Virus record (IMG/VR): IMGVR_UViG_3300008110_008702
Span: 1 to 55,394 of that record
Source: a virus
Strand: one strand, 5' to 3'
DNA: 55,394 nucleotides
Below are positions 1 through 55,394 of this stretch, piece after piece (positions within the stretch are counted from its first letter, which is position 1; every line of letters starts with the position of its first letter). The translations under genes and the position numbers were made by a program. The notes under the pieces were generated by a model. It made no database searches. It was not told the DNA's origin and worked only from the letters and a program-made list of their open reading frames with translations.

Positions 1-44
1 TTTAATATAAATATATAAAAAATTAAATAAATTAAATAGATGTT

Positions 45-926
45 TTAAATACCACGCTCTAAATCTGTGAAATCTCCCCACGCCCTATTCGAGTCTATGT
101 CGCTTGGTTTTAGATTCGGTTTTCTCATAGCCGGCGCCACGTTCCAAAAGTAGTCTCCTTGTTTCCCGTGTTGTTTGATCATTTCCCAGCCTTTAGCGTC
201 GTAGGTGAGAACGCAGTCGAAAGGCGGTGTGATCCTTGAGTTTTTGGTGAACGCCTTATCATAACTGTAGAAGTTTGCTCTGCCTAATTCTCCCTCTTGA
301 ATGTTTCTTGCTACTGCTACCGCGTTGAATTCAGCTTTAGGTATTGCTATCTGAAGAGTTCTTGATAGTACCCCGGTAGAGAATACAGACCACATCGTTT
401 CTATGTTTGAGTCTTTGAAGTTATCGTAGAACACTCTAACACCGCCTGCCACAACCATCTCGTGCTTAAGACCAAATGGAAGGAACCTAGCTCCAATCTT
501 TTCTGCGAACTTCTTTGCCCATATGTTTGCTGTTGGCATCGCTGGTATCCTTACGAACAAAGGTATGCCGCCTTCTTCTATGGCTGTGAGTTGGTGTTCC
601 GACGCTTTCTCTGAGGCTGGCATTACAAGGTACAGTTTCTTGTTGTACTTCTTGGCTAGGTAACACAAAGAGTAAGGAGCATATCCCGTTCTCGGACAGC
701 AATACACCATTGAATCTTCCTTAATTTGGGATATAAAAAAATCTGCCATCTTAGCTTTAGTCCCATACTGAAACTCTCCATCATCTATGACTTTAAAGCC
801 ATCTATGTCTTTTGTTACGAATGTAAAATTATGTTTATAGTCTTTGGTTATGTTTAGGTAGTACTCTAGATTCCTACCGTTGGTTTCGTCTAGGCTTTCT
901 TTTGTTGTGCACTTGTTTTCGAACAT
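45..926 (-). CDS. PLP-dependent-enzyme-like protein (fold type II, ACC deaminase / cysteine desulfhydrase-like)
   Basis: 293 aa. The layout resembles fold type II pyridoxal-phosphate enzymes: a YGTKAKM stretch (about residues 54-60) sits where ACC deaminase relatives carry the GNKxRK Schiff-base lysine, so K57 or K59 could bind PLP. It is followed by a Rossmann-like stretch (VYCCPRTGYAPYSLCYLAKKY) and a KLYLVMPAS strand, and later FSTGVLSRT resembles the glycine-rich phosphate cradle. The usual asparagine-containing SxGN loop is not obvious, so substrate and even catalysis are uncertain. It lies downstream of the groEL terminator, so it probably has its own transcript or depends on read-through. 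The start is the first ATG; no Shine-Dalgarno site is visible. Bases 1-44 after its stop are plain A/T-rich sequence. It could instead be a non-catalytic relative. The family assignment is inferred from motif order only. Confidence 0.5.
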   Translation of the reverse strand: MFENKCTTKESLDETNGRNLEYYLNITKDYKHNFTFVTKDIDGFKVIDDGEFQYGTKAKMADFFISQIKEDSMVYCCPRTGYAPYSLCYLAKKYNKKLYLVMPASEKASEHQLTAIEEGGIPLFVRIPAMPTANIWAKKFAEKIGARFLPFGLKHEMVVAGGVRVFYDNFKDSNIETMWSVFSTGVLSRTLQIAIPKAEFNAVAVARNIQEGELGRANFYSYDKAFTKNSRITPPFDCVLTYDAKGWEMIKQHGKQGDYFWNVAPAMRKPNLKPSDIDSNRAWGDFTDLERGI

Positions 927-942
927 ATACTTTATTTATTAT

Positions 943-970
943 GTGAAAAGAGCGCCTTGTTAGGGCGCTC
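943..970 (-). terminator. Rho-independent terminator after groEL
   Basis: A 7-bp GC-rich stem (GAGCGCC/GGCGCTC, bases 950-956 and 964-970) with a 7-nt loop is followed on the minus strand by TTTT. It lies 8 bases past the groEL stop, ending the hsp20-groES-groEL transcript. Confidence 0.8.
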
Positions 971-977
971 CTTGTTA

Positions 978-2600
978 TTACATTCCTCCCATCATTCCTG
1001 CCATCGGATCAGCTTTCTCATCTTTATCTTTCTTCTCAAACACTACGCTTTCTGTTGTGAGTACTGTGCCTGCTACAGATGATGCGTTTCGTAGAGCTGT
1101 GATCACAACCTTAGCTGGATCTATGATGCCTGCTTCGAGTCCATTTACTATTCTGTGGCTCTTAGCGTCGTAAACTTCTCCTTCGTTAGGCACTTTATTC
1201 CACCAATCCTCGACTCCTGCGTTTGATAGTATCTTTTTAAATGGAGCTTGAATCGCTTTCCTAACGATCTCTTTGGCCACACTAGCGCTTGTTGTGTCTT
1301 CGGATTTTAATTTTAAAGAAAGTTGGTATAATATGCTTCCTCCTCCTGGTACGATACCTTCAGCTAATGCAGCTTTTGTCGCGTATAGCGAATCTTCTAA
1401 TCTATCCTTCTTCTCTTTTATCTCTACTTCTGAATTGCCGCCTACGCTGATGATTGCAACTCCGCCGATCATTTTACCAAGTCTCTCTTGTAGCTTCTCT
1501 TTTTCAAAGAACGATGTTGCTTTGTCTATCTGCTCTTTTATTTCTTTTGCTCTAGTTTCTATCTTTTCTAAATCCCCTTTTCCGTCTACGATGGTTGTTT
1601 CGTCCTTTGACACTGTTACTAATCTACACGTTCCCAAATACTGACTCAACTGGCCGGCTGGAAGTTTATCTAGCTTGTGTCCTTTGTCTTTAGAAAGTAC
1701 TTGTCCGCCTGTTAAGATAGCTATGTCTTCTAAAATCAGTGTCTTTCGCTCTCCGAAGTCAGGAGCTTTAACAGCGCACGCTTGAACTATGCCACGCATC
1801 TTGTTAACAATCATTGTCGCTAAAGCTTCGTCTCCAAAGTCTTCAGCTATCACAAGCAACGGTTTATTTTCAGAGTTAACCTTTGTCATCACCTGCAATA
1901 GCTCTTGAGCGGTAGATATTTTACCGTCGTATAGTAAAATATAAGGATTTTCTAAAATAGACTGCATTGTGTTGTTGTTTGTTACAAAGTACGGACTCTT
2001 GTAACCCCTTTCAAACTGCATGCCCTCAACAACTTCCAATTGAGTGTCTCCAGTTTTAGACTCTTCTAAAGTGATTACGCCCTCTCTTCCAACTTTGTCA
2101 ATAGCGGTAGCGATAAGACTTCCAATTTCTGTGTCGTTGTTACCAGAGATAGTAGCTACTTGTTTGATCTGCTCTTCTGATTCTATATCAACAGACTTAT
2201 TTTTTATTTGATCTATGATTTCGCTAACTATGCTATCTATCTGATTCTTAATTTCAACAGCATTTGTTCCCTGTCTTATTTCTTTTAGACCTTCCTTAAT
2301 CATTTCAGTTGCAATGATAGTAGAGGTTGTTGTTCCATCGCCGGCCTCGTTAGCAGATTTGATACTCACTTGTTTTACTAAGTTTGCTCCAATCGTTTCT
2401 ATAGGATCCTCTAATTCGCCAAAGCTTTTAGCTACAGATACGCCATCTTTTGAAATTTTGGTTTCTCCGTTTAGTTCTTTTATCAAAACGGTTCTTCCTC
2501 CTGGACCAAGCGTAGAACCAACTGCGTCGTTTAGTTTTTCTATACCTGCAAGTAACTTCTCTTTAAGTTCTTGTCCTTTTACAAATTTTGTTGTACTCAT
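978..2600 (-). CDS. groL: GroEL-type chaperonin (60 kDa)
   Basis: 540 aa, the usual length of bacterial GroEL (about 545). It forms the double-ring ATP-driven folding chamber in the cytoplasm, together with the GroES lid encoded just upstream. Visible signatures are LGPGGRTV near residue 31, KDGVSVAK with D52, the ATP-site AGDGTTTS with D88, the conserved VPGGG segment near residue 410 preceded by the LEDSLYATKAA helix with its hydrolytic Asp, and the Gly/Met-rich C-terminal tail (MAGMMGGM). It is full length with no missing catalytic residue, so it should be active. The gene follows groES by 4 bp and is closed by a terminator. Phage chaperonins are thought to fold structural or replication proteins. 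No clear Shine-Dalgarno site is present, as expected for a Bacteroidetes-type leader. Confidence 0.98.
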   Translation of the reverse strand: MSTTKFVKGQELKEKLLAGIEKLNDAVGSTLGPGGRTVLIKELNGETKISKDGVSVAKSFGELEDPIETIGANLVKQVSIKSANEAGDGTTTSTIIATEMIKEGLKEIRQGTNAVEIKNQIDSIVSEIIDQIKNKSVDIESEEQIKQVATISGNNDTEIGSLIATAIDKVGREGVITLEESKTGDTQLEVVEGMQFERGYKSPYFVTNNNTMQSILENPYILLYDGKISTAQELLQVMTKVNSENKPLLVIAEDFGDEALATMIVNKMRGIVQACAVKAPDFGERKTLILEDIAILTGGQVLSKDKGHKLDKLPAGQLSQYLGTCRLVTVSKDETTIVDGKGDLEKIETRAKEIKEQIDKATSFFEKEKLQERLGKMIGGVAIISVGGNSEVEIKEKKDRLEDSLYATKAALAEGIVPGGGSILYQLSLKLKSEDTTSASVAKEIVRKAIQAPFKKILSNAGVEDWWNKVPNEGEVYDAKSHRIVNGLEAGIIDPAKVVITALRNASSVAGTVLTTESVVFEKKDKDEKADPMAGMMGGM

Positions 2601-2604
2601 ATTT

Positions 2605-2898
2605 TTATTTTTCTAAAATTGCTAAAATTTCTGTTTCTTTGATTAATATGTAATCTTCTCCGTCTACGTTAACTTTCATAGAACCCATTTTTGGAATTAG
2701 CACTCTTTGGCCTGGTTTGAGTTTGGTTTCGTAATAAGATCCTTTGTGCCAATTATAGGTGTCACTGCACTCTACAACTTCTCCCATGTCTGGACGTTCT
2801 TTACCCATATCTGGTAAAACTATGTTTCCGTAAGTCATCTCTTCTTCTTCGACGACCTTCAGTACGGCTATCCCATTTAGTGGTTTTAATTTTTGCAT
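2605..2898 (-). CDS. groS: GroES-type co-chaperonin (10 kDa)
   Basis: 97 aa, the same length as E. coli GroES. It is the heptameric lid of the GroEL chamber. LKPLNGIAVLKVVEEEE at the N-terminus, a mobile-loop segment around residues 21-34 (TYGNIVLPDMGKERP, with the IVL tripeptide that docks on GroEL), and the KPGQRVLIPK and DYILIKETEILAI segments match Cpn10. It is a true GroES rather than a T4 gp31-type replacement, judged by length and the conserved core. It lies 4 bp upstream of groEL and 12 bp downstream of a small gene, in the chaperone operon that starts with hsp20. Confidence 0.97.
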   Translation of the reverse strand: MQKLKPLNGIAVLKVVEEEEMTYGNIVLPDMGKERPDMGEVVECSDTYNWHKGSYYETKLKPGQRVLIPKMGSMKVNVDGEDYILIKETEILAILEK

Positions 2899-2910
2899 AT
2901 TTGTTTTTGT

Positions 2911-3102
2911 TTAATTGTTTATTATTTCAAGATCCTCTATTTGTTGACAAAAGTATATAATACCGTCTTTTTTAAACACCGTTTCTGTGTTAAGCCACTC
3001 TTTTATTAGATCTACGTTCTTGATCCTTTCTTCTGGCCAGGTACGTTTTACGTAAAAAAGAGATTCGTTTACTTTTATGTAATTTTTACAAATAGATAAC
3101 AT
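2911..3102 (-). CDS. Small hypothetical protein in the chaperone operon
   Basis: 63 aa; no family recognised. It lies between hsp20 (gap 23 bp) and groES (gap 12 bp) on the same strand, so it is probably co-transcribed. The sequence has a short beta-like start (YIKVNESLFYVKR), a TWPEERIKNVDLIKEWL helix and an acidic C-terminus (QQIEDLEIINN). It has no signal peptide, membrane segment or metal motif. Its compact gap spacing and matching base composition argue for a real gene; a chaperone-related role would be guesswork. Confidence 0.6.
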   Translation of the reverse strand: MLSICKNYIKVNESLFYVKRTWPEERIKNVDLIKEWLNTETVFKKDGIIYFCQQIEDLEIINN

Positions 3103-3125
3103 AACTTAACTTGGCGGGCTTAGCT

Positions 3126-3536
3126 TTAGTTGATGGCGATTTCTTTTAGGATTTTAGTCTTCTCTGCTGGAACATCCAGTATTAGAAGCCCCTTTTCCAT
3201 CGTAGCTTCGAGTTTAGCGAGATTGAATTTGTCTGCAACTCTCCAAGCAAGGTCGAAGGATCGTCTTGCGATACCTCGTTGAATGTATTCACGTGTCTCC
3301 GTTTCACCAAGTCCTTCGTGAATCACTCTAAGTGTATTTCCTTCCACTTGGATTTTTAGGTCTTTCTTTTCTAAACCTACAACGGCTAGTTCGAACCTAA
3401 GTCCGCTGTCTGTTTCGTAAATGTCTACGGGATAATTGATCTTTGTCTTGATGCTGTTGAATGTGGAACTTGTGTCAAAAAAGTTCTTCCACATGATGTC
3501 GAATGGGTCCATTGCCCAATGTTGTAATTGTGTCAT
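3126..3536 (-). CDS. Hsp20 / small heat-shock protein (alpha-crystallin family)
   Basis: 136 aa, the size of bacterial IbpA-type proteins. It is an ATP-independent holdase that keeps unfolding proteins soluble for GroEL or DnaK. The short N-terminal arm contains the MDPFDIMW segment typical of the family; the alpha-crystallin domain runs from about residue 34 to 125 (NYPVDIYETDSGLRFELAVVGLEKKDLKI, then the RGIARRSFDLAWRV strand and the GLLILDVP strand that replaces the GVL motif). The C-terminal IxI-type tail is degenerate (LKEIAIN). It heads the chaperone operon. A strong AGGAGG Shine-Dalgarno (3543-3548) lies 7 bp before the start, which is rare in this window, and the leader is one copy of the duplicated 80-bp element at 3553-3635. 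Confidence 0.93.
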   Translation of the reverse strand: MTQLQHWAMDPFDIMWKNFFDTSSTFNSIKTKINYPVDIYETDSGLRFELAVVGLEKKDLKIQVEGNTLRVIHEGLGETETREYIQRGIARRSFDLAWRVADKFNLAKLEATMEKGLLILDVPAEKTKILKEIAIN

Positions 3537-3552
3537 TTTAAACCTCCTGTGT

Positions 3553-3635
3553 TTTGTGCTCCTATTAAGTGAGCGGTTAATTATTAATTTTCGTAACTGC
3601 TAGCCCACCAAGTACTAGCGTTTGCTTATAAATAT
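3553..3635 (-). repeat. Duplicated leader element, copy A (promoter-like box + hairpin + RBS), upstream of hsp20
   Basis: About 80 bp, nearly identical to copy B at 4288-4370 and in the same orientation. Read on the minus strand it starts with the ATATTTATA box (3627-3635), then has an 8-bp hairpin with one bulged A (AACGCTAG pairing with CTAGCAGTT around loop TACTTGGTGGG), an A/T spacer, and a GCTC/GAGC mini-hairpin that covers a GGAG. It lies directly before the hsp20 ribosome binding site, so it is probably the promoter and 5' untranslated region of the chaperone operon. Confidence 0.8.
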
Positions 3636-3684
3636 ACTTAATTTTGGATTCTTATTACTGTTTTAGTTTTTAGTGATACTAAAA

Positions 3685-4239
3685 CTATTTATTTAAAAAC
3701 TTTGCTTTATCTGCTGAAGACATGTTTATAATTACTTCGTTTCTATCTGCAATATCTCCAGCAAATATAACAGGATAGCCTGTCGGTATATTATAAGATT
3801 TCATTCTTAAGTTGTCTCCGCCGTAAGTAGCATCATCTATGTCTGTAGTGTATGAATTCCAACCCTCTTCATAGTCTACATTTTCGTATCGATAAACTTT
3901 TATTGGTTCGGTTGTTTTTGTTTTATTAGCAATTTGTGTTAACATCGAAGATAATCTATTTTTATCAAATACAGCAAATCCTCCATTCATAGTAGGCGGT
4001 GAATCGCTCATCCAATCTTGCAAATCTTCATCTGTATCAGCATTTTCATAGTATTCTTCAAAAGTCTTTTTTGTTATTTTTTCGTCAACAATTTTATTTA
4101 TAGTTTTAGGAAGTTCATGATAGCCAAGATATAGTAATTGTCCCCAAGCTTTAATTAAACCCAATTCCCATTTTTCGTATTTGGCTTGTTGAATAGATTG
4201 ATCAATTATTTCTTTTATTATTGTTATTAAGCTTTTCAA
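3685..4239 (-). CDS. Putative ADP-ribosyltransferase (R-S-E class)
   Basis: 184 aa. The C-terminal half has the order of elements of arginine-type mono-ADP-ribosyltransferases (T4 Alt/ModA, VIP2 and MuF-associated ARTs): KVYRYE with R117, SYTTD starting at S129 (equivalent to the STS motif), and DRNEVII with E168 as candidate catalytic glutamate. The residue two before E168 is R166 rather than Glu or Gln of the usual ExE/QxE, so target specificity may differ. The N-terminal 100 residues are helical and unassigned. T4 enzymes of this type modify host RNA polymerase and ribosome-associated proteins; whether this one does is inference. The start is TTG, with ATATTTATA 17 bp upstream. The gene lies between two copies of an 80-bp direct repeat. 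It is otherwise an unknown phage protein. Confidence 0.5.
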   Translation of the reverse strand: MKSLITIIKEIIDQSIQQAKYEKWELGLIKAWGQLLYLGYHELPKTINKIVDEKITKKTFEEYYENADTDEDLQDWMSDSPPTMNGGFAVFDKNRLSSMLTQIANKTKTTEPIKVYRYENVDYEEGWNSYTTDIDDATYGGDNLRMKSYNIPTGYPVIFAGDIADRNEVIINMSSADKAKFLNK

Positions 4240-4256
4240 TGTACTCTTAGTTTTAT

Positions 4257-4265
4257 TATAAATAT
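4257..4265 (-). promoter_or_regulatory. Candidate phage promoter box before the ART-like gene
   Basis: Minus-strand ATATTTATA, ending 17 bp before the TTG start. It is a second box in addition to the one that opens leader copy B, so this gene may have two start sites. Confidence 0.45.
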
Positions 4266-4287
4266 GTGTTAGTGACCATCTCTGAGA

Positions 4288-4370
4288 TTTTGTGCTCCTA
4301 TTAAGTGAGCGGTTAATTATTGTTTTTCGTAACTGCTAGCCCACCAAGTACTAGCGTTTATGTATAAATA
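4288..4370 (-). repeat. Duplicated leader element, copy B, upstream of the ART-like gene
   Basis: Near-perfect copy of 3553-3635. Differences are a few bases in the A/T spacer and at the 5' edge. It retains the TATTTATA box (4363-4370), the bulged hairpin and the GGAG mini-hairpin, but after it the sequence diverges: there is no AGGAGG and no start codon at the place hsp20 has them; the next gene starts about 50 bp further on. It also forms the 3' side of the lipoprotein gene at 4421. Confidence 0.8.
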
Positions 4371-4420
4371 AACAACTTTCTACTAACTTATAACAACTTA
4401 TCTTTTAAGTGACATTGGTT

Positions 4421-5626
4421 TTAATACCCCTTTTGTGGAAACCTTGTCCATCCATTTACCCAAAAGGGTTTAGACAGTGTCTCAGCTTCGTTTTTGGTAT
4501 AAAACGTTTCTTTATTGCCTTCAACAATTGCTTTGCTTTTCATCTGCGCTGCTGTTAAAAGTACCGAAGTTGATCTGAAGTTTTGTGTTGGATCAAAGGA
4601 TTGAATCTCGTTATTTGTGAAAGCACTCAAATTGTCCCTGTACGATTGTGCTGTTTCATTTGATTCGATTGAGAACGAACCCTTCATGTAACCTATTATT
4701 TTAGAATCGCTAACTGTGAATTGAGTAGCTCTTCTCCACCTTAAACCCAAATTGTGGTTCGATAACGCAGAAGATTCAAAAGGACCTATCAAAACCATGC
4801 TAACCAGTTTGGGGTGTGTGAAAGGTTGTGCAGGTGACCCAACACCGTCGTTGTCGCACTCAACGCCATTCCCAGCGTCTCCGTTGTCTACAAAAGATGG
4901 GTCTCTTTTAGCAACTCCCCTCGTAACAGTGCCAGTGTAACCGAAATCAAAATCAAAATCGTCGTCAGCTGTTGCATAAGCATAAAGGTTTTTGGGAGAA
5001 ACTGTGCCTCCAAAAAATTCAAAAGCGTCATCATTAGCGTATATTGTTTGTACGTATTCTATCGTGGTTCCTGATCCAACTGCTCCCAAAGTCAACGCGT
5101 TAATTTCTGAGTTCGGTAGAGCGGCTATTCCTGCGTACTCTATTCTAACGTACTTTAATATTCCACTGTTATCTTCGTTGTTGGTTCCACCGTAAGGTCT
5201 ACCTATCCCGCCCTCTATAGTGGGTTCAGAGGATCTGTTTGTTTTTGCTTTTCCCAAAATAACAATGCCTCCCCAATCACCCGGGGATCTTTCTCCTATT
5301 GGCTTACCTGATGTGAATATTATTGGCTTTGAAGGAGTTCCTTCTGCTATGATTTGAGCGCCTCTTTCTATACACAAAGCACCCTTTTCGGCCACATCAG
5401 AAACTATAACCGTACCGGGTTGAATGATAATTTTTGCTCCGTCTGTTATGTAAACGTACCCCTTTAAAGTCCACACTTTATCAGAAGTCAAATTTATAGT
5501 TGTGTTGATAGTACCGGATATGATTGTGGAAGATGGTACGTTCAAAACGTCTTCGTCCTGTCCCAACTGTTTTTTGCAAGACACCAAATACGTTGTTAGC
5601 ATTAAAAGCGTGATTAATTTCTTCAT
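4421..5626 (-). CDS. Beta-helix surface lipoprotein, partner of the TonB-dependent receptor
   Basis: 401 aa. The signal peptide ends in a lipobox (YLVSC, lipidated C17), followed by KKQLGQDED, which resembles the charged stretch that sends Bacteroidetes lipoproteins to the cell surface. Residues about 30-230 have the repeating hydrophobic pattern of a right-handed beta-helix, with WTLKGYVYI, GAKIIIQPGTVI and GDWGGIVILGKA segments typical of a Bacteroidetes lipoprotein family. An Asp-rich patch (ATADDDFDFDFGY) near residue 220 could bind cations. Its ATG overlaps the stop of the receptor gene (ATGA, 5623-5626), so the two are translationally coupled and probably act as one outer-membrane uptake complex. 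Ligand unknown. Finding such a gene in a phage is unusual. Confidence 0.8.
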   Translation of the reverse strand: MKKLITLLMLTTYLVSCKKQLGQDEDVLNVPSSTIISGTINTTINLTSDKVWTLKGYVYITDGAKIIIQPGTVIVSDVAEKGALCIERGAQIIAEGTPSKPIIFTSGKPIGERSPGDWGGIVILGKAKTNRSSEPTIEGGIGRPYGGTNNEDNSGILKYVRIEYAGIAALPNSEINALTLGAVGSGTTIEYVQTIYANDDAFEFFGGTVSPKNLYAYATADDDFDFDFGYTGTVTRGVAKRDPSFVDNGDAGNGVECDNDGVGSPAQPFTHPKLVSMVLIGPFESSALSNHNLGLRWRRATQFTVSDSKIIGYMKGSFSIESNETAQSYRDNLSAFTNNEIQSFDPTQNFRSTSVLLTAAQMKSKAIVEGNKETFYTKNEAETLSKPFWVNGWTRFPQKGY

Positions 5627-7875
5627 AGGTTTATGTTTAATGATATTGAAATGGTTTGTTCGTTGTTTGTTTTAATTAATTCGCCCCTTGTTTTTTGGTA
5701 ATATACTGTTGGTTGGGCCAATATATCGCTTACGGCAAGCTTAAACTCTGTATTTTTTAGTTTATATAGGTATACAAAGTCTATTACGTTTCTAGAATTT
5801 TCAAATATATCGTCGTAACCTTGAAAGCCAACAGCTGATATTCTATCTCCGACCCTGTTATAAGTTACGTTAACCGTATTATTCTTTTTATGAAAGTTTA
5901 AGCCTCCGTTTATTACGTAGTTTGATTGTCCTTGCATCTGGCGATTCAATCCCCTAACATTAGAATTGACAAAAGATGAATTCATGTAAAAATCAAAAGC
6001 CTTACTTATTTTTTTACGAACATCAAATTCTATACCGTATAATACTGCAGATTTTGGATTTGTGTAAGTCAATAACAAATTTGAAGGTACGGAACCATCT
6101 GCCACAATCTGTTCTATCGGTCTAAGAAAATTTTTACCAAACACAGAAACAGACACATTTTCTCCTGTCTTTGGATAAAATTCGTACTTCAAATCCAAGT
6201 TGTATATGTCAGTTTTTTGTAAATTAGAATTACCAAGCAATTGTGCGTTTCTTACAAAATCGTAATAGGCAAAATTGGCTACTTCTCTAAATTCTGGTCT
6301 GGAAAGAGTTTTGCTTAGAGAGAATCTATATTTTGTTTTTGCTAGATTGTAAGAAACATTTAATGACGGTAAAGGATCAAAATATTTTCTATAAACTTCA
6401 ATCCCATCTCCGCTAAAATCCGCTGTATTTACTTTAAATTCGTTGTATTCGTTTCTAATTCCTACGTTAAATTTCCACTTTTTATAGTCTTTATCTATCA
6501 TAGCATAGCTGCTAAGCAAGTTAAAATTTGCACTATACCTATCAGTATTGTTCGTTATTTCGTTTAACATGTCTATAAAATCATACCTAAAAACTCTAGC
6601 TTGGAAAGATCTGCCTCGGTTAACGTAACTTCCGCCTATTTTTAAGTTTTTAAAATTAGTGTTTACACCAAAATTAAAACTGTTTTCATTCATAATGCTC
6701 CAGAATCTGTATGTATCTCTAAAAGCAATAGAGTAGTTTTCGTTTGAGTTTAAAGATTTAGTTACTGGATTAATTCTATAGTCGGGTTGATCTCTAAGAG
6801 TGAGGTTGTGTCCCAAATTAATGTTCCAATTTTTAATTTTGGAATCAAATTGAGTGTTAATTACGGTTTTTATAACGTTGTTAGAAGAATTGCTTCTTAC
6901 GCTTTGTAAGTTATCGAAGTTATCTCCGCTACGAACTAAGTACAGTTGTTCTACTTGATGATTGAACAGGGTTTTGAGACTAAACCTATTTTTATTTAGA
7001 TAAGTTATGTTTAATAACCCGTTGACAGACTTTGTGTTTATAAATGAAGTGTCCTTGTATTTGTAGGCGAGTTCTGTTGAAGACTGGTAGTCTTGTCTAT
7101 CTGTGTAATTTAAAGAAAACGAGTTCCTTGCGGTTGAGCTAAATAATAGATTGAAACTTTTTTTCTTTATTCCAATAGATAAATTGCTGTTTACATTCAA
7201 AGGAGAAGTAAAACTTTCAGACAGTGGAGAAGGCATTAACTTAGTATAAGCTCTCTTATCTCCGTTGCTGCCTGTTCTAAATTTGTAAGTTGACGGGAAG
7301 TTTGTTGGAAAATCTATCTTATCAACCAATTGGAATTTTTTATTTGTCGAAATCAACCCGTATCCGCTTCCAATTCCAATGTTAAAAAAGTTGTTAGAAA
7401 CCTCTTTAGTAGAAACCTGAATAACTCCGCCAGCAAAATCTCCCGGTAGGTTAGCCGACGCTGATTTATTAACAACTACATTGTCTATCAAGTTTGTTGG
7501 TATGATATCGAAAGAGAACGCTCTTCTGTCTGGTTCTGTTGACGGAAGCATGGTTTTATTGAGCATCGCAGAGTTGTATCTATCTGCCAACCCTCTAACC
7601 AATACAAACTTATCGTTTTGTACTGTAACTCCGCTTATTCTTTTTAAAGCGTCTCCCAAACTTCTATCAGGTGTTTTTTTAACGAACTCTATTGATAAAC
7701 CATCCGATATCGAAGAGTTGTTACGTATGGAAGTTAAAACAGAATTTTCGCTTGATTTTTTTCCTGTGTGGTAAATTGTAATTTCAGATAGTGTCCTATT
7801 GAATACGGTGTCTTGACAAAAGCTACTAAGAGAGAAACAGATAAAAAATAAAACCAATAAAATTAACCTTTTCAT
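5623..7875 (-). CDS. TonB-dependent outer-membrane receptor
   Basis: 750 aa. A signal peptide (residues 1-20, cleavage before QDT) is followed by a TonB-box-like LSEITIY (29-35), a plug domain (about 45-158) containing RGLADRYN (94-101), DIIPTNLIDNVVV and GDFAGGVIQV, and a 22-strand-type barrel rich in alternating aromatic strands up to the C-terminal ISISLNINL. The plug is of the Bacteroidetes type whose hosts usually have an added N-terminal carboxypeptidase-like domain; that domain is missing here, making the protein shorter than host relatives. It takes energy from TonB to import a ligand across the outer membrane. The next gene encodes a coupled surface lipoprotein. Upstream are a box of the phage promoter type and a palindrome (7923-7937). 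The gene is intact, so expression is likely. Ligand cannot be told from sequence. Confidence 0.92.
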   Translation of the reverse strand: MKRLILLVLFFICFSLSSFCQDTVFNRTLSEITIYHTGKKSSENSVLTSIRNNSSISDGLSIEFVKKTPDRSLGDALKRISGVTVQNDKFVLVRGLADRYNSAMLNKTMLPSTEPDRRAFSFDIIPTNLIDNVVVNKSASANLPGDFAGGVIQVSTKEVSNNFFNIGIGSGYGLISTNKKFQLVDKIDFPTNFPSTYKFRTGSNGDKRAYTKLMPSPLSESFTSPLNVNSNLSIGIKKKSFNLLFSSTARNSFSLNYTDRQDYQSSTELAYKYKDTSFINTKSVNGLLNITYLNKNRFSLKTLFNHQVEQLYLVRSGDNFDNLQSVRSNSSNNVIKTVINTQFDSKIKNWNINLGHNLTLRDQPDYRINPVTKSLNSNENYSIAFRDTYRFWSIMNENSFNFGVNTNFKNLKIGGSYVNRGRSFQARVFRYDFIDMLNEITNNTDRYSANFNLLSSYAMIDKDYKKWKFNVGIRNEYNEFKVNTADFSGDGIEVYRKYFDPLPSLNVSYNLAKTKYRFSLSKTLSRPEFREVANFAYYDFVRNAQLLGNSNLQKTDIYNLDLKYEFYPKTGENVSVSVFGKNFLRPIEQIVADGSVPSNLLLTYTNPKSAVLYGIEFDVRKKISKAFDFYMNSSFVNSNVRGLNRQMQGQSNYVINGGLNFHKKNNTVNVTYNRVGDRISAVGFQGYDDIFENSRNVIDFVYLYKLKNTEFKLAVSDILAQPTVYYQKTRGELIKTNNEQTISISLNINL

Positions 7876-7884
7876 ATCATTTTA

Positions 7885-7893
7885 AATAAATAC
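7885..7893 (-). promoter_or_regulatory. Candidate phage promoter box before the TonB-dependent receptor gene
   Basis: Minus-strand GTATTTATT ending 9 bp before the ATG. It shows that this host-like gene is wired to the same element as phage tail and replication genes. Confidence 0.4.
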
Positions 7894-7922
7894 AAAAAGT
7901 ACTTTTAAAAAGTTTAAATGTG

Positions 7923-7937
7923 ACATTAACTTAATGT
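7923..7937. promoter_or_regulatory. Perfect 15-bp palindrome upstream of the receptor gene (possible operator)
   Basis: ACATTAA-C-TTAATGT, arms of 7 bp around one base, located 30 bp upstream of the promoter-like box and 48 bp before the receptor start. It lacks a long U-run and G/C pairs, so it is a weak terminator candidate; a repressor or activator site is the other reading. Confidence 0.3.
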
Positions 7938-7947
7938 TAACTTTTTA

Positions 7948-10257
7948 TCAATGGCCGTCTCTAAGATTGTGGGCTATAGCTGGTGGAGCCACTAAATCCA
8001 CGCTCAACACTGTGGTATTTTCCATTTTATTTTGTACTATTTTAGCAGCTTCTTCAGCGCGATGCTCTTCCACTTCCATAACCAGCTGATCGTGTATTTG
8101 CGCTATCACCAAACCGTTTATGCCTTTATTTTTGAACTCTCTGTTTATGGCAATCGCAGCTCTATTAACGATGGAAGCTGCAAGGCCCTGTATTTGCACG
8201 TTGATGCAGTTGTTTAAACCATTCTTGTAATCTAACACTAGAGATCTTGCTTTATCGGGTCCGTGACTTTTCTCTAGCTGTCTTCTTGTTTCAAACTCTA
8301 ACAAAGAATCTCCAAAATGTTCGTACAGTTTTTTTACTTTTGGCAAGTGTCTAATTCTTCCTACTTGCGTTTTTATGTAACCGTTCTTTTTTGTAAATTC
8401 TCTAGAATCTTCCATCCATTTTTTAAGGTTGGGAAACCCGTTTAAGTATCCGTTCACAAGCTCTTCCGCCTCTTTCTTTTTAACTCCAAGCGTCATTCCC
8501 AACGCGTATGCACCCATTCCGTAAGGAATACCCAACGAGTAAGCCTTTGCTTTGTTTCTGATTTGGGGAGCAACCTTTTTTAAGAAGTTTGGCGCTTTTT
8601 TGTCTGGAGAGTATTGGTTTAATTTTTCTGTTTTTATTGCGATGGTGGAGTAAAAGTCCCAATTGTTTCTAAAAATGTCTTTTAATCCCTCGTCGTTAGA
8701 TACGTGAGAAAACACCTTTGGTTCGAGAGACTCGTAATCGCAATCTATGAATATGTTACCCTCTTTAGGCACAAAGAAAGCTCTAATCATGTTATTGTAC
8801 TCTATAACTATAGGTTCGTCATCTCCGTCCTCTTTTGGCCTGGGTAACTGTTGCGCATCTGATCCGTATCTTCCTGACACAGTTGCGTGTTGCTTGTAAT
8901 AAAAGTAGTATTTTCCGTGTTCTTCTGCTTCTAAAAACCTATCGATGTATGTTGATTTTATTTTAAGCAGCTTATTGTATATTCGCAAGTCTTTTGCCCA
9001 CGGGTGTTTTGGTGCAATCGATTGAATCAAGTCGTCATCGAATTGGGGTTTTCCAGTTTTAGTTTCAGACAGTGGCTTTATTCCCAACGCTGCGAATGCT
9101 ATTTCTCCCATGTGATCCTTTGATTGGATATTGAAATAGTTTCCATTATTACTCTCTTTCCACATGTTCATGGAAATTTTAGCTTTGACATCGTCAGGTA
9201 ACTTTGTTTCGTCTCCTGTAAGTAGGAACTCTTTTATCGGTCCATCTTCAAGATCGTGGATATCGTTCGAATTAAGCGAGTACTTACCAGTCTTTTCTGA
9301 TATAGAAAGTTTTAGATCGTAATATTTTACAAGCTCTTGAGCGTATGAACCTTTGTGATTTGGAGGATAAGCGTCCATCGCCTTTATCAAAACCCACGTT
9401 CTGACGTTTTCTTTTTCTAACAACGTTTTTACAACCAAATCATGATACTTTTTTAGATCAGCTGAGATTCGCTGCTTCGCAGATGACATCAAATCCATGT
9501 CAAGCTTAACACCGCAATCTTCCATAGGTATAGTAACCTCTCTATAAAGTGGCATCACCTCGTCTTCGTAAAAGAACTTTCTTAAATTCTCTTCGTCAAG
9601 TTTTGGTTCGAAGTAGTTGAATATGCGAAGCGCAAGATCTGTATCTGCGACAGCGTATTTAGCTAATATTTGTAGATCTGCTTTATATATTTCGTAGTTG
9701 TCTTTTGATATTGATCCTCCGTTTGCTTTTATAGAAGATTTTAGCTCTATCTGCTCTTCGTTCGCTTCAGCGGTTACGTCCAAACCGATTTGACTCTGAA
9801 CCATTTTAGCTATTTCTTTTAAAGCAAACGGAGAGTTCGAAGAGTACCCTGCGCCTTCCTCGTTTAACGTGTGAACAAGCAGCATGGTGTCTGCGTGTAT
9901 GTAAGGAGTTAGGTCTATACCATAGAAGTTTTTTACAAATCTACAATCGAAAGATAGGTTGTGACCTATTATTTTTTTACCAACCAAAAGGGATAACAAT
10001 TTTTTTGCTATTTCGTGAGCTAATTCCTTTTTTTCTATGTAATAGTCTTTTAATTGTCCATCAGAAAAAACCATCGTTGGTATGTAATAACCAGTACCTA
10101 TTTTTGATGTAACAGAAAAACCTATTATTTTTCCGCTTCTTGTGTTAAGGGAGTTTGTTTCTGTATCAAACGATATCAATTCCTCGCTTGCATTATACTT
10201 TGCCATCTCTTTAACTTTGTCTAAAGAGTCTACGAGCACATAACTTTTTGTTGTCAT
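7948..10257 (-). CDS. Family A DNA polymerase with 3'-5' exonuclease
   Basis: 769 aa replicative polymerase. The proofreading domain (about 1-240) has the DEDDy set: D31 and E33 in FDTET, D104 in HNLSFD, Y201 and D205 in YAVAD. The polymerase domain follows: SGRYGSDAQQL (motif 1 arginine), motif A D507 in DYESLEPK, motif B RNKAKAYSLGIPYG (R567, K571, Y579) and motif C HDQ with D723. Two details differ from E. coli Pol I: the position equivalent to Phe762 is Leu575, and the Glu after the motif C Asp is Gln724. Both metal-binding aspartates are present. It has no 5' nuclease domain; that activity is a separate gene at 14451. It ends a run of replication genes and lies 2 bp from a small protein gene. 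Confidence 0.96.
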   Translation of the reverse strand: MTTKSYVLVDSLDKVKEMAKYNASEELISFDTETNSLNTRSGKIIGFSVTSKIGTGYYIPTMVFSDGQLKDYYIEKKELAHEIAKKLLSLLVGKKIIGHNLSFDCRFVKNFYGIDLTPYIHADTMLLVHTLNEEGAGYSSNSPFALKEIAKMVQSQIGLDVTAEANEEQIELKSSIKANGGSISKDNYEIYKADLQILAKYAVADTDLALRIFNYFEPKLDEENLRKFFYEDEVMPLYREVTIPMEDCGVKLDMDLMSSAKQRISADLKKYHDLVVKTLLEKENVRTWVLIKAMDAYPPNHKGSYAQELVKYYDLKLSISEKTGKYSLNSNDIHDLEDGPIKEFLLTGDETKLPDDVKAKISMNMWKESNNGNYFNIQSKDHMGEIAFAALGIKPLSETKTGKPQFDDDLIQSIAPKHPWAKDLRIYNKLLKIKSTYIDRFLEAEEHGKYYFYYKQHATVSGRYGSDAQQLPRPKEDGDDEPIVIEYNNMIRAFFVPKEGNIFIDCDYESLEPKVFSHVSNDEGLKDIFRNNWDFYSTIAIKTEKLNQYSPDKKAPNFLKKVAPQIRNKAKAYSLGIPYGMGAYALGMTLGVKKKEAEELVNGYLNGFPNLKKWMEDSREFTKKNGYIKTQVGRIRHLPKVKKLYEHFGDSLLEFETRRQLEKSHGPDKARSLVLDYKNGLNNCINVQIQGLAASIVNRAAIAINREFKNKGINGLVIAQIHDQLVMEVEEHRAEEAAKIVQNKMENTTVLSVDLVAPPAIAHNLRDGH

Positions 10258-10259
10258 AA

Positions 10260-10460
10260 CTATTCTTCTTTGTGTTTATCTTTGTATGGAAATAATTCGT
10301 TAAGTTTTTCTTTTCTCCTTGTGCACCCACAATCATCTTCTCCCATAGACTCAGCAACAAACTGTGCTAGTTTATCAAGATAAAGCAATTCGGTGACTTT
10401 TGCTATAGAGTCTCCCAATCCTTCAGCCTTCTTTTTCTTCTTGGATTTCTTTTTTTCCAT
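10260..10460 (-). CDS. Small Lys-rich protein with CGC motif
   Basis: 66 aa, unrecognised function. A Lys-rich N-terminus (MEKKKSKKKKK) precedes a helix (SIAKVTELLYLDKLAQFVAE) and a conserved-looking C-terminus, DDCGCTRRKEKLNELFPY. The CxC pair may bind a metal or be structural. It is 2 bp upstream of the polymerase gene, so an accessory role in replication is possible but unsupported. Its start overlaps the preceding gene by 38 bp. Confidence 0.7.
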   Translation of the reverse strand: MEKKKSKKKKKAEGLGDSIAKVTELLYLDKLAQFVAESMGEDDCGCTRRKEKLNELFPYKDKHKEE

Positions 10461-10623
10461 CTTCTTTGGGTCTTATTGATAAAAACAATATCATTAGTTG
10501 ATTTGTTAGTATTTCAACATGCTTTTCCGTTTGATTTAGTCTATAATATTGGTATATCTGTAAAATTAGCAATGCCACACAAATAACGAAATACACGCTT
10601 TCTCTTGTTATAACAAATGTCAT
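10423..10623 (-). CDS. Small single-pass membrane protein
   Basis: 66 aa. One strong transmembrane helix (about residues 10-28, VYFVICVALLILQIYQYY) is followed by an amphipathic stretch and a charged C-terminal tail (RPKEDGKKEIQEEKEG), suggesting an N-out/C-in inner-membrane protein. It overlaps the next gene by 38 bp in another frame. No family recognised. Confidence 0.6.
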   Translation of the reverse strand: MTFVITRESVYFVICVALLILQIYQYYRLNQTEKHVEILTNQLMILFLSIRPKEDGKKEIQEEKEG

Positions 10624-10643
10624 TTTTTTATTTTAAATATAAC

Positions 10644-10835
<192 letters not shown>

Positions 10836-12698
10836 TTACAATTCTGTTATAGTACACTCTCCCCCTGCGCAAGCAGCCTCTGCTCTAAGATTGGTTAAGT
10901 CTTCGAATTCAACAACTTGAGTAAGATCCAAGTTTGTTAGGTGTGACAACATCTCTTCGTACTTTTCTTTTGTGCAATCCTCGAAAGGCGCTTGAACGTA
11001 TGTGTGATCAGAGTAAGGTAAAACTGAAAGTCCGTTATAACAGTGTTTGTTTTCCCACATCCACTCTCCAACTTCTTCCCACTCGTTGTCTTTTATAGAA
11101 ACCGTAGCAGATATGTTGTGAGTGTTTTGTCCTGTTCTGTGTCCTGGTTTTATCCAATTTTCGTAGAAGAACTTTACCCTTTGCAAAAGATCTAAAGCGG
11201 ATTCTGTTCTTAATATAGCTCCGTCTGGTGCTTTTTGCGGAACAGAAATAACAGCTGTATCGTGAGGTCTAAAGTACTCGTCCTCTACTAGCTCAGGATG
11301 GTGAATTGATAGGTGGGTATATATTGCTTCGTTTTTGCCAACACGTATGCGTCTGATATAGTAATCGTTGTGCCACGCGTGGATGCCTGAAGACGTGCCT
11401 AACGCCAAAGAGCTTGTACCTGAAGGTTTGATAGTTGTGCATCTCGCAGCGGTGTTTATTCCAAGCATTTTAGCCACTCTTTCGTTTTCTTCTTTTACTG
11501 CCAATGCTGCCTCTTTAAGATCGAACTTCTGAGCTTTTCCCGAACCTATTCCAGTCATGCCAACGCCAATTAAAGCCTCTTTCTCTGTCGTTCTTTGCCA
11601 AACAGGTCTTAAGTAGTGGAAATCTGTGTAAGAAGCTTGAAGGGTGCCAATAAACGATGCCGCTTTTGCTCTATTGTTTAGATCCTCTTGATCTACCACA
11701 TCAGAAACATTTACTTCGCAAAGGTTACAGAACTGGTAAGGGCGTAAAGCGATTTCGCAACAAGGGTTCGTGCCCCAATCTTTATCGTTATTCAAGTATA
11801 TGCCGGGTTCTCCTGAACCAGAGTTTTTAATTTTTTCCCAAAGAGACATGAAGAACTCTCTTGTTACTTTATTTCTCAATAACACAGCAGAGTTGTTAGC
11901 TCTTCCACGTTGCGGGTTTGATTCCCACCAGGCTCCAGATTTTGCAGCTATCATTTCCTCATCATCAGCGCTAAATAAGCTGATAAGTGCTGCTCTACGA
12001 ATTCCTCCTGCTAATACAGCATCTGCTATGTGACAAACGATGTCATGAACTTCTATCGAAGAAAGTTTTGAGTTATTTTCTTTTGTAGATAGAATGCCTT
12101 CGATTTTTACCAAACACTCTTTTAACGGTTGAGGACCAGGTGCTTTACCTCCTGATGTAACTAGTTCGGCTCCTTTTGCTCTAATGTCTGAGAAATCGAA
12201 AACAACCGTTGAACCGCCTTCAAAATACGATCTAATCAATACTTTGATCGAATCTGCCCATCCCTCGATGCTGTCTCCTATCAAAAACCTTCTGTGTTTG
12301 TTAGCGTTTGGTTTTATAATTTCTGGAAGCTTTTCTATGTGGTGTCGTTGAACAGAGTATCCAACGCCTGTGCCTCCCAACAAAAGAAACATAACCTCTG
12401 AAAATGAGCGTATATCATCAATTGGTAGATACGCGCAGTTATATACTCTATTTGGAGATATTTCTATAGGTTTACCAGCGAACTGCATACTTCTCATAGA
12501 AGGCAAAACTTTTTTATCGTACACATACGAATAAGCGTGTTCTATTTCTTTTTCTAACTCAGGAAATTTCTTCAAGTGCATGCTCTTGTTCCTGTCTACT
12601 AACTCTTTCCAAGATTCTCTTCTTTTTGACTCTTTTTTGTACTTTGAGTACTTCATGTACGTAGTCAAATCGCTTAATATCGATTGCGTAATGTGCAT
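10836..12698 (-). CDS. nrdJ: Adenosylcobalamin-dependent (class II) ribonucleotide reductase, monomeric type
   Basis: 620 aa, shorter than the 739 aa Lactobacillus leichmannii enzyme but with all its active-site residues. C88 and C324 match C119 and C419 (the redox pair), C313 and E315 in NPCCE match C408 (thiyl radical) and E410, and the C-terminal CAGGEC (C610, C615) matches the CxxxxC that passes electrons from thioredoxin. It reduces ribonucleotides to deoxyribonucleotides for phage DNA synthesis, independent of oxygen, using vitamin B12 coenzyme that the host must make or import. KPSGTSSLALGTSSG (about residues 440-455) is the phosphate-binding loop. It is upstream of the DUF5522 gene and polymerase. 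No B12 riboswitch is visible in its 123-bp leader, which is A/T-rich with a small CTATAG inverted repeat. Confidence 0.96.
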   Translation of the reverse strand: MHITQSILSDLTTYMKYSKYKKESKRRESWKELVDRNKSMHLKKFPELEKEIEHAYSYVYDKKVLPSMRSMQFAGKPIEISPNRVYNCAYLPIDDIRSFSEVMFLLLGGTGVGYSVQRHHIEKLPEIIKPNANKHRRFLIGDSIEGWADSIKVLIRSYFEGGSTVVFDFSDIRAKGAELVTSGGKAPGPQPLKECLVKIEGILSTKENNSKLSSIEVHDIVCHIADAVLAGGIRRAALISLFSADDEEMIAAKSGAWWESNPQRGRANNSAVLLRNKVTREFFMSLWEKIKNSGSGEPGIYLNNDKDWGTNPCCEIALRPYQFCNLCEVNVSDVVDQEDLNNRAKAASFIGTLQASYTDFHYLRPVWQRTTEKEALIGVGMTGIGSGKAQKFDLKEAALAVKEENERVAKMLGINTAARCTTIKPSGTSSLALGTSSGIHAWHNDYYIRRIRVGKNEAIYTHLSIHHPELVEDEYFRPHDTAVISVPQKAPDGAILRTESALDLLQRVKFFYENWIKPGHRTGQNTHNISATVSIKDNEWEEVGEWMWENKHCYNGLSVLPYSDHTYVQAPFEDCTKEKYEEMLSHLTNLDLTQVVEFEDLTNLRAEAACAGGECTITEL

Positions 12699-12821
12699 TT
12701 TACATATAAGTTTAAATTTTAAATAATATAATATACCCTATAGGTTTTCTCTATAGCAAAAAATTTTACCCTTGATCTTTCAATCAAAAAATGAATAGTA
12801 GTAATGTGATGTTTGAGTTAA

Positions 12822-13022
12822 CTATCTACCGCTTGGTATAGTGGTGTTAGCTTTATTAACAGCCTTTTGAGTTTTCAAAACGTTTTTTGTTGAGTTAACA
12901 GCAGCCGTTGAGTTAGCCTCAGCGTTCATGAGTAACATTTCATCAGTATACTTGGGAGGATTATCAGACAATCTAAAACCGTCACCCTTGATCGCGTTCA
13001 AAAATTTATTTAATAAGCTCAT
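12822..13022 (-). CDS. Small hypothetical protein between helicase and ribonucleotide reductase
   Basis: 66 aa, unrecognised. The N-terminus MSLLNKFLNAIKGDGFRLSDNPPKYT could be amphipathic; the rest is Ala/Asn/Thr-rich and probably helical. It has its own promoter-like box 23 bp upstream (13046-13054), which supports it as a real, separately expressed gene. No signal peptide. Confidence 0.6.
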   Translation of the reverse strand: MSLLNKFLNAIKGDGFRLSDNPPKYTDEMLLMNAEANSTAAVNSTKNVLKTQKAVNKANTTIPSGR

Positions 13023-13045
13023 TTTCTTAATGTTTTAACTGTATC

Positions 13046-13054
13046 AATAAATAT
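13046..13054 (-). promoter_or_regulatory. Candidate phage promoter box before the 66 aa gene at 12822
   Basis: Minus-strand ATATTTATT, 23 bp before the ATG and inside the 47-bp gap after the helicase stop. Confidence 0.45.
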
Positions 13055-13069
13055 GTTTGTTTTTCGATT

Positions 13070-14449
13070 TTAACCCCCTAGCTCAAAAAATTTGTTAGCC
13101 ATATCTGATAAATATCTTCGGTCAGAGTTATTCATGTTATTATTTTGTTTGTTATTATCGTAAGTTTGTATCTCCGATTCGTCTAATTCGTTAGAATCTA
13201 TCTGTATGTTTCCGTTAGAGGTGTCTATTTTAGCAGCAAAAGTCATGCCGTCTGAACCGAATCGGTTCTTTATGACGTGAATTCTACCTGTGCCGTTCAA
13301 TTTGTCTTCCCTTTTTCTAGATAGAGACATTGCGAAATCGGCAATCATGATCTTATCGTAAGAACCAGCTATCTTATCCGCTTCGATGATATCGTCTTTG
13401 CTTCCCATTCTATTAACTTGACTTACAGTCCATATTGGAAGCTTGAGCTGTCTAGCAAGACCTTTCACAGAAGTGTATACATCGTCTATCTCGTCCTTTC
13501 TTTCGCTCGACTTAGATCTTGATTTTATCAGATCCACGTAGTCTATTATCACCAGATCTGGTTTGTTTCCCAGACTGACGCACTTTTGAATGTGAGTTTC
13601 TATTGTTGATACAGTTGTTTTTCCCATTGGATATTCTCTAACTAACAGTTTGCCTGGCAGCTGTTGTATTGTGCTTTCTATCAACTCTCTGTTCTCTTTC
13701 TTGTGTATGTTTTGAAACTCAATGCCTGTGAATAGAGAATCGTACCTTTTTGCTACGTATTCTTGAGAAAGCTCCAAAGTGTAGTGATTCACGTTGTATC
13801 CAGCCTTTACAGCCATTGCGCCCAGATTAATTAAAAACCAAGACTTACCTCCACCTGGGGATCCCAATACCATGCCCAAATCTCCGCCTCCTAAACCTCC
13901 CATCAATAACTCATTTATGTGTTCCCAAGCTGTTGGAACTGCTCCGCGTTCTTCCAAGCGGTATCTAGTTTCTATGTCTTTTTCGTATTCGTGTCCGATG
14001 TCTCGACTTTGACCCGCCTTTAGAGCTTGATCGATTGTAGATCTGATATCGTCGTATTGACCCTTGGTTAACATTTCTACAGAACTCATCAACGCTTGCT
14101 TAAGCTTTTGGTTTCTACAGAAGTTGCTGAACTCGATCTCAACGTATTCCCTGTCTTCGTTAATGGCTTTTAAGCACTCTTTTAACTGTTCTACTACGCT
14201 TATCTTTAAAATCTCATTATCCAATTTCTTGGCTTCTACAGCCATGTACTCTGGCGTTGGATTAGTGTGGTACTTGGAATAGTACTTTAGAGTTTCTGAA
14301 ACAATCCAACGGTGCGCAGGATTATCGAACTCTTCGTGATTTAAAATATCGTATATACCGTGTAGAAACTCTTTATGTTTTAGCAAAGAAGACAACACTT
14401 TTATCTGAAATCCAACCCCGTATTGTTGCAACGTATTTAGTGTACTCAT
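13070..14449 (-). CDS. DnaB-like replicative helicase
   Basis: 459 aa. The N-terminal helical domain (1-150) precedes a RecA-fold motor: Walker A GSPGGGKS (K202), a TLELSQEY motif 1a, Walker B PDLVIIDYVDLI (D303), a SQVNR motif 3 and the KNRFG arginine-finger segment near residue 400. It is the ring helicase that unwinds the fork, equivalent to DnaB or T4 gp41. No primase domain is fused and none lies in the window. The Asn-rich C-terminus (QNNNMNN) is a flexible tail. It lies 1 bp after the 5' nuclease gene, in the replication operon. Confidence 0.93.
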   Translation of the reverse strand: MSTLNTLQQYGVGFQIKVLSSLLKHKEFLHGIYDILNHEEFDNPAHRWIVSETLKYYSKYHTNPTPEYMAVEAKKLDNEILKISVVEQLKECLKAINEDREYVEIEFSNFCRNQKLKQALMSSVEMLTKGQYDDIRSTIDQALKAGQSRDIGHEYEKDIETRYRLEERGAVPTAWEHINELLMGGLGGGDLGMVLGSPGGGKSWFLINLGAMAVKAGYNVNHYTLELSQEYVAKRYDSLFTGIEFQNIHKKENRELIESTIQQLPGKLLVREYPMGKTTVSTIETHIQKCVSLGNKPDLVIIDYVDLIKSRSKSSERKDEIDDVYTSVKGLARQLKLPIWTVSQVNRMGSKDDIIEADKIAGSYDKIMIADFAMSLSRKREDKLNGTGRIHVIKNRFGSDGMTFAAKIDTSNGNIQIDSNELDESEIQTYDNNKQNNNMNNSDRRYLSDMANKFFELGG

Positions 14450-14450
14450 A

Positions 14451-15467
14451 TTACATTTTGTATTTACTTAGTTCGTTAAAATTTTTGTATAGCCACGATC
14501 TCGGTTCTTTTATGCTAGCGCCTAAATCGTCTTCGTTATACAATTTTACAAATTCCTGGGAATCAAAATGCTTATACGGTTCTAGTAGCATGTTTTCGAG
14601 AGCGAGTACGTCTTCATCAGGTATGTTAGGATTGTTAAGGTCCATCAACAACTGGTTTATCTTCAGTTGGTTCTTGAAACTTAATACATTTCCATGAACT
14701 TTCTTACTTCCGCCTTCGCAAACTTCCAAAATCTCTTCCAGGGTTACTGGCGTCTCGTTGGCCAGCTTTGGAAACTCCTTCAATAGTGTCTTTTGGCCAA
14801 GACCGTTGACGCCTGGAACGTTATCACCAGTGTCTCCGAGAAGCATCTTCTGAATCAAGAAATTGTTTGGGTGTACACCGTATTCCTCTAGAACTCTACG
14901 TTTATTGTAGAATATCTTTTTTGTGGGAGAAAACACAGTTATCCTATCGTCGACCAATTGCAAGTAATCCCTATCGCTTGAAACTACGGTGACTTCTTTT
15001 CCGTACTTCTTTGCTAAGCGTCCTATCACGTCGTCTGCTTCAATTTTGTCAATAGAAACAAGATCTACGGGTAAACACTTTAGGTATTCTATCAATCTAA
15101 CAAGTTGGTTAGTCATGGATTCTGACTCATCTTCTTGATTCTCGTAGTGATCCCAGTTGGTTATCCTTCTTATGCCTCTGTTTGCTTTGTACTCTGGATA
15201 TATGTACCTCTTGTTTGTCGAAGAACCTTTGCCATCGAAAACTAGTATAACTCTCGTTGGTCTTACGAGGCTTATCGAGCTGCCTAACGACCTAAGGAAA
15301 CCTGTTAGGCCTCCTATAGGTGTTAAACTTTTGTTTGTGTGTTGTATTATTGCGAAAGACCTCATGAACATGTTCAAAGAGTCTATCAACAACACACGAC
15401 TGTCTATATTCAACTCCTCTTTTTGTTCTGTGAGAGAGTCGAACATTTTTTTATAATCTTCTTTCAT
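14451..15467 (-). CDS. 5'-3' exonuclease / flap endonuclease (FEN family, T4 RNase H-like)
   Basis: 338 aa. Acidic metal ligands of the family are visible: D29 in LLIDSLN, D78 in LVFDGK, E143, D145 and D146 in KIEADDVIG, D165 and D167 in SSDRDYLQL, and D212/D215 in LGDTGDNVPGV, which begins the helix-3-turn-helix DNA-binding element (GLGQKTLLKEF). It removes RNA primers and flaps from lagging-strand fragments, supplying the activity that the phage polymerase lacks. The N-terminal 20 residues (MKEDYKKMFDSLTEQKEELN) are an extension. Gaps of 1 bp to the helicase and 9 bp to UvsX show operon structure. Confidence 0.93.
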   Translation of the reverse strand: MKEDYKKMFDSLTEQKEELNIDSRVLLIDSLNMFMRSFAIIQHTNKSLTPIGGLTGFLRSLGSSISLVRPTRVILVFDGKGSSTNKRYIYPEYKANRGIRRITNWDHYENQEDESESMTNQLVRLIEYLKCLPVDLVSIDKIEADDVIGRLAKKYGKEVTVVSSDRDYLQLVDDRITVFSPTKKIFYNKRRVLEEYGVHPNNFLIQKMLLGDTGDNVPGVNGLGQKTLLKEFPKLANETPVTLEEILEVCEGGSKKVHGNVLSFKNQLKINQLLMDLNNPNIPDEDVLALENMLLEPYKHFDSQEFVKLYNEDDLGASIKEPRSWLYKNFNELSKYKM

Positions 15468-15476
15468 TGTTTGTTT

Positions 15477-16544
15477 TTATTCTGTATCGTCGTAAACTAC
15501 TGAGGTTTCCACTTGCTCTTCTATCAATTCAAAGTCTGTTGATCCGAACACTTTCATCCATTCTTCCGAATGATCGTTTTTGTAATTGTTTATAGACGAC
15601 GGTGAATCAGCAATAAATCCGTGGGGAGTCATTATCACTTTTGTGACAGCTGTAACCCCAGTAACGTGATTCTTATCGCAGGATATTCTTGTTCTTTTAG
15701 CAAATTCGATATCTTTACCGCCTTTAGTTGCTTTGATTTTGTTTGTACCCGCCTTTGCTACGTTACCGAAAGTGATAACTAGAGAAGCGTCGAAGTACAT
15801 GGTATTACCCCCTTTGTTCTGTAGGGTTGGTTGACTCATTGGATTGTCAGGCTTTGCCACCCACACTTTGTTAATAGCGATGAGCGTGTTTGTGTACTGT
15901 TGACTTTCCTTTCTTGACAATACTATTCTTTGGTTGATGAAGTTACCGAACTGCTGTGACATAGCTCCTGCGTTCCACTCGTTATTGTTAGTGGACTTAT
16001 CTACAGACATTTTACACGGTATCGAACCAACAGAGTCCCAGAAGAAACAAAGGTCGTAAGGCAAGTTGCCCTTCTTTTGTTCGTCTAGTATGTCTGCGAT
16101 AAACGCTGCAACGTCTTCAACGCAATTCAACTTTTCTCTATCTACGTATATAAAGAAGCCGTCGTAATCGCAAACAACTCCATCTGAATCTGCGACTTCG
16201 TTGAATTGAAGTCCCATGAGTCTTGCGTGTTCCCAAGACCACTTCATCTCTGTGATAATGAACACCGGCAGTACGCCCATCTTTTGACACGATACTGCTG
16301 CTTCCAATAAAGCCGTTGTTTTTCCTGTGTCTGAGTGCCCTCTTAAAAGCGATATGTGACCGATCGGTAAACCAGGAATCTGTAAAGCCTCTTGAAAAGC
16401 TTTTGAGAGAGGTATCCACCTATCGTCCTTAAACTTTACGGAAGTTGTGCTTAAGTTCTTTTTCTTTTTAAAATTCTCTAAATTGAATTGGCCCTTCACT
16501 GCTCCGGAAATGGCGCCATTCAAACTTTTTGTAGCTTTTGCCAT
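15477..16544 (-). CDS. uvsX: UvsX/RecA-like recombinase
   Basis: 355 aa. The RecA core has Walker A GHSDTGKT (69-76, K75), Walker B LCFFWDSVGSIP (D170), and the long NKVW..QPTLQNKGGNTMYF region matching the L2 DNA-binding loop and the P-loop-proximal Gln switch. It forms filaments on single-stranded DNA for strand exchange, recombination-dependent replication and repair, and would load with the gp32-like protein encoded next door. The acidic C-terminus (EEQVETSVVYDDTE) is typical. It lies 44 bp downstream of gp32, separated by a terminator hairpin. Confidence 0.92.
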   Translation of the reverse strand: MAKATKSLNGAISGAVKGQFNLENFKKKKNLSTTSVKFKDDRWIPLSKAFQEALQIPGLPIGHISLLRGHSDTGKTTALLEAAVSCQKMGVLPVFIITEMKWSWEHARLMGLQFNEVADSDGVVCDYDGFFIYVDREKLNCVEDVAAFIADILDEQKKGNLPYDLCFFWDSVGSIPCKMSVDKSTNNNEWNAGAMSQQFGNFINQRIVLSRKESQQYTNTLIAINKVWVAKPDNPMSQPTLQNKGGNTMYFDASLVITFGNVAKAGTNKIKATKGGKDIEFAKRTRISCDKNHVTGVTAVTKVIMTPHGFIADSPSSINNYKNDHSEEWMKVFGSTDFELIEEQVETSVVYDDTE

Positions 16545-16552
16545 ATTAGATT

Positions 16553-16575
16553 AAAATGCCCCTCGTTAGAGGGGC
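16553..16575 (-). terminator. Terminator between gp32-like and uvsX genes
   Basis: Stem of 7 bp (GCCCCTC/GAGGGGC, 16558-16564 and 16569-16575) with a 4-nt loop, followed on the minus strand by ATTTTAA. The U-run is short, so it probably attenuates, leaving the ssDNA-binding protein more abundant than UvsX. Confidence 0.7.
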
Positions 16576-16588
16576 TTTTATGTGGTTG

Positions 16589-17425
16589 TTAGAAATCGAA
16601 TAATTCGTCTATCTTAGAGTCAACGTCTGGTTTCGATGTATTTAAAGAGTACTTTTTGTTTGACTCACCCTCTGGTTTTTTCTCCCAGGGTAAATCACCA
16701 GTTGTTTGCTCTTCTGCGGGCTTTTGTGGCGCTACAGTCGTAGTGGTTGTTTCTTCTTCAGATTCTGGATTCAAGTAACCCAAAAGAGCTGCTTTCAATT
16801 CGTCATAACCGTATTTTTTAAATTGCGCTTTTGGATCGGGTTGGTTTTGTAACCACTTCTTGATCTCGTCTGCGTTTTCTGAAAGAGGCGTAACTTTTGT
16901 TCTAACTCTGATCGTAGATTTGTTGTAAGTAAGACCTGTTGTTTCCTTTCCCAGCGTCTCGATAGTTATATCTCTGCCAGAGAGAGCGTCTGTGTAGTCT
17001 CCTACGTCCTCGTCTTCAGCAATAGATAACAAGTCCATAAAGATTTGTTTTCCGAAGCCCCATAACATGACGCCTTTGTCTTCTTGTCCTCTAACGATAA
17101 CGGGAGCAAAAACTCGCATCTTTGGTTCAAGCTTCTTTGCAAGCATCCAATCCTCCCTTTCTGAGGATTTTCTAAGCTTTTGCGCGAACTCTACGATGGG
17201 ATCCTTCTCTCCAAAATTTGTCAAAGAAATCATCGTTTTGTTGCCAATCTCGTAGTGGAAATAAAGCTCTGTGAACGGATTTGTTTTATTGTACATAGAA
17301 GGTACAATTCTAACCGAATGCTTTCCAACAGTCGGTGCCCATAGGGTCTTTGGTAAATCGCCTTTTTGAGAACTCTTAGGGTTCTGTAGCGCTTCAAGGC
17401 GTGCGCGTAACTGCTTGATGTCCAT
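16589..17425 (-). CDS. gp32-like single-stranded DNA-binding protein
   Basis: 278 aa. The OB-fold core matches the T4 gp32 type: LWAPTVGKHSVRIVPS (29-43), NPFTELYFHYEI, GEKDPIVEFAQKLR, LAKKLEPKMRVFAPVIVRG, GVMLWGFGKQIF and a GRDITIETLG strand. A Thr/Pro-rich linker leads to an acidic C-terminal tail ending DSKIDELFDF, the usual docking site for replication partners. There is no cysteine, so the zinc module of T4 gp32 is absent. It protects and organises single-stranded DNA at forks and recombination intermediates. It has its own box 19 bp upstream and a terminator directly after it. Confidence 0.92.
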   Translation of the reverse strand: MDIKQLRARLEALQNPKSSQKGDLPKTLWAPTVGKHSVRIVPSMYNKTNPFTELYFHYEIGNKTMISLTNFGEKDPIVEFAQKLRKSSEREDWMLAKKLEPKMRVFAPVIVRGQEDKGVMLWGFGKQIFMDLLSIAEDEDVGDYTDALSGRDITIETLGKETTGLTYNKSTIRVRTKVTPLSENADEIKKWLQNQPDPKAQFKKYGYDELKAALLGYLNPESEEETTTTTVAPQKPAEEQTTGDLPWEKKPEGESNKKYSLNTSKPDVDSKIDELFDF

Positions 17426-17444
17426 AATTTTTGTAACTTTATTG

Positions 17445-17453
17445 AGTAAATAT
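17445..17453 (-). promoter_or_regulatory. Candidate phage promoter box before the gp32-like gene
   Basis: Minus-strand ATATTTACT, one base off the consensus, 19 bp before the ATG. Confidence 0.4.
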
Positions 17454-17484
17454 ATGTGAAAAGAGTTAAAATCTAAAGATTACG

Positions 17485-17913
17485 TTACAAGTGTACTACC
17501 TTTTTAACTTCGGTGTTTCTCTTTTTGAAACCCCCGTCTTGCACTAGCAATATCGAGTTTCTGTAGTCTGGCCAGTGAATTGGATACTTGTTGTTCAACA
17601 CTCCTCCGTTTAAACTCATGATCAAAGCGTTCAAAGAGTTTATTGTGTATAGCGTGTTTGTTTCTTTTTTTCTGTGAACAAGTATCGTATTTTTTATTAT
17701 GCGTGGTTGGGTAACCTCGTAGTCTATGTTATATGTGCACATCAGTTCTTCGGAGTCTGGGGAACTTAGCACAAAAATCTTTTTATAAAGAACTGGGTAT
17801 TCCCTATTTATTTCTGATATTAGCTCGTCCAAATGTTCTTCTGTTGTGAATGTACAGAACAGTTTGTTTGTCATCATTTCTCTTGAAAGTTCGTCTTCTT
17901 GTAAAAACATCAT
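17485..17913 (-). CDS. Conserved-looking hypothetical protein in the replication module
   Basis: 142 aa, unrecognised. It is alpha/beta in pattern: KLFCTFTTEEHLDELISEINREY, KKIFVLSSPDSEELMCTYNIDY, KNTILVHRKKETNTLYTINSLNALI, then a Trp/Pro-containing segment (YPIHWPDYRNSILLVQDGGF). It has no signal or membrane segment. Location between the second polymerase-like gene and gp32 suggests a replication or regulatory job. It starts with two consecutive ATG codons and has a box 10 bp upstream. Confidence 0.7.
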   Translation of the reverse strand: MMFLQEDELSREMMTNKLFCTFTTEEHLDELISEINREYPVLYKKIFVLSSPDSEELMCTYNIDYEVTQPRIIKNTILVHRKKETNTLYTINSLNALIMSLNGGVLNNKYPIHWPDYRNSILLVQDGGFKKRNTEVKKVVHL

Positions 17914-17923
17914 AACTAGTATC

Positions 17924-17932
17924 TATAAATAT
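17924..17932 (-). promoter_or_regulatory. Candidate phage promoter box before the gene at 17485
   Basis: Minus-strand ATATTTATA, 10 bp before the ATG, inside a 25-bp gap after the second polymerase-like gene. Confidence 0.45.
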
Positions 17933-17938
17933 ATTAAA

Positions 17939-19237
17939 TTATATGAAGGAGTAATCTTTACCGTATTTAAACTTCACCGGAGTGTTGTTTTTCTCTAAAG
18001 TGCTCTTGATGCTCACAAGCAACTCTTTACCGTCTTCTACCGAATAATCGAACAAAAACGAATCGTATGTTATGAGTAAAAGCCTTGTCTTTTTGCCTTT
18101 TAGCAATTTCTTCAATTGCAGTATTTTTTCAACGTTATTGTAAGTTTCTAAATTCTGTACATAGTAATTGAATATCTTATTAGAATCCGGACCGCACTTT
18201 TTGTGTATTTTTACTCCGGTAGGCAGCTCCAGGAGCTCATCCGAGTCGTACCTGCGCGTTATTTTTTGGGATAGATCATGTATCGCTTTTATGATCGGTA
18301 CGTGATGGTGCTTACCGGATGCGTTCCCATACAGCGCAGAGAAGGTTTCTGTCTTGGATTGTTTGTATTCGCTCTCTGATATGTTGTCCTTTTGGAGGTA
18401 CTGCTTGGCCAAGTACTCGTGGACAGAGGTGTCTGGTAGTTTGATGCCTAATTCGTTAGCTATCAATCTCACGTGGTAAGCATCGAAATCAAACTCAACA
18501 AAGTAGTCGTTACTGGGAATGATGCACTTTCTGTGTTCTTCTTTCTTTGGTATTGCAAGAAAGTTAACCCCGTTAAAAGAGTTTGTGGGACGTCCCGTTT
18601 GATTGTACAAATTATAGTTTCCGTACACTAGGTCTCCTTCTATAAACACGCTTTGGTTTTTTACTGAATTAACTGTTAAAAAGTCCTGTAATTTAACTCT
18701 TATGGGGGACCTTTCAACGTAATCGTACGCTTCTATAACTTTGTCTATCTTTTCGTTACTAGCGCACTTTTTTATGTACTCGCTGTATTTATCGTACAGG
18801 TTCTCTAAGTGTTCGTAGTGTTTAGTTATAGGTAGAACTTTGTTTAAATAATCTAAATCGTAAAATCTTCTATCGTAATCTATCTGTACTGTTGTCCTTA
18901 GTTCTTGATTTGATATTTCTCCGTTTAACTCTAACTCTGTGAACAAAAGATCCACAGCATTTTTTGTGTTAAAGTATTTTGAGTGGAATTTTTTGTTTAG
19001 TAAGAATACCTTTTTGTGTTTTTCTATAAAATCTACAATAAGACATTCCTTTAGAGAAAAGGTTTCAGAGTGATCTATGGACATTATGTAACCCTTATCT
19101 TTTGTTCTATAATAGAACAGACACGCTTTTGATAAAACAGGATTATAATTGTAGTTGTAAGGAACTGCTTGTACAAAACAAGTATCAGTTATCGGTAAAG
19201 ATCGCAGTTGATCTTCTGTCTCAATCAAAAAATACAT
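17939..19237 (-). CDS. Second, divergent family A DNA polymerase-like protein without exonuclease
   Basis: 432 aa. Polymerase A motifs occur in the right order: NQTGRPTNSFNGVNFLAIPK (R216, matching Pol I R668), motif A DFDAYHVRLIA with D250, motif B KTETFSALYG with K295, F299 and Y303 (matching K758, F762, Y766), and motif C TYDSFLF with D392. Both metal-binding aspartates are kept, but the Glu of motif A (Pol I E710, the ribose gate) is H255, the Glu after the motif C Asp is S393, and R754 is not conserved. The first 200 residues show no DEDD exonuclease motifs. It may be a repair or priming polymerase or a non-replicative relative. It is a real, intact gene distinct from the polymerase at 7948. 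Confidence 0.82.
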   Translation of the reverse strand: MYFLIETEDQLRSLPITDTCFVQAVPYNYNYNPVLSKACLFYYRTKDKGYIMSIDHSETFSLKECLIVDFIEKHKKVFLLNKKFHSKYFNTKNAVDLLFTELELNGEISNQELRTTVQIDYDRRFYDLDYLNKVLPITKHYEHLENLYDKYSEYIKKCASNEKIDKVIEAYDYVERSPIRVKLQDFLTVNSVKNQSVFIEGDLVYGNYNLYNQTGRPTNSFNGVNFLAIPKKEEHRKCIIPSNDYFVEFDFDAYHVRLIANELGIKLPDTSVHEYLAKQYLQKDNISESEYKQSKTETFSALYGNASGKHHHVPIIKAIHDLSQKITRRYDSDELLELPTGVKIHKKCGPDSNKIFNYYVQNLETYNNVEKILQLKKLLKGKKTRLLLITYDSFLFDYSVEDGKELLVSIKSTLEKNNTPVKFKYGKDYSFI

Positions 19238-19291
19238 ATAACCTTTATTTTAACGCAATATAATTGCTATAAATTAGCCAGAAAAACTTAT

Positions 19292-19936
19292 CTATTGGGT
19301 GACTCTTGAAAATTTCGCGTACTCCTCACCTATGAACGCTTTTATTCCAAGGAAAGTTTTGTCTAAGTTTTCAGTGAGTCGCTTATTTGTATCAACTATG
19401 CCCGCTCTTATGTCGTATTGAGAAAGCCTAACAGTGTTTATAGGTCCAGTTAGTTTCCAAAAAAGCTCGGCTATTTGGTAGAAAGATACGTCGTAAGTGG
19501 CTGTACCGTTTTTTATCGAAGCATACTCTTCTTGCGATATTTCTTTTACGTATCCCTGATCGTTGATCCTCTTCACAAAGTACCTAACTATTGAGCCCTT
19601 TTTGTAGTCTTGCTCAGTTGGTGTGGGATAATAAGACACGGGTTCTGTTTTGTTTGGTTGTACGGCGGTCAGTCTTTTTACTCCTGTTGAAGAAGCGAAT
19701 TTCTCAACAGCAGAATACGGGGCAACGTAGTCGTTTATGCCGGGAGCGTTCTCGTACGTAGAGATTGGAGTGAGTCTCTCGTTTTTACCAGTAGCTGGAT
19801 TCTTGCCTGAATAGAACCTGCTGTCAAAGGTTTGGTAATAAAAACCCCTGTACGGTTTTCCGTTCAAGAGAAAGTCGCTTCCCTCTGTTCTTAAATTTGT
19901 CTTTACTCTAAATGATGGATAGTATCTTATTGACAT
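19292..19936 (-). CDS. Putative baseplate/tail-associated structural protein
   Basis: 214 aa, family not recognised. Tyr/Asn-rich N-terminus (YYPSFRVKTNLRTEG) and a mixed alpha/beta body (GSIVRYFVKRINDQGYVKEIS, FYQIAELFWKLTGPIN) fit a virion protein. It starts 2 bp after the 1496 aa hub gene and is the last gene of the tail module, so a baseplate or neck role is inferred from position. Confidence 0.65.
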   Translation of the reverse strand: MSIRYYPSFRVKTNLRTEGSDFLLNGKPYRGFYYQTFDSRFYSGKNPATGKNERLTPISTYENAPGINDYVAPYSAVEKFASSTGVKRLTAVQPNKTEPVSYYPTPTEQDYKKGSIVRYFVKRINDQGYVKEISQEEYASIKNGTATYDVSFYQIAELFWKLTGPINTVRLSQYDIRAGIVDTNKRLTENLDKTFLGIKAFIGEEYAKFSRVTQ

Positions 19937-19937
19937 A

Positions 19938-22900
19938 TTACGCTGTTGTTGAGAATATAGTATCGCCTATTATTTTTCCGCCTTTTTTCAACAATGAATC
20001 TCTAAAATTTAAACCGTTTGGTACGTCTTTGTATGCTGCAACTACATTAGACGTAAAATATAAATAATTTTCTGGTATTGTCTCCAATATCTTAGTCGCA
20101 TTATATATAGAATTAGCTTGCCTTGAGGAAGGTCCTTTTATATAATTTTCTTTAGGCCTATATCCATTCTTCTTATCCCCTGTAACAGATTGGAATTGGA
20201 ATTTTTGAGTTAACACATCTGTTATTGTATTAGCTTTATTAAATTTAGTTCTAGTTCTATTTAGTATCACTGCCATTACCCATGCTTCTTCAGTCGTATT
20301 TCTACTAGCCTCAGCAAATACTGCAGAAACTAATTCATTCCATTCTTTATCTGTTATTGCTCTGCGTAAATATTTTTCTGCCGCTGTTTTTGCTTCTTGT
20401 GAAGATTGTTTATTATCAGTCGTATATTCTGTGTTTGCAGAAGATTGGTTAAATGTTTGTAACAAAGGAATAACAAAGTTACCCTGAGCTTGTTTACCGG
20501 CCTGTCTATTAAAGTCTTCTTTACTCTTGATAAAATACATGTTGCCTTTTACTTCTGTGGTCCAAGTGTTGTTTTCTATCGTGTGATTCAAGCCTGTAAC
20601 AACGAATCCCACTCTTCTATCTTTGCCTTTTAATCGACTTAGATTTGTAGAAGTATACGAGTAGGGTAACAGTTGATCGTTAACGGTAAAACCTTGCATC
20701 ATTGACAAACCTGAAATTCCGTCTGTCGAAAAGTCGATAGATAACGGTAATACCATGGTAGATTCAGAACCGGAGTCCTCTCCCCTTAGTTTGGCAACGC
20801 GTTCTACGTAGTAAGACGTGGCGTGAGACGTGTAATTTTCTGTTATCGCATCCCCAGTTGTTCCTCCTATTGGCGCGCCTTTGTAAAACATGGATATAGC
20901 GTTATTGAATTGCTGAGCGGCCTCTCTTTCAGATCTAACTACATTCCTATCGTTTGCTTTTTTGTTGAGCTCATTGTCTTGGTTAGCGGTTATAACCGTT
21001 TTATATCTATCTTCCAGTCCTATGTTAGGTTTACCAAAGGTTGTCGCATCAGTTGCGGCTGTTGTTCTGTTACCAACATCTGCGTTTGCGGATATCGCAA
21101 GCATACTCGCAAGTTTTGTGCTGATGTCTGTACTGATTCTAAAATCCCTCGCTACCGATTTTTTACCGAATAGCGGCAATTCGCATTGTGTGCTTAATCC
21201 CAATCTTTTGTATTTTTTATGCGCATTTTCAGTTAATGCATCTACAGTGTTTGCCATTGCTACGCCTGGAACAAATTGATCATCGACTACTGCGAAACAG
21301 TTAGCTTCATCGCAATAGCTTAATCTAAACGCGTTATTTAAACCTGTATACCTACTCAAATCCGCTAAAACGTTTTCAATCAAAGCCTTAAAATAAACGC
21401 TGTCTGTTTCGTCTTTAAATGAGAAAGATTTAATTGAACTCAAAAGGTAATCTATGCTAACCAACGTATTTAAAAACTTAGATCTATAGCCGTTTTTATC
21501 CTCACCATCTATTGTTTTTGGTATTGATTGAGAAATGCTATCCTCGTTCCACAATTTTTGTTGTGGTAATTTATTCTCTGGATCTGATTCATCACCCAAT
21601 ACATATTCGTTATTAACTAACAATTTATCAAAGATTGCTTTATAATCACTAAGATTACCGTTAAATGGTATCACAAACTTCAACGGATCGGTTGTTAACG
21701 AGCTTGGTGAAGTTTGACACACGTTTGACTTGGGGTTGAAATCCAAATAAAACAAAGGTACGTTAGAGTCTTTCTTACTAGTGTCGTAAAGCAAACAACA
21801 GTGATTCAATATAAAAAAGAACCAAGACAATGGTATATAACACGGGTAGTGAATGTCAACGCCCTCTATCAAACTCTGACTCTGTCTGTAGGGTATTATG
21901 TAAGAAGTGAATAACTGTTCAAAATCTACCTGGTATTTTTCTTCTTTTAATTTTTCTAAAAAAGAATTTTTTAGTCCCTCGTCGTAATTCTCGTACATCA
22001 AAGCTTTGTGAAAACCAAACAAAGCTTGAATTTTAAACCGGTGATCGCTATTTTGTTTTGTGTAATAGTCTTCTATTTCTTGCGTAGTTAACACCTTTGG
22101 GCTTGTTAAATAATCAAAATCTTTTGTGAAAGCCCCGTTTATAAAGAGGTCTTTTACAAATGTTTTATTTGTTTTATTATTATCGCTTTTTAACCACGGT
22201 ATTTTAGTAACTCCTGTTATGTTTTCAACCGTAGCAAAGGAGTTCAATTGTATAGCCCTAAGTATTATCTCTAGTTGGGATTTGTATTGAGCTGCTTCTT
22301 TATTTTGTATTTCAGATGACTGTAACAAGGTTGGACCTTCCTCTTCCTGTGTTTCTTGAGTTTGCGGTTGTTGTTCAGCAGCTGCAGTAGCATCTATTAA
22401 ATTTCCGGTTAGGCTGTTTGATCCTGGTTCTATTTGAATGTCTTTGAATATATCGCTATCGTCAAATTCAATTCTATAAGTTACTGTTTTTGGTTTTGTT
22501 TGCGTTTTAGTTAATGTTCCTCCTGTTGGTGAACTGCGAGTAATTGTTTCGGTTACATTTATAGGAAAGGTTCCATCTATTTGATATTTTAATTTATCAA
22601 CTCCCTCTCTTAAGTTACTAAAACGGGTTATTTTTACTTCGAATGGCGTATCTTTATTTGAAATTATATCATTCAATCTTTTTTCTATATCATCAACATA
22701 ATTTACTGTTTTTAATGACTCATCCTCTAATTCATAAGATACATTTATTGTAAACTCTATGTATTCGTTATTTAATTTATACTTTGAATCATAAAAATAT
22801 GCTCTCTCTAATATTTTATTAGTTGCTTCAACTTCATATCGGGTTATTGAGTTATAATTTATGTTGTTATAGGTATTTTCACTAAAAGAAGACATCAAAA

Positions 22901-24428
22901 ACGCGTTAACACCAGATCCTCTAGTTAATTTATTATTATCACTAACAACTTCTCTCGGATCTTCAAATCGAAGACGAGGTGGTACACTCCATAGATTTTC
23001 AGAATTAATGCCTATTTGATCAAAATCTAACTTAGCTTTAAATGTATCGTCTCTTGGTGAAATTATTTTTTGAAATTTTTCAAATGCAATAAAAACAGTA
23101 TTACCTTCTGCGTATATATAATTGAATTGTTCAAATTGACTAGAGTTTTTAATCCATCCACTAGTATATCTTTTTACCTTATTAATATTGTCTCTATTAA
23201 CCGCTTGAGAATACGTAAATTGATCGTTTAATATTAATCTATTTCCATCAATGTATAAAATATTACCAACGCACTTCCAATCTCCCACTTTTTGTTGATT
23301 GTTTGCGTCCACGTATCTTCCATTATAATAAAAATAATACAGTATCTTATTTCTAACGTCTTGATATTCTATAACGTGCGTACCGTCGAACAATCGCCGT
23401 ATTTTAGCAGTACCAGCGTCAACTAGTGTTTTAAAACACTGTGGCCACATACCAATCGTGCTAGCGTTTTGAGAAGCACTCTGGATCTGAGCGGCTATTG
23501 CATTTTCATAATTTCTACGAATTACAGCGTTTGCGTTATTTATGAGCTTTTGTACCGCTGCGCTAAATACTTTTGTTAGACTGTTTACGTTGTTAACTCT
23601 AACGCTTTCACCCAAAACGCCTAAACTCATCAATTTTAAACTACAATCGTAACCGCCGTCGGTGTTGGAAGTAAAGCTAAAGTTCGTAACTATTCCCAAC
23701 ATCGCGTCGTAGTTACCGTCGCTGTTTCTTACTGATTTGGCTATTTTGTATCTTAACAAGTCTTTATCCAAACCTTTTTCGAACGGATCTATGCTGTAAT
23801 CTTCTCCTTTGTATAGCGTCGATTGAGGTTTAATTTCGTCTGCTGATGTCTTGTCCTCTTTGTAAAAGAAGGTGTTACCCCATTCCAAAAACATGGTGTA
23901 TCCCAATTTGAAATACAACAAATCTACGATGTCTAGTTGAGCTTTATCGTTAACGCTAAATTGAATGTCAGCCGCTCTTATAGAACCCAACTTGCCCTGC
24001 GTCTGCACTTTTACGCTCTTTATCCCGGGGAATGGTCTGAAACCGTACTCTCGAATCTCGTTTTGTCCAAGCATTCCGTAAGATCCGTTTAAGCCTATTC
24101 CAGATCTCAATTTGTAAGAAGGGACGTTGTTGGAAAAATCGTCGACATTGACGTTGGTTATACCAGAGTAAGCGGATGTTCCTCCAAATAAAACAAATTG
24201 TTTAGCAAATAATTCTGGAATTATTGCGGTTACGAAACTTGTAGGTGATTTTTTGCCTACGTTTACTGATGAAACCAGTCTAACCCAACCAGATTTGTTG
24301 GCGATTTGCACAAGATTTGTGTTGTCTCTATTGTCTATCGAGTTCATTTCAGACCTGAGCAACACTTGGTTCATAACCCACTGCGGTATTGGGTATCCCA
24401 AAACGTTATCTATGTTTGTGTAAGACAT
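19938..24428 (-). CDS. Giant baseplate hub protein with C-terminal SleB-like cell-wall hydrolase
   Basis: 1496 aa. The first 250 residues (IPQWVMNQVLLRSEMN, KLGYTMFLEWGNTF) resemble baseplate hub proteins of large phages. A Gln/Thr/Glu-rich linker (QPQTQETQEEEGP) lies near residue 690. The C-terminal 150 residues (about 1345-1496) match the SleB/Hydrolase_2 fold: an AEASRNTTEEAWVMAVILNR core with E1373 as candidate catalytic acid, then KFQFQS and NYLYFTS. This would be the tail lysozyme that opens peptidoglycan during injection, playing the role of the lysozyme in T4 gp5. Fusion to so long a structural protein is notable. It overlaps neither neighbour but is within 2-4 bp of both. Confidence 0.85.
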   Translation of the reverse strand: MSYTNIDNVLGYPIPQWVMNQVLLRSEMNSIDNRDNTNLVQIANKSGWVRLVSSVNVGKKSPTSFVTAIIPELFAKQFVLFGGTSAYSGITNVNVDDFSNNVPSYKLRSGIGLNGSYGMLGQNEIREYGFRPFPGIKSVKVQTQGKLGSIRAADIQFSVNDKAQLDIVDLLYFKLGYTMFLEWGNTFFYKEDKTSADEIKPQSTLYKGEDYSIDPFEKGLDKDLLRYKIAKSVRNSDGNYDAMLGIVTNFSFTSNTDGGYDCSLKLMSLGVLGESVRVNNVNSLTKVFSAAVQKLINNANAVIRRNYENAIAAQIQSASQNASTIGMWPQCFKTLVDAGTAKIRRLFDGTHVIEYQDVRNKILYYFYYNGRYVDANNQQKVGDWKCVGNILYIDGNRLILNDQFTYSQAVNRDNINKVKRYTSGWIKNSSQFEQFNYIYAEGNTVFIAFEKFQKIISPRDDTFKAKLDFDQIGINSENLWSVPPRLRFEDPREVVSDNNKLTRGSGVNAFLMSSFSENTYNNINYNSITRYEVEATNKILERAYFYDSKYKLNNEYIEFTINVSYELEDESLKTVNYVDDIEKRLNDIISNKDTPFEVKITRFSNLREGVDKLKYQIDGTFPINVTETITRSSPTGGTLTKTQTKPKTVTYRIEFDDSDIFKDIQIEPGSNSLTGNLIDATAAAEQQPQTQETQEEEGPTLLQSSEIQNKEAAQYKSQLEIILRAIQLNSFATVENITGVTKIPWLKSDNNKTNKTFVKDLFINGAFTKDFDYLTSPKVLTTQEIEDYYTKQNSDHRFKIQALFGFHKALMYENYDEGLKNSFLEKLKEEKYQVDFEQLFTSYIIPYRQSQSLIEGVDIHYPCYIPLSWFFFILNHCCLLYDTSKKDSNVPLFYLDFNPKSNVCQTSPSSLTTDPLKFVIPFNGNLSDYKAIFDKLLVNNEYVLGDESDPENKLPQQKLWNEDSISQSIPKTIDGEDKNGYRSKFLNTLVSIDYLLSSIKSFSFKDETDSVYFKALIENVLADLSRYTGLNNAFRLSYCDEANCFAVVDDQFVPGVAMANTVDALTENAHKKYKRLGLSTQCELPLFGKKSVARDFRISTDISTKLASMLAISANADVGNRTTAATDATTFGKPNIGLEDRYKTVITANQDNELNKKANDRNVVRSEREAAQQFNNAISMFYKGAPIGGTTGDAITENYTSHATSYYVERVAKLRGEDSGSESTMVLPLSIDFSTDGISGLSMMQGFTVNDQLLPYSYTSTNLSRLKGKDRRVGFVVTGLNHTIENNTWTTEVKGNMYFIKSKEDFNRQAGKQAQGNFVIPLLQTFNQSSANTEYTTDNKQSSQEAKTAAEKYLRRAITDKEWNELVSAVFAEASRNTTEEAWVMAVILNRTRTKFNKANTITDVLTQKFQFQSVTGDKKNGYRPKENYIKGPSSRQANSIYNATKILETIPENYLYFTSNVVAAYKDVPNGLNFRDSLLKKGGKIIGDTIFSTTA

Positions 24429-24431
24429 TTA

Positions 24432-24740
24432 TTACCTTGTATAATTTTCTTGTTTGTATTGATTTATAGCCGCTGGTGCGTTTGCCGGTATTCTCAGTTG
24501 CGCACCGATGGGGGGATATATTGAATCTCCCGGAAGGTTATTAGCTGACGCTATCACCCACCAAAGAGTCATGTCCCCATAAAAGTCCAAAGCCAACAGG
24601 TCCAATCTGTCTCCAACAGTGGTTATTACGTAATTATCGTTTTGAACAACTGGTATGTCTGGATACACGTTTGTTTGTATGTATTGTTCTCCAACGTTGT
24701 CTACTTTGGTAGTTGGTATGGTTTCGTATCTGTATGACAT
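24432..24740 (-). CDS. LysM-like baseplate wedge protein (gp53/gpX type)
   Basis: 102 aa. Residues about 37-90 (YVITTVGDRLDLLALDFYGDMTLWWVIASANNL, then IYPPIGAQLRIP) match the LysM-like fold of phage tail protein X and T4 gp53. Such proteins sit in the baseplate, joining hub and wedge. Its ATG overlaps the stop of the next upstream gene by one base (TAATG). Confidence 0.82.
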   Translation of the reverse strand: MSYRYETIPTTKVDNVGEQYIQTNVYPDIPVVQNDNYVITTVGDRLDLLALDFYGDMTLWWVIASANNLPGDSIYPPIGAQLRIPANAPAAINQYKQENYTR

Positions 24741-26422
24741 TATATTGGTCTATTTACTAAATTAGAAGGCCTTCTAGCGTTCTGTTGATTTTGTATTATA
24801 TTGTTTAAATCCTCAGTATTTACGGTAGGTCTTTGCAATTGTTGCAATCCCGTATTCAGTCTAGCGGTTGCGTTTCTAAGAGAGATAGTTTGTTTTGTTA
24901 AATAGTCGTTAGCTATTATATTTGTTTGAGAAGCGTACGTTGTCTTTTTTGGTAAAATGTCGTGAATAGGTCTAAAAGTCACTTGCACGTCCAGATAGTG
25001 TGGCAATTGCTCTCCGTCATCTATTTCCCAACTAGACATTTGGTCTATGTTCACGTTAACCGATTCCAAAAACCCGGGTACCCTGTACAAATAATCTCCC
25101 ACTGTGACTCTCACCAAAGAAGAACGCATTATTCCGTTTGCGCTATAATCAGGGTAAACTTGGGAAACAAGTAAGTTGAGCTTTTCGTAAACTCTAGACA
25201 TTTCGCTTCTAGAAAAAACAGCTAACCTAAAAGAAAATCCCACGGTTCTAGAAAAACCTTGATACGTAAAAAAGTCCTCTCCTCTACCGATGTACTTAAA
25301 CGTGTTGTAAGAAGCTTGGTGATTGTCCGTCAATCCAGCTGTTAAAAAGGCCCTGAACTGTAAAAACAAAGCGTTGTCAGGATCGTCGTTTTCTATGCAC
25401 TCAAAACCGAATTTTATCAAGTCGTCTTTTGCGTCAGGCCACGGATCACTACTATACTGTTTTATATCGGAAAAATTTATGTTGTCCGTTATAGAACCGC
25501 TAGAATACGTGTAGAATTTGTAGTCTATAGCGTCTTGATCAGCTACCGGTAAATTCACGCTTGTCAGCCTTTCCATTCTAGCTTTGGCGCCCCTTACTTT
25601 TTGGTTTGCTATTTGATCGTAGCTTAAAGACGCACCAGAACGCACCTTGTTAACCGCGGTTGTGGTATCTTCGTACCTTCTTATAGTTGTATTACCTATT
25701 CCGTAAGCTGAACCAGGACCTCCCAAATAGTTCTGGATTACGTTCCTGTTTAGCGATATTCCCAACTGGTTTATTTTGTTCAGGCTTCCAAGTACGTTTG
25801 TGTTGTTACTGATCGGGGAATTGCTTGTTAGCTTAAGCTGTTGGAGTATCAATAACCTGTTTTGGCTTTGGGCCTCGTCAACTGTCATTCTCGATTGCGC
25901 TCCAACAATGTTGCTGTAATATTTAGAAGATAGATCCAAAGGAAAAAGCCCGTGACGGTTGAAGTGAGTACCTGTGCCCGCTACTCCAACTTGATCAAGC
26001 GTGTTTCTTCCCCTGTTGTAGATTCTTGTGTTTTCCAAAATGCCAGGAAGAGCGTTAACCGATCCGAAAGCGAATAGCGATGTTCCCGTCTCTGTTTTTG
26101 GGTTTGACAGTTGGAGACCTATCTGTTTTGTAACGAAAGCAGTCCCCCTTGGAGAATCTGATAGAAACTTTTTTATCCGCTCCTTATCTATGCGTCCAGA
26201 TATTGTAAGGGTTTGCGTTCCTATTTCAAAGTCTAATCCGCCTCCTCTAATGGGGTAATCAAGGCTGTATCTATTGCTTTTGTAGTAGCTTGCAAATTGC
26301 GTAGGAACGCCTGCTTGATCTATCGGAAATTGAATGTAAGGTTGACCTGAATAACCGTTGTTGGGTCTGTCAGATCCATACTTCAATGACGTGAATTTAG
26401 TTCTTAAGTCTATTAGAGGCAT
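24740..26422 (-). CDS. Baseplate / tail-tube-initiator-like structural protein
   Basis: 560 aa. The N-terminus is a low-hydrophobicity region (RTKFTSLKYGSDRPNNGYSG). The C-terminal part has a tube-like fold: GFSRTVGFSFRLAVFSR, RVTVGDYLYRVPGFLESVNV and LDVQVTFRPIHDILPK, similar to proteins at the tail-tube/baseplate junction (T4 gp48/gp54 role). Position between the tape measure and the LysM-like protein agrees. It is a candidate for capping or initiating the tube; precise equivalence is not certain. Confidence 0.7.
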   Translation of the reverse strand: MPLIDLRTKFTSLKYGSDRPNNGYSGQPYIQFPIDQAGVPTQFASYYKSNRYSLDYPIRGGGLDFEIGTQTLTISGRIDKERIKKFLSDSPRGTAFVTKQIGLQLSNPKTETGTSLFAFGSVNALPGILENTRIYNRGRNTLDQVGVAGTGTHFNRHGLFPLDLSSKYYSNIVGAQSRMTVDEAQSQNRLLILQQLKLTSNSPISNNTNVLGSLNKINQLGISLNRNVIQNYLGGPGSAYGIGNTTIRRYEDTTTAVNKVRSGASLSYDQIANQKVRGAKARMERLTSVNLPVADQDAIDYKFYTYSSGSITDNINFSDIKQYSSDPWPDAKDDLIKFGFECIENDDPDNALFLQFRAFLTAGLTDNHQASYNTFKYIGRGEDFFTYQGFSRTVGFSFRLAVFSRSEMSRVYEKLNLLVSQVYPDYSANGIMRSSLVRVTVGDYLYRVPGFLESVNVNIDQMSSWEIDDGEQLPHYLDVQVTFRPIHDILPKKTTYASQTNIIANDYLTKQTISLRNATARLNTGLQQLQRPTVNTEDLNNIIQNQQNARRPSNLVNRPI

Positions 26423-26442
26423 TTCTTGAATTTTATTATTTT

Positions 26443-28689
26443 TTATTGTCCCCCACTAGCAACATTTTTGTTTGTTGCGTTATCGTTCTTGGTTGTTGTA
26501 TTTTGCACTTCAGCTTTTGTCACAGATCTGTGCAGCACTTCATTGTTTGTTTGCATTTTGTTTTCTATTAAAATGGTTTGAGGACCTGTAAATCCTTGAT
26601 TCACTGTAGTGTTTGTTGCTGGTGCGTTTGTGGTTGTTTCTGATTTTGCTTTATTGTTCGAAACTCCGGGTCCAGCAAATTGTAAATCTCCGCCAAGCGC
26701 TCTTACGCGATCTCCTGCTCCTTCCAAAAACCCTTGAATGCTTTCAGCTTTTGCGTCTGATATCGCTCCGAAAAAGTCTAGTATAGATACTACTCCCCCT
26801 GCTATAGTAGCTACAATGTCTACTATTGAAGCAAAAACGTCTCTTATAGATACAATAACAGCTCTAATGTTTTCTGGTTTTGATAGATAGTCCATAAATC
26901 CTTCTATCTTATCTATTATTCCACTGCTTTCAACAAAATCGGATATGGACTGTTTTATCTTTTCCATAAAAGCCGCTATCTTTTCTTGCATTGAAGCATT
27001 CATCATGTTTTGGTAAGCTTCTTCTCCGACTGCTTCTTTTAAAGCCTCGTGAGTTTTGTACCGCTCAAGTCCTATTTGCAATTGTTGTCTAGCGTTGTCT
27101 GTGTCTTTGGCGCCCAATCTCGAAAGCAACTCTTGCCTCTTGAGCATGTCTCCCATTTGATCTCTGGACATTCCGAATGCTTTTGCTAGAGACTCCGCTT
27201 GGATCCTGTTCATCTTTAAAAAGTCTCCGCTGCTGCCGACCTGTTTATTTATCTCTAACGCTGCACCGGCTAGATCGTTGTTCAAAAACAGCTCTCTTGC
27301 CTTATTCAAATTTATCTCCTTGCCAGTCAACAGTTGCGCTTCAAACTCTGCGCTTATGCTTGATTCGAAATCCAAAAAAGAATCTGCCATGGAATCCAAC
27401 TGTTTTAGTTCCAATCCCATCGCTTTTACAGTAAGTAGACTCTTAGTTAGTTTTTCAGGATACTTTGCAAATTGCAGTCCCAATACGCCTCCCAAATTCG
27501 AGGCTTCTTTCAGTATTTTTTGGTTTTGGAATTGAATACCCGTAACTCTCTTCAGCCCCTCTACTTGGGCAAGGACTGACTTTACCACTGATTCTGAGCT
27601 TTTTCCTGTTATCACCGCTGTTTCTGCTATGCCCTGTCTTGTTTCGAGTTCTAAACCGCTTATGTCTTTTAATTTGATGTTTGTGGATAGAATCTCTGAA
27701 GACATAACGTTCGTTACTCCCAACGCATCAACGAATTCCATTTGTGATTCTACAAGTTTTTGCGTATTTACAAACAGATCTCCGTTAGATACGTTTAGGC
27801 TAGCAAATTCCATCTTCAATTGGCGCGCCTGTTGGGTAGACATGTTCATTGCACGCGCAAACTTAACAGTTTGATCTTGTATGCCTACGATATAGTCAAA
27901 AGCAGCTTTTAGACCTTTTACAACACCCCCAATTGCTGCGCCTGCTAGAGGTATTGCTAATAGAGGATCAGTAATGTTTTCTAAAAGTCCTGCTCCTGCT
28001 GCTTTAATTCCTGCTCCAAGTACTTTAGTTTTTGATATTTTTCCGTTAGCTTCTTGAAGTTCTCTGGCTTTAGACACCATTTTTTCGTAAACTTCCGTTC
28101 CTAATCCCAATTTTTTAGAAAACAAAGAAAAAGCTGCGCCCGATACGCCTATGCCTTTTTCTACAGCTTTTTCTTTTGCTAATTGTTCATCTAAATCTTC
28201 ATTTGTTAGTTTAATTAAATCTAAGGACTTCTGCCTGGCTATATACTCTGCTTGTAGTGGACTCAACGATCTCATTTGAGCGTCTATTTGATCTTCTAAA
28301 TCTTCTAGCGCTTGTCCAGTTAAACCCTCTTTTTGTTTGAGAAGTCCTAATAATTGATTAGCGGTATGTAATTGAGCTGGATTGTCTTTTGAAAGTTTGG
28401 CCTCTAACTGATTAACTTTGGCTTGTTGCACAAATTGATTTGCTATCGTATTCTCTATATCATTTTGTATTTTTTTAACATCTAGAGAACTACTCCTATA
28501 TCCATCTATAGATTTTCTTACCTTATCATATCCAGTTAATAACTTGCCTAATTCTCTAACCTGGTCTTTTATAATGTCATTGAAATCTTCTCCAGACCTT
28601 ATGAGATCTTTTAAAGCCTGTTTAGTATCCTTTAGATTAGAAGCGGCTTGACTACTTTGACTTGGACCAGTATTTTGATTATCTGCCAT
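26443..28689 (-). CDS. Tail tape measure protein
   Basis: 748 aa from the ATG at 28689; a TTG 18 bp upstream would add six residues but overlaps the promoter-like box, so the ATG is preferred. It is mostly helical with coiled-coil segments (about 10-180), hydrophobic stretches (around 235-275, LLAIPLAGAAIGGVVKGL; around 640, IVDIVATIAGGVVSILDFF) and a Thr/Asn-rich C-terminus. It sets tail length and occupies the tube lumen; at about 1.5 Angstrom per residue the tail would be near 110 nm. It lies directly downstream of the two baseplate/chaperone-type genes, as usual. Confidence 0.88.
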   Translation of the reverse strand: MADNQNTGPSQSSQAASNLKDTKQALKDLIRSGEDFNDIIKDQVRELGKLLTGYDKVRKSIDGYRSSSLDVKKIQNDIENTIANQFVQQAKVNQLEAKLSKDNPAQLHTANQLLGLLKQKEGLTGQALEDLEDQIDAQMRSLSPLQAEYIARQKSLDLIKLTNEDLDEQLAKEKAVEKGIGVSGAAFSLFSKKLGLGTEVYEKMVSKARELQEANGKISKTKVLGAGIKAAGAGLLENITDPLLAIPLAGAAIGGVVKGLKAAFDYIVGIQDQTVKFARAMNMSTQQARQLKMEFASLNVSNGDLFVNTQKLVESQMEFVDALGVTNVMSSEILSTNIKLKDISGLELETRQGIAETAVITGKSSESVVKSVLAQVEGLKRVTGIQFQNQKILKEASNLGGVLGLQFAKYPEKLTKSLLTVKAMGLELKQLDSMADSFLDFESSISAEFEAQLLTGKEINLNKARELFLNNDLAGAALEINKQVGSSGDFLKMNRIQAESLAKAFGMSRDQMGDMLKRQELLSRLGAKDTDNARQQLQIGLERYKTHEALKEAVGEEAYQNMMNASMQEKIAAFMEKIKQSISDFVESSGIIDKIEGFMDYLSKPENIRAVIVSIRDVFASIVDIVATIAGGVVSILDFFGAISDAKAESIQGFLEGAGDRVRALGGDLQFAGPGVSNNKAKSETTTNAPATNTTVNQGFTGPQTILIENKMQTNNEVLHRSVTKAEVQNTTTKNDNATNKNVASGGQ

Positions 28690-28706
28690 TTGCTTTATAC
28701 TATACA

Positions 28707-28715
28707 AATAAATAT
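28707..28715 (-). promoter_or_regulatory. Candidate phage promoter box before the tape measure gene
   Basis: Minus-strand ATATTTATT, 17 bp before the ATG at 28689. Confidence 0.45.
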
Positions 28716-29036
28716 TTACTTATTTGGTTTTGCTTTAGATACGAAGTCGTATTTCTTGGAAGCTTCTTTAACAGCGTCAGGTATCTTAAACTTTTTCATG
28801 TCCGTGTTCTCTGTTATCTTCTGCTGTTGTTCGTCCCTGATAGCTTGGACCTTCTCTAGATACTCGTTTATTTTTTTTAGATTGAATCGCCTGTGAGATA
28901 CGGGCATTTCCCACACCTCCGACCAAGAGAATCCTCCTCCGCCGTGATAAGTTAATTCGAAACATTCAGTCATGAAATGGGACCTATAAGAAGGTCCCGG
29001 TAACATTGGTATTATTTTTAGTAAAGTATCATCCAC
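28716..29036 (-). CDS. Tail assembly chaperone-like / gp51-like protein
   Basis: 106 aa, with a GTG start. It contains FELTYHGGGGFSWSEVWEMPVSHRRFNLKKINEYLE, the pattern of the second product of tail chaperone pairs found just before tape measure genes. It starts 1 bp after the stop of the gp26-like gene, in the +1 frame, and that frame stays open for at least 60 bases upstream, so it may be made as a frameshift extension of the previous protein rather than from its own weak start. Function: guiding tape measure and tube assembly. Confidence 0.6.
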   Translation of the reverse strand: MDDTLLKIIPMLPGPSYRSHFMTECFELTYHGGGGFSWSEVWEMPVSHRRFNLKKINEYLEKVQAIRDEQQQKITENTDMKKFKIPDAVKEASKKYDFVSKAKPNK

Positions 29037-29037
29037 G

Positions 29038-29802
29038 TTAGTCCATGTTTGGAAAGAAGAATTGAGCTCCCATCGGAAGATCTGTTGAAATTAACTCTCC
29101 ATCGCTCAATGTAAAACTCACTTTTGTGTTTATATCCGGTGTGTTTTTAGCGATGTCCTTTTTCAATTCTATGGAGTCTCTAGCCAATAGAGCTCCGCTG
29201 TCGACGAAGTCTCTAACTGTTTTAACCCCGTAATCTCCGTTTACTGCCACTATCTGGTGTTTTAACCTCGTTGATTGGATACCTCCATCGATGCCGGTGG
29301 CCTTTTTCAACCCCTTCAACTCTTCGTCGATCTTTTTATCGTCAGCAACTGTGAGTATCTTGTAAGTCACAACGTTTTTTGTGTAAGGTAAAGTGAAAGA
29401 GAATTCGTTTTTTTCTGAAAACTTGCTTTCGTCAACTTCTTTGTACTTCAAATCCTGTAAGTCAACGGTAACGGTTTCCTCTTCGTTCGTGTTTGGGTTT
29501 ACGTACTTGAAAGAGTAGTCTTTACCGTAAGCTAATATCCTTGATGCGATGAGTAACGCGTTCCTGTCGCCTAGCAAAAGGTCCTCGTGGTTGATCTCTG
29601 TTTTTACAAGAGACTTTAACATCATTTCTATAGCTTTTCCCTGTCTTAATAAATTAACGTTGGTGAGAATGTCCTCTTCCTTCGCTGTCATATACTTCAT
29701 TTGTACTTGACCCTTTGAAAGCGGATTGTCTTTCGGATACAACAATCCCTTGGAGGGAAGGTCTATCATCTCTGTCGGAACTTCAAATTTTGTTTCTGCC
29801 AT
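29038..29802 (-). CDS. T4 gp26-like baseplate hub protein
   Basis: 254 aa. It matches the T4_baseplate family by EMIDLPSKGLLYPKDNPLSKG (13-33), QMKYMTAKEEDILTNVNLLRQGK and LLLGDRNALLIASRILAYGKDY. This family covers T4 gp26 and gp51, which act in hub assembly, and in other phages corresponds to the first product of the tail chaperone pair. It lies downstream of the HNH gene that separates it from the tube gene, and has a box 12 bp upstream. Confidence 0.85.
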   Translation of the reverse strand: MAETKFEVPTEMIDLPSKGLLYPKDNPLSKGQVQMKYMTAKEEDILTNVNLLRQGKAIEMMLKSLVKTEINHEDLLLGDRNALLIASRILAYGKDYSFKYVNPNTNEEETVTVDLQDLKYKEVDESKFSEKNEFSFTLPYTKNVVTYKILTVADDKKIDEELKGLKKATGIDGGIQSTRLKHQIVAVNGDYGVKTVRDFVDSGALLARDSIELKKDIAKNTPDINTKVSFTLSDGELISTDLPMGAQFFFPNMD

Positions 29803-29814
29803 TTTGTATTTTAA

Positions 29815-29823
29815 TATAAATAT
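29815..29823 (-). promoter_or_regulatory. Candidate phage promoter box before the gp26-like gene
   Basis: Minus-strand ATATTTATA, 12 bp before the ATG and just after a terminator, as expected for a fresh transcription start. Confidence 0.5.
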
Positions 29824-29845
29824 ACGTGTATTAAATTTCCTGCAT

Positions 29846-29869
29846 AAAAAAACCTCTCGAGTAGAGAGG
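29846..29869 (-). terminator. Terminator after the HNH endonuclease gene
   Basis: A 6-bp stem CCTCTC/GAGAGG (29853-29858 and 29864-29869) with a 5-nt loop, followed on the minus strand by seven T residues. A strong rho-independent terminator. Confidence 0.85.
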
Positions 29870-29887
29870 CTTTATTTTTGTTACGTT

Positions 29888-30556
29888 TTAGTTTTTGTAA
29901 TATATTTTATGTTCTTGTAAGAATTGATAATATTTACTTCCCTTACCTCTGATTAATCTATTAGAAAGAGCGTCTGAGATTGCGCTATTATTGATGTTTA
30001 ATTTTTTAGATAATTGATACGCTGAACCTGCTTCTATTTTTTCTCCCGTGATTATATTTTCACATATTACTGAGCCTTTGCTAGCTCGAGATTCTTCTCC
30101 TATTTTTCCTAACTGTCTTTTAGTGGCGGCTAAAGAATAATTCTTTCTTTGTTCTTCAGTTGGAGTCCAATTGTCTTTGCATCCAACACCGTTTTTATTG
30201 CCTTTCATTATTTCACTCATTTCTTTTTTCCAATCGTTAGATTTATTTCTTTTCCATAATTTCATTAAAGCTTCTCTTGCTACAGAATACTCCTCTTCTG
30301 TGAGTTTTATATCTCCACTATAAGTCATTCTATGAAAAGCCCATAACATTTTGTATCCATATATTGGATGATCTTTAAACGCCTCTGCGAGTATTTTATG
30401 AACTCTATAGTGTTCTCTCGCAGTTAATAAAATTGTTGAGCTTTTTTTACCGAATGATCTTGGTACGATGTGATGTAATTCGTAATAGTTTCCGTCTTTT
30501 TTTGATCTTGATTGACTTAACGCAAATCTTATTATTTTAAAGTAGTCCTGTAACAT
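29888..30556 (-). CDS. HNH homing endonuclease
   Basis: 222 aa. The N-terminal HNH fold is clear: YYELHHIVPRSFG (H28, H29), ILLTAREHYRVHKIL with H49 and H53. A Lys-rich linker (NKSNDWKKEMSEIMKGNKNG) resembles NUMOD3-type DNA-binding elements, and the C-terminus (SVICENIITGEKIEAGSAYQLSKKLNINNSAISDAL, 155-190) is a NUMOD1-type helix-turn-helix. It is a free-standing mobile gene that would cut phage DNA lacking it and spread by repair. It is inserted between the tube and gp26-like genes and bracketed by two terminators. Confidence 0.9.
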   Translation of the reverse strand: MLQDYFKIIRFALSQSRSKKDGNYYELHHIVPRSFGKKSSTILLTAREHYRVHKILAEAFKDHPIYGYKMLWAFHRMTYSGDIKLTEEEYSVAREALMKLWKRNKSNDWKKEMSEIMKGNKNGVGCKDNWTPTEEQRKNYSLAATKRQLGKIGEESRASKGSVICENIITGEKIEAGSAYQLSKKLNINNSAISDALSNRLIRGKGSKYYQFLQEHKIYYKN

Positions 30557-30590
30557 AAAAAACCCCTGCTTTATTATAAATATGCAGAGG
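30557..30590 (-). terminator. Terminator between tail tube and HNH genes, abutting the HNH start codon
   Basis: Stem CCTCTGC/GCAGGGG (30584-30590 with 30563-30569; one G-U pair that exists only in the minus-strand RNA), 14-nt loop, followed by six T residues (30557-30562) that touch the HNH ATG. The loop contains the ATATTTATA box. Confidence 0.75.
30575..30583 (-). promoter_or_regulatory. Candidate phage promoter box inside the terminator loop, before the HNH gene
   Basis: Minus-strand ATATTTATA, 18 bp before the ATG. Transcripts starting here would lack the upstream half of the hairpin and so would escape the terminator. Confidence 0.45.
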
Positions 30591-30637
30591 TTTAGTAAAT
30601 TAAAAATTAAATACTTAATTTCTTTAAAAATTAAGAA

Positions 30638-31123
30638 TCAGAAGTTGAGTATACAAAAATCCATTCCAAGAGTTAACGTAAGCTCAGTGGGATCTTGAGT
30701 AGACCAATCGTAGGATCCGAAGTTTGTTTCCTTGATGAAAGCACCTTTGATGATCCATTCTGATACTATGTCTCCAACAGGTCCGAGGATGTTCATGCTA
30801 CAGTCTTTCTTGTAGAAGTCTGAGTAGCCATCGCGTCCTGTAACTGATTCGTGGTGTAAACGAACCCATTCCATTATTGCTAATTGACCGCTTGGGCTAA
30901 TTGGGTTGTAGAGCGACAAAGTTAAGTCTCTCCACTCGGCTTTCCCTTTCAACTTACGGTAAACGTTGATGTGATCTAATTTGATCTCGTTTAAAGTAAC
31001 TCCAGGGGCATCGGCCTTTTTAATCATGTACGAAGGTATGCCGTCAACGTAGAACACAAACCTGTTTTGGACTGTGGGTTCAAACGCCGTAAACATTATT
31101 TCCGATGGATCTAGAATTGGCAT
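30638..31123 (-). CDS. Tail tube protein (gp19-like)
   Basis: 161 aa. FEPTVQNRFVFYVDGIPSYMIKKADAPGV at the N-terminus, then KLKGKAEWRDLTLSLYNPISPSG and a GDIVSEWIIKGAFIKETNFGSYDWST C-terminal half are typical of the beta-sandwich tube protein of contractile tails. Hexameric rings stack to form the DNA channel inside the sheath. It is followed by a terminator, consistent with high-level separate expression of tube. Confidence 0.93.
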   Translation of the reverse strand: MPILDPSEIMFTAFEPTVQNRFVFYVDGIPSYMIKKADAPGVTLNEIKLDHINVYRKLKGKAEWRDLTLSLYNPISPSGQLAIMEWVRLHHESVTGRDGYSDFYKKDCSMNILGPVGDIVSEWIIKGAFIKETNFGSYDWSTQDPTELTLTLGMDFCILNF

Positions 31124-31154
31124 GTTATTATAATTTAATTATTGTTCTAATTTT

Positions 31155-31463
31155 TTACTTGTCTTGTGCGATTTTACCGAACTTTATGTCTTTGGCTCCT
31201 GATGCTTTATCTTTGTCTATCGCCTTTTTAACTGTTGCGAATATGGCAGCGGGGATACCCAAACCCAAAAGGTACTTCTGCACTGCGGGATCTGTTATGG
31301 TATCTAAAGCTTGCATCGCCATGTTTACCATGTCGCCTTCGGCTAAGTCGCCCTCTTTAACTTCTTTTTTGTCGTGTTTTTTCTCCAACTCTTGTTGGAT
31401 GCTTTCGTAAAGCTTCTTAGATACTCTCAGTCTTAATACGGTATTGTCGTTTATGTTTTTCAT
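31155..31463 (-). CDS. Small hypothetical protein between sheath and tube genes
   Basis: 102 aa, unrecognised. N-terminal NTVLRLRVSKKLYESIQQELEKKHDKK resembles ribbon-helix-helix-like or coiled segments; a hydrophobic stretch (YLLGLGIPAAIFATVKKAI) follows near residue 65-83. Its place between sheath (17 bp) and tube (31 bp) suggests a tail assembly role. Confidence 0.65.
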   Translation of the reverse strand: MKNINDNTVLRLRVSKKLYESIQQELEKKHDKKEVKEGDLAEGDMVNMAMQALDTITDPAVQKYLLGLGIPAAIFATVKKAIDKDKASGAKDIKFGKIAQDK

Positions 31464-31480
31464 TTATTTTTATTTATGCA

Positions 31481-33208
31481 TTAAGCAAATGATGTGCCTG
31501 TTGGCAAAATGTTAAAGTTTAAGTATATGAATTCGGCTGTTCTAGTCGGTTGCAAGTATATCGTTCCAACGAGTTGGTTTCTGTCTATCACATCAGGTGT
31601 GTTGTTTGTTTCGTCCATAACAACTTGGAAAGCGTATACTCCCTGGCGTTGTTGGATTGATTCTAAGTATGGGTTAACCTGATTCAAGAACCTATTTCTT
31701 GTTACTTGCGTGTTTGGTTCGAATACCAGAGTCTCGCCTATTTGTCCGATGTAGCTCTTAAGCTCTATCAACAATCTTCTAACGTTAACTCTATCAAGTG
31801 CTGATGCTTTTGCCTGTAGAGTCTTCTGACCGTATATAACTGTACCAACTCCTGGGAAAACAGCTATTGGGTTAACTCTTCCTGTGTAAAGGGTGTTTCT
31901 TTGATCTGTACCCAATCTTCTCTCTGGTTGTAGTACTGTCGACATGCCACCTCTGTTTAAACCTGCTGGTGCGAACCACTCAGCGGCTACTTTATCGTTG
32001 TATTCGTAAACAGCGGGGATTAGAGTCGATGCAGGAACAAAATTCAATTTGCCTGTTTCACGGCTTCTAACCTGTAACCAAGGCCAATAAGTTGCTGCGT
32101 AAGAGTTATCGTAGCTAGCTGCTTGCGAAACAACTGTTGATATGTTCTGTCCGTAGGATACCATGTCAACTACAGCGATTGCGTCTCCTCTGTCTTGAGC
32201 CAACTGCGTTAGAGAGGCTATTTGCGATGAAGCGTTTTGGTTGGTTAAACCTGGAGCGTATATCACATTGAATGCGTAAGCGTCTTTGTTGCTTAAGAGA
32301 GATATTGCAACGTTGTAATCAGTTGAGCTAATACCTTGGATATTGGGACCTTGAGTGCTTGGAATACTTTCAAACATGTTGAAAGCAGACCCGTTTAGTA
32401 TGCTACCTAAAGCTCCACCGAAAGCGCCGTTTGCAGATCCAGATCCGTTTTGAGGCAAAGAAGACGTGTATTCGTTTCTTGCTACTCCCAGTGAATTAAA
32501 GTATCCTGGCGTTGGTAGATTTACTGATTTTACTCTAACGTAGCTACTCTTGTTTCCGTAGCTTCCTGTTGTTTGTAGGTAATAGTTACCGTACTCGTCC
32601 AATACTGGAGTTTGGGTTTGATCACCTATTACGTAGGCTATGTAGTTATTTTGATTTGGATCTAAAGAAAGTCCGTTCCAAGTCTCTAATATAGTCTTGT
32701 TATTGTTGTAGTCGTCTCCTCTTCTGATGATTAGGCTGAATGTGCCTGATCCGCTATCAGAGCCTGCGATTTCCCATCTAACGTTTGCGCTAGAACCGCT
32801 AGGTAAAGCACCGTTTGTAACTGTGCCACCAACGTTGTTCATTATCGTACCGACAGACAAAGTGTCTAAAACAAAGCTTGCGCTAGTACTGTTAGTAGTC
32901 ACAGAAGCAGTAGCTGCTGTATATGATCCTGAAGCAACTCTTGTAACCAACAAAGAATCTCCGCCTTGCTCAAAGTAGCTAAGTGCGGCCATGCTTGTTA
33001 GATATTCGTAATTTGCACCTCCTGAAACGAAAGAAGCCCCAAAAATGGACTTGTATTGCGAATAAGAAGTTACTACTGTGGGTGTGTTTACGGGTCCTAC
33101 TACAGTTGGGCCAATTAAAGCGGCTCCAACTTGTACGGGTCCTTGCGTTATTTGTGATAGGTCGTTCTCTTGCAAGAACACTCCTGGAGAAATCAGTACT
33201 TCACTCAT
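31481..33208 (-). CDS. Contractile tail sheath protein
   Basis: 575 aa. The N-terminus ISPGVFLQENDLSQITQGPVQVGAALIGPTV and the C-terminal core (LNRGGMSTVLQPERRLGTDQRNTLYTGRVNPIAVFPG, VNVRRLLIELKSYI, TRNRFLNQVNPYL, DRNQLVGTIYLQPTRTAEFI) are hallmark sheath regions. The middle (about 100-350) is a variable surface domain rich in Ser/Gly/Asn. This gene is what shows the phage is a myovirus. It has a promoter-like box 23 bp upstream of the ATG. Confidence 0.98.
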   Translation of the reverse strand: MSEVLISPGVFLQENDLSQITQGPVQVGAALIGPTVVGPVNTPTVVTSYSQYKSIFGASFVSGGANYEYLTSMAALSYFEQGGDSLLVTRVASGSYTAATASVTTNSTSASFVLDTLSVGTIMNNVGGTVTNGALPSGSSANVRWEIAGSDSGSGTFSLIIRRGDDYNNNKTILETWNGLSLDPNQNNYIAYVIGDQTQTPVLDEYGNYYLQTTGSYGNKSSYVRVKSVNLPTPGYFNSLGVARNEYTSSLPQNGSGSANGAFGGALGSILNGSAFNMFESIPSTQGPNIQGISSTDYNVAISLLSNKDAYAFNVIYAPGLTNQNASSQIASLTQLAQDRGDAIAVVDMVSYGQNISTVVSQAASYDNSYAATYWPWLQVRSRETGKLNFVPASTLIPAVYEYNDKVAAEWFAPAGLNRGGMSTVLQPERRLGTDQRNTLYTGRVNPIAVFPGVGTVIYGQKTLQAKASALDRVNVRRLLIELKSYIGQIGETLVFEPNTQVTRNRFLNQVNPYLESIQQRQGVYAFQVVMDETNNTPDVIDRNQLVGTIYLQPTRTAEFIYLNFNILPTGTSFA

Positions 33209-33231
33209 TGTTTATTTATGTTTTATCTAAC

Positions 33232-33240
33232 AATAAATAT
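33232..33240 (-). promoter_or_regulatory. Candidate phage promoter box before the sheath gene
   Basis: Minus-strand ATATTTATT, 23 bp before the ATG. Confidence 0.5.
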
Positions 33241-33261
33241 GTATAACTAACTCAAAATCTA

Positions 33262-33507
33262 CTAACTGAATTCACCAGTCTCTAAATTGATGGAGATTTT
33301 TCCGTACTTATTCTGTAGTGTCTCTAATAACTGCGTTTCAGTTGTTTTTAAAGACACAACTTTTGATTTATAAAAATTCGATTGGTTTTCTAATACCGTT
33401 TTTTGAAACTCTAATTCGCCTAAAGCTGAAGCAAGTTCTAAAGCTTCTTTGGTTATCTTCTTAAGATCTGCCAATTCTTCTTCTGTTAATTTTTTAAACT
33501 CTGACAT
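33262..33507 (-). CDS. Small coiled-coil protein
   Basis: 81 aa. Almost entirely heptad-patterned helix (ELADLKKITKEALELASALGELEFQKTVLENQ, then KTTETQLLETLQNKYG), ending in a beta-like ISINLETGEFS. Starts 2 bp after the membrane protein gene. Function unknown; a virion scaffold or adaptor would fit a short coiled coil upstream of sheath. Confidence 0.65.
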   Translation of the reverse strand: MSEFKKLTEEELADLKKITKEALELASALGELEFQKTVLENQSNFYKSKVVSLKTTETQLLETLQNKYGKISINLETGEFS

Positions 33508-33509
33508 GA

Positions 33510-33758
33510 TTATTTCTTACTTTCTTTTTTAGGTTTTGCTGTTGTCTTTTTTACTTCTTTCTTTTTTACAGATTTTGGTTTTTCTGGTGTAGATGCCTCT
33601 TTTTCTGTTTTAAAGTCTTCGATAGCTTTTTGAAAATGATCCCAATCTTCCGATTCTACGGGTTGTTTGATTTCATTTTCTACTGTGTCTTTTTTCTTTG
33701 TTTTTACGTAAACGATTGCGCAAACCGTCGCCAATGCGATTAAGATTAATAGTGTCAT
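33510..33758 (-). CDS. Small membrane-anchored Lys-rich protein
   Basis: 82 aa. One N-terminal transmembrane helix (LLILIALATVCAIVYV, 3-18), then an acidic segment (ENEIKQPVESEDWDHFQKAIEDF) and a Lys/Pro-rich tail (KPKSVKKKEVKKTTAKPKKESKK). The tail could bind nucleic acid or phospholipid. No family recognised. Own promoter-like box 21 bp upstream. Confidence 0.65.
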   Translation of the reverse strand: MTLLILIALATVCAIVYVKTKKKDTVENEIKQPVESEDWDHFQKAIEDFKTEKEASTPEKPKSVKKKEVKKTTAKPKKESKK

Positions 33759-33779
33759 AATTTATTATTTTTATATATC

Positions 33780-33788
33780 TATAAATAT
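33780..33788 (-). promoter_or_regulatory. Candidate phage promoter box before the gene at 33510
   Basis: Minus-strand ATATTTATA, 21 bp before the ATG. Confidence 0.5.
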
Positions 33789-33822
33789 ACGACATTTCTT
33801 TTAATCGCTAAAAATTAAAATT

Positions 33823-34068
33823 CTAGTCCAAAAAATTTGTAAAAAAGCTTTTGTTTGTCAAGTCTTCTGCGTTCTTTGTTGCTCTTTCCTCTGCGCGCTT
33901 TAGTTCTTTTTCTGTAAAAAGGAGACAGCGCTCGTTTTTACCGTCTGCATCCTCTACCCAAACAGATACGTAAGACGCCGCAGCGTTTGAAAACTTTTTC
34001 TTTTCGCTATTCCACACTTTGATAAGGCGGCCAGCTTTTACTTTTACTTGATCGATTAAATTTGCCAT
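33823..34068 (-). CDS. Small hypothetical protein
   Basis: 81 aa, unrecognised. Beta-rich start (VKVKAGRLIKVWNSEKKKF, SYVSVWVEDADGKNERCLLFTEKEL) then a charged helix (KRAEERATKNAEDL). Lies 10 bp downstream of the metalloprotease gene, so it is probably in the same transcript. Confidence 0.6.
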   Translation of the reverse strand: MANLIDQVKVKAGRLIKVWNSEKKKFSNAAASYVSVWVEDADGKNERCLLFTEKELKRAEERATKNAEDLTNKSFFTNFLD

Positions 34069-34078
34069 GTTTTAAATT

Positions 34079-35032
34079 TTACTTTATTAAATAGTTTACC
34101 ATTTGTAACGAATCGTTTTGAATCCTTGCACAGAAATCTGCACTACCTATCCACCATAAACCTGTTTTACCGTAAGAGTTACCCATTATAGGTGCTGTAG
34201 GAAATCCAGAATTATTGTTATATTCTGATGTAAACACTCCGTTAACACATACGTTTTGATGTAATAAACTAACAGTGTGCCCTGCTTCATGACTTCCAGC
34301 TTCTGCTATGTATCCCTGATTATAAAACAGCGCTTTGGTAAATACAAAAGCTGCTACATCTTGGTTCCACTTCATAGAACTCTCGTAAGCAACACCTCCT
34401 GCACCACCGTACCACTCGTTGTTTTCTGTAAATATTATGCGTTGTCTTCTGTTAACAGCTTTTGAGTTAAATACATTTTCATCGGTGGTTACAGTGACAT
34501 TAAAGTTTCTAAAGTTGGATTTTATCTTTGTTACAATATTCGAAATTTCTGTAGAAGTTAAACCACTTGGTCCAACGTAGGTTGGTGTAGTGAACCACAG
34601 AGTAGTTTTTACTGTATCTCCATCAAAATCAAGTAATACAACATAATCTTTTATTACTGTATCTACCGGAGGCGGTGGAGGAGGCGGCGGTGGCGGCGGA
34701 GGAGGTGGAGGCGGTGGTGGGCAAGGCGTGCTGTCGCAAGCATCTCCTATACCGTCTTTATCACAGTCTTCCTGAGCAGGATTGAACACACTTGAGCAGT
34801 TATCCTGTCCGTTAGGTATTCCATCCCCGTCGTTGTCTCTTTGAGGCTTTCTTCTTTCGTTTACGTCTGAAACAAAGGAGGTGCCTCTTTTTACTGTGTT
34901 GTACTCAAAAAGGTCTATAGTACAGTCTGTGATTGTAGGTTTTTTTAAATCTACGCTCTTATTTCTATTACAGTGTACTAACAAAAAAGACGTTACTAAT
35001 ACGGTTAAAATTAAACTAATTGTTTTTTTCAT
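34079..35032 (-). CDS. Lipoprotein metzincin-type metalloprotease with Ca-binding repeat and polyproline stalk
   Basis: 317 aa, four parts. A signal peptide with lipobox LLVHC (C21) anchors it in a membrane, probably the outer one. Residues 66-100 are a thrombospondin type 3-like calcium repeat (DNDGDGIPNGQDNC, DKDGIGDACD). An uninterrupted run of 18 prolines (105-122) forms a rigid spacer. Residues about 127-317 are a zinc protease with the metzincin motif HEAGHTVSLLH (H248, E249, H252, H258; Ser replaces the usual Gly) and a Met-turn at M283 (PIMGN). All catalytic ligands are present. It could trim surface proteins or receptors of the infected cell, or be carried in lysis. It is 2 bp downstream of a DUF1353 gene. 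The domain calls rest on motifs; substrate unknown. Confidence 0.85.
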   Translation of the reverse strand: MKKTISLILTVLVTSFLLVHCNRNKSVDLKKPTITDCTIDLFEYNTVKRGTSFVSDVNERRKPQRDNDGDGIPNGQDNCSSVFNPAQEDCDKDGIGDACDSTPCPPPPPPPPPPPPPPPPPPVDTVIKDYVVLLDFDGDTVKTTLWFTTPTYVGPSGLTSTEISNIVTKIKSNFRNFNVTVTTDENVFNSKAVNRRQRIIFTENNEWYGGAGGVAYESSMKWNQDVAAFVFTKALFYNQGYIAEAGSHEAGHTVSLLHQNVCVNGVFTSEYNNNSGFPTAPIMGNSYGKTGLWWIGSADFCARIQNDSLQMVNYLIK

Positions 35033-35033
35033 A

Positions 35034-35468
35034 TTATACTATTTTATACCAATACAGCCAACCAAGTAACCTAACAAAAAAGTATCTTATGTAATTATCT
35101 ATTTTGTTTTTATTAACTATGTTAGTCCAAAGTAACATTTCTTTGTCTACCTCTTTTCTCGACATCCCGTGTCCTCTCCACAAATACAATTTATCGTGTA
35201 CCAGATAGCCGAACAAGCCATCATTAGCAGGAGGAACAATTCCCCATAGAGATTTTGGAGAGGAGGACATATCATACGTAAACCCCCGTTCTATGTTTAT
35301 TATTTTTTTATTGCTGATTAGTTCTATAGTAAGCGGTTCCAGTATTTTCCAGTACTTGTTTGATTTTCTGGAGTAGACATACGATTGAACTATCAGCTCG
35401 TCTGTTAAAAGAGCTTCTACAACGTTGTCCTTAGTTATATAGCCTACTCTTTGCACTTGCGATTGCAT
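35034..35468 (-). CDS. DUF1353 family protein
   Basis: 144 aa. The ERGFTYDMSSSPKSLWGIVPP and GYLVHDKLYLWRG segments match DUF1353, a family frequent in phages near lysis or tail genes, where the YD and HD residues suggest a hydrolase-like site. The C-terminal helix (YIRYFFVRLLGWLYWYKIV) is strongly hydrophobic and aromatic and may touch membrane. It overlaps the upstream gene by 38 bp. Confidence 0.75.
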   Translation of the reverse strand: MQSQVQRVGYITKDNVVEALLTDELIVQSYVYSRKSNKYWKILEPLTIELISNKKIINIERGFTYDMSSSPKSLWGIVPPANDGLFGYLVHDKLYLWRGHGMSRKEVDKEMLLWTNIVNKNKIDNYIRYFFVRLLGWLYWYKIV

Positions 35469-35814
35469 TGCTTACTACTACCCAGTTTGCGTTTCTTATT
35501 TCTTGAACTCTTGCGCCCAACTCTGCCCATTCCGGATTCTCGTCAGCTATTCCAGCCTCTATTTGGGGAGTCAATAGATCCATCATCTCGGTGTTTATCA
35601 TATTGTAGCTGCCTTCTGGTTTGCTGGACAGGATGTAGAACACGTTTATGAATTCTGAAACGTCTGTGGATACTGTAGCAAGATCATCGTCTTGTTTGTT
35701 TTCACACGCTGTTTTAATTTTTTCTAAAGTTGAAAAAGACGCGTAAGCAGCTATTCCAAATTGTATGTCTGCTATTGCGTAAAAGTGTTTTGCTTTTAAT
35801 TCGATGTTTACCAT
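35431..35814 (-). CDS. Hypothetical helical protein
   Basis: 127 aa from the ATG at 35814; a longer frame starting at 35877 would overlap the upstream membrane protein gene by 70 bp, so the internal Met (MVNIELKAKHFYAI) is preferred. All-helical pattern with hydrophobic faces (AIADIQFGIAAYASFSTLEKIKTAC, TDVSEFINVFYILSS, NWVVVSNAIASAKSRL). Function unrecognised. Four-gene overlap chain points to coupled translation. Confidence 0.65.
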   Translation of the reverse strand: MVNIELKAKHFYAIADIQFGIAAYASFSTLEKIKTACENKQDDDLATVSTDVSEFINVFYILSSKPEGSYNMINTEMMDLLTPQIEAGIADENPEWAELGARVQEIRNANWVVVSNAIASAKSRLYN

Positions 35815-36245
35815 TGTTGTTTGTATAATATTGTAAAAATTATTGCTAATATCAAATATAACGCTCTTTGTTTCCAAAAAGTTAAATTTAAGTTAACCTC
35901 TTTATGGTCTATTTTAGAATTAGTTGTATTTGATTCGTAGTCAATCTTTTTCCCTCTCATCAGATTTAGAGAAGGGTCATAAATAACTCCTATAATAGAA
36001 GCAAATGAAATACAATAGGTTATAAAACCGATAATGAATTCCAAAAACGTTTGTGGGTTATTATTAAAAATACAATATCCTACAAAACACAACAACCCAC
36101 CATAAAATACAGTCCAAGATTTACTAATATTCAATACTGTACCTTCTGTCGTTCTTATGCGCATGTAATCTATAAAAGCACATACGACTGCGCTTATTAC
36201 AGAATAGGATACAAAATTCAATATATTTAAGCTCTGCTCTTGCAT
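35808..36245 (-). CDS. Four-helix membrane protein
   Basis: 145 aa. Four predicted transmembrane helices: about 8-28 (ILNFVSYSVISAVVCAFIDYM), 45-63, 68-92 (FLEFIIGFITYCISFASIIGVIY) and 126-142 (RALYLILAIIFTILY), with a polar loop between the last two. It could be a holin-type protein given its neighbours, but no holin family is recognised. Confidence 0.6.
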   Translation of the reverse strand: MQEQSLNILNFVSYSVISAVVCAFIDYMRIRTTEGTVLNISKSWTVFYGGLLCFVGYCIFNNNPQTFLEFIIGFITYCISFASIIGVIYDPSLNLMRGKKIDYESNTTNSKIDHKEVNLNLTFWKQRALYLILAIIFTILYKQQW

Positions 36246-36250
36246 GTTTT

Positions 36251-36853
36251 TTAGTTTACAAAAGCGCCGTTTTTCTGAATTGAATCAAAGAACTGGATGA
36301 GGTTAGGGTCGTTTTTAATTATCTCTTGGTATTCTTTGTATTTGATTGTTTTTGTGTTGTTGCCGCTTTTGTTGATTGGGTTCAACAAACCTATAGCTAA
36401 CGCTGCTATAATTCCCAAAGCGACGAATTTAGTTATCCAAGAAGCTTCGCCTTTTCCAAAGGCTCCACCGTTCTTAGTTGTTACATAAATAGCAACACCT
36501 ACTACACCCAAAAACAAAAACACCGCTATCCACAGTTGTTTTTCCCAACCTGTTGCTTCTGCGGCTTTAAATACGCTCTCCCTTGATGGCATTACGTCTA
36601 CATACAGTATAGGCACTGTAGCAAATTCTACCGCTCTAACTGTGTCTCTAACGTACTGTTTAGGTACCCATTTTCCAGAAGCGTCGTAGTGACCTTTAAC
36701 TTCCCTGTAACCTGTATCAAATTTAACGGCTACTCTTTCTACATCGTTTGTTCTTGTATAGGGTTTGCTTACTTGGTGGTTCTTTTCTGACCAACCGCAA
36801 GACGTCAATGCTAGGGCTAGCACGCTTGCTACGATTAAACTCTTAATTTTCAT
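36251..36853 (-). CDS. Lipoprotein with two transmembrane helices
   Basis: 200 aa. Signal peptide with lipobox ALTSC (C19). A periplasmic segment with basic/aromatic repeats (GHYDASGKWVPKQYVRDTVRAVE) leads to two hydrophobic helices (about 108-126, LWIAVFLFLGVVGVAIYV, and 142-160, ITKFVALGIIAALAIGLL) and a C-terminal soluble end. A lipidated N-terminus plus inner helices could bridge both membranes, as spanins do; this is speculation from topology. It heads the envelope cluster and has a box 14 bp upstream. Confidence 0.65.
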   Translation of the reverse strand: MKIKSLIVASVLALALTSCGWSEKNHQVSKPYTRTNDVERVAVKFDTGYREVKGHYDASGKWVPKQYVRDTVRAVEFATVPILYVDVMPSRESVFKAAEATGWEKQLWIAVFLFLGVVGVAIYVTTKNGGAFGKGEASWITKFVALGIIAALAIGLLNPINKSGNNTKTIKYKEYQEIIKNDPNLIQFFDSIQKNGAFVN

Positions 36854-36867
36854 AATCTTTGTTTGTT

Positions 36868-36876
36868 TATAAATAT
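36868..36876 (-). promoter_or_regulatory. Candidate phage promoter box before the two-TM lipoprotein gene
   Basis: Minus-strand ATATTTATA, 14 bp before the ATG. This is the type example of the element: no conserved -35 region can be seen upstream. Confidence 0.5.
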
Positions 36877-36904
36877 ATGCTTGTTTTAAAACGTTTACAC
36901 TCGT

Positions 36905-37342
36905 TTAATCTTTCCAATTGTAGTTCATTCTCAATCCCACCCTAAAGTAGAGGTTTTTGTTTATCATCTCCACGCCTGTGTTTAATCTTGCGTCGTCGAA
37001 CCAAGACTTGAAATTGTAGTCCACTCCCCAAGAAGCTGCTCTTCCTATCACAAGCTGTCTGTTCTCTACAGCCCTTGTTTGTATGATAGCTGCAGTGAAA
37101 TTGAATCTGTTAGCGAACAACACGCCTCCTTTGAAAGTAACAAAGTTTACGTGGCCGCCTCTTTGGAACCTATCGCTCAGTCCAATGGAAGCCTGTGGCT
37201 GGAGCAGTCCTTTTCCGAATTTATACCCAGCGTCGAACATTATGCCCTTGCGTTCACCGAACAACCCAGCGAAATGGGCAAACGGTTGCGAGTAAGCGCT
37301 TGCGAAAAGAGTTAAAAATAAGATTGTTAGTACGTATTTCAT
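36905..37342 (-). CDS. Small exported beta-barrel-like protein
   Basis: 145 aa. Signal peptide (1-18, cleavage after SAYS) followed by alternating polar/hydrophobic strands with aromatic girdle residues (GIMFDAGYKFGKG, LQPQASIGLSDRF, FVTFKGGVLFANRFNFTAAII, ASWGVDYNFKS, LYFRVGLRMNYNWK), the look of a small outer-membrane barrel of about 8 strands. Its ATG overlaps the stop of the previous gene (ATGA), so the pair is coupled. Confidence 0.65.
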   Translation of the reverse strand: MKYVLTILFLTLFASAYSQPFAHFAGLFGERKGIMFDAGYKFGKGLLQPQASIGLSDRFQRGGHVNFVTFKGGVLFANRFNFTAAIIQTRAVENRQLVIGRAASWGVDYNFKSWFDDARLNTGVEMINKNLYFRVGLRMNYNWKD

Positions 37343-37647
37343 TTTTTTAGTTTTGATATGATAAAAGATGTTACAAAACCGCTCACCGCTGTGAACGCTA
37401 AATCCACAGGATCGAACTTACCGTAGCTTCTGTAATCGTACAGTTCTTTTGCTAAACCTGCTGAAGTTGCTGCGACGGTTCCCCACAACACAGGTTTCTT
37501 TGTTGCAAAAGCTACCGGTGCCGCTACGTAGCTACCCGCAAACGCATGAAGTAGCTTATCGTCCTGTATCAGTCTCGTTGGAGCGATTCTCTGCGATAAA
37601 CAGGATAGAGACAGCGTTAAAGCTAGTATGGTTAGAGTGAACCTCAT
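37339..37647 (-). CDS. YfiM/DUF2279-like exported protein
   Basis: 102 aa. Signal peptide (1-18) then IQDDKLLHAFAGSYVAAP and AGLAKELYDYRSYGKFDPVDLAFTAVSGF; the DKxxH...KExYD...DxxD pattern is that of small YfiM-type envelope proteins. Two short hydrophobic helices suggest membrane contact. Same transcript as the barrel protein at 36905. Its promoter-like box ends only 4 bp before the ATG, so a leaderless or near-leaderless mRNA is possible. Confidence 0.55.
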   Translation of the reverse strand: MRFTLTILALTLSLSCLSQRIAPTRLIQDDKLLHAFAGSYVAAPVAFATKKPVLWGTVAATSAGLAKELYDYRSYGKFDPVDLAFTAVSGFVTSFIISKLKK

Positions 37648-37651
37648 TTAA

Positions 37652-37660
37652 TATAAATAC
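37652..37660 (-). promoter_or_regulatory. Candidate phage promoter box before the gene at 37339
   Basis: Minus-strand GTATTTATA, only 4 bp before the ATG. Confidence 0.4.
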
Positions 37661-37721
37661 GGCTACCCATTGAATCCGGCTATTTGGGCTCGAATTAGCT
37701 GTGTAAACCAACCTTTATTTT

Positions 37722-39125
37722 TTAAAATTTATTTATGTACTTGTTGTACAATGAGTATTGTAATTGATCTAACGGAGGCATGGTATACATATCGGGGGTT
37801 GCAGGTGGGAATCCAGTTAATTTTAGATAGAGTTTGTTGTTTTGGTTGTTACGTATTGCGTGAGGTGAAATCCATATGTCTCCTGTTTGAGAAAGACAAC
37901 TTCCTTGAAAAATGAAACCTCCCATGGTTGGAGAACTAGGTATGTTTGTGATTGTGTTCCAATCTAATCCTTCAGATCCATATAGCTTAGATATTGTTTG
38001 GGTTTCTGGGTCAAATTCGTATGGTAATAATAGTCTACTAGTATTTCTATCCGTTATTGTGCTATTTGGAGATTCGAAGGTGATTTGTACAAAGTATATT
38101 TTACCGTTTGTTCCTAAAGTTGGAAACCCGCCTCCTAAGTTAGCTGAATCTCTATTAACTCTGTTAGCGCTTGGATAAAACATCGGGTTTCTAGTATCTA
38201 AAAACCCTTTATTGTAGATAGCTGTTACGCTGTCATTTTCTGGATTAATTTGTAATATAAAATTTTGACCGTATGATATGCAGTATATTTTGTTGTCCAA
38301 TGCTAGCACTCCTCCCCAAAAACCGGCAGCAATAGTATTTCTTTGTAATACGCGCTGGAAATTTATTGAATACACGTTATTACCATTCATAGGTTCTATT
38401 ACAATTATAAATGGCGAATTAAATGGTAGAATATAGATCTTTCCATTAGGTGCTAACACTGCTGCTACGTAGCCGTTTATGGTACCTATACCCGTATTTA
38501 AACTCGAGAGCGTTTTTGTGAAAGGATTAATTATTAAAATATTACCACTATTTGCCCCGGCAGATCCATCATAAGGAGCGCAGTATATTAATCCATTTGG
38601 AGCTAGTACACCGCCAAGATACCCTCTTTCTGCAGGTAATGTAATGTCTTTTATAAGTGTAACACTATCATTGCTTGGATCTATTTCGTAAATTGGTAAA
38701 GCGGCGTTCGTCGAACTATTGTTCCTAAAAGGTATCGTGTACAATTTTTCATTCGATGCGCGAACTATACCTCCATAAGCGCCACGATTGTTATTCATTG
38801 GTATCATTGTGGTAATACCTGTAGCAGGATCTAATTTTTGTAAAAAGTTAGAAGATCCTATAGGGCTATCTATTGCAGTGGTAAACCCAGTGTGAACTCC
38901 ATACAAACATCCGTTTGATGCTAGTGTCATAGGTCCGATCCTTGGAAAGTCATCGGAGCCTGATCTCGCAACAACAGTAGTTTGTATGGTTCCGTATTCG
39001 TTTGTTCCATACATCATGGGATTGTTGGGAAGATTCAAAACAGAAGGAGGTACTGATTGGCCGTTGTTTCCGTTATGGAAATATCCTAGGCTCTTATTAA
39101 GATATGTTGCAACTCCCCTTGCCAT
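37722..39125 (-). CDS. Seven-repeat beta-propeller protein (tail fibre-associated)
   Basis: 467 aa. Seven repeats of about 50 residues, each with a core like VLAPNGKIYILP followed by a strand ending in IDP or INP, start near residues 67, 121, 172, 222, 272, 335 and 408 (examples GVLAPNGLIYCAP, AVLAPNGKIYILP, GVLALDNKIYCIS). That count fits a seven-bladed propeller. No catalytic motif is apparent, so carbohydrate or protein binding is likely. The short N-terminus (MARGVATYLNKSLGYFHNG) may attach it to the virion. The ATG overlaps the stop of the previous gene by one base, tying it to the fibre operon. Confidence 0.75.
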   Translation of the reverse strand: MARGVATYLNKSLGYFHNGNNGQSVPPSVLNLPNNPMMYGTNEYGTIQTTVVARSGSDDFPRIGPMTLASNGCLYGVHTGFTTAIDSPIGSSNFLQKLDPATGITTMIPMNNNRGAYGGIVRASNEKLYTIPFRNNSSTNAALPIYEIDPSNDSVTLIKDITLPAERGYLGGVLAPNGLIYCAPYDGSAGANSGNILIINPFTKTLSSLNTGIGTINGYVAAVLAPNGKIYILPFNSPFIIVIEPMNGNNVYSINFQRVLQRNTIAAGFWGGVLALDNKIYCISYGQNFILQINPENDSVTAIYNKGFLDTRNPMFYPSANRVNRDSANLGGGFPTLGTNGKIYFVQITFESPNSTITDRNTSRLLLPYEFDPETQTISKLYGSEGLDWNTITNIPSSPTMGGFIFQGSCLSQTGDIWISPHAIRNNQNNKLYLKLTGFPPATPDMYTMPPLDQLQYSLYNKYINKF

Positions 39126-39544
39126 TAATAATCTCCTCCTCTTGTAATTACATGAAATTTATCTTGAACACCTGCATAGACGGATATAGCGGCTTGTAAT
39201 AATTGACCTGCTTGCATCAATAACCCATTTGAATAAAAAAGAGTTTGTGCTTGTCCTATTGCTGTATTAGACGCTGTAATAGTTGGAAGCGCTATTTCTG
39301 ATACTAATCTTGGATTGGCTCCGTTTGTATCTGTAATAAAAACTCTTCCTACCATTGCGGATGATGCTGCTGGGGACGCTTGGGCAGATACGAAACTTAC
39401 AAAATCAACTCTGCTACCATTTGATCCGGCGGTAAATATTGTTGTTAAAGCGCCACTACCATCTCTTGCAGTATTAGCGGCTGTAATTTCAGCACCAGTT
39501 GTTTTTGGAGATAAAATAAAAATTGGTGTTGTGTTTGCTGGCAT
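39125..39544 (-). CDS. Small virion/fibre structural protein
   Basis: 139 aa. A Ser/Ala/Thr-rich beta protein (TTGAEITAANTARDGSGALTTIFTAGSNGSRVDFVSFVSAQ, MVGRVFITDTNGANPRLVSEIALP, GQAQTLFYSNGLLMQAGQLLQAAI), of the type encoded beside tail fibre genes of large phages. No signal peptide. Specific family not recognised; neck, decoration or fibre tip roles are possible. Confidence 0.65.
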   Translation of the reverse strand: MPANTTPIFILSPKTTGAEITAANTARDGSGALTTIFTAGSNGSRVDFVSFVSAQASPAASSAMVGRVFITDTNGANPRLVSEIALPTITASNTAIGQAQTLFYSNGLLMQAGQLLQAAISVYAGVQDKFHVITRGGDY

Positions 39545-39555
39545 GTTTATTGTTT

Positions 39556-40689
39556 TTAGAAAAAGTTAAAGTAATTAAATAAATTTAAGGTTGGACTAGC
39601 ACTACTACCTCCACCAGGGATGTTAATAGATGCTGTGTTCGATGATACTGTAGCAGTGACTCCCGCTCCTGTAAAGTTAATAAATGTTGCGGTGCCTTGA
39701 GAAGTTCCTTCATCTGCTATTGTTATCGAAGATACACCTCCTCCTCCACCTCCTGGTGCCCAAGATGCAGATACCGCCCAACTAGCAGTACCGAACAAAG
39801 ATCCAGTAATGTTAGGAGAATTTAATGAACCTGTTACGGTGTGTCTATCTGTTGCTGCGTTTCCAATAGTTACACCAGTTCCAGTAACTACGAATTCGGT
39901 TACGCTTCCGCTTGTAACAGAGAAGGTAGATACGCTTACACTCGCGCTTACGCTGCCGGTTGTTATCTGAGTCAGGTTTAAACCTGCCACCCCTGAGGCT
40001 AAAATGTAAGACGCTGTTGCTGCGTTTTTTACAGCGCCAAGCACTATACTCCCTGTATCATCGGCAGTATACTCTACGTTTTCTAGTATTACTGATAACG
40101 GAAGTGTGCCGCTTTTGTTGGGAAAGTTTATAATTCTATCCCCTGTAATTAAACCGCCTTTTAAACGTAAAACATTGCCCGAAGCAACGCCTATGTTTAT
40201 TCTTGCTTCTGAATTATCAGCTTCAAAACCTGCAAATATTTCAGGTGTTGTGTTTTCTACGTTAAAAGAAGCGTTTGCGTTTGATACTGTTATGTTATTT
40301 GTTGTAGTCGTTCCATTATCCGTTACCTGTTGAAGATTTAGCAAACTATAAGAAGCTGTTCCAAACAACGAACCTGTGAAAGACGTAGCCACAACTCTAG
40401 TGTTCACCAATAAACCTTCTTGCGACATAGATGCACTAACGCTCCCAGAAGAGATCTGGGACAGATTGAGACCTACTATCGCGGACGATGGTATATTACG
40501 CAAATCTGCTCCCGAGCCACTGAAAGAGCCCGAAAACGACCCAGAGCCACCCAGGGACAGCGATGCGGTTGGCACTGTTGCAATCTCGTTAAAAGAGATC
40601 CACGCGGTGCCGTTCCACTTCCACTTTTGGCCCAAAGGACCTACGTAGATTTGATCGAGAACCGGGTTAGAAGGAAAATTTAGTGCCAT
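39556..40689 (-). CDS. Tail fibre protein, short form
   Basis: 377 aa. N-terminal NFPSNPVLDQIYVGPLG, QKWKWNGTAW is a common fibre attachment domain. Then come Ser/Gly stalk repeats (SGSFSGSFSGSG), a NLQQVTDNG module, a DDTGSIVLGAV module and an ASGVAGLNLTQI... TGSLFGTASWA module. The last three are shared in the same order with the C-terminal half of the 1191 aa protein at 51764, so this gene is a shortened relative. The C-terminus (NLFNYFNFF) is hydrophobic. Probably a trimeric fibre. Confidence 0.8.
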   Translation of the reverse strand: MALNFPSNPVLDQIYVGPLGQKWKWNGTAWISFNEIATVPTASLSLGGSGSFSGSFSGSGADLRNIPSSAIVGLNLSQISSGSVSASMSQEGLLVNTRVVATSFTGSLFGTASYSLLNLQQVTDNGTTTTNNITVSNANASFNVENTTPEIFAGFEADNSEARINIGVASGNVLRLKGGLITGDRIINFPNKSGTLPLSVILENVEYTADDTGSIVLGAVKNAATASYILASGVAGLNLTQITTGSVSASVSVSTFSVTSGSVTEFVVTGTGVTIGNAATDRHTVTGSLNSPNITGSLFGTASWAVSASWAPGGGGGGVSSITIADEGTSQGTATFINFTGAGVTATVSSNTASINIPGGGSSASPTLNLFNYFNFF

Positions 40690-40712
40690 TTACTGTGTGT
40701 TAGTTTGTTGTG

Positions 40713-40988
40713 TTAAAATGTTTCCCAGTTGCCTCCGGTGTATTTTACTTTAATTACTCCGTTCGCGTCTTTTGCAACGTGTGTTATTTTACACACAGCA
40801 CACAGTATTTCTACCATTTCACCGTTGTCGAGTTTAGACGCGATGTCTGTTACCTGGTAAATGTGCGCGTGTTGAGCGTATTCGTTGTAGTCTGGAATCG
40901 ATTCTAACTCGCCTGCGTTTTCGTCAAACGGTTTTTTCCAGCTTGCTATTTTTGAATCGAAGCACGACTTGCATATGATTAATCCCAT
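40713..40988 (-). CDS. Small protein with two CxxC pairs
   Basis: 91 aa, unrecognised. CKSC (6-9) and CAVC (about 63-66) could form a zinc-ribbon site; between them is a charged helical stretch (DYNEYAQHAHIYQVTDIASKLDNGEMVEI). It is the only non-fibre-like gene within the fibre region, has its own box 14 bp upstream and might be a regulator or assembly factor rather than a virion part. Confidence 0.6.
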   Translation of the reverse strand: MGLIICKSCFDSKIASWKKPFDENAGELESIPDYNEYAQHAHIYQVTDIASKLDNGEMVEILCAVCKITHVAKDANGVIKVKYTGGNWETF

Positions 40989-41002
40989 GATTGCTTATTT
41001 TA

Positions 41003-41011
41003 TATAAATAT
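41003..41011 (-). promoter_or_regulatory. Candidate phage promoter box before the CxxC gene
   Basis: Minus-strand ATATTTATA, 14 bp before the ATG and overlapping the stop of the preceding fibre gene by one base. Confidence 0.5.
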
Positions 41012-41580
41012 TAGTACTCTCTGTAATAGACGTGGCTGTAGGGACCCATTCCAACATCGGTTGCGCCACCAGCTGCTCCCTCCGATGATAGCGTTGGCGC
41101 CCAAGTGGGTGCACCTGTGGGAGCCGCCCTTACTAGCGCTCTTATGGGTACGTAGTAGTAGTTCGTTAAGCTGTTTCCAGGGCCTGAGCCCGCTGTGGCT
41201 GTGACATTTAGGCCGAGTTGCACGGCGGTGGTTGATGTCGGATTTTCTATGTTATATATGTTAAGAGCTAAGTTTGCGCCTGTTACTCCCACCCTCGGTC
41301 CGTTAGCCGATCTGATAGTTGATACCAACAGGTTGCCGTATATTAAATACCTTTTGTTGTTTTCTAAAGTTATCTGTAAACCGGTTATAGTTTGCTGAGC
41401 TGTATTTGTAGTTGTAAATGCAGTTGATAGCATCGAATATCTCCAAGGGGTGTTAGCAGCAAGATACGTTGGTATGCTTCCGCTCGGTAGCTGCATAGAA
41501 AACCCTCCGGATACCGACGTTGTCCACGATCCGGATAAAATGCTTATCGGCGATATGATGCTATTTGAAAATTGACTCAT
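41011..41580 (-). CDS. Fibre-associated beta-sandwich protein
   Basis: 189 aa. Contains a domain TITGLQITLENNKRYLIYGNLLVSTIRSANGPRVGV... related to the C-terminal domain of the next gene (TGLTNGKRYLANLYLIGRSAAAATGFRMRV), suggesting a duplicated receptor-binding or trimerisation domain. Gly/Ser/Thr-rich, no signal peptide. The gene is 4 bp from the related gene. Confidence 0.65.
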   Translation of the reverse strand: MSQFSNSIISPISILSGSWTTSVSGGFSMQLPSGSIPTYLAANTPWRYSMLSTAFTTTNTAQQTITGLQITLENNKRYLIYGNLLVSTIRSANGPRVGVTGANLALNIYNIENPTSTTAVQLGLNVTATAGSGPGNSLTNYYYVPIRALVRAAPTGAPTWAPTLSSEGAAGGATDVGMGPYSHVYYREY

Positions 41581-41584
41581 AATA

Positions 41585-42727
41585 CTATTCTATTACTCTG
41601 TAAAACAATACGCTACCCGAACCGGCTGTAACAGCTGTACCGCCTGTTTCGCTTAGTATTTGTACCTGAGGGTCACCTGCGGCTGTTTTTACAAACGAAT
41701 ACTCTCCGTAGACCAAAAAGTTTGTGTTTAACGTTGGCCAGGTACCGGCTGTAATGCTTGTTATATTGTTACCGTCTGCTGAATTTTGAATTGCGTACGC
41801 GGTGGTGGACGTGGGCGTAAACAGGCTTCCCAAGTAATTGCTGCCTGTAATGACACGCATCCTAAACCCCGTTGCTGCGGCTGCCGATCTTCCTATTAAA
41901 TATAAGTTAGCTAGATATCTTTTACCGTTTGTCAATCCCGTAGTGGTAAACACGGTTACGTAAGCAGTATTACTAGTATTAGCAACGTCTGTAGCTAAAC
42001 TCTGCGATTGCCACAAACTTGCAGTATCGAATAAAACAGAGCTTGATATTAAATTACCGGCCGGTATTTGCGCAATGCTGCTTCCGCTTATATTTAAAGG
42101 TCTACTTGATGTAACCGGAGCTAGACTACTACTATAACCTATAAATCTATTCAGATAAATACTTCCTGAGTTTATTGTTACTCTATCTGTATTTTCTGAT
42201 GCTAAGCCTATAAAAAAGTCTGTTACATTGGTAGGGAATAAAACGCTATCGTTGTACGTAACACCTTGTATTGTTGTTGGGTAAGTTGTGTTTGCAACCG
42301 CTAAACCCGCCGCAACACTTCTAAACAAACCATCTCCTGTTCCACCTATTCCCCTAGTTAAAGCAGTAGCAGTAGAAGCAATTGCTATATTTATAGCTTT
42401 TGTTGCACTGTTTGTACCATAATCTATAGTTGGACCGCTTGCAGCTACTGCTGTACGAGTACCCAATAAATAGAACGGAGAATGCACTTGAGTGTTTCTA
42501 AAATTTTTAACAGTTGAAAGAAACACAGTGGTCGTACCGGGCAACGGTTGGGCTATACTTTGCGTAACTGAGCTTGTTATGTAATATATCGGATCGGGTA
42601 AATTTGTAAAATAGAGGTTACTAGATGCTGATACTGGAAAGTGACTCGCTTGTACTACATCAGTGTTTGATGATCTTTTTATGTAGTAGTTGTCTACTGT
42701 CGAATTTATGTATAAAGGAAATGCCAT
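41585..42727 (-). CDS. Tail fibre protein
   Basis: 380 aa. Ser/Thr/Ala-rich beta protein with no transmembrane or signal segment. N-terminal MAFPLYINSTVDNYYIKRSS, a middle part with ASENTDRVTINSGSIYLNRFIGYS and a C-terminal NGKRYLANLYLIG...GTAVTAGSGSVLFYRVIE domain shared with the smaller protein at 41011. Likely part of the adhesion apparatus. Confidence 0.7.
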   Translation of the reverse strand: MAFPLYINSTVDNYYIKRSSNTDVVQASHFPVSASSNLYFTNLPDPIYYITSSVTQSIAQPLPGTTTVFLSTVKNFRNTQVHSPFYLLGTRTAVAASGPTIDYGTNSATKAINIAIASTATALTRGIGGTGDGLFRSVAAGLAVANTTYPTTIQGVTYNDSVLFPTNVTDFFIGLASENTDRVTINSGSIYLNRFIGYSSSLAPVTSSRPLNISGSSIAQIPAGNLISSSVLFDTASLWQSQSLATDVANTSNTAYVTVFTTTGLTNGKRYLANLYLIGRSAAAATGFRMRVITGSNYLGSLFTPTSTTAYAIQNSADGNNITSITAGTWPTLNTNFLVYGEYSFVKTAAGDPQVQILSETGGTAVTAGSGSVLFYRVIE

Positions 42728-42736
42728 AACAGTATT

Positions 42737-43345
42737 TTATAATATTACCACTGGTCCAAAGTTAACTAATAGAGCATTACTGCTAATCGCGACGCCTACC
42801 TCTTGATATATGTTATTAGGACTACCCGCGGGCGTACTGAGTATGCCTCCATCTGTGCTTAAAAAATATCTAGATCCTGCGGTTAAAGAAGTGCGATTTG
42901 TAATCAACCCAGAGTAAAACACAACGACCGGATTGGTTGCAACTGCGGATTGAGTTACGAAACCGTGCGCTTGTCTCGTTATGTCAGAACTCGAAGCTTT
43001 TCTAACTCCGCCTGAGTGTATGTTTACTAGATCACCTGCTGCTAGTGTTTCAGAAGCTAACAGTGATGGAAAACCAGAACCTGAAGTTAATACTATCGAA
43101 CCTGTAATAACCGCTATTCCCGCAAATGGAAAACCGCTGCTTGCTTGGGTAGGAGCCCACGAAGCTGATACAGCAAACGAAGCTGATGTAGCGTTTATTG
43201 CCCAACTAGAAGTACCAAACAAACTTCCTGTTAATCCGGAAGTTGACGTCATACTACCGCTAATAACAAGCGAACCTGATACAAGTAAGCTGCTTGATAC
43301 TTCAAGCGTATCTATACTTCCACTATCTAAATAAAATATAGGCAT
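42737..43345 (-). CDS. Tail fibre protein with stalk module and capping domain
   Basis: 202 aa. MPIFYLDSGSIDTLEVSSSLLVSGSLVISGS leads into TSGLTGSLFGTSSWAINATSASFAVSASWAP, the same stalk module as in the giant fibres. The C-terminal half (LASETLAAGDLVNIHSGGVRKASSSDITRQAHGFV, LTAGSRYFLSTDGGILSTPAG) is a small domain with a beta pattern found as tail-fibre ends. A promoter-like box lies 7 bp before the ATG. Confidence 0.75.
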   Translation of the reverse strand: MPIFYLDSGSIDTLEVSSSLLVSGSLVISGSMTSTSGLTGSLFGTSSWAINATSASFAVSASWAPTQASSGFPFAGIAVITGSIVLTSGSGFPSLLASETLAAGDLVNIHSGGVRKASSSDITRQAHGFVTQSAVATNPVVVFYSGLITNRTSLTAGSRYFLSTDGGILSTPAGSPNNIYQEVGVAISSNALLVNFGPVVIL

Positions 43346-43352
43346 AATCTAT

Positions 43353-43361
43353 TATAAATAT
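43353..43361 (-). promoter_or_regulatory. Candidate phage promoter box before the 202 aa fibre gene
   Basis: Minus-strand ATATTTATA, 7 bp before the ATG, just after the giant fibre stop. Confidence 0.5.
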
Positions 43362-43367
43362 AATTTT

Positions 43368-46300
43368 TTAAGTTGTTTCACCGTACGCTGTTGCTATCCA
43401 ATAAGTTGTTCCTGCTAAGGCTGGGTTGCTGTTTGCGTTTATCACAAAGCTACCAGCTAATTTTGATTCTATAGTCCACGATCTAGCATCTTCACCTGTT
43501 ACTGTTATTGCGTAGTTTGTATCGGTAAATGCTGCGCCAAACGTTACTGTTGCTTTTCTTGGGTTACCTGTAAATGAAGTGTTTGCTACTGAACCTGCTT
43601 TGGTCCTTAGTCCACTTCCACCAGTGCTTGGTGCCCATGAAGCTGAGACTGCGAATGAAGCTGTTGTTGCGAATGAAGCACTTATCGCTATTGAAGACGT
43701 AGATGCAAAAGAAGAACTCACTGCTTGTAATACGTACGAAGCTGATTGAGCGTTCTGTACAAATGAAGCTGTTGACGCAAAAGAAGAGCTTGTTGCTATC
43801 GATGATGTAGAGGCAAAGCTGCTGCTTACTGCTTGTAAAATATAAGATGCGCTTTGTGCTAATTGTACAAACGAAGCAGTTGATGCAAAAGATGAACTTA
43901 CCGATTGTAGCACGTAAGATGCTGTTACTGCGTTTTGAGCTTGGGAAGCGCTTGTAGCAAACGAAGCACTTACTGCCTGTAGTACATAAGAAGCTGTTTG
44001 TGCATTCTGTACAAACGATGCGGTTGATGCAAACGAAGAACTCACTGCTTGTAAAACGTACGATGCACTAATAGCATTGTTTGCCCAACTAGCTGTTCCT
44101 TCTAATGATCCTGTAAATCCTAAAGTTGATATTGTAGATCCTGTTACAATCAAGCTACCACTTATGATTGCACTTCCTGTGAATGGGAAAGTAGCACCAG
44201 CGCCGCCAGGTATGCTTATAGATGCTGTGTTAGATGATACTGTGGCTGTTACCCCAGCACCAGTAAAATTAAAGTAAGTTGCAGTACCTTGAGTAGATCC
44301 TTCGTCTGCTACTGTTATTGATGTTGCTGTACTTGGTGCCCATGAAGCTGATACTGCAAATGAAGCTGTTGTTGCAAATGATGCACTTGTTGCTATAGAT
44401 GATGTAGATGCAAACGAAGCGCTAGTTGCTATCGATGATGTAGAGGCAAAGCTACTGCTTACTGCGTTTAGTACGAAGCTAGCAGTTGTTGCAAACGAAG
44501 CGGATACTGCTTGTAAAACGTAAGATGCTGATTGAGCGTTCTGTACAAACGAAGCAGTTGACGCAAAAGATGAGCTCTGTGCATTTTGTACAAAGGATGC
44601 AGTTAACGTATTGTTAGCCCAGCTAGCAGTTCCAAACAGAGAGCCGGTTATGATGGGCGCATTTAACGAACCTGATATGTTGAAAGAACCGGTTACAGTG
44701 TGAGTATCTGTTATAATACTTCCAATATCAACTCCTACATTTCTAACTTGGAGCTCTCTTGCGCTTCCTGTAACTACGGTGAAGGAGCCAGTTACTACTG
44801 TATCTCCATTTAGGCGAGTAGATCCAGAAACGTCTAAGCGGAAGCCTGCGTCGGTGTTTGTATTAATTCCAACATTTCCGCTTGAGTTAAATATTTGGAA
44901 ATAAATTAAAGAATTAACTCCCAATCTTAAAGGAACTGTTGTTCCAGTAGTATATATATCAGCAGAATTTCCTCCAGTAGTACCTGATAATGATTGTACA
45001 AGTGTGCTACCCGCGTTGTTTCTCATTACTGTACTGCAGGCCTGGTTATTGGCGTTGTTGATCATTAACAAATAAGGCACGTTAATGTCAGTCATTCTAA
45101 TTCCAGCAGAAACAGTAGATCCTGGATTAAATTGAGTAAATCCGGCAATATCAATGCCTATTTTGTTGCCTGGGTTACCTCCACCCGCATTGATATCAAT
45201 CTCTAAACCCTTAATCGCCATGTTTTGTGCACCAGCACCAGTATGAGCAATCCTTTGATTAACAAAAGTATGAGCTGAATTTACCGTTACGTTTGGAGCA
45301 ACTAATAGACCGTATACAGTTTGGCTATTATTAACAGTGTATTGTGGATTAATTTGTAAAGAATAAACATTGTCTCCAGAAGCATTTCTTGTTGCTATTG
45401 ACGGATTGTATATAGTATGATATTGGTTAGTTGCGCTTGATGTGTATGCTCCTCCAACAATTAAACTATTAGTCGTGTTTGTATTTAAGGCTATTAAACT
45501 TCCGGATATTGTTGTGCTTCCGCTTATATTAACAGAACCGGTTATAGTATGTGTGTCTGTAATTACACTTCCTATACGTGTACCTGTTCCAGTTACTACA
45601 AACTCAGTTACGCTTCCACTTACTACACTAAATTGAGACGGAGATACAGAAGCGGTTACACTGCCTGTTGCTATTTGTGTAAGATTCAAACCAGCAACAC
45701 CCGATGCTAAAATGTAAGAAGCAGTTAAGGCATTTTGTGCCTGAGAAGCACTGGTTGCAAACGAAGCGCTAGTGGCTATCGATGATGTAGAGGCAAAGCT
45801 ACTGCTTACAGCGTTAAGTACAAAGCTGGCAGTTGATGCAAACGATGCGCTTACTGCTTGTAGAATGTATGACGCTGTTGTTGCAGAAGTCGCATTTCCA
45901 AGCAATGAGCCAGTAATCGAAGTGGCATTTATGTTTGCGATAGTTGCTGTAGGGGCTTCGACATTTGATCCCGATATGAGGTTAGCGTTGTAGAGATCGT
46001 TTCCTCCTAATCCCAAATCACCGCTCATTTGTCTGCCACCATCAACAAGAAGATACTGCGTGTGATCGTCTGCGTTTAGACCTAATAAGTTTCCGTGTAC
46101 AGCAGATGCGTTTACACCAGCAGCTCTAAAACCAATAATCGGTCTAATGTCTTGTATTTGCGTTATGTTAGCGGAGCCTGATTGGACGTACACTGCGGCT
46201 AACGGCACTACGCCGTCGTTAAAGTACGTTGGTATGGTTGGTAGGTCTGCGCCTTCAGTTTCTACTAGAGTGTTGTATTGGTTGTTGTTAATTACTAAGA

Positions 46301-49300
46301 AGTATTCTTCATCTACACCATCTCCCACAAGGTACACTGTGTGTTTAGTGTACGCTGAAGCAGACATTGCTACTAAAGCACTACTTGAAGCGTACACATT
46401 GTTTGGCACTATGGATGAAGTGTATCTAGCCCAAACTGAAGCGCTTTGGTAATATTGTGTTAGATTGATTGATGATGTGCCTGCTGGTAGGAAGTTGTTT
46501 TCTGAGAAGTAGTAGCTACCCTGTGTCACGTCTAATTTAAACGGCGTAACGTTTTCGGTAACAATAGATCCTTCAGCAAACACAGGTCCTAAGGCTTCTC
46601 TATTGAATTTAGATAACCTATTTGCTGTGTGTTCTGCGTTCCATGGGCTTTGATCTATTAACTCAACTCCAGTATCGTTTGTAACTACCCTTCCTAATAT
46701 AATGTTTTGAGCAAAGTTTGGTGTTGAGCCCGCAGCTGACAACACGCCGTTGCTGTTGATGTAAATATAGTTGTTAGTGTTTGGAGATAGAGTTATATTT
46801 TGGTTAACCCAATCAAACCTTTTAAACACTTCTGGATTGATTGGATCGTGTAAGTAACCGTATCCTGCGGCTGTGGTAACGGTTAAGCTACCGGAGATTG
46901 TTATGGTTCCTCCTTCCAATACTCCCATTGAGCTACCTTTAAAGATAAGGGTAGTAGCGTCTGTGTGAGTACCGTCTGCAAATGTTACAGATAGTTTTCT
47001 TGTAATGTCATTTTCACCGTCTGTATCATCTAAGAAGTTCCAATAAAAATCTTCACTTACACTGTTTATTTTGGTATGATCAGATATACCTTGATACCTT
47101 CCTTGAGTGCCTACTTTTTGTATATCAAAATCATAGGTTGTAGAATCGTGTATCATAGATCCCACTACTCTAAAGAGTGGAGGATTGCCAACATTAGGAA
47201 CAACGTACCCATAATCCCACCCCTGTACATCTAAAGCACCTGCTTCTAAAGTTGCTCCGTCTTCTAGCTTTACTGCTGTTGAATTAGTAGTTCCGTCTCC
47301 TATAAATGATCCTACATATAGATTTAGACTTGAGCTAGGGCCAACAGCATAGTTACCTATAGTAGCGCTTGCTGATGGGAATAAGTAATAGTTTTCTAAG
47401 TTACAATATGTTGAAGCGCCACCACTAGATGATACATAAGCACCATAAGTGAAAGCCCCGTTTATATCAATATATTCACCATAAAACTGAGTGTCGGTTG
47501 TACTTGCATTTATAGTTATACCCCTATCACAATTGTTTATTGAAATTTTATGTGCTTGAGCAAAATCACCAACATCATCAATATACAAAGCGGAATACCC
47601 AGATCCAGCATTTGCTAAACTTAAGAAGGATACCTCGTTATTGATACCCATCTTAATGATGTGCTGGTTAGATGCGCTTGGGAATATTTGGGTAGTTTGA
47701 ATGTTACTACCTACAATACTAACGTAGGGTTTACCTGTTAAGTCGATTGTATTTTCTGTAAATTGACCAGGTCCTACTTCAATTACATACCTATTATCTT
47801 CAGCTGAGTCTGTAATGTAAGCTACAGAAGCACTGATTGAAGTAAAGTCAGCTCCTTTTTTACCAACGGTTATCTTTCTTGGATCTTGTCCTACTTCATA
47901 AAGAGGGGCATTTAATGCGATTTGTGTCTTTAAGAAGTTATCTGTTCCTTGTACTTTACCAGTTGAACCTGTGTGTTCAATTAATACGTCAGTAGTACAG
48001 TTTTCAAAGTTAAGGGCAATAGCATCTATACTTGGAGCAGATCCTGTTTGTGGAGCCCAAATACCATTTATCCATCTTTGGAAGTTAACACCTGTTAAGC
48101 GAAGTTGACCTCCATTATATACTTTAAATCCAGTACCTCTAGCAGTACCAGTTGCTCTTGTTAATAAACATCCATTAACAATGAATGTACAACCTGGGGC
48201 ATCTGCTAAGGCAAAGATTTGATTATTGTCTGTTCCTGCTACACCACCGTTAGTAGAAGTTACGTTACGTAACTGCATTCTACCAATACCACCACTTGAA
48301 CCAGAAGTAACGTGGAAACCTACATCAAATGATTTTTGTAAAGTATTGTCTGTGTAACCACCATACTTAACATTAGAACACTGTAATATACAGTTACCGC
48401 TACTTCCACTACCAATTACTTTTGCGTTGGTGTAATTGGTTCCAAAACGAATATTTTCAGCGTATGCGATAGCATTTCTTTGTGGAGTCGTTGCTGATGA
48501 ATATACGATAGCTGAAGCACCTGGTCCGGTTGATCCCTGTACTTGCATGTCGATGACCATTGACTGGTCGCTCATTACGAATACGCTTTGGCTCGGGTTT
48601 GACGCTGATACTACTGTTGAAATTGAACTGTCGCCTTTTACAGCTACCCAAGAAGGCACTGTGATTGTGTCTTCAATGTAGATGCCTGGATAAACTCTTA
48701 CCGTGTATGTGTTATTTTCAGCTGCGTCTGTAATGCTTTCTACAGCTGTTTTAATGACATTGTAATTAACGTCTCTACTCCCTTGTAAACCTACGGTAAC
48801 AATGTTTTTAGTAAACGTTAAATCGTTAATGGTACTGTACTCTACTTCGTCACTTCCCGTATTGTACGTTAGTACGTTAATGCTGGATGTGTTATACGTT
48901 GGCGTTGATAAACGTAGTGAACCTGTTATGTTGAGAGATCCAGTTAGGCCGTACGAACCGGTTAATTGTTTCCCTGTCGCCCAAATACTTCCGCTCTTAA
49001 CTAATAAATCTCCGTAAGAAGATGTTGTTGTAGTATCACGAACATCGTGAAGTTCCCCTAATTCGTATCCATTATCTACTTTAACTTGTAAAATACCGCT
49101 AGTAGATTGAACAACTACTTGCCCCAATCTCACTGTGTGATTAGGAGCAGTAGGTACAACGCTGGTGTATTGACCTGAAGAAGATAGGTACAGTAATGTT
49201 GCTGGAGCGAATGCGTTTGTATTGATACCTGTGATTTCTCCGTCTGTGATCGCGTAACCGAAGTTGTTAGAATTTACATCTTGAGCTATAACACCAATAG

Positions 49301-50021
49301 TGTATGCTGATCTAGGATCATCTTCCCAACTTGCTGTTGCAAATGTAGCAAATTGGCCAGAATTGCCGTTGATATAAACAACTGTTCCTTTAGTTAGTGT
49401 AAACGGATTTGTATTTCTTCCCCTTAAAACATTCATATGACCAACGTTAATCATAAAGTTGTTAACGTCAGTATCTAGCTCTAATGTTTTCCTATCTATA
49501 TCCCAGTGTATTCTACCTTCTACGTGCGTTGGAGTTGCTGCATTTATGTTAAAATCAACGTAATCTACAGTTGATATATGTGATTGAGTAACAAAAATAG
49601 ATCCTGTTACAATCAGGCTGCCGCTTATAATAGCCGATCCGGTAAAAGGAAACGTGCTTCCTGCTCCGCCGGGAATGTTAATAGAAGCGGTATCGGAAGA
49701 CACAGTTGCTGTTACTCCGGCGCCTATAAAATTAAAATAAGTTGCTGTACCTTGCGTTGTTCCCTCGTCTCCTACAGTAATAGTAGCGTTGCCTGTTGGC
49801 GCCCAAGAAGCAGAAATAGCGAATGAAGCTGTTGTAGCGAATGAAGCGCTTACCGCGTTTTCTACAGATCCTGAAAGAAAGGATGCAGTGAGAGCGTTTG
49901 TAGACCATGAGGCAGTACCAAACAAAGATCCAGTGATGCCACCGGATACACCTAAAGAACCAGTAATTGTTGAGTTGTCTAACGCAATTAGACCATTGCG
50001 CGCTACGAATTCGTTTGCCAT
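43368..50021 (-). CDS. Giant tail fibre protein with two beta-helix domains
   Basis: 2217 aa. N-terminal stalk modules (GSLFGTASWS) and an NFMINVGHMNVLRGRNTNPF domain are followed by two tandem right-handed beta-helix segments, near residues 415-650 (GLQGSRDVNYNVIKTAVESI, VRVYPGIYIEDTITVPSWVAVKG) and 710-990 (GKKGADFTSISASVAYITD, IEVGPGQFTENTIDL), of the pectate-lyase type found in phage depolymerases. Then come a LGLNADDHTQYLLVDGGRQMSGDL fibre motif, many Ala/Ser stalk repeats and a C-terminal domain ending YWIATAYGETT. Probably trimeric, the main receptor-binding or capsule-degrading fibre. No catalytic residues can be assigned by eye. Long, low-complexity 3' part: see the repeat at 43630. 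Confidence 0.85.
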   Translation of the reverse strand: MANEFVARNGLIALDNSTITGSLGVSGGITGSLFGTASWSTNALTASFLSGSVENAVSASFATTASFAISASWAPTGNATITVGDEGTTQGTATYFNFIGAGVTATVSSDTASINIPGGAGSTFPFTGSAIISGSLIVTGSIFVTQSHISTVDYVDFNINAATPTHVEGRIHWDIDRKTLELDTDVNNFMINVGHMNVLRGRNTNPFTLTKGTVVYINGNSGQFATFATASWEDDPRSAYTIGVIAQDVNSNNFGYAITDGEITGINTNAFAPATLLYLSSSGQYTSVVPTAPNHTVRLGQVVVQSTSGILQVKVDNGYELGELHDVRDTTTTSSYGDLLVKSGSIWATGKQLTGSYGLTGSLNITGSLRLSTPTYNTSSINVLTYNTGSDEVEYSTINDLTFTKNIVTVGLQGSRDVNYNVIKTAVESITDAAENNTYTVRVYPGIYIEDTITVPSWVAVKGDSSISTVVSASNPSQSVFVMSDQSMVIDMQVQGSTGPGASAIVYSSATTPQRNAIAYAENIRFGTNYTNAKVIGSGSSGNCILQCSNVKYGGYTDNTLQKSFDVGFHVTSGSSGGIGRMQLRNVTSTNGGVAGTDNNQIFALADAPGCTFIVNGCLLTRATGTARGTGFKVYNGGQLRLTGVNFQRWINGIWAPQTGSAPSIDAIALNFENCTTDVLIEHTGSTGKVQGTDNFLKTQIALNAPLYEVGQDPRKITVGKKGADFTSISASVAYITDSAEDNRYVIEVGPGQFTENTIDLTGKPYVSIVGSNIQTTQIFPSASNQHIIKMGINNEVSFLSLANAGSGYSALYIDDVGDFAQAHKISINNCDRGITINASTTDTQFYGEYIDINGAFTYGAYVSSSGGASTYCNLENYYLFPSASATIGNYAVGPSSSLNLYVGSFIGDGTTNSTAVKLEDGATLEAGALDVQGWDYGYVVPNVGNPPLFRVVGSMIHDSTTYDFDIQKVGTQGRYQGISDHTKINSVSEDFYWNFLDDTDGENDITRKLSVTFADGTHTDATTLIFKGSSMGVLEGGTITISGSLTVTTAAGYGYLHDPINPEVFKRFDWVNQNITLSPNTNNYIYINSNGVLSAAGSTPNFAQNIILGRVVTNDTGVELIDQSPWNAEHTANRLSKFNREALGPVFAEGSIVTENVTPFKLDVTQGSYYFSENNFLPAGTSSINLTQYYQSASVWARYTSSIVPNNVYASSSALVAMSASAYTKHTVYLVGDGVDEEYFLVINNNQYNTLVETEGADLPTIPTYFNDGVVPLAAVYVQSGSANITQIQDIRPIIGFRAAGVNASAVHGNLLGLNADDHTQYLLVDGGRQMSGDLGLGGNDLYNANLISGSNVEAPTATIANINATSITGSLLGNATSATTASYILQAVSASFASTASFVLNAVSSSFASTSSIATSASFATSASQAQNALTASYILASGVAGLNLTQIATGSVTASVSPSQFSVVSGSVTEFVVTGTGTRIGSVITDTHTITGSVNISGSTTISGSLIALNTNTTNSLIVGGAYTSSATNQYHTIYNPSIATRNASGDNVYSLQINPQYTVNNSQTVYGLLVAPNVTVNSAHTFVNQRIAHTGAGAQNMAIKGLEIDINAGGGNPGNKIGIDIAGFTQFNPGSTVSAGIRMTDINVPYLLMINNANNQACSTVMRNNAGSTLVQSLSGTTGGNSADIYTTGTTVPLRLGVNSLIYFQIFNSSGNVGINTNTDAGFRLDVSGSTRLNGDTVVTGSFTVVTGSARELQVRNVGVDIGSIITDTHTVTGSFNISGSLNAPIITGSLFGTASWANNTLTASFVQNAQSSSFASTASFVQNAQSASYVLQAVSASFATTASFVLNAVSSSFASTSSIATSASFASTSSIATSASFATTASFAVSASWAPSTATSITVADEGSTQGTATYFNFTGAGVTATVSSNTASISIPGGAGATFPFTGSAIISGSLIVTGSTISTLGFTGSLEGTASWANNAISASYVLQAVSSSFASTASFVQNAQTASYVLQAVSASFATSASQAQNAVTASYVLQSVSSSFASTASFVQLAQSASYILQAVSSSFASTSSIATSSSFASTASFVQNAQSASYVLQAVSSSFASTSSIAISASFATTASFAVSASWAPSTGGSGLRTKAGSVANTSFTGNPRKATVTFGAAFTDTNYAITVTGEDARSWTIESKLAGSFVINANSNPALAGTTYWIATAYGETT
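43630..44620 (-). repeat. Tandem stalk repeats within the giant fibre gene
   Basis: About 1 kb of short near-repeats encoding units such as SASYVLQAVSSSFASTA and SFVQNAQ with a 7-8 residue period. Synonymous changes between units show an old duplication, not a single recent expansion. Confidence 0.8.
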
Positions 50022-50029
50022 TTAGTACT

Positions 50030-50053
50030 GCCTCAGTTCACTGTCCCTGAGAC
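50030..50053 (-). promoter_or_regulatory. Hairpin in the leader of the giant fibre gene
   Basis: GTCTCAG pairs with CTGAGGC (7 bp, one G-U pair) around a 10-nt loop, ending 8 bp upstream of the start codon. It could hide or space the ribosome site. Confidence 0.35.
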
Positions 50054-50063
50054 GGGGGTTTGA

Positions 50064-50072
50064 TATAAATAC
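50064..50072 (-). promoter_or_regulatory. Candidate phage promoter box before the giant fibre gene
   Basis: Minus-strand GTATTTATA, 42 bp before the ATG, the longest leader apart from the duplicated element. Confidence 0.45.
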
Positions 50073-50080
50073 GGTGAATT

Positions 50081-50881
50081 CTAGAAAATCTTATAGTAGT
50101 TGTTGATGTTTGCTTCGATTGAGGTGCGTTTGGAGGATTGATTTGATGCGTAAATTATAATTTCAGAAATAAAACAATTTGTAAAAAATGCACCACCAGC
50201 ATCAGCCCCAAGCCTAAAAGCACTAACTTCCTGTGAACCAGCGTTACCCGTTGTTGCAGATAAACCATTTATGCCGATAGCAGAGTTTGCTCCGTTGAAC
50301 AATGCGTACTGCAAAATAAAAGACTGCGTTGAATTTGATGAACTTAAAACAGTACCAGAAAAAATGTTTATAAAAAAAGTTCCGTTTGCCCTGTACATTT
50401 GCCACCTACTCGCATCATTATTAGAACCTAAAGAAATTCTTGAACCTAATTCTGTATATTGTAATGCACTAAAAACAGTACCGGGCTGTAAAATATTAGA
50501 AGATAATGTATGCTGAATAAATGCGCTTGATTGGAAAATAACAGATGGCCTGCTTATTCTGCGATAAATAACACCGCTTGCAATTATTTGAGGTTGATTA
50601 ACTGCTGTACTTTGTGTTGCATTTCTTCCATTACCACTTTGGTCGTACCATGTTACCACAAACCCATTATTAGCACCAACAAACGCCGTCAATGCCGCTT
50701 CATTCAAATTTCCATTCACATCAAACCCAATATCCGTTTCAGCATTATCGTTAGAGCGTCTAACTCTAATAGCAGCACCAGTATACGAGCTTCTAAGTCG
50801 TCTTAGAGAGTAAGCAGCAGCGGCATTCTGTCCTGCTAACGTATCGAGTAGGTATCTTGGTCCTCCGTTTATTGTACTCAT
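50081..50881 (-). CDS. WYDQSG-domain adhesin (LamG-like), copy 1
   Basis: 266 aa. AAAYSLRRLRSSYTGAAIRVRR, DIGFDVNGNLNEAALTAFVG, VVTWYDQSGNGRN and QPQIIASGV, then SRPSVIFQSSAFI and a C-terminal strand set ending IEANINNYYKIF. The same YSLRxLxxxYxGxAIRVRR and WYDQSG pattern occurs in arabinofuranosidase B-type and LamG-fold proteins, pointing to glycan binding. It is a paralog of the next gene with the same arrangement throughout. It carries neither signal peptide nor stalk repeats, so it probably attaches to a fibre. Confidence 0.75.
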   Translation of the reverse strand: MSTINGGPRYLLDTLAGQNAAAAYSLRRLRSSYTGAAIRVRRSNDNAETDIGFDVNGNLNEAALTAFVGANNGFVVTWYDQSGNGRNATQSTAVNQPQIIASGVIYRRISRPSVIFQSSAFIQHTLSSNILQPGTVFSALQYTELGSRISLGSNNDASRWQMYRANGTFFINIFSGTVLSSSNSTQSFILQYALFNGANSAIGINGLSATTGNAGSQEVSAFRLGADAGGAFFTNCFISEIIIYASNQSSKRTSIEANINNYYKIF

Positions 50882-50883
50882 AA

Positions 50884-51753
50884 TTAAAATATTCTGTAAT
50901 AACTGTTGATTGAATTAGTTATGTCAACGTATCGATTAATGTTAGTAACGTTGTAGTGTATAACCTCTTGTAAATAACCTTGCCAAACAGTACTAAATAT
51001 TGAATTTCTATATCCAAGCTCTATTGGAGTATTAAAACCTGAAGCAGGAGTTCCAGAAACAAACGTTTTACCATTACTAAAATTATTTACAAATATTTCT
51101 ACAAAAGAAGTATCTCTGTATGAAAATAATATATTAAAATCATTATTAGTTCTTAATACAGAATTATCATCCCTTACCGCGGTTCCAGCAGTGTTGAATC
51201 CAACAGTAGAATATATATTTGAATTTGCTATTCTAAGAAATTGTCCAAGTCTAACACCTACTGTATCTGATGATATTAACACTCTTGTAGCAGAAGAAAA
51301 AGAATTTGATACGGCAATTGTACTCCACTCTCCTTGAAGTGAAGTAATATTTGTGATTGGATTAGAAATCATGCTCCTTGAACCGTCGAAATAAGCAGCT
51401 GGTAGTCCATTTGTTGGGTTTGTTTGTATTACGCCGCTTAGTATTATTGGCCCACGATCAAAGCCCGCTCCACCATCGTTTATGCCTCTAAATTGGTGTG
51501 TATTATTTCCAGATTGATCATACCATATGCTTATGTGACCGATATTGCCTCCTACAAAATTTACTATAGCTGTTTGATCTAATGTTCCATCGCTGTTAAA
51601 CCCAATGTCTTGTTCTGCGTTATCGCCTGTTCTTCTAACTCTTATTGCAAATCCACTATAGTTAGGATTAATGCGTCTTAAAGAGTATGCAACGACAGCA
51701 TCTCTAAGTATGTTTAACGGTCCAATTCTAGTTTTACCTCTTACTTTAAACAT
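50884..51753 (-). CDS. WYDQSG-domain adhesin (LamG-like), copy 2
   Basis: 289 aa, paralog of the protein at 50081 (shared VAYSLRRINPNYSGFAIRVRR, AEQDIGFNSDGTLDQTAIVNFVG, SIWYDQSGNN and terminal NSINSYYRIF). The middle, FDGSRSMISNPITNITSLQGEWSTIAVSNSF and FVEIFVNNFSNGKTF, is more typical of LamG jelly rolls than in copy 1. The two genes are 2 bp apart, so they arose by tandem duplication and then diverged, as expected for receptor-binding domains under selection. Confidence 0.75.
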   Translation of the reverse strand: MFKVRGKTRIGPLNILRDAVVAYSLRRINPNYSGFAIRVRRTGDNAEQDIGFNSDGTLDQTAIVNFVGGNIGHISIWYDQSGNNTHQFRGINDGGAGFDRGPIILSGVIQTNPTNGLPAAYFDGSRSMISNPITNITSLQGEWSTIAVSNSFSSATRVLISSDTVGVRLGQFLRIANSNIYSTVGFNTAGTAVRDDNSVLRTNNDFNILFSYRDTSFVEIFVNNFSNGKTFVSGTPASGFNTPIELGYRNSIFSTVWQGYLQEVIHYNVTNINRYVDITNSINSYYRIF

Positions 51754-51763
51754 ATTTAATGTT

Positions 51764-54700
51764 TTATATACCTCGTATTATAGATTTGATAACCCACCCG
51801 CTTCCTGTTGTTACATTACCTGTGATTACCAATAAACTTGCTGATACTGATCCTGAGAGGGAGAACGCTGCTGTGTTACCGAAGTCGGTTGTTGAGTTGT
51901 CTGTGTAATTAACAAGAGATCCGCTCCATATAGCCATGAACTGACCCGCTCTTGCATTTGAACCCGATTTCGCTGTGTATTCCACGAACGCACCGTCATA
52001 AGAACCGATAGGTAAAGAGTATATTGTAAAGCTACCGCTGTTTGTGGTCGTTGTTTTGACTGTCGTGTTTAGCGACGGTGCTGTATAGCTACCCATCAGC
52101 GTTGTGCTGTCCGAGAACACTTCGATCACTGGAAAACCTGAGATGTCGTTTACACTGAACAGAGAACCTGATAGGCTATCAGATACAGTGAATAATTCGC
52201 CTTGAGAACCTCGTACAGTGAATAGTGGTTCTAATGAGCCTGACCCCAAAACTGTTAGTCTTTGTGTTCCTGATCCTGAGATTAAAGCAGCAGACGCTGT
52301 TACAGATCCGTTAACATTGACGTTTCCTGTAATGTTGGCTCCACCTGTAGATATTGTTAACGTGTTTTGTAGTCTAGTGGTGCCGTTTACATCTAATTTA
52401 AAGCCGCTGTCTATTGGTGTTGATCCTACGAATACGTTGTTGCTTGTAGGAAACGTTTTTAAAGCAGTAGATACAGTAAGATCGCTTGTAAACGCACCCG
52501 AACCCGATACGTTAAGAGAGCCTGTTACAGTGTGGGTATCAGTGCTTACACTTCCAATAGCAACACCCGTTCCTGTAACTATAAACTCGGTTATACTTCC
52601 ACTAGTTACTGTGAATTGCGTTGGTGATACACTAGCAGTAAAACTAGCAGTTGCTATTTGCGTGAGGTTTAAACCTGCTACTCCGGAGGCTAGTACGTAG
52701 GATGCCGTTATTGCATTTTGTGCTTGAGAAGCACTTATAGCAAATGAACTTGATACAGCATTTAGAACGTATGAAGCTGTTGGAACATTAGTTATTGTTC
52801 CTAAATCTATACTTCCTGTATCATCAGATATATATTCTACATTATTTAAACGTACTGATAAGGGGATGAACTTTTCATCTAAACTCGAAGGTAAAGGAAA
52901 CTTTAATGTTCTTGACCTGTTACTGTACGAATATGGTATAGTTATTTTAAGATTATTATTTGAGCTTGATATATTTGTATAAAGCTCAATATAGCTTGGT
53001 GTTATAGTTGCGTAGTTGCCATTGTTTGCAGTAACAGATAAAATAGGATCGCCACCATCATTTGTTATTGAAACGCTACCTTCTGTTTTATTAAAAAAAA
53101 CGTCATTTGTTGTAGTATTCCCATTATCCGTTACCTGTTGAAGATTAACTAAAGAATAAGACGAAGTTAAAGCATTTGATACAGATCCTGAGAAATAAGA
53201 TGCTGTAGTCGCGTTATTTGCCCAACTAGCAGTACCGAACAAAGATCCTGTTATGTTGGGAGCATTTAATGAACCGGTAACTTGTTGGCTTCCTGATACA
53301 GTTACAGTCCCTATTAGTGTTTGAACGTCGTTAGTAGCATCTCCAAACTGGTTGGATCCGCTTGAGTATATCACAGAAGCGGACTCATAGGTTACGTTTA
53401 AGAAAGCTATAGAGGCTGTTCCGTTTAGTATAACGTCACCGTTTATTGTACCACCAGTAAGAGGGAGGTAAGCGGGCGCAAAGGATGCTGTTTCAGCGTA
53501 GGATGAACTTATTGCGTTGTCTATTGTACCAGACACATTAAGAGCAAACGAAGCTGTTAGAGCATTTTGAGCCCAACTAGCAGTTCCAAATAAAGAACCT
53601 GTTACGCCTTGGGTCACTGTTAGAGAACCGCTTATAGTTTGTGAACCAGAATCGTTAAGCATTCTTGTCCAACCCTGGTAAGACCCAGAATTGTAGTACC
53701 AAAAACCTTCAACGTTGCTTGCTGTTGCGTAGGTTAATAAGCCTTGAGCTGAGCCTGTTATTGAGCTTACTCTGTCGGTTCTTGTTATTAACGTTCCGTA
53801 CCTTGTAGATGTTATTTGAAAATAAGCACCGCCGTTAGTAGCCGGATTTGTGTTTGGTTGGGTTGGAGCTGTTTCTGATGTGTGGATACCGCCGAAATAG
53901 TAGGTGTTTGCTGTACTGTAGGCTAATCTAATACCTGTGTTTATAGATGAAATATTTACTGCTCCACCTTGTATATTTAAAGTATTAGAAGCAACGGTGG
54001 ATATCGTTGGATTAAATCCTACCGTTGGCCAACTGATATTAGATACCAATTCTACAGATCCGGATAATTTAAGAGAACCGGTTACGATAACTTCTTGTCT
54101 TAGCGGGTTTACGTAAGATGCTGTTTCGGCGTTTATAGCGTTGTTTATTGTGCCCGAAACATTAAGAGCAAACGAAGCTGTTAGAGCGTTTTGAGCCCAA
54201 CTTGCAGTACCAAATAATGAACCTGTAATTCCTTCTAGTACTCTTAGTGAACCTGTTATGTTTAAAGAACCAGACATTGTGTGTTGGTTGTCTGGCCATA
54301 GTTCTAATTTTTTATTTGCTTCTGCATCTAATCCACCAGCAAAAAACATTACAGGCATTCCTGCTGATGCGTTTCCTATATGTAAGTGTTCTGCTGTTGA
54401 GTAAAGATAGGCGTCGCTTGCTGTACCAACAGCATTGGGAGTATTATATCCACTACTATTAACACCCATATCGATGTAATAGCTTGTTTCATCACCTATA
54501 TCGTTAGTGGCTACTATATCGGATGAGGCAGCTGAACCAGAACCTAAGTTCTGGATATTTAGCTGCATGTAGTTTTCATTTACCGTGCCTCTGCCTATGA
54601 TGAGGTTACTAAAATCGTTGCCTGCGCTCCCCGATATCAAAGGTTCTACGAGTAGGGCTTCAGGATTGCTTAGGTTTGTATCGCTAGCATTAACACCTAC

Positions 54701-55394
54701 CGTACCTTGAGCTGTAATGTAGAGTCTAGCGTTATCTAATGCTGGGCCCTCTCCATTAAAGATGATAACTCTGTGGTTAGGAGTTGCGTTACCAATCAAT
54801 AGGTCTTGTCCTGTGGAATACAAATAAGCATCGTTAGCGTTGCCTATACCGCTAGGGCTGGCATACCCGCTGCCGTTGATGCCCATGTCGATAAAGTAGC
54901 CAGTTTCATCTCCGTTGTCTGCCGTTGCTACTATATCAGATGAGCCTGTTTCTCCTGGACTAAAATTTTGAATGTTTAGTTGCAGGTAATTGTTTACTGT
55001 ACCGTGACCTGAAAGTAGGTTATACGATTCTGTGTCTCCAGCGTCTATAAAAAGCCTATCGGGATTTGTTGGATCTACGGGAGCTGTTGCACCTATGGCA
55101 GTGAAAGATCCGCTATCGTATATTGAGCCAGTCCTCAGTTGGTCTGGGGAAATGTACACAGCCGCGTAATACTCCGAACCCGATATGTCGCTTGATCCTG
55201 ATGGACCCTGTTGGCCCTGTGAACCAGATGGACCTTGTGGACCCTGTGGACCTTGAGCGCCTTCGACGGTAGGTTGCAACCAAAGTTTGTTGGTGCCATC
55301 GTCTATGTAAATGTAGAGGTTGCCGTCGTCGGAATCCATCCAAAGCGATCCTGTCGATATGAAAGAACCAGAAGGAGCGCTACCTGTGTAGTAG
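51764..55394 (-). CDS. Giant tail fibre protein, 5' end beyond the window
   Basis: At least 1209 aa. An ATG at 55339 exists, but the frame stays open to the window edge and reads YYTGSAPSGSFISTGSLW, matching fibre sequence, so the true start lies outside. Order: Gly-X-Y collagen-like stretch (GPQGPQGPSGSQGQQGPSG), two tandem domains of about 110 residues (NYLQLNIQNF...SSDIVATADNGDETGYFIDMGINGSGY, then NYMQLNIQNL...SSDIVATNDIGDETSYYIDMGVNSSGY), repeated TGSLFGTASWAQNALTASFALNVSGTI stalk modules, a NLQQVTDNG module and an ASGVAGLNLTQI module shared with the 377 aa fibre, and a C-terminal cap (SVSASLLVITGNVTTGSGWVIKSII). Long fibre shaft. Confidence 0.85.
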   Translation of the reverse strand, partial: YYTGSAPSGSFISTGSLWMDSDDGNLYIYIDDGTNKLWLQPTVEGAQGPQGPQGPSGSQGQQGPSGSSDISGSEYYAAVYISPDQLRTGSIYDSGSFTAIGATAPVDPTNPDRLFIDAGDTESYNLLSGHGTVNNYLQLNIQNFSPGETGSSDIVATADNGDETGYFIDMGINGSGYASPSGIGNANDAYLYSTGQDLLIGNATPNHRVIIFNGEGPALDNARLYITAQGTVGVNASDTNLSNPEALLVEPLISGSAGNDFSNLIIGRGTVNENYMQLNIQNLGSGSAASSDIVATNDIGDETSYYIDMGVNSSGYNTPNAVGTASDAYLYSTAEHLHIGNASAGMPVMFFAGGLDAEANKKLELWPDNQHTMSGSLNITGSLRVLEGITGSLFGTASWAQNALTASFALNVSGTINNAINAETASYVNPLRQEVIVTGSLKLSGSVELVSNISWPTVGFNPTISTVASNTLNIQGGAVNISSINTGIRLAYSTANTYYFGGIHTSETAPTQPNTNPATNGGAYFQITSTRYGTLITRTDRVSSITGSAQGLLTYATASNVEGFWYYNSGSYQGWTRMLNDSGSQTISGSLTVTQGVTGSLFGTASWAQNALTASFALNVSGTIDNAISSSYAETASFAPAYLPLTGGTINGDVILNGTASIAFLNVTYESASVIYSSGSNQFGDATNDVQTLIGTVTVSGSQQVTGSLNAPNITGSLFGTASWANNATTASYFSGSVSNALTSSYSLVNLQQVTDNGNTTTNDVFFNKTEGSVSITNDGGDPILSVTANNGNYATITPSYIELYTNISSSNNNLKITIPYSYSNRSRTLKFPLPSSLDEKFIPLSVRLNNVEYISDDTGSIDLGTITNVPTASYVLNAVSSSFAISASQAQNAITASYVLASGVAGLNLTQIATASFTASVSPTQFTVTSGSITEFIVTGTGVAIGSVSTDTHTVTGSLNVSGSGAFTSDLTVSTALKTFPTSNNVFVGSTPIDSGFKLDVNGTTRLQNTLTISTGGANITGNVNVNGSVTASAALISGSGTQRLTVLGSGSLEPLFTVRGSQGELFTVSDSLSGSLFSVNDISGFPVIEVFSDSTTLMGSYTAPSLNTTVKTTTTNSGSFTIYSLPIGSYDGAFVEYTAKSGSNARAGQFMAIWSGSLVNYTDNSTTDFGNTAAFSLSGSVSASLLVITGNVTTGSGWVIKSIIRGI

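Follow-up and report, generated by a model that had tools for sequence, protein, structure and literature searches.

Several described systems resemble the locus analyzed here. In F. johnsoniae, the PUSIV pair Fjoh_0545/Fjoh_0546 of the PhoBR operon is reported to be strongly induced by phosphate depletion (PMC8115612). Its TonB-dependent transporter (TBDT), Fjoh_0545, contains the PF07715 and PF14905 domains and is followed by a pectin-lyase/beta-helix lipoprotein, the FII protein Fjoh_0546 (PMC8115612). A comparable arrangement is found in Caulobacter (ElpS / CC0171), where the lipoprotein ElpS is made on phosphate starvation and its gene adjoins a TonB receptor gene (PMC2996285). SusCD and PusCD systems also combine a TonB-driven outer-membrane channel with a lipoprotein partner. 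In phages, pstS and other cyanophage genes are under host PhoBR control, according to the account of Zeng and Chisholm 2012 given in PMC10976474, and a SusC-like receptor has been found in the megaphages Mar_Mega_1 and LR745206, for which its authors proposed a role in carbohydrate uptake (PMC9723777). Phage phosphorus genes, the control of cyanophage pstS by host PhoB, SusC in megaphages and host Pus systems are already published. On the other hand, in an open-access library we have found no report that links phage TonB receptors with phosphorus or a Pho promoter, and the papers surveyed name no outer-membrane importer among the phosphorus genes of phages (pst, phoD, ugp, pit, phoB/R/U and others).

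The window, by which we mean the whole stretch of DNA analyzed, is an IMG/VR virus record of 55,394 bp. Practically all its genes are on the minus strand, among them those for tail sheath, baseplate hub, DnaB-like helicase, PolA, UvsX, SSB, ribonucleotide reductase, GroEL and Hsp20. A TonB-dependent receptor (5623..7875) and a beta-helix surface-type lipoprotein (4421..5626), both on the minus strand, are flanked upstream by DNA polymerase I (PolA) and downstream by a phage-encoded Hsp20 (3126-3536) and a phage-encoded GroEL-like chaperonin (978-2600, PF00118, PHROG 5725), all of them in the same orientation. We propose, with a probability of about 0.74, that this pair is a phage-borne outer-membrane phosphorus-acquisition module under the control of host PhoB. 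From the evidence presented below, we infer the binding of PhoB, the induction of the pair, its coupling to TonB, formation of a complex and the phosphorus cargo.

The receptor has 750 amino acids and belongs to the short form of its family, as judged from its domains, alignment with 13 viral relatives, tree and structure model. It matches the PF07715 plug (3e-8) and the PF14905 barrel (5e-19) above the cut-offs, and its N-terminus, by inspection, resembles a signal peptide and has a stretch similar to a TonB box, QDTVFNRTLSEITIYHTG. These features place it in the TonB-dependent transporter class. The structure model is of low confidence (pLDDT 60), with barrel strands visible. The receptor also matches TIGR01782 (TonB-Xanth-Caul), below the cut-off of that family, and the only matches of its profile in a PDB sequence search are to the colicin I receptor, in the plug region. 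An N-terminal CarboxypepD_reg-type (carboxypeptidase-like) domain is absent. The F. johnsoniae pair has the same domain architecture and a Pho context, but it is chromosomal and Fjoh_0545 also contains PF13715, which the window receptor does not have.

The lipoprotein, with 401 amino acids, begins with a lipoprotein-type signal (..TTYLVSC) whose cysteine, Cys17, is invariant in 38 homologues. It has no match in Pfam or in a PDB sequence search, and its model is a parallel beta-helix (pLDDT 90.5). Foldseek searches with this model gave only matches that are too weak for us to name an activity, nearly all of them to proteins with a beta-helix (pectate lyase, GH87, AlgE4), and no structural relative with a known ligand appeared in the PDB or Foldseek searches. 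The partner of the receptor is therefore a beta-helix protein without the SusD fold (PF07980/PF14322) expected in a SusCD or PusCD system. In the homologue alignment, residues 199-232, 247-260 and 298-299 contain densely packed acidic motifs that are conserved (NDDAFE, DDDFDFDFG, ECDND) and an Arg-Arg that is invariant, all of them candidate metal and phosphate sites. The likeness to ElpS lies in the presence of a TonB receptor beside an outer-membrane lipoprotein induced by phosphate starvation. ElpS differs in being alphaproteobacterial and secreted through T2SS, and the kinship of the two lipoproteins rests on a statement in PMC8115612 about F. johnsoniae relatives.

The start of the lipoprotein gene overlaps the stop of the receptor gene by 4 nt (ATGA, 5623-5626), which makes the lipoprotein a translationally coupled partner. 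The same overlap is present in 67 of 70 viral relatives, and the lipoprotein follows the receptor in all 70 viral loci with enough sequence beyond it. A first-pass annotation of this DNA had described a complete receptor gene with intact signal peptide, TonB-box-like start, plug and barrel, coupled by ATGA to the lipoprotein, placed on one strand between phage polymerase and phage chaperone genes, and integrated there, not brought in by a chance assembly join. All these points agree with our results: Both reading frames are intact, and the integration is supported by near-identical contigs and by the phage neighbours of related pairs.

Known TonB receptors are mostly chromosomal and some cellular sequence is present in IMG/VR, so the pair might be host DNA, due to an assembly chimera or to contigs wrongly called viral. 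Two other contigs match the window at 99.98-99.99% across the pair and its flanks: 3300008448_000057 over positions 1-17875 (17.9 kb) and 3300005527_004874 over positions 2950-17875 (14.9 kb). Since they bear different sample numbers, a chimera is excluded for practical purposes. Phage genes are present on both sides of the pair, a terminase is found in 22 of 50 records bearing relatives of the pair, ribosomal protein L16 in none of 41, and the receptor clade is nearly absent from bacterial genomes, as described below. We have rejected both the chimera and host contamination, and consider an origin in host DNA extremely improbable.

Relatives of the pair are abundant in IMG/VR. Scans with each protein found 106 stretches with receptor relatives and 122 with lipoprotein relatives, and the best non-identical relatives have 60-80% identity. 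The first-pass annotation considered such a pair very unusual in a phage, which has not been borne out: More than 100 IMG/VR stretches hold relatives, in diverse phages. It had also suggested a search of phage genomes for the pair. This gave a positive answer in IMG/VR, but among 50,697 named phage records there are only five matches to the receptor, all of them distant; short unannotated "Bacteriophage sp." matches were set aside as possible host DNA. PHROGs gave no match for either protein at E 0.01. In most related loci only the pair matches proteins of the window, so it resides in other genomes and not in a single phage species. Megablast among the fetched loci found no relatives at the DNA level apart from the two near-identical contigs. 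Neighbouring genes in these loci match phage families (endolysins, tail fibres, exonucleases, gp25, gp32 and similar). When 80 viral loci are grouped by gene content, the number of groups varies from 4 to 13 with the threshold, and for this reason we call the carrier phages just diverse. They probably infect Bacteroidota.

The pair is under strong purifying selection, with a median dN/dS of 0.084 for the receptor and 0.07 for the lipoprotein. These values bear on a different role, in which the pair would mainly alter the cell surface, masking or replacing a phage receptor and excluding competing phages from superinfection. TonB receptors commonly serve phages as receptors, and the lipoprotein would be exposed at the surface. 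Nevertheless, a protein used in competition is expected to diversify, of which there is no sign, and this role leaves unexplained the conserved Pho promoter and the Pho-regulon neighbours of the relatives. We consider it improbable as the main function; the blocking of competing phages, suggested earlier for this pair, has no evidence in its favour and might occur as a side effect.

The phosphorus reading is based on the chromosomal relatives of the pair, which often adjoin PiT, PhoU, PhoB/PhoR, alkaline phosphatase and phosphonate genes, and on the presence of a host-type Pho motif in the viral promoters. In Aquirufa, the pair is followed by an alkaline-phosphatase-superfamily-like enzyme, a PitA-type transporter, a GlpT-like transporter, a phosphonate HD oxygenase, an alkaline phosphatase and a PhnX-like hydrolase; the first and third of these labels were assigned by eye. 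The lipoprotein also adjoins most of the receptors in 30 other genomes, where many receptors are near PiT+PhoU, PhoB/PhoR or the phosphonate cluster. The pair therefore has the features of a PUSIV-type system: a receptor followed by a beta-helix lipoprotein, with relatives in Pho-regulon neighbourhoods. The receptor promoters in these chromosomes contain runs of TTAACA-like half-sites with an 11-bp period.

The 2.5-Mb genome of Aquirufa contains only two perfect TTAACA-N5-TTAACA sites, each of them preceding one of its two PiT genes. Sites with one mismatch are found at a PhoB-like regulator and at the pair, also at unrelated genes, and the total count of mismatch-tolerant sites is no higher than in the control. 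For this reason, only exact sites and a matrix test have been taken as evidence. The matrix was built from 32 chromosomal promoters only and then applied to viral DNA. A score of at least 10 bits is reached by 40 of 72 distinct viral receptor upstream regions, compared with 21 of 1266 other genes and 3 of 68 lipoprotein upstream regions. Five other viral genes exceed 14 bits, and three of these are an exonuclease-like gene that immediately precedes the receptor gene (L004:9143-9925, L089:2370-3155 and L095:6912-7697). The receptors in these three loci have no box of their own: The exonuclease-like gene is probably the first gene of the receptor's operon, and the box may serve the whole operon. 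In 16 of 46 viral lineages there is no box above 8 bits; in some of them a box precedes the next gene upstream.

In the window, a Pho-box-like double half-site, TTAACA-ttaag-TTAATG, is found upstream of the receptor (7924..7940, minus strand), and viral relatives have kept it. Its matrix score is moderate (12.5 bits, fourth among the sites of the window) and, taken alone, this box is only suggestive; the evidence for a host-type Pho box in phage promoters comes from the enrichment in the whole family and from the spacing. A -7 or phage-promoter-like box, TATTTATT, is located 31 bp downstream (7885..7892, minus strand). It is a version of the phage's own TATTTATA box, which is found no more than 70 bp upstream of 10 of the 45 window genes (for example, those starting at 4239, 29802, 36853 and 43345), with 14 occurrences on the coding strand and 2 on the opposite one. 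From this distribution, TATTTATA is likely to be a phage promoter box, and the receptor does share the promoter-like box of tail genes, as had been noticed before. In host promoters, the -7 element TANNTTTG is placed 9, 20, 31, 42, 53 bp or further multiples of 11 from the Pho box in 26 of 27 cases. In viral promoters, the -7 element TANTTATTK is 31, 42 or 53 bp from the box in 18 of the 19 lineages having both elements. The 31 bp of the window fit the 9+11k rule common to hosts and phages. Chance hardly accounts for this common helical phase, although the viral counts are not independent, since viral lineages share descent. We should also note that predicted Pho boxes in a cyanophage were not always bound by PhoB (PMC10976474). 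Cyanophage pstS is likewise a phosphorus gene carried by a phage and preceded by a Pho box of host type, but it codes for a periplasmic binding protein of cyanobacteria, whereas the window pair is predicted from its sequence to be an outer-membrane channel with its lipoprotein and has a Bacteroidota-type Pho motif.

Another scarce nutrient might be imported instead, such as iron, a glycan, or cobalamin for the B12-type ribonucleotide reductase of the phage (10836-12698). This enzyme matches a B12-dependent insertion domain weakly, TonB receptors as a group carry such cargo, and there is the carbohydrate uptake proposed for the megaphage receptor. Like our pair, the latter is a TonB-dependent receptor in a phage, with a lipoprotein relative close by in LR745206, but identity to the window proteins is only 27% (receptor) and 39% (lipoprotein), and no Pho box was found at the LR745206 copy. 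A different nutrient does not agree with the phosphate and phosphonate genes next to the chromosomal relatives, nor with a promoter motif which is that of phosphate transporters and which, among viral genes, is specific to the receptor family. We regard this alternative as unlikely. The earlier suggestion that the pair feeds the infected cell with a scarce nutrient is supported, and genomic context together with the host-type Pho promoter narrows it to phosphorus.

A phosphorus-acquisition module could work as follows. When a Bacteroidota host is infected while starved of phosphate, its active PhoB would bind the TTAACA repeats and aid RNA polymerase at the phage -7-type box, leading to cotranscription of receptor and lipoprotein. 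The lipoprotein would go to the cell surface, capture a phosphorus compound, probably an organophosphate, and pass it to the TonB-driven receptor channel and so into the periplasm. The imported phosphorus would support phage DNA synthesis while host uptake genes are shut down. If this is true, these phages would take charge of the outer-membrane step, by which larger phosphorus compounds enter Bacteroidota, and would respond to the sensor with which the host itself perceives starvation: PhoB hijacking would reach beyond cyanophages, into a second major group of bacteria of aquatic habitats. The Pho motif gives a computational definition of the Pho box in Bacteroidota, and viral effects on phosphorus cycling become directly testable.

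Few bacteria have the close form of the receptor. Among 84,980 species genomes, a scan with two conserved peptide patterns detected it only in Aquirufa antheringensis and in a Cytophagaceae MAG. With profile searches, 3 of 223 genomes of that family and 1 of 396 sampled Bacteroidota proved to have it. The receptors of the remaining bacterial genomes are more distant and longer. In a tree obtained by maximum likelihood (short search, SH-aLRT support), a single strongly supported clade unites 46 distinct viral receptors with the rare Aquirufa copies, which are nested within the viral sequences and adjoin three viral long forms. The first-pass annotation was correct in that the window receptor lacks the N-terminal domain of host relatives, but the clade itself is divided: 21 members have this domain and 27 do not, including the two Aquirufa copies in the count, with about six changes on the tree. 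A tentative reading, to which we give somewhat less than even odds, is that the pair is a long-lived, almost phage-specific phosphorus outer-membrane module, which has diversified in phages, passes from one phage lineage to another without loss of its host-PhoB promoter grammar, has repeatedly lost or gained the N-terminal domain and has been returned to the chromosomes of Aquirufa. Transfer may have gone either way, because Aquirufa-like hosts not yet sampled could be the source.

The region downstream of the pair also contains an 86-bp intergenic repeat, whose two copies (3552-3637 and 4288-4373) are 93% identical. One is located upstream of Hsp20 and the other upstream of a 184 amino acid reading frame that comes after the lipoprotein gene. 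This repeat may be a shared leader, promoter or terminator.
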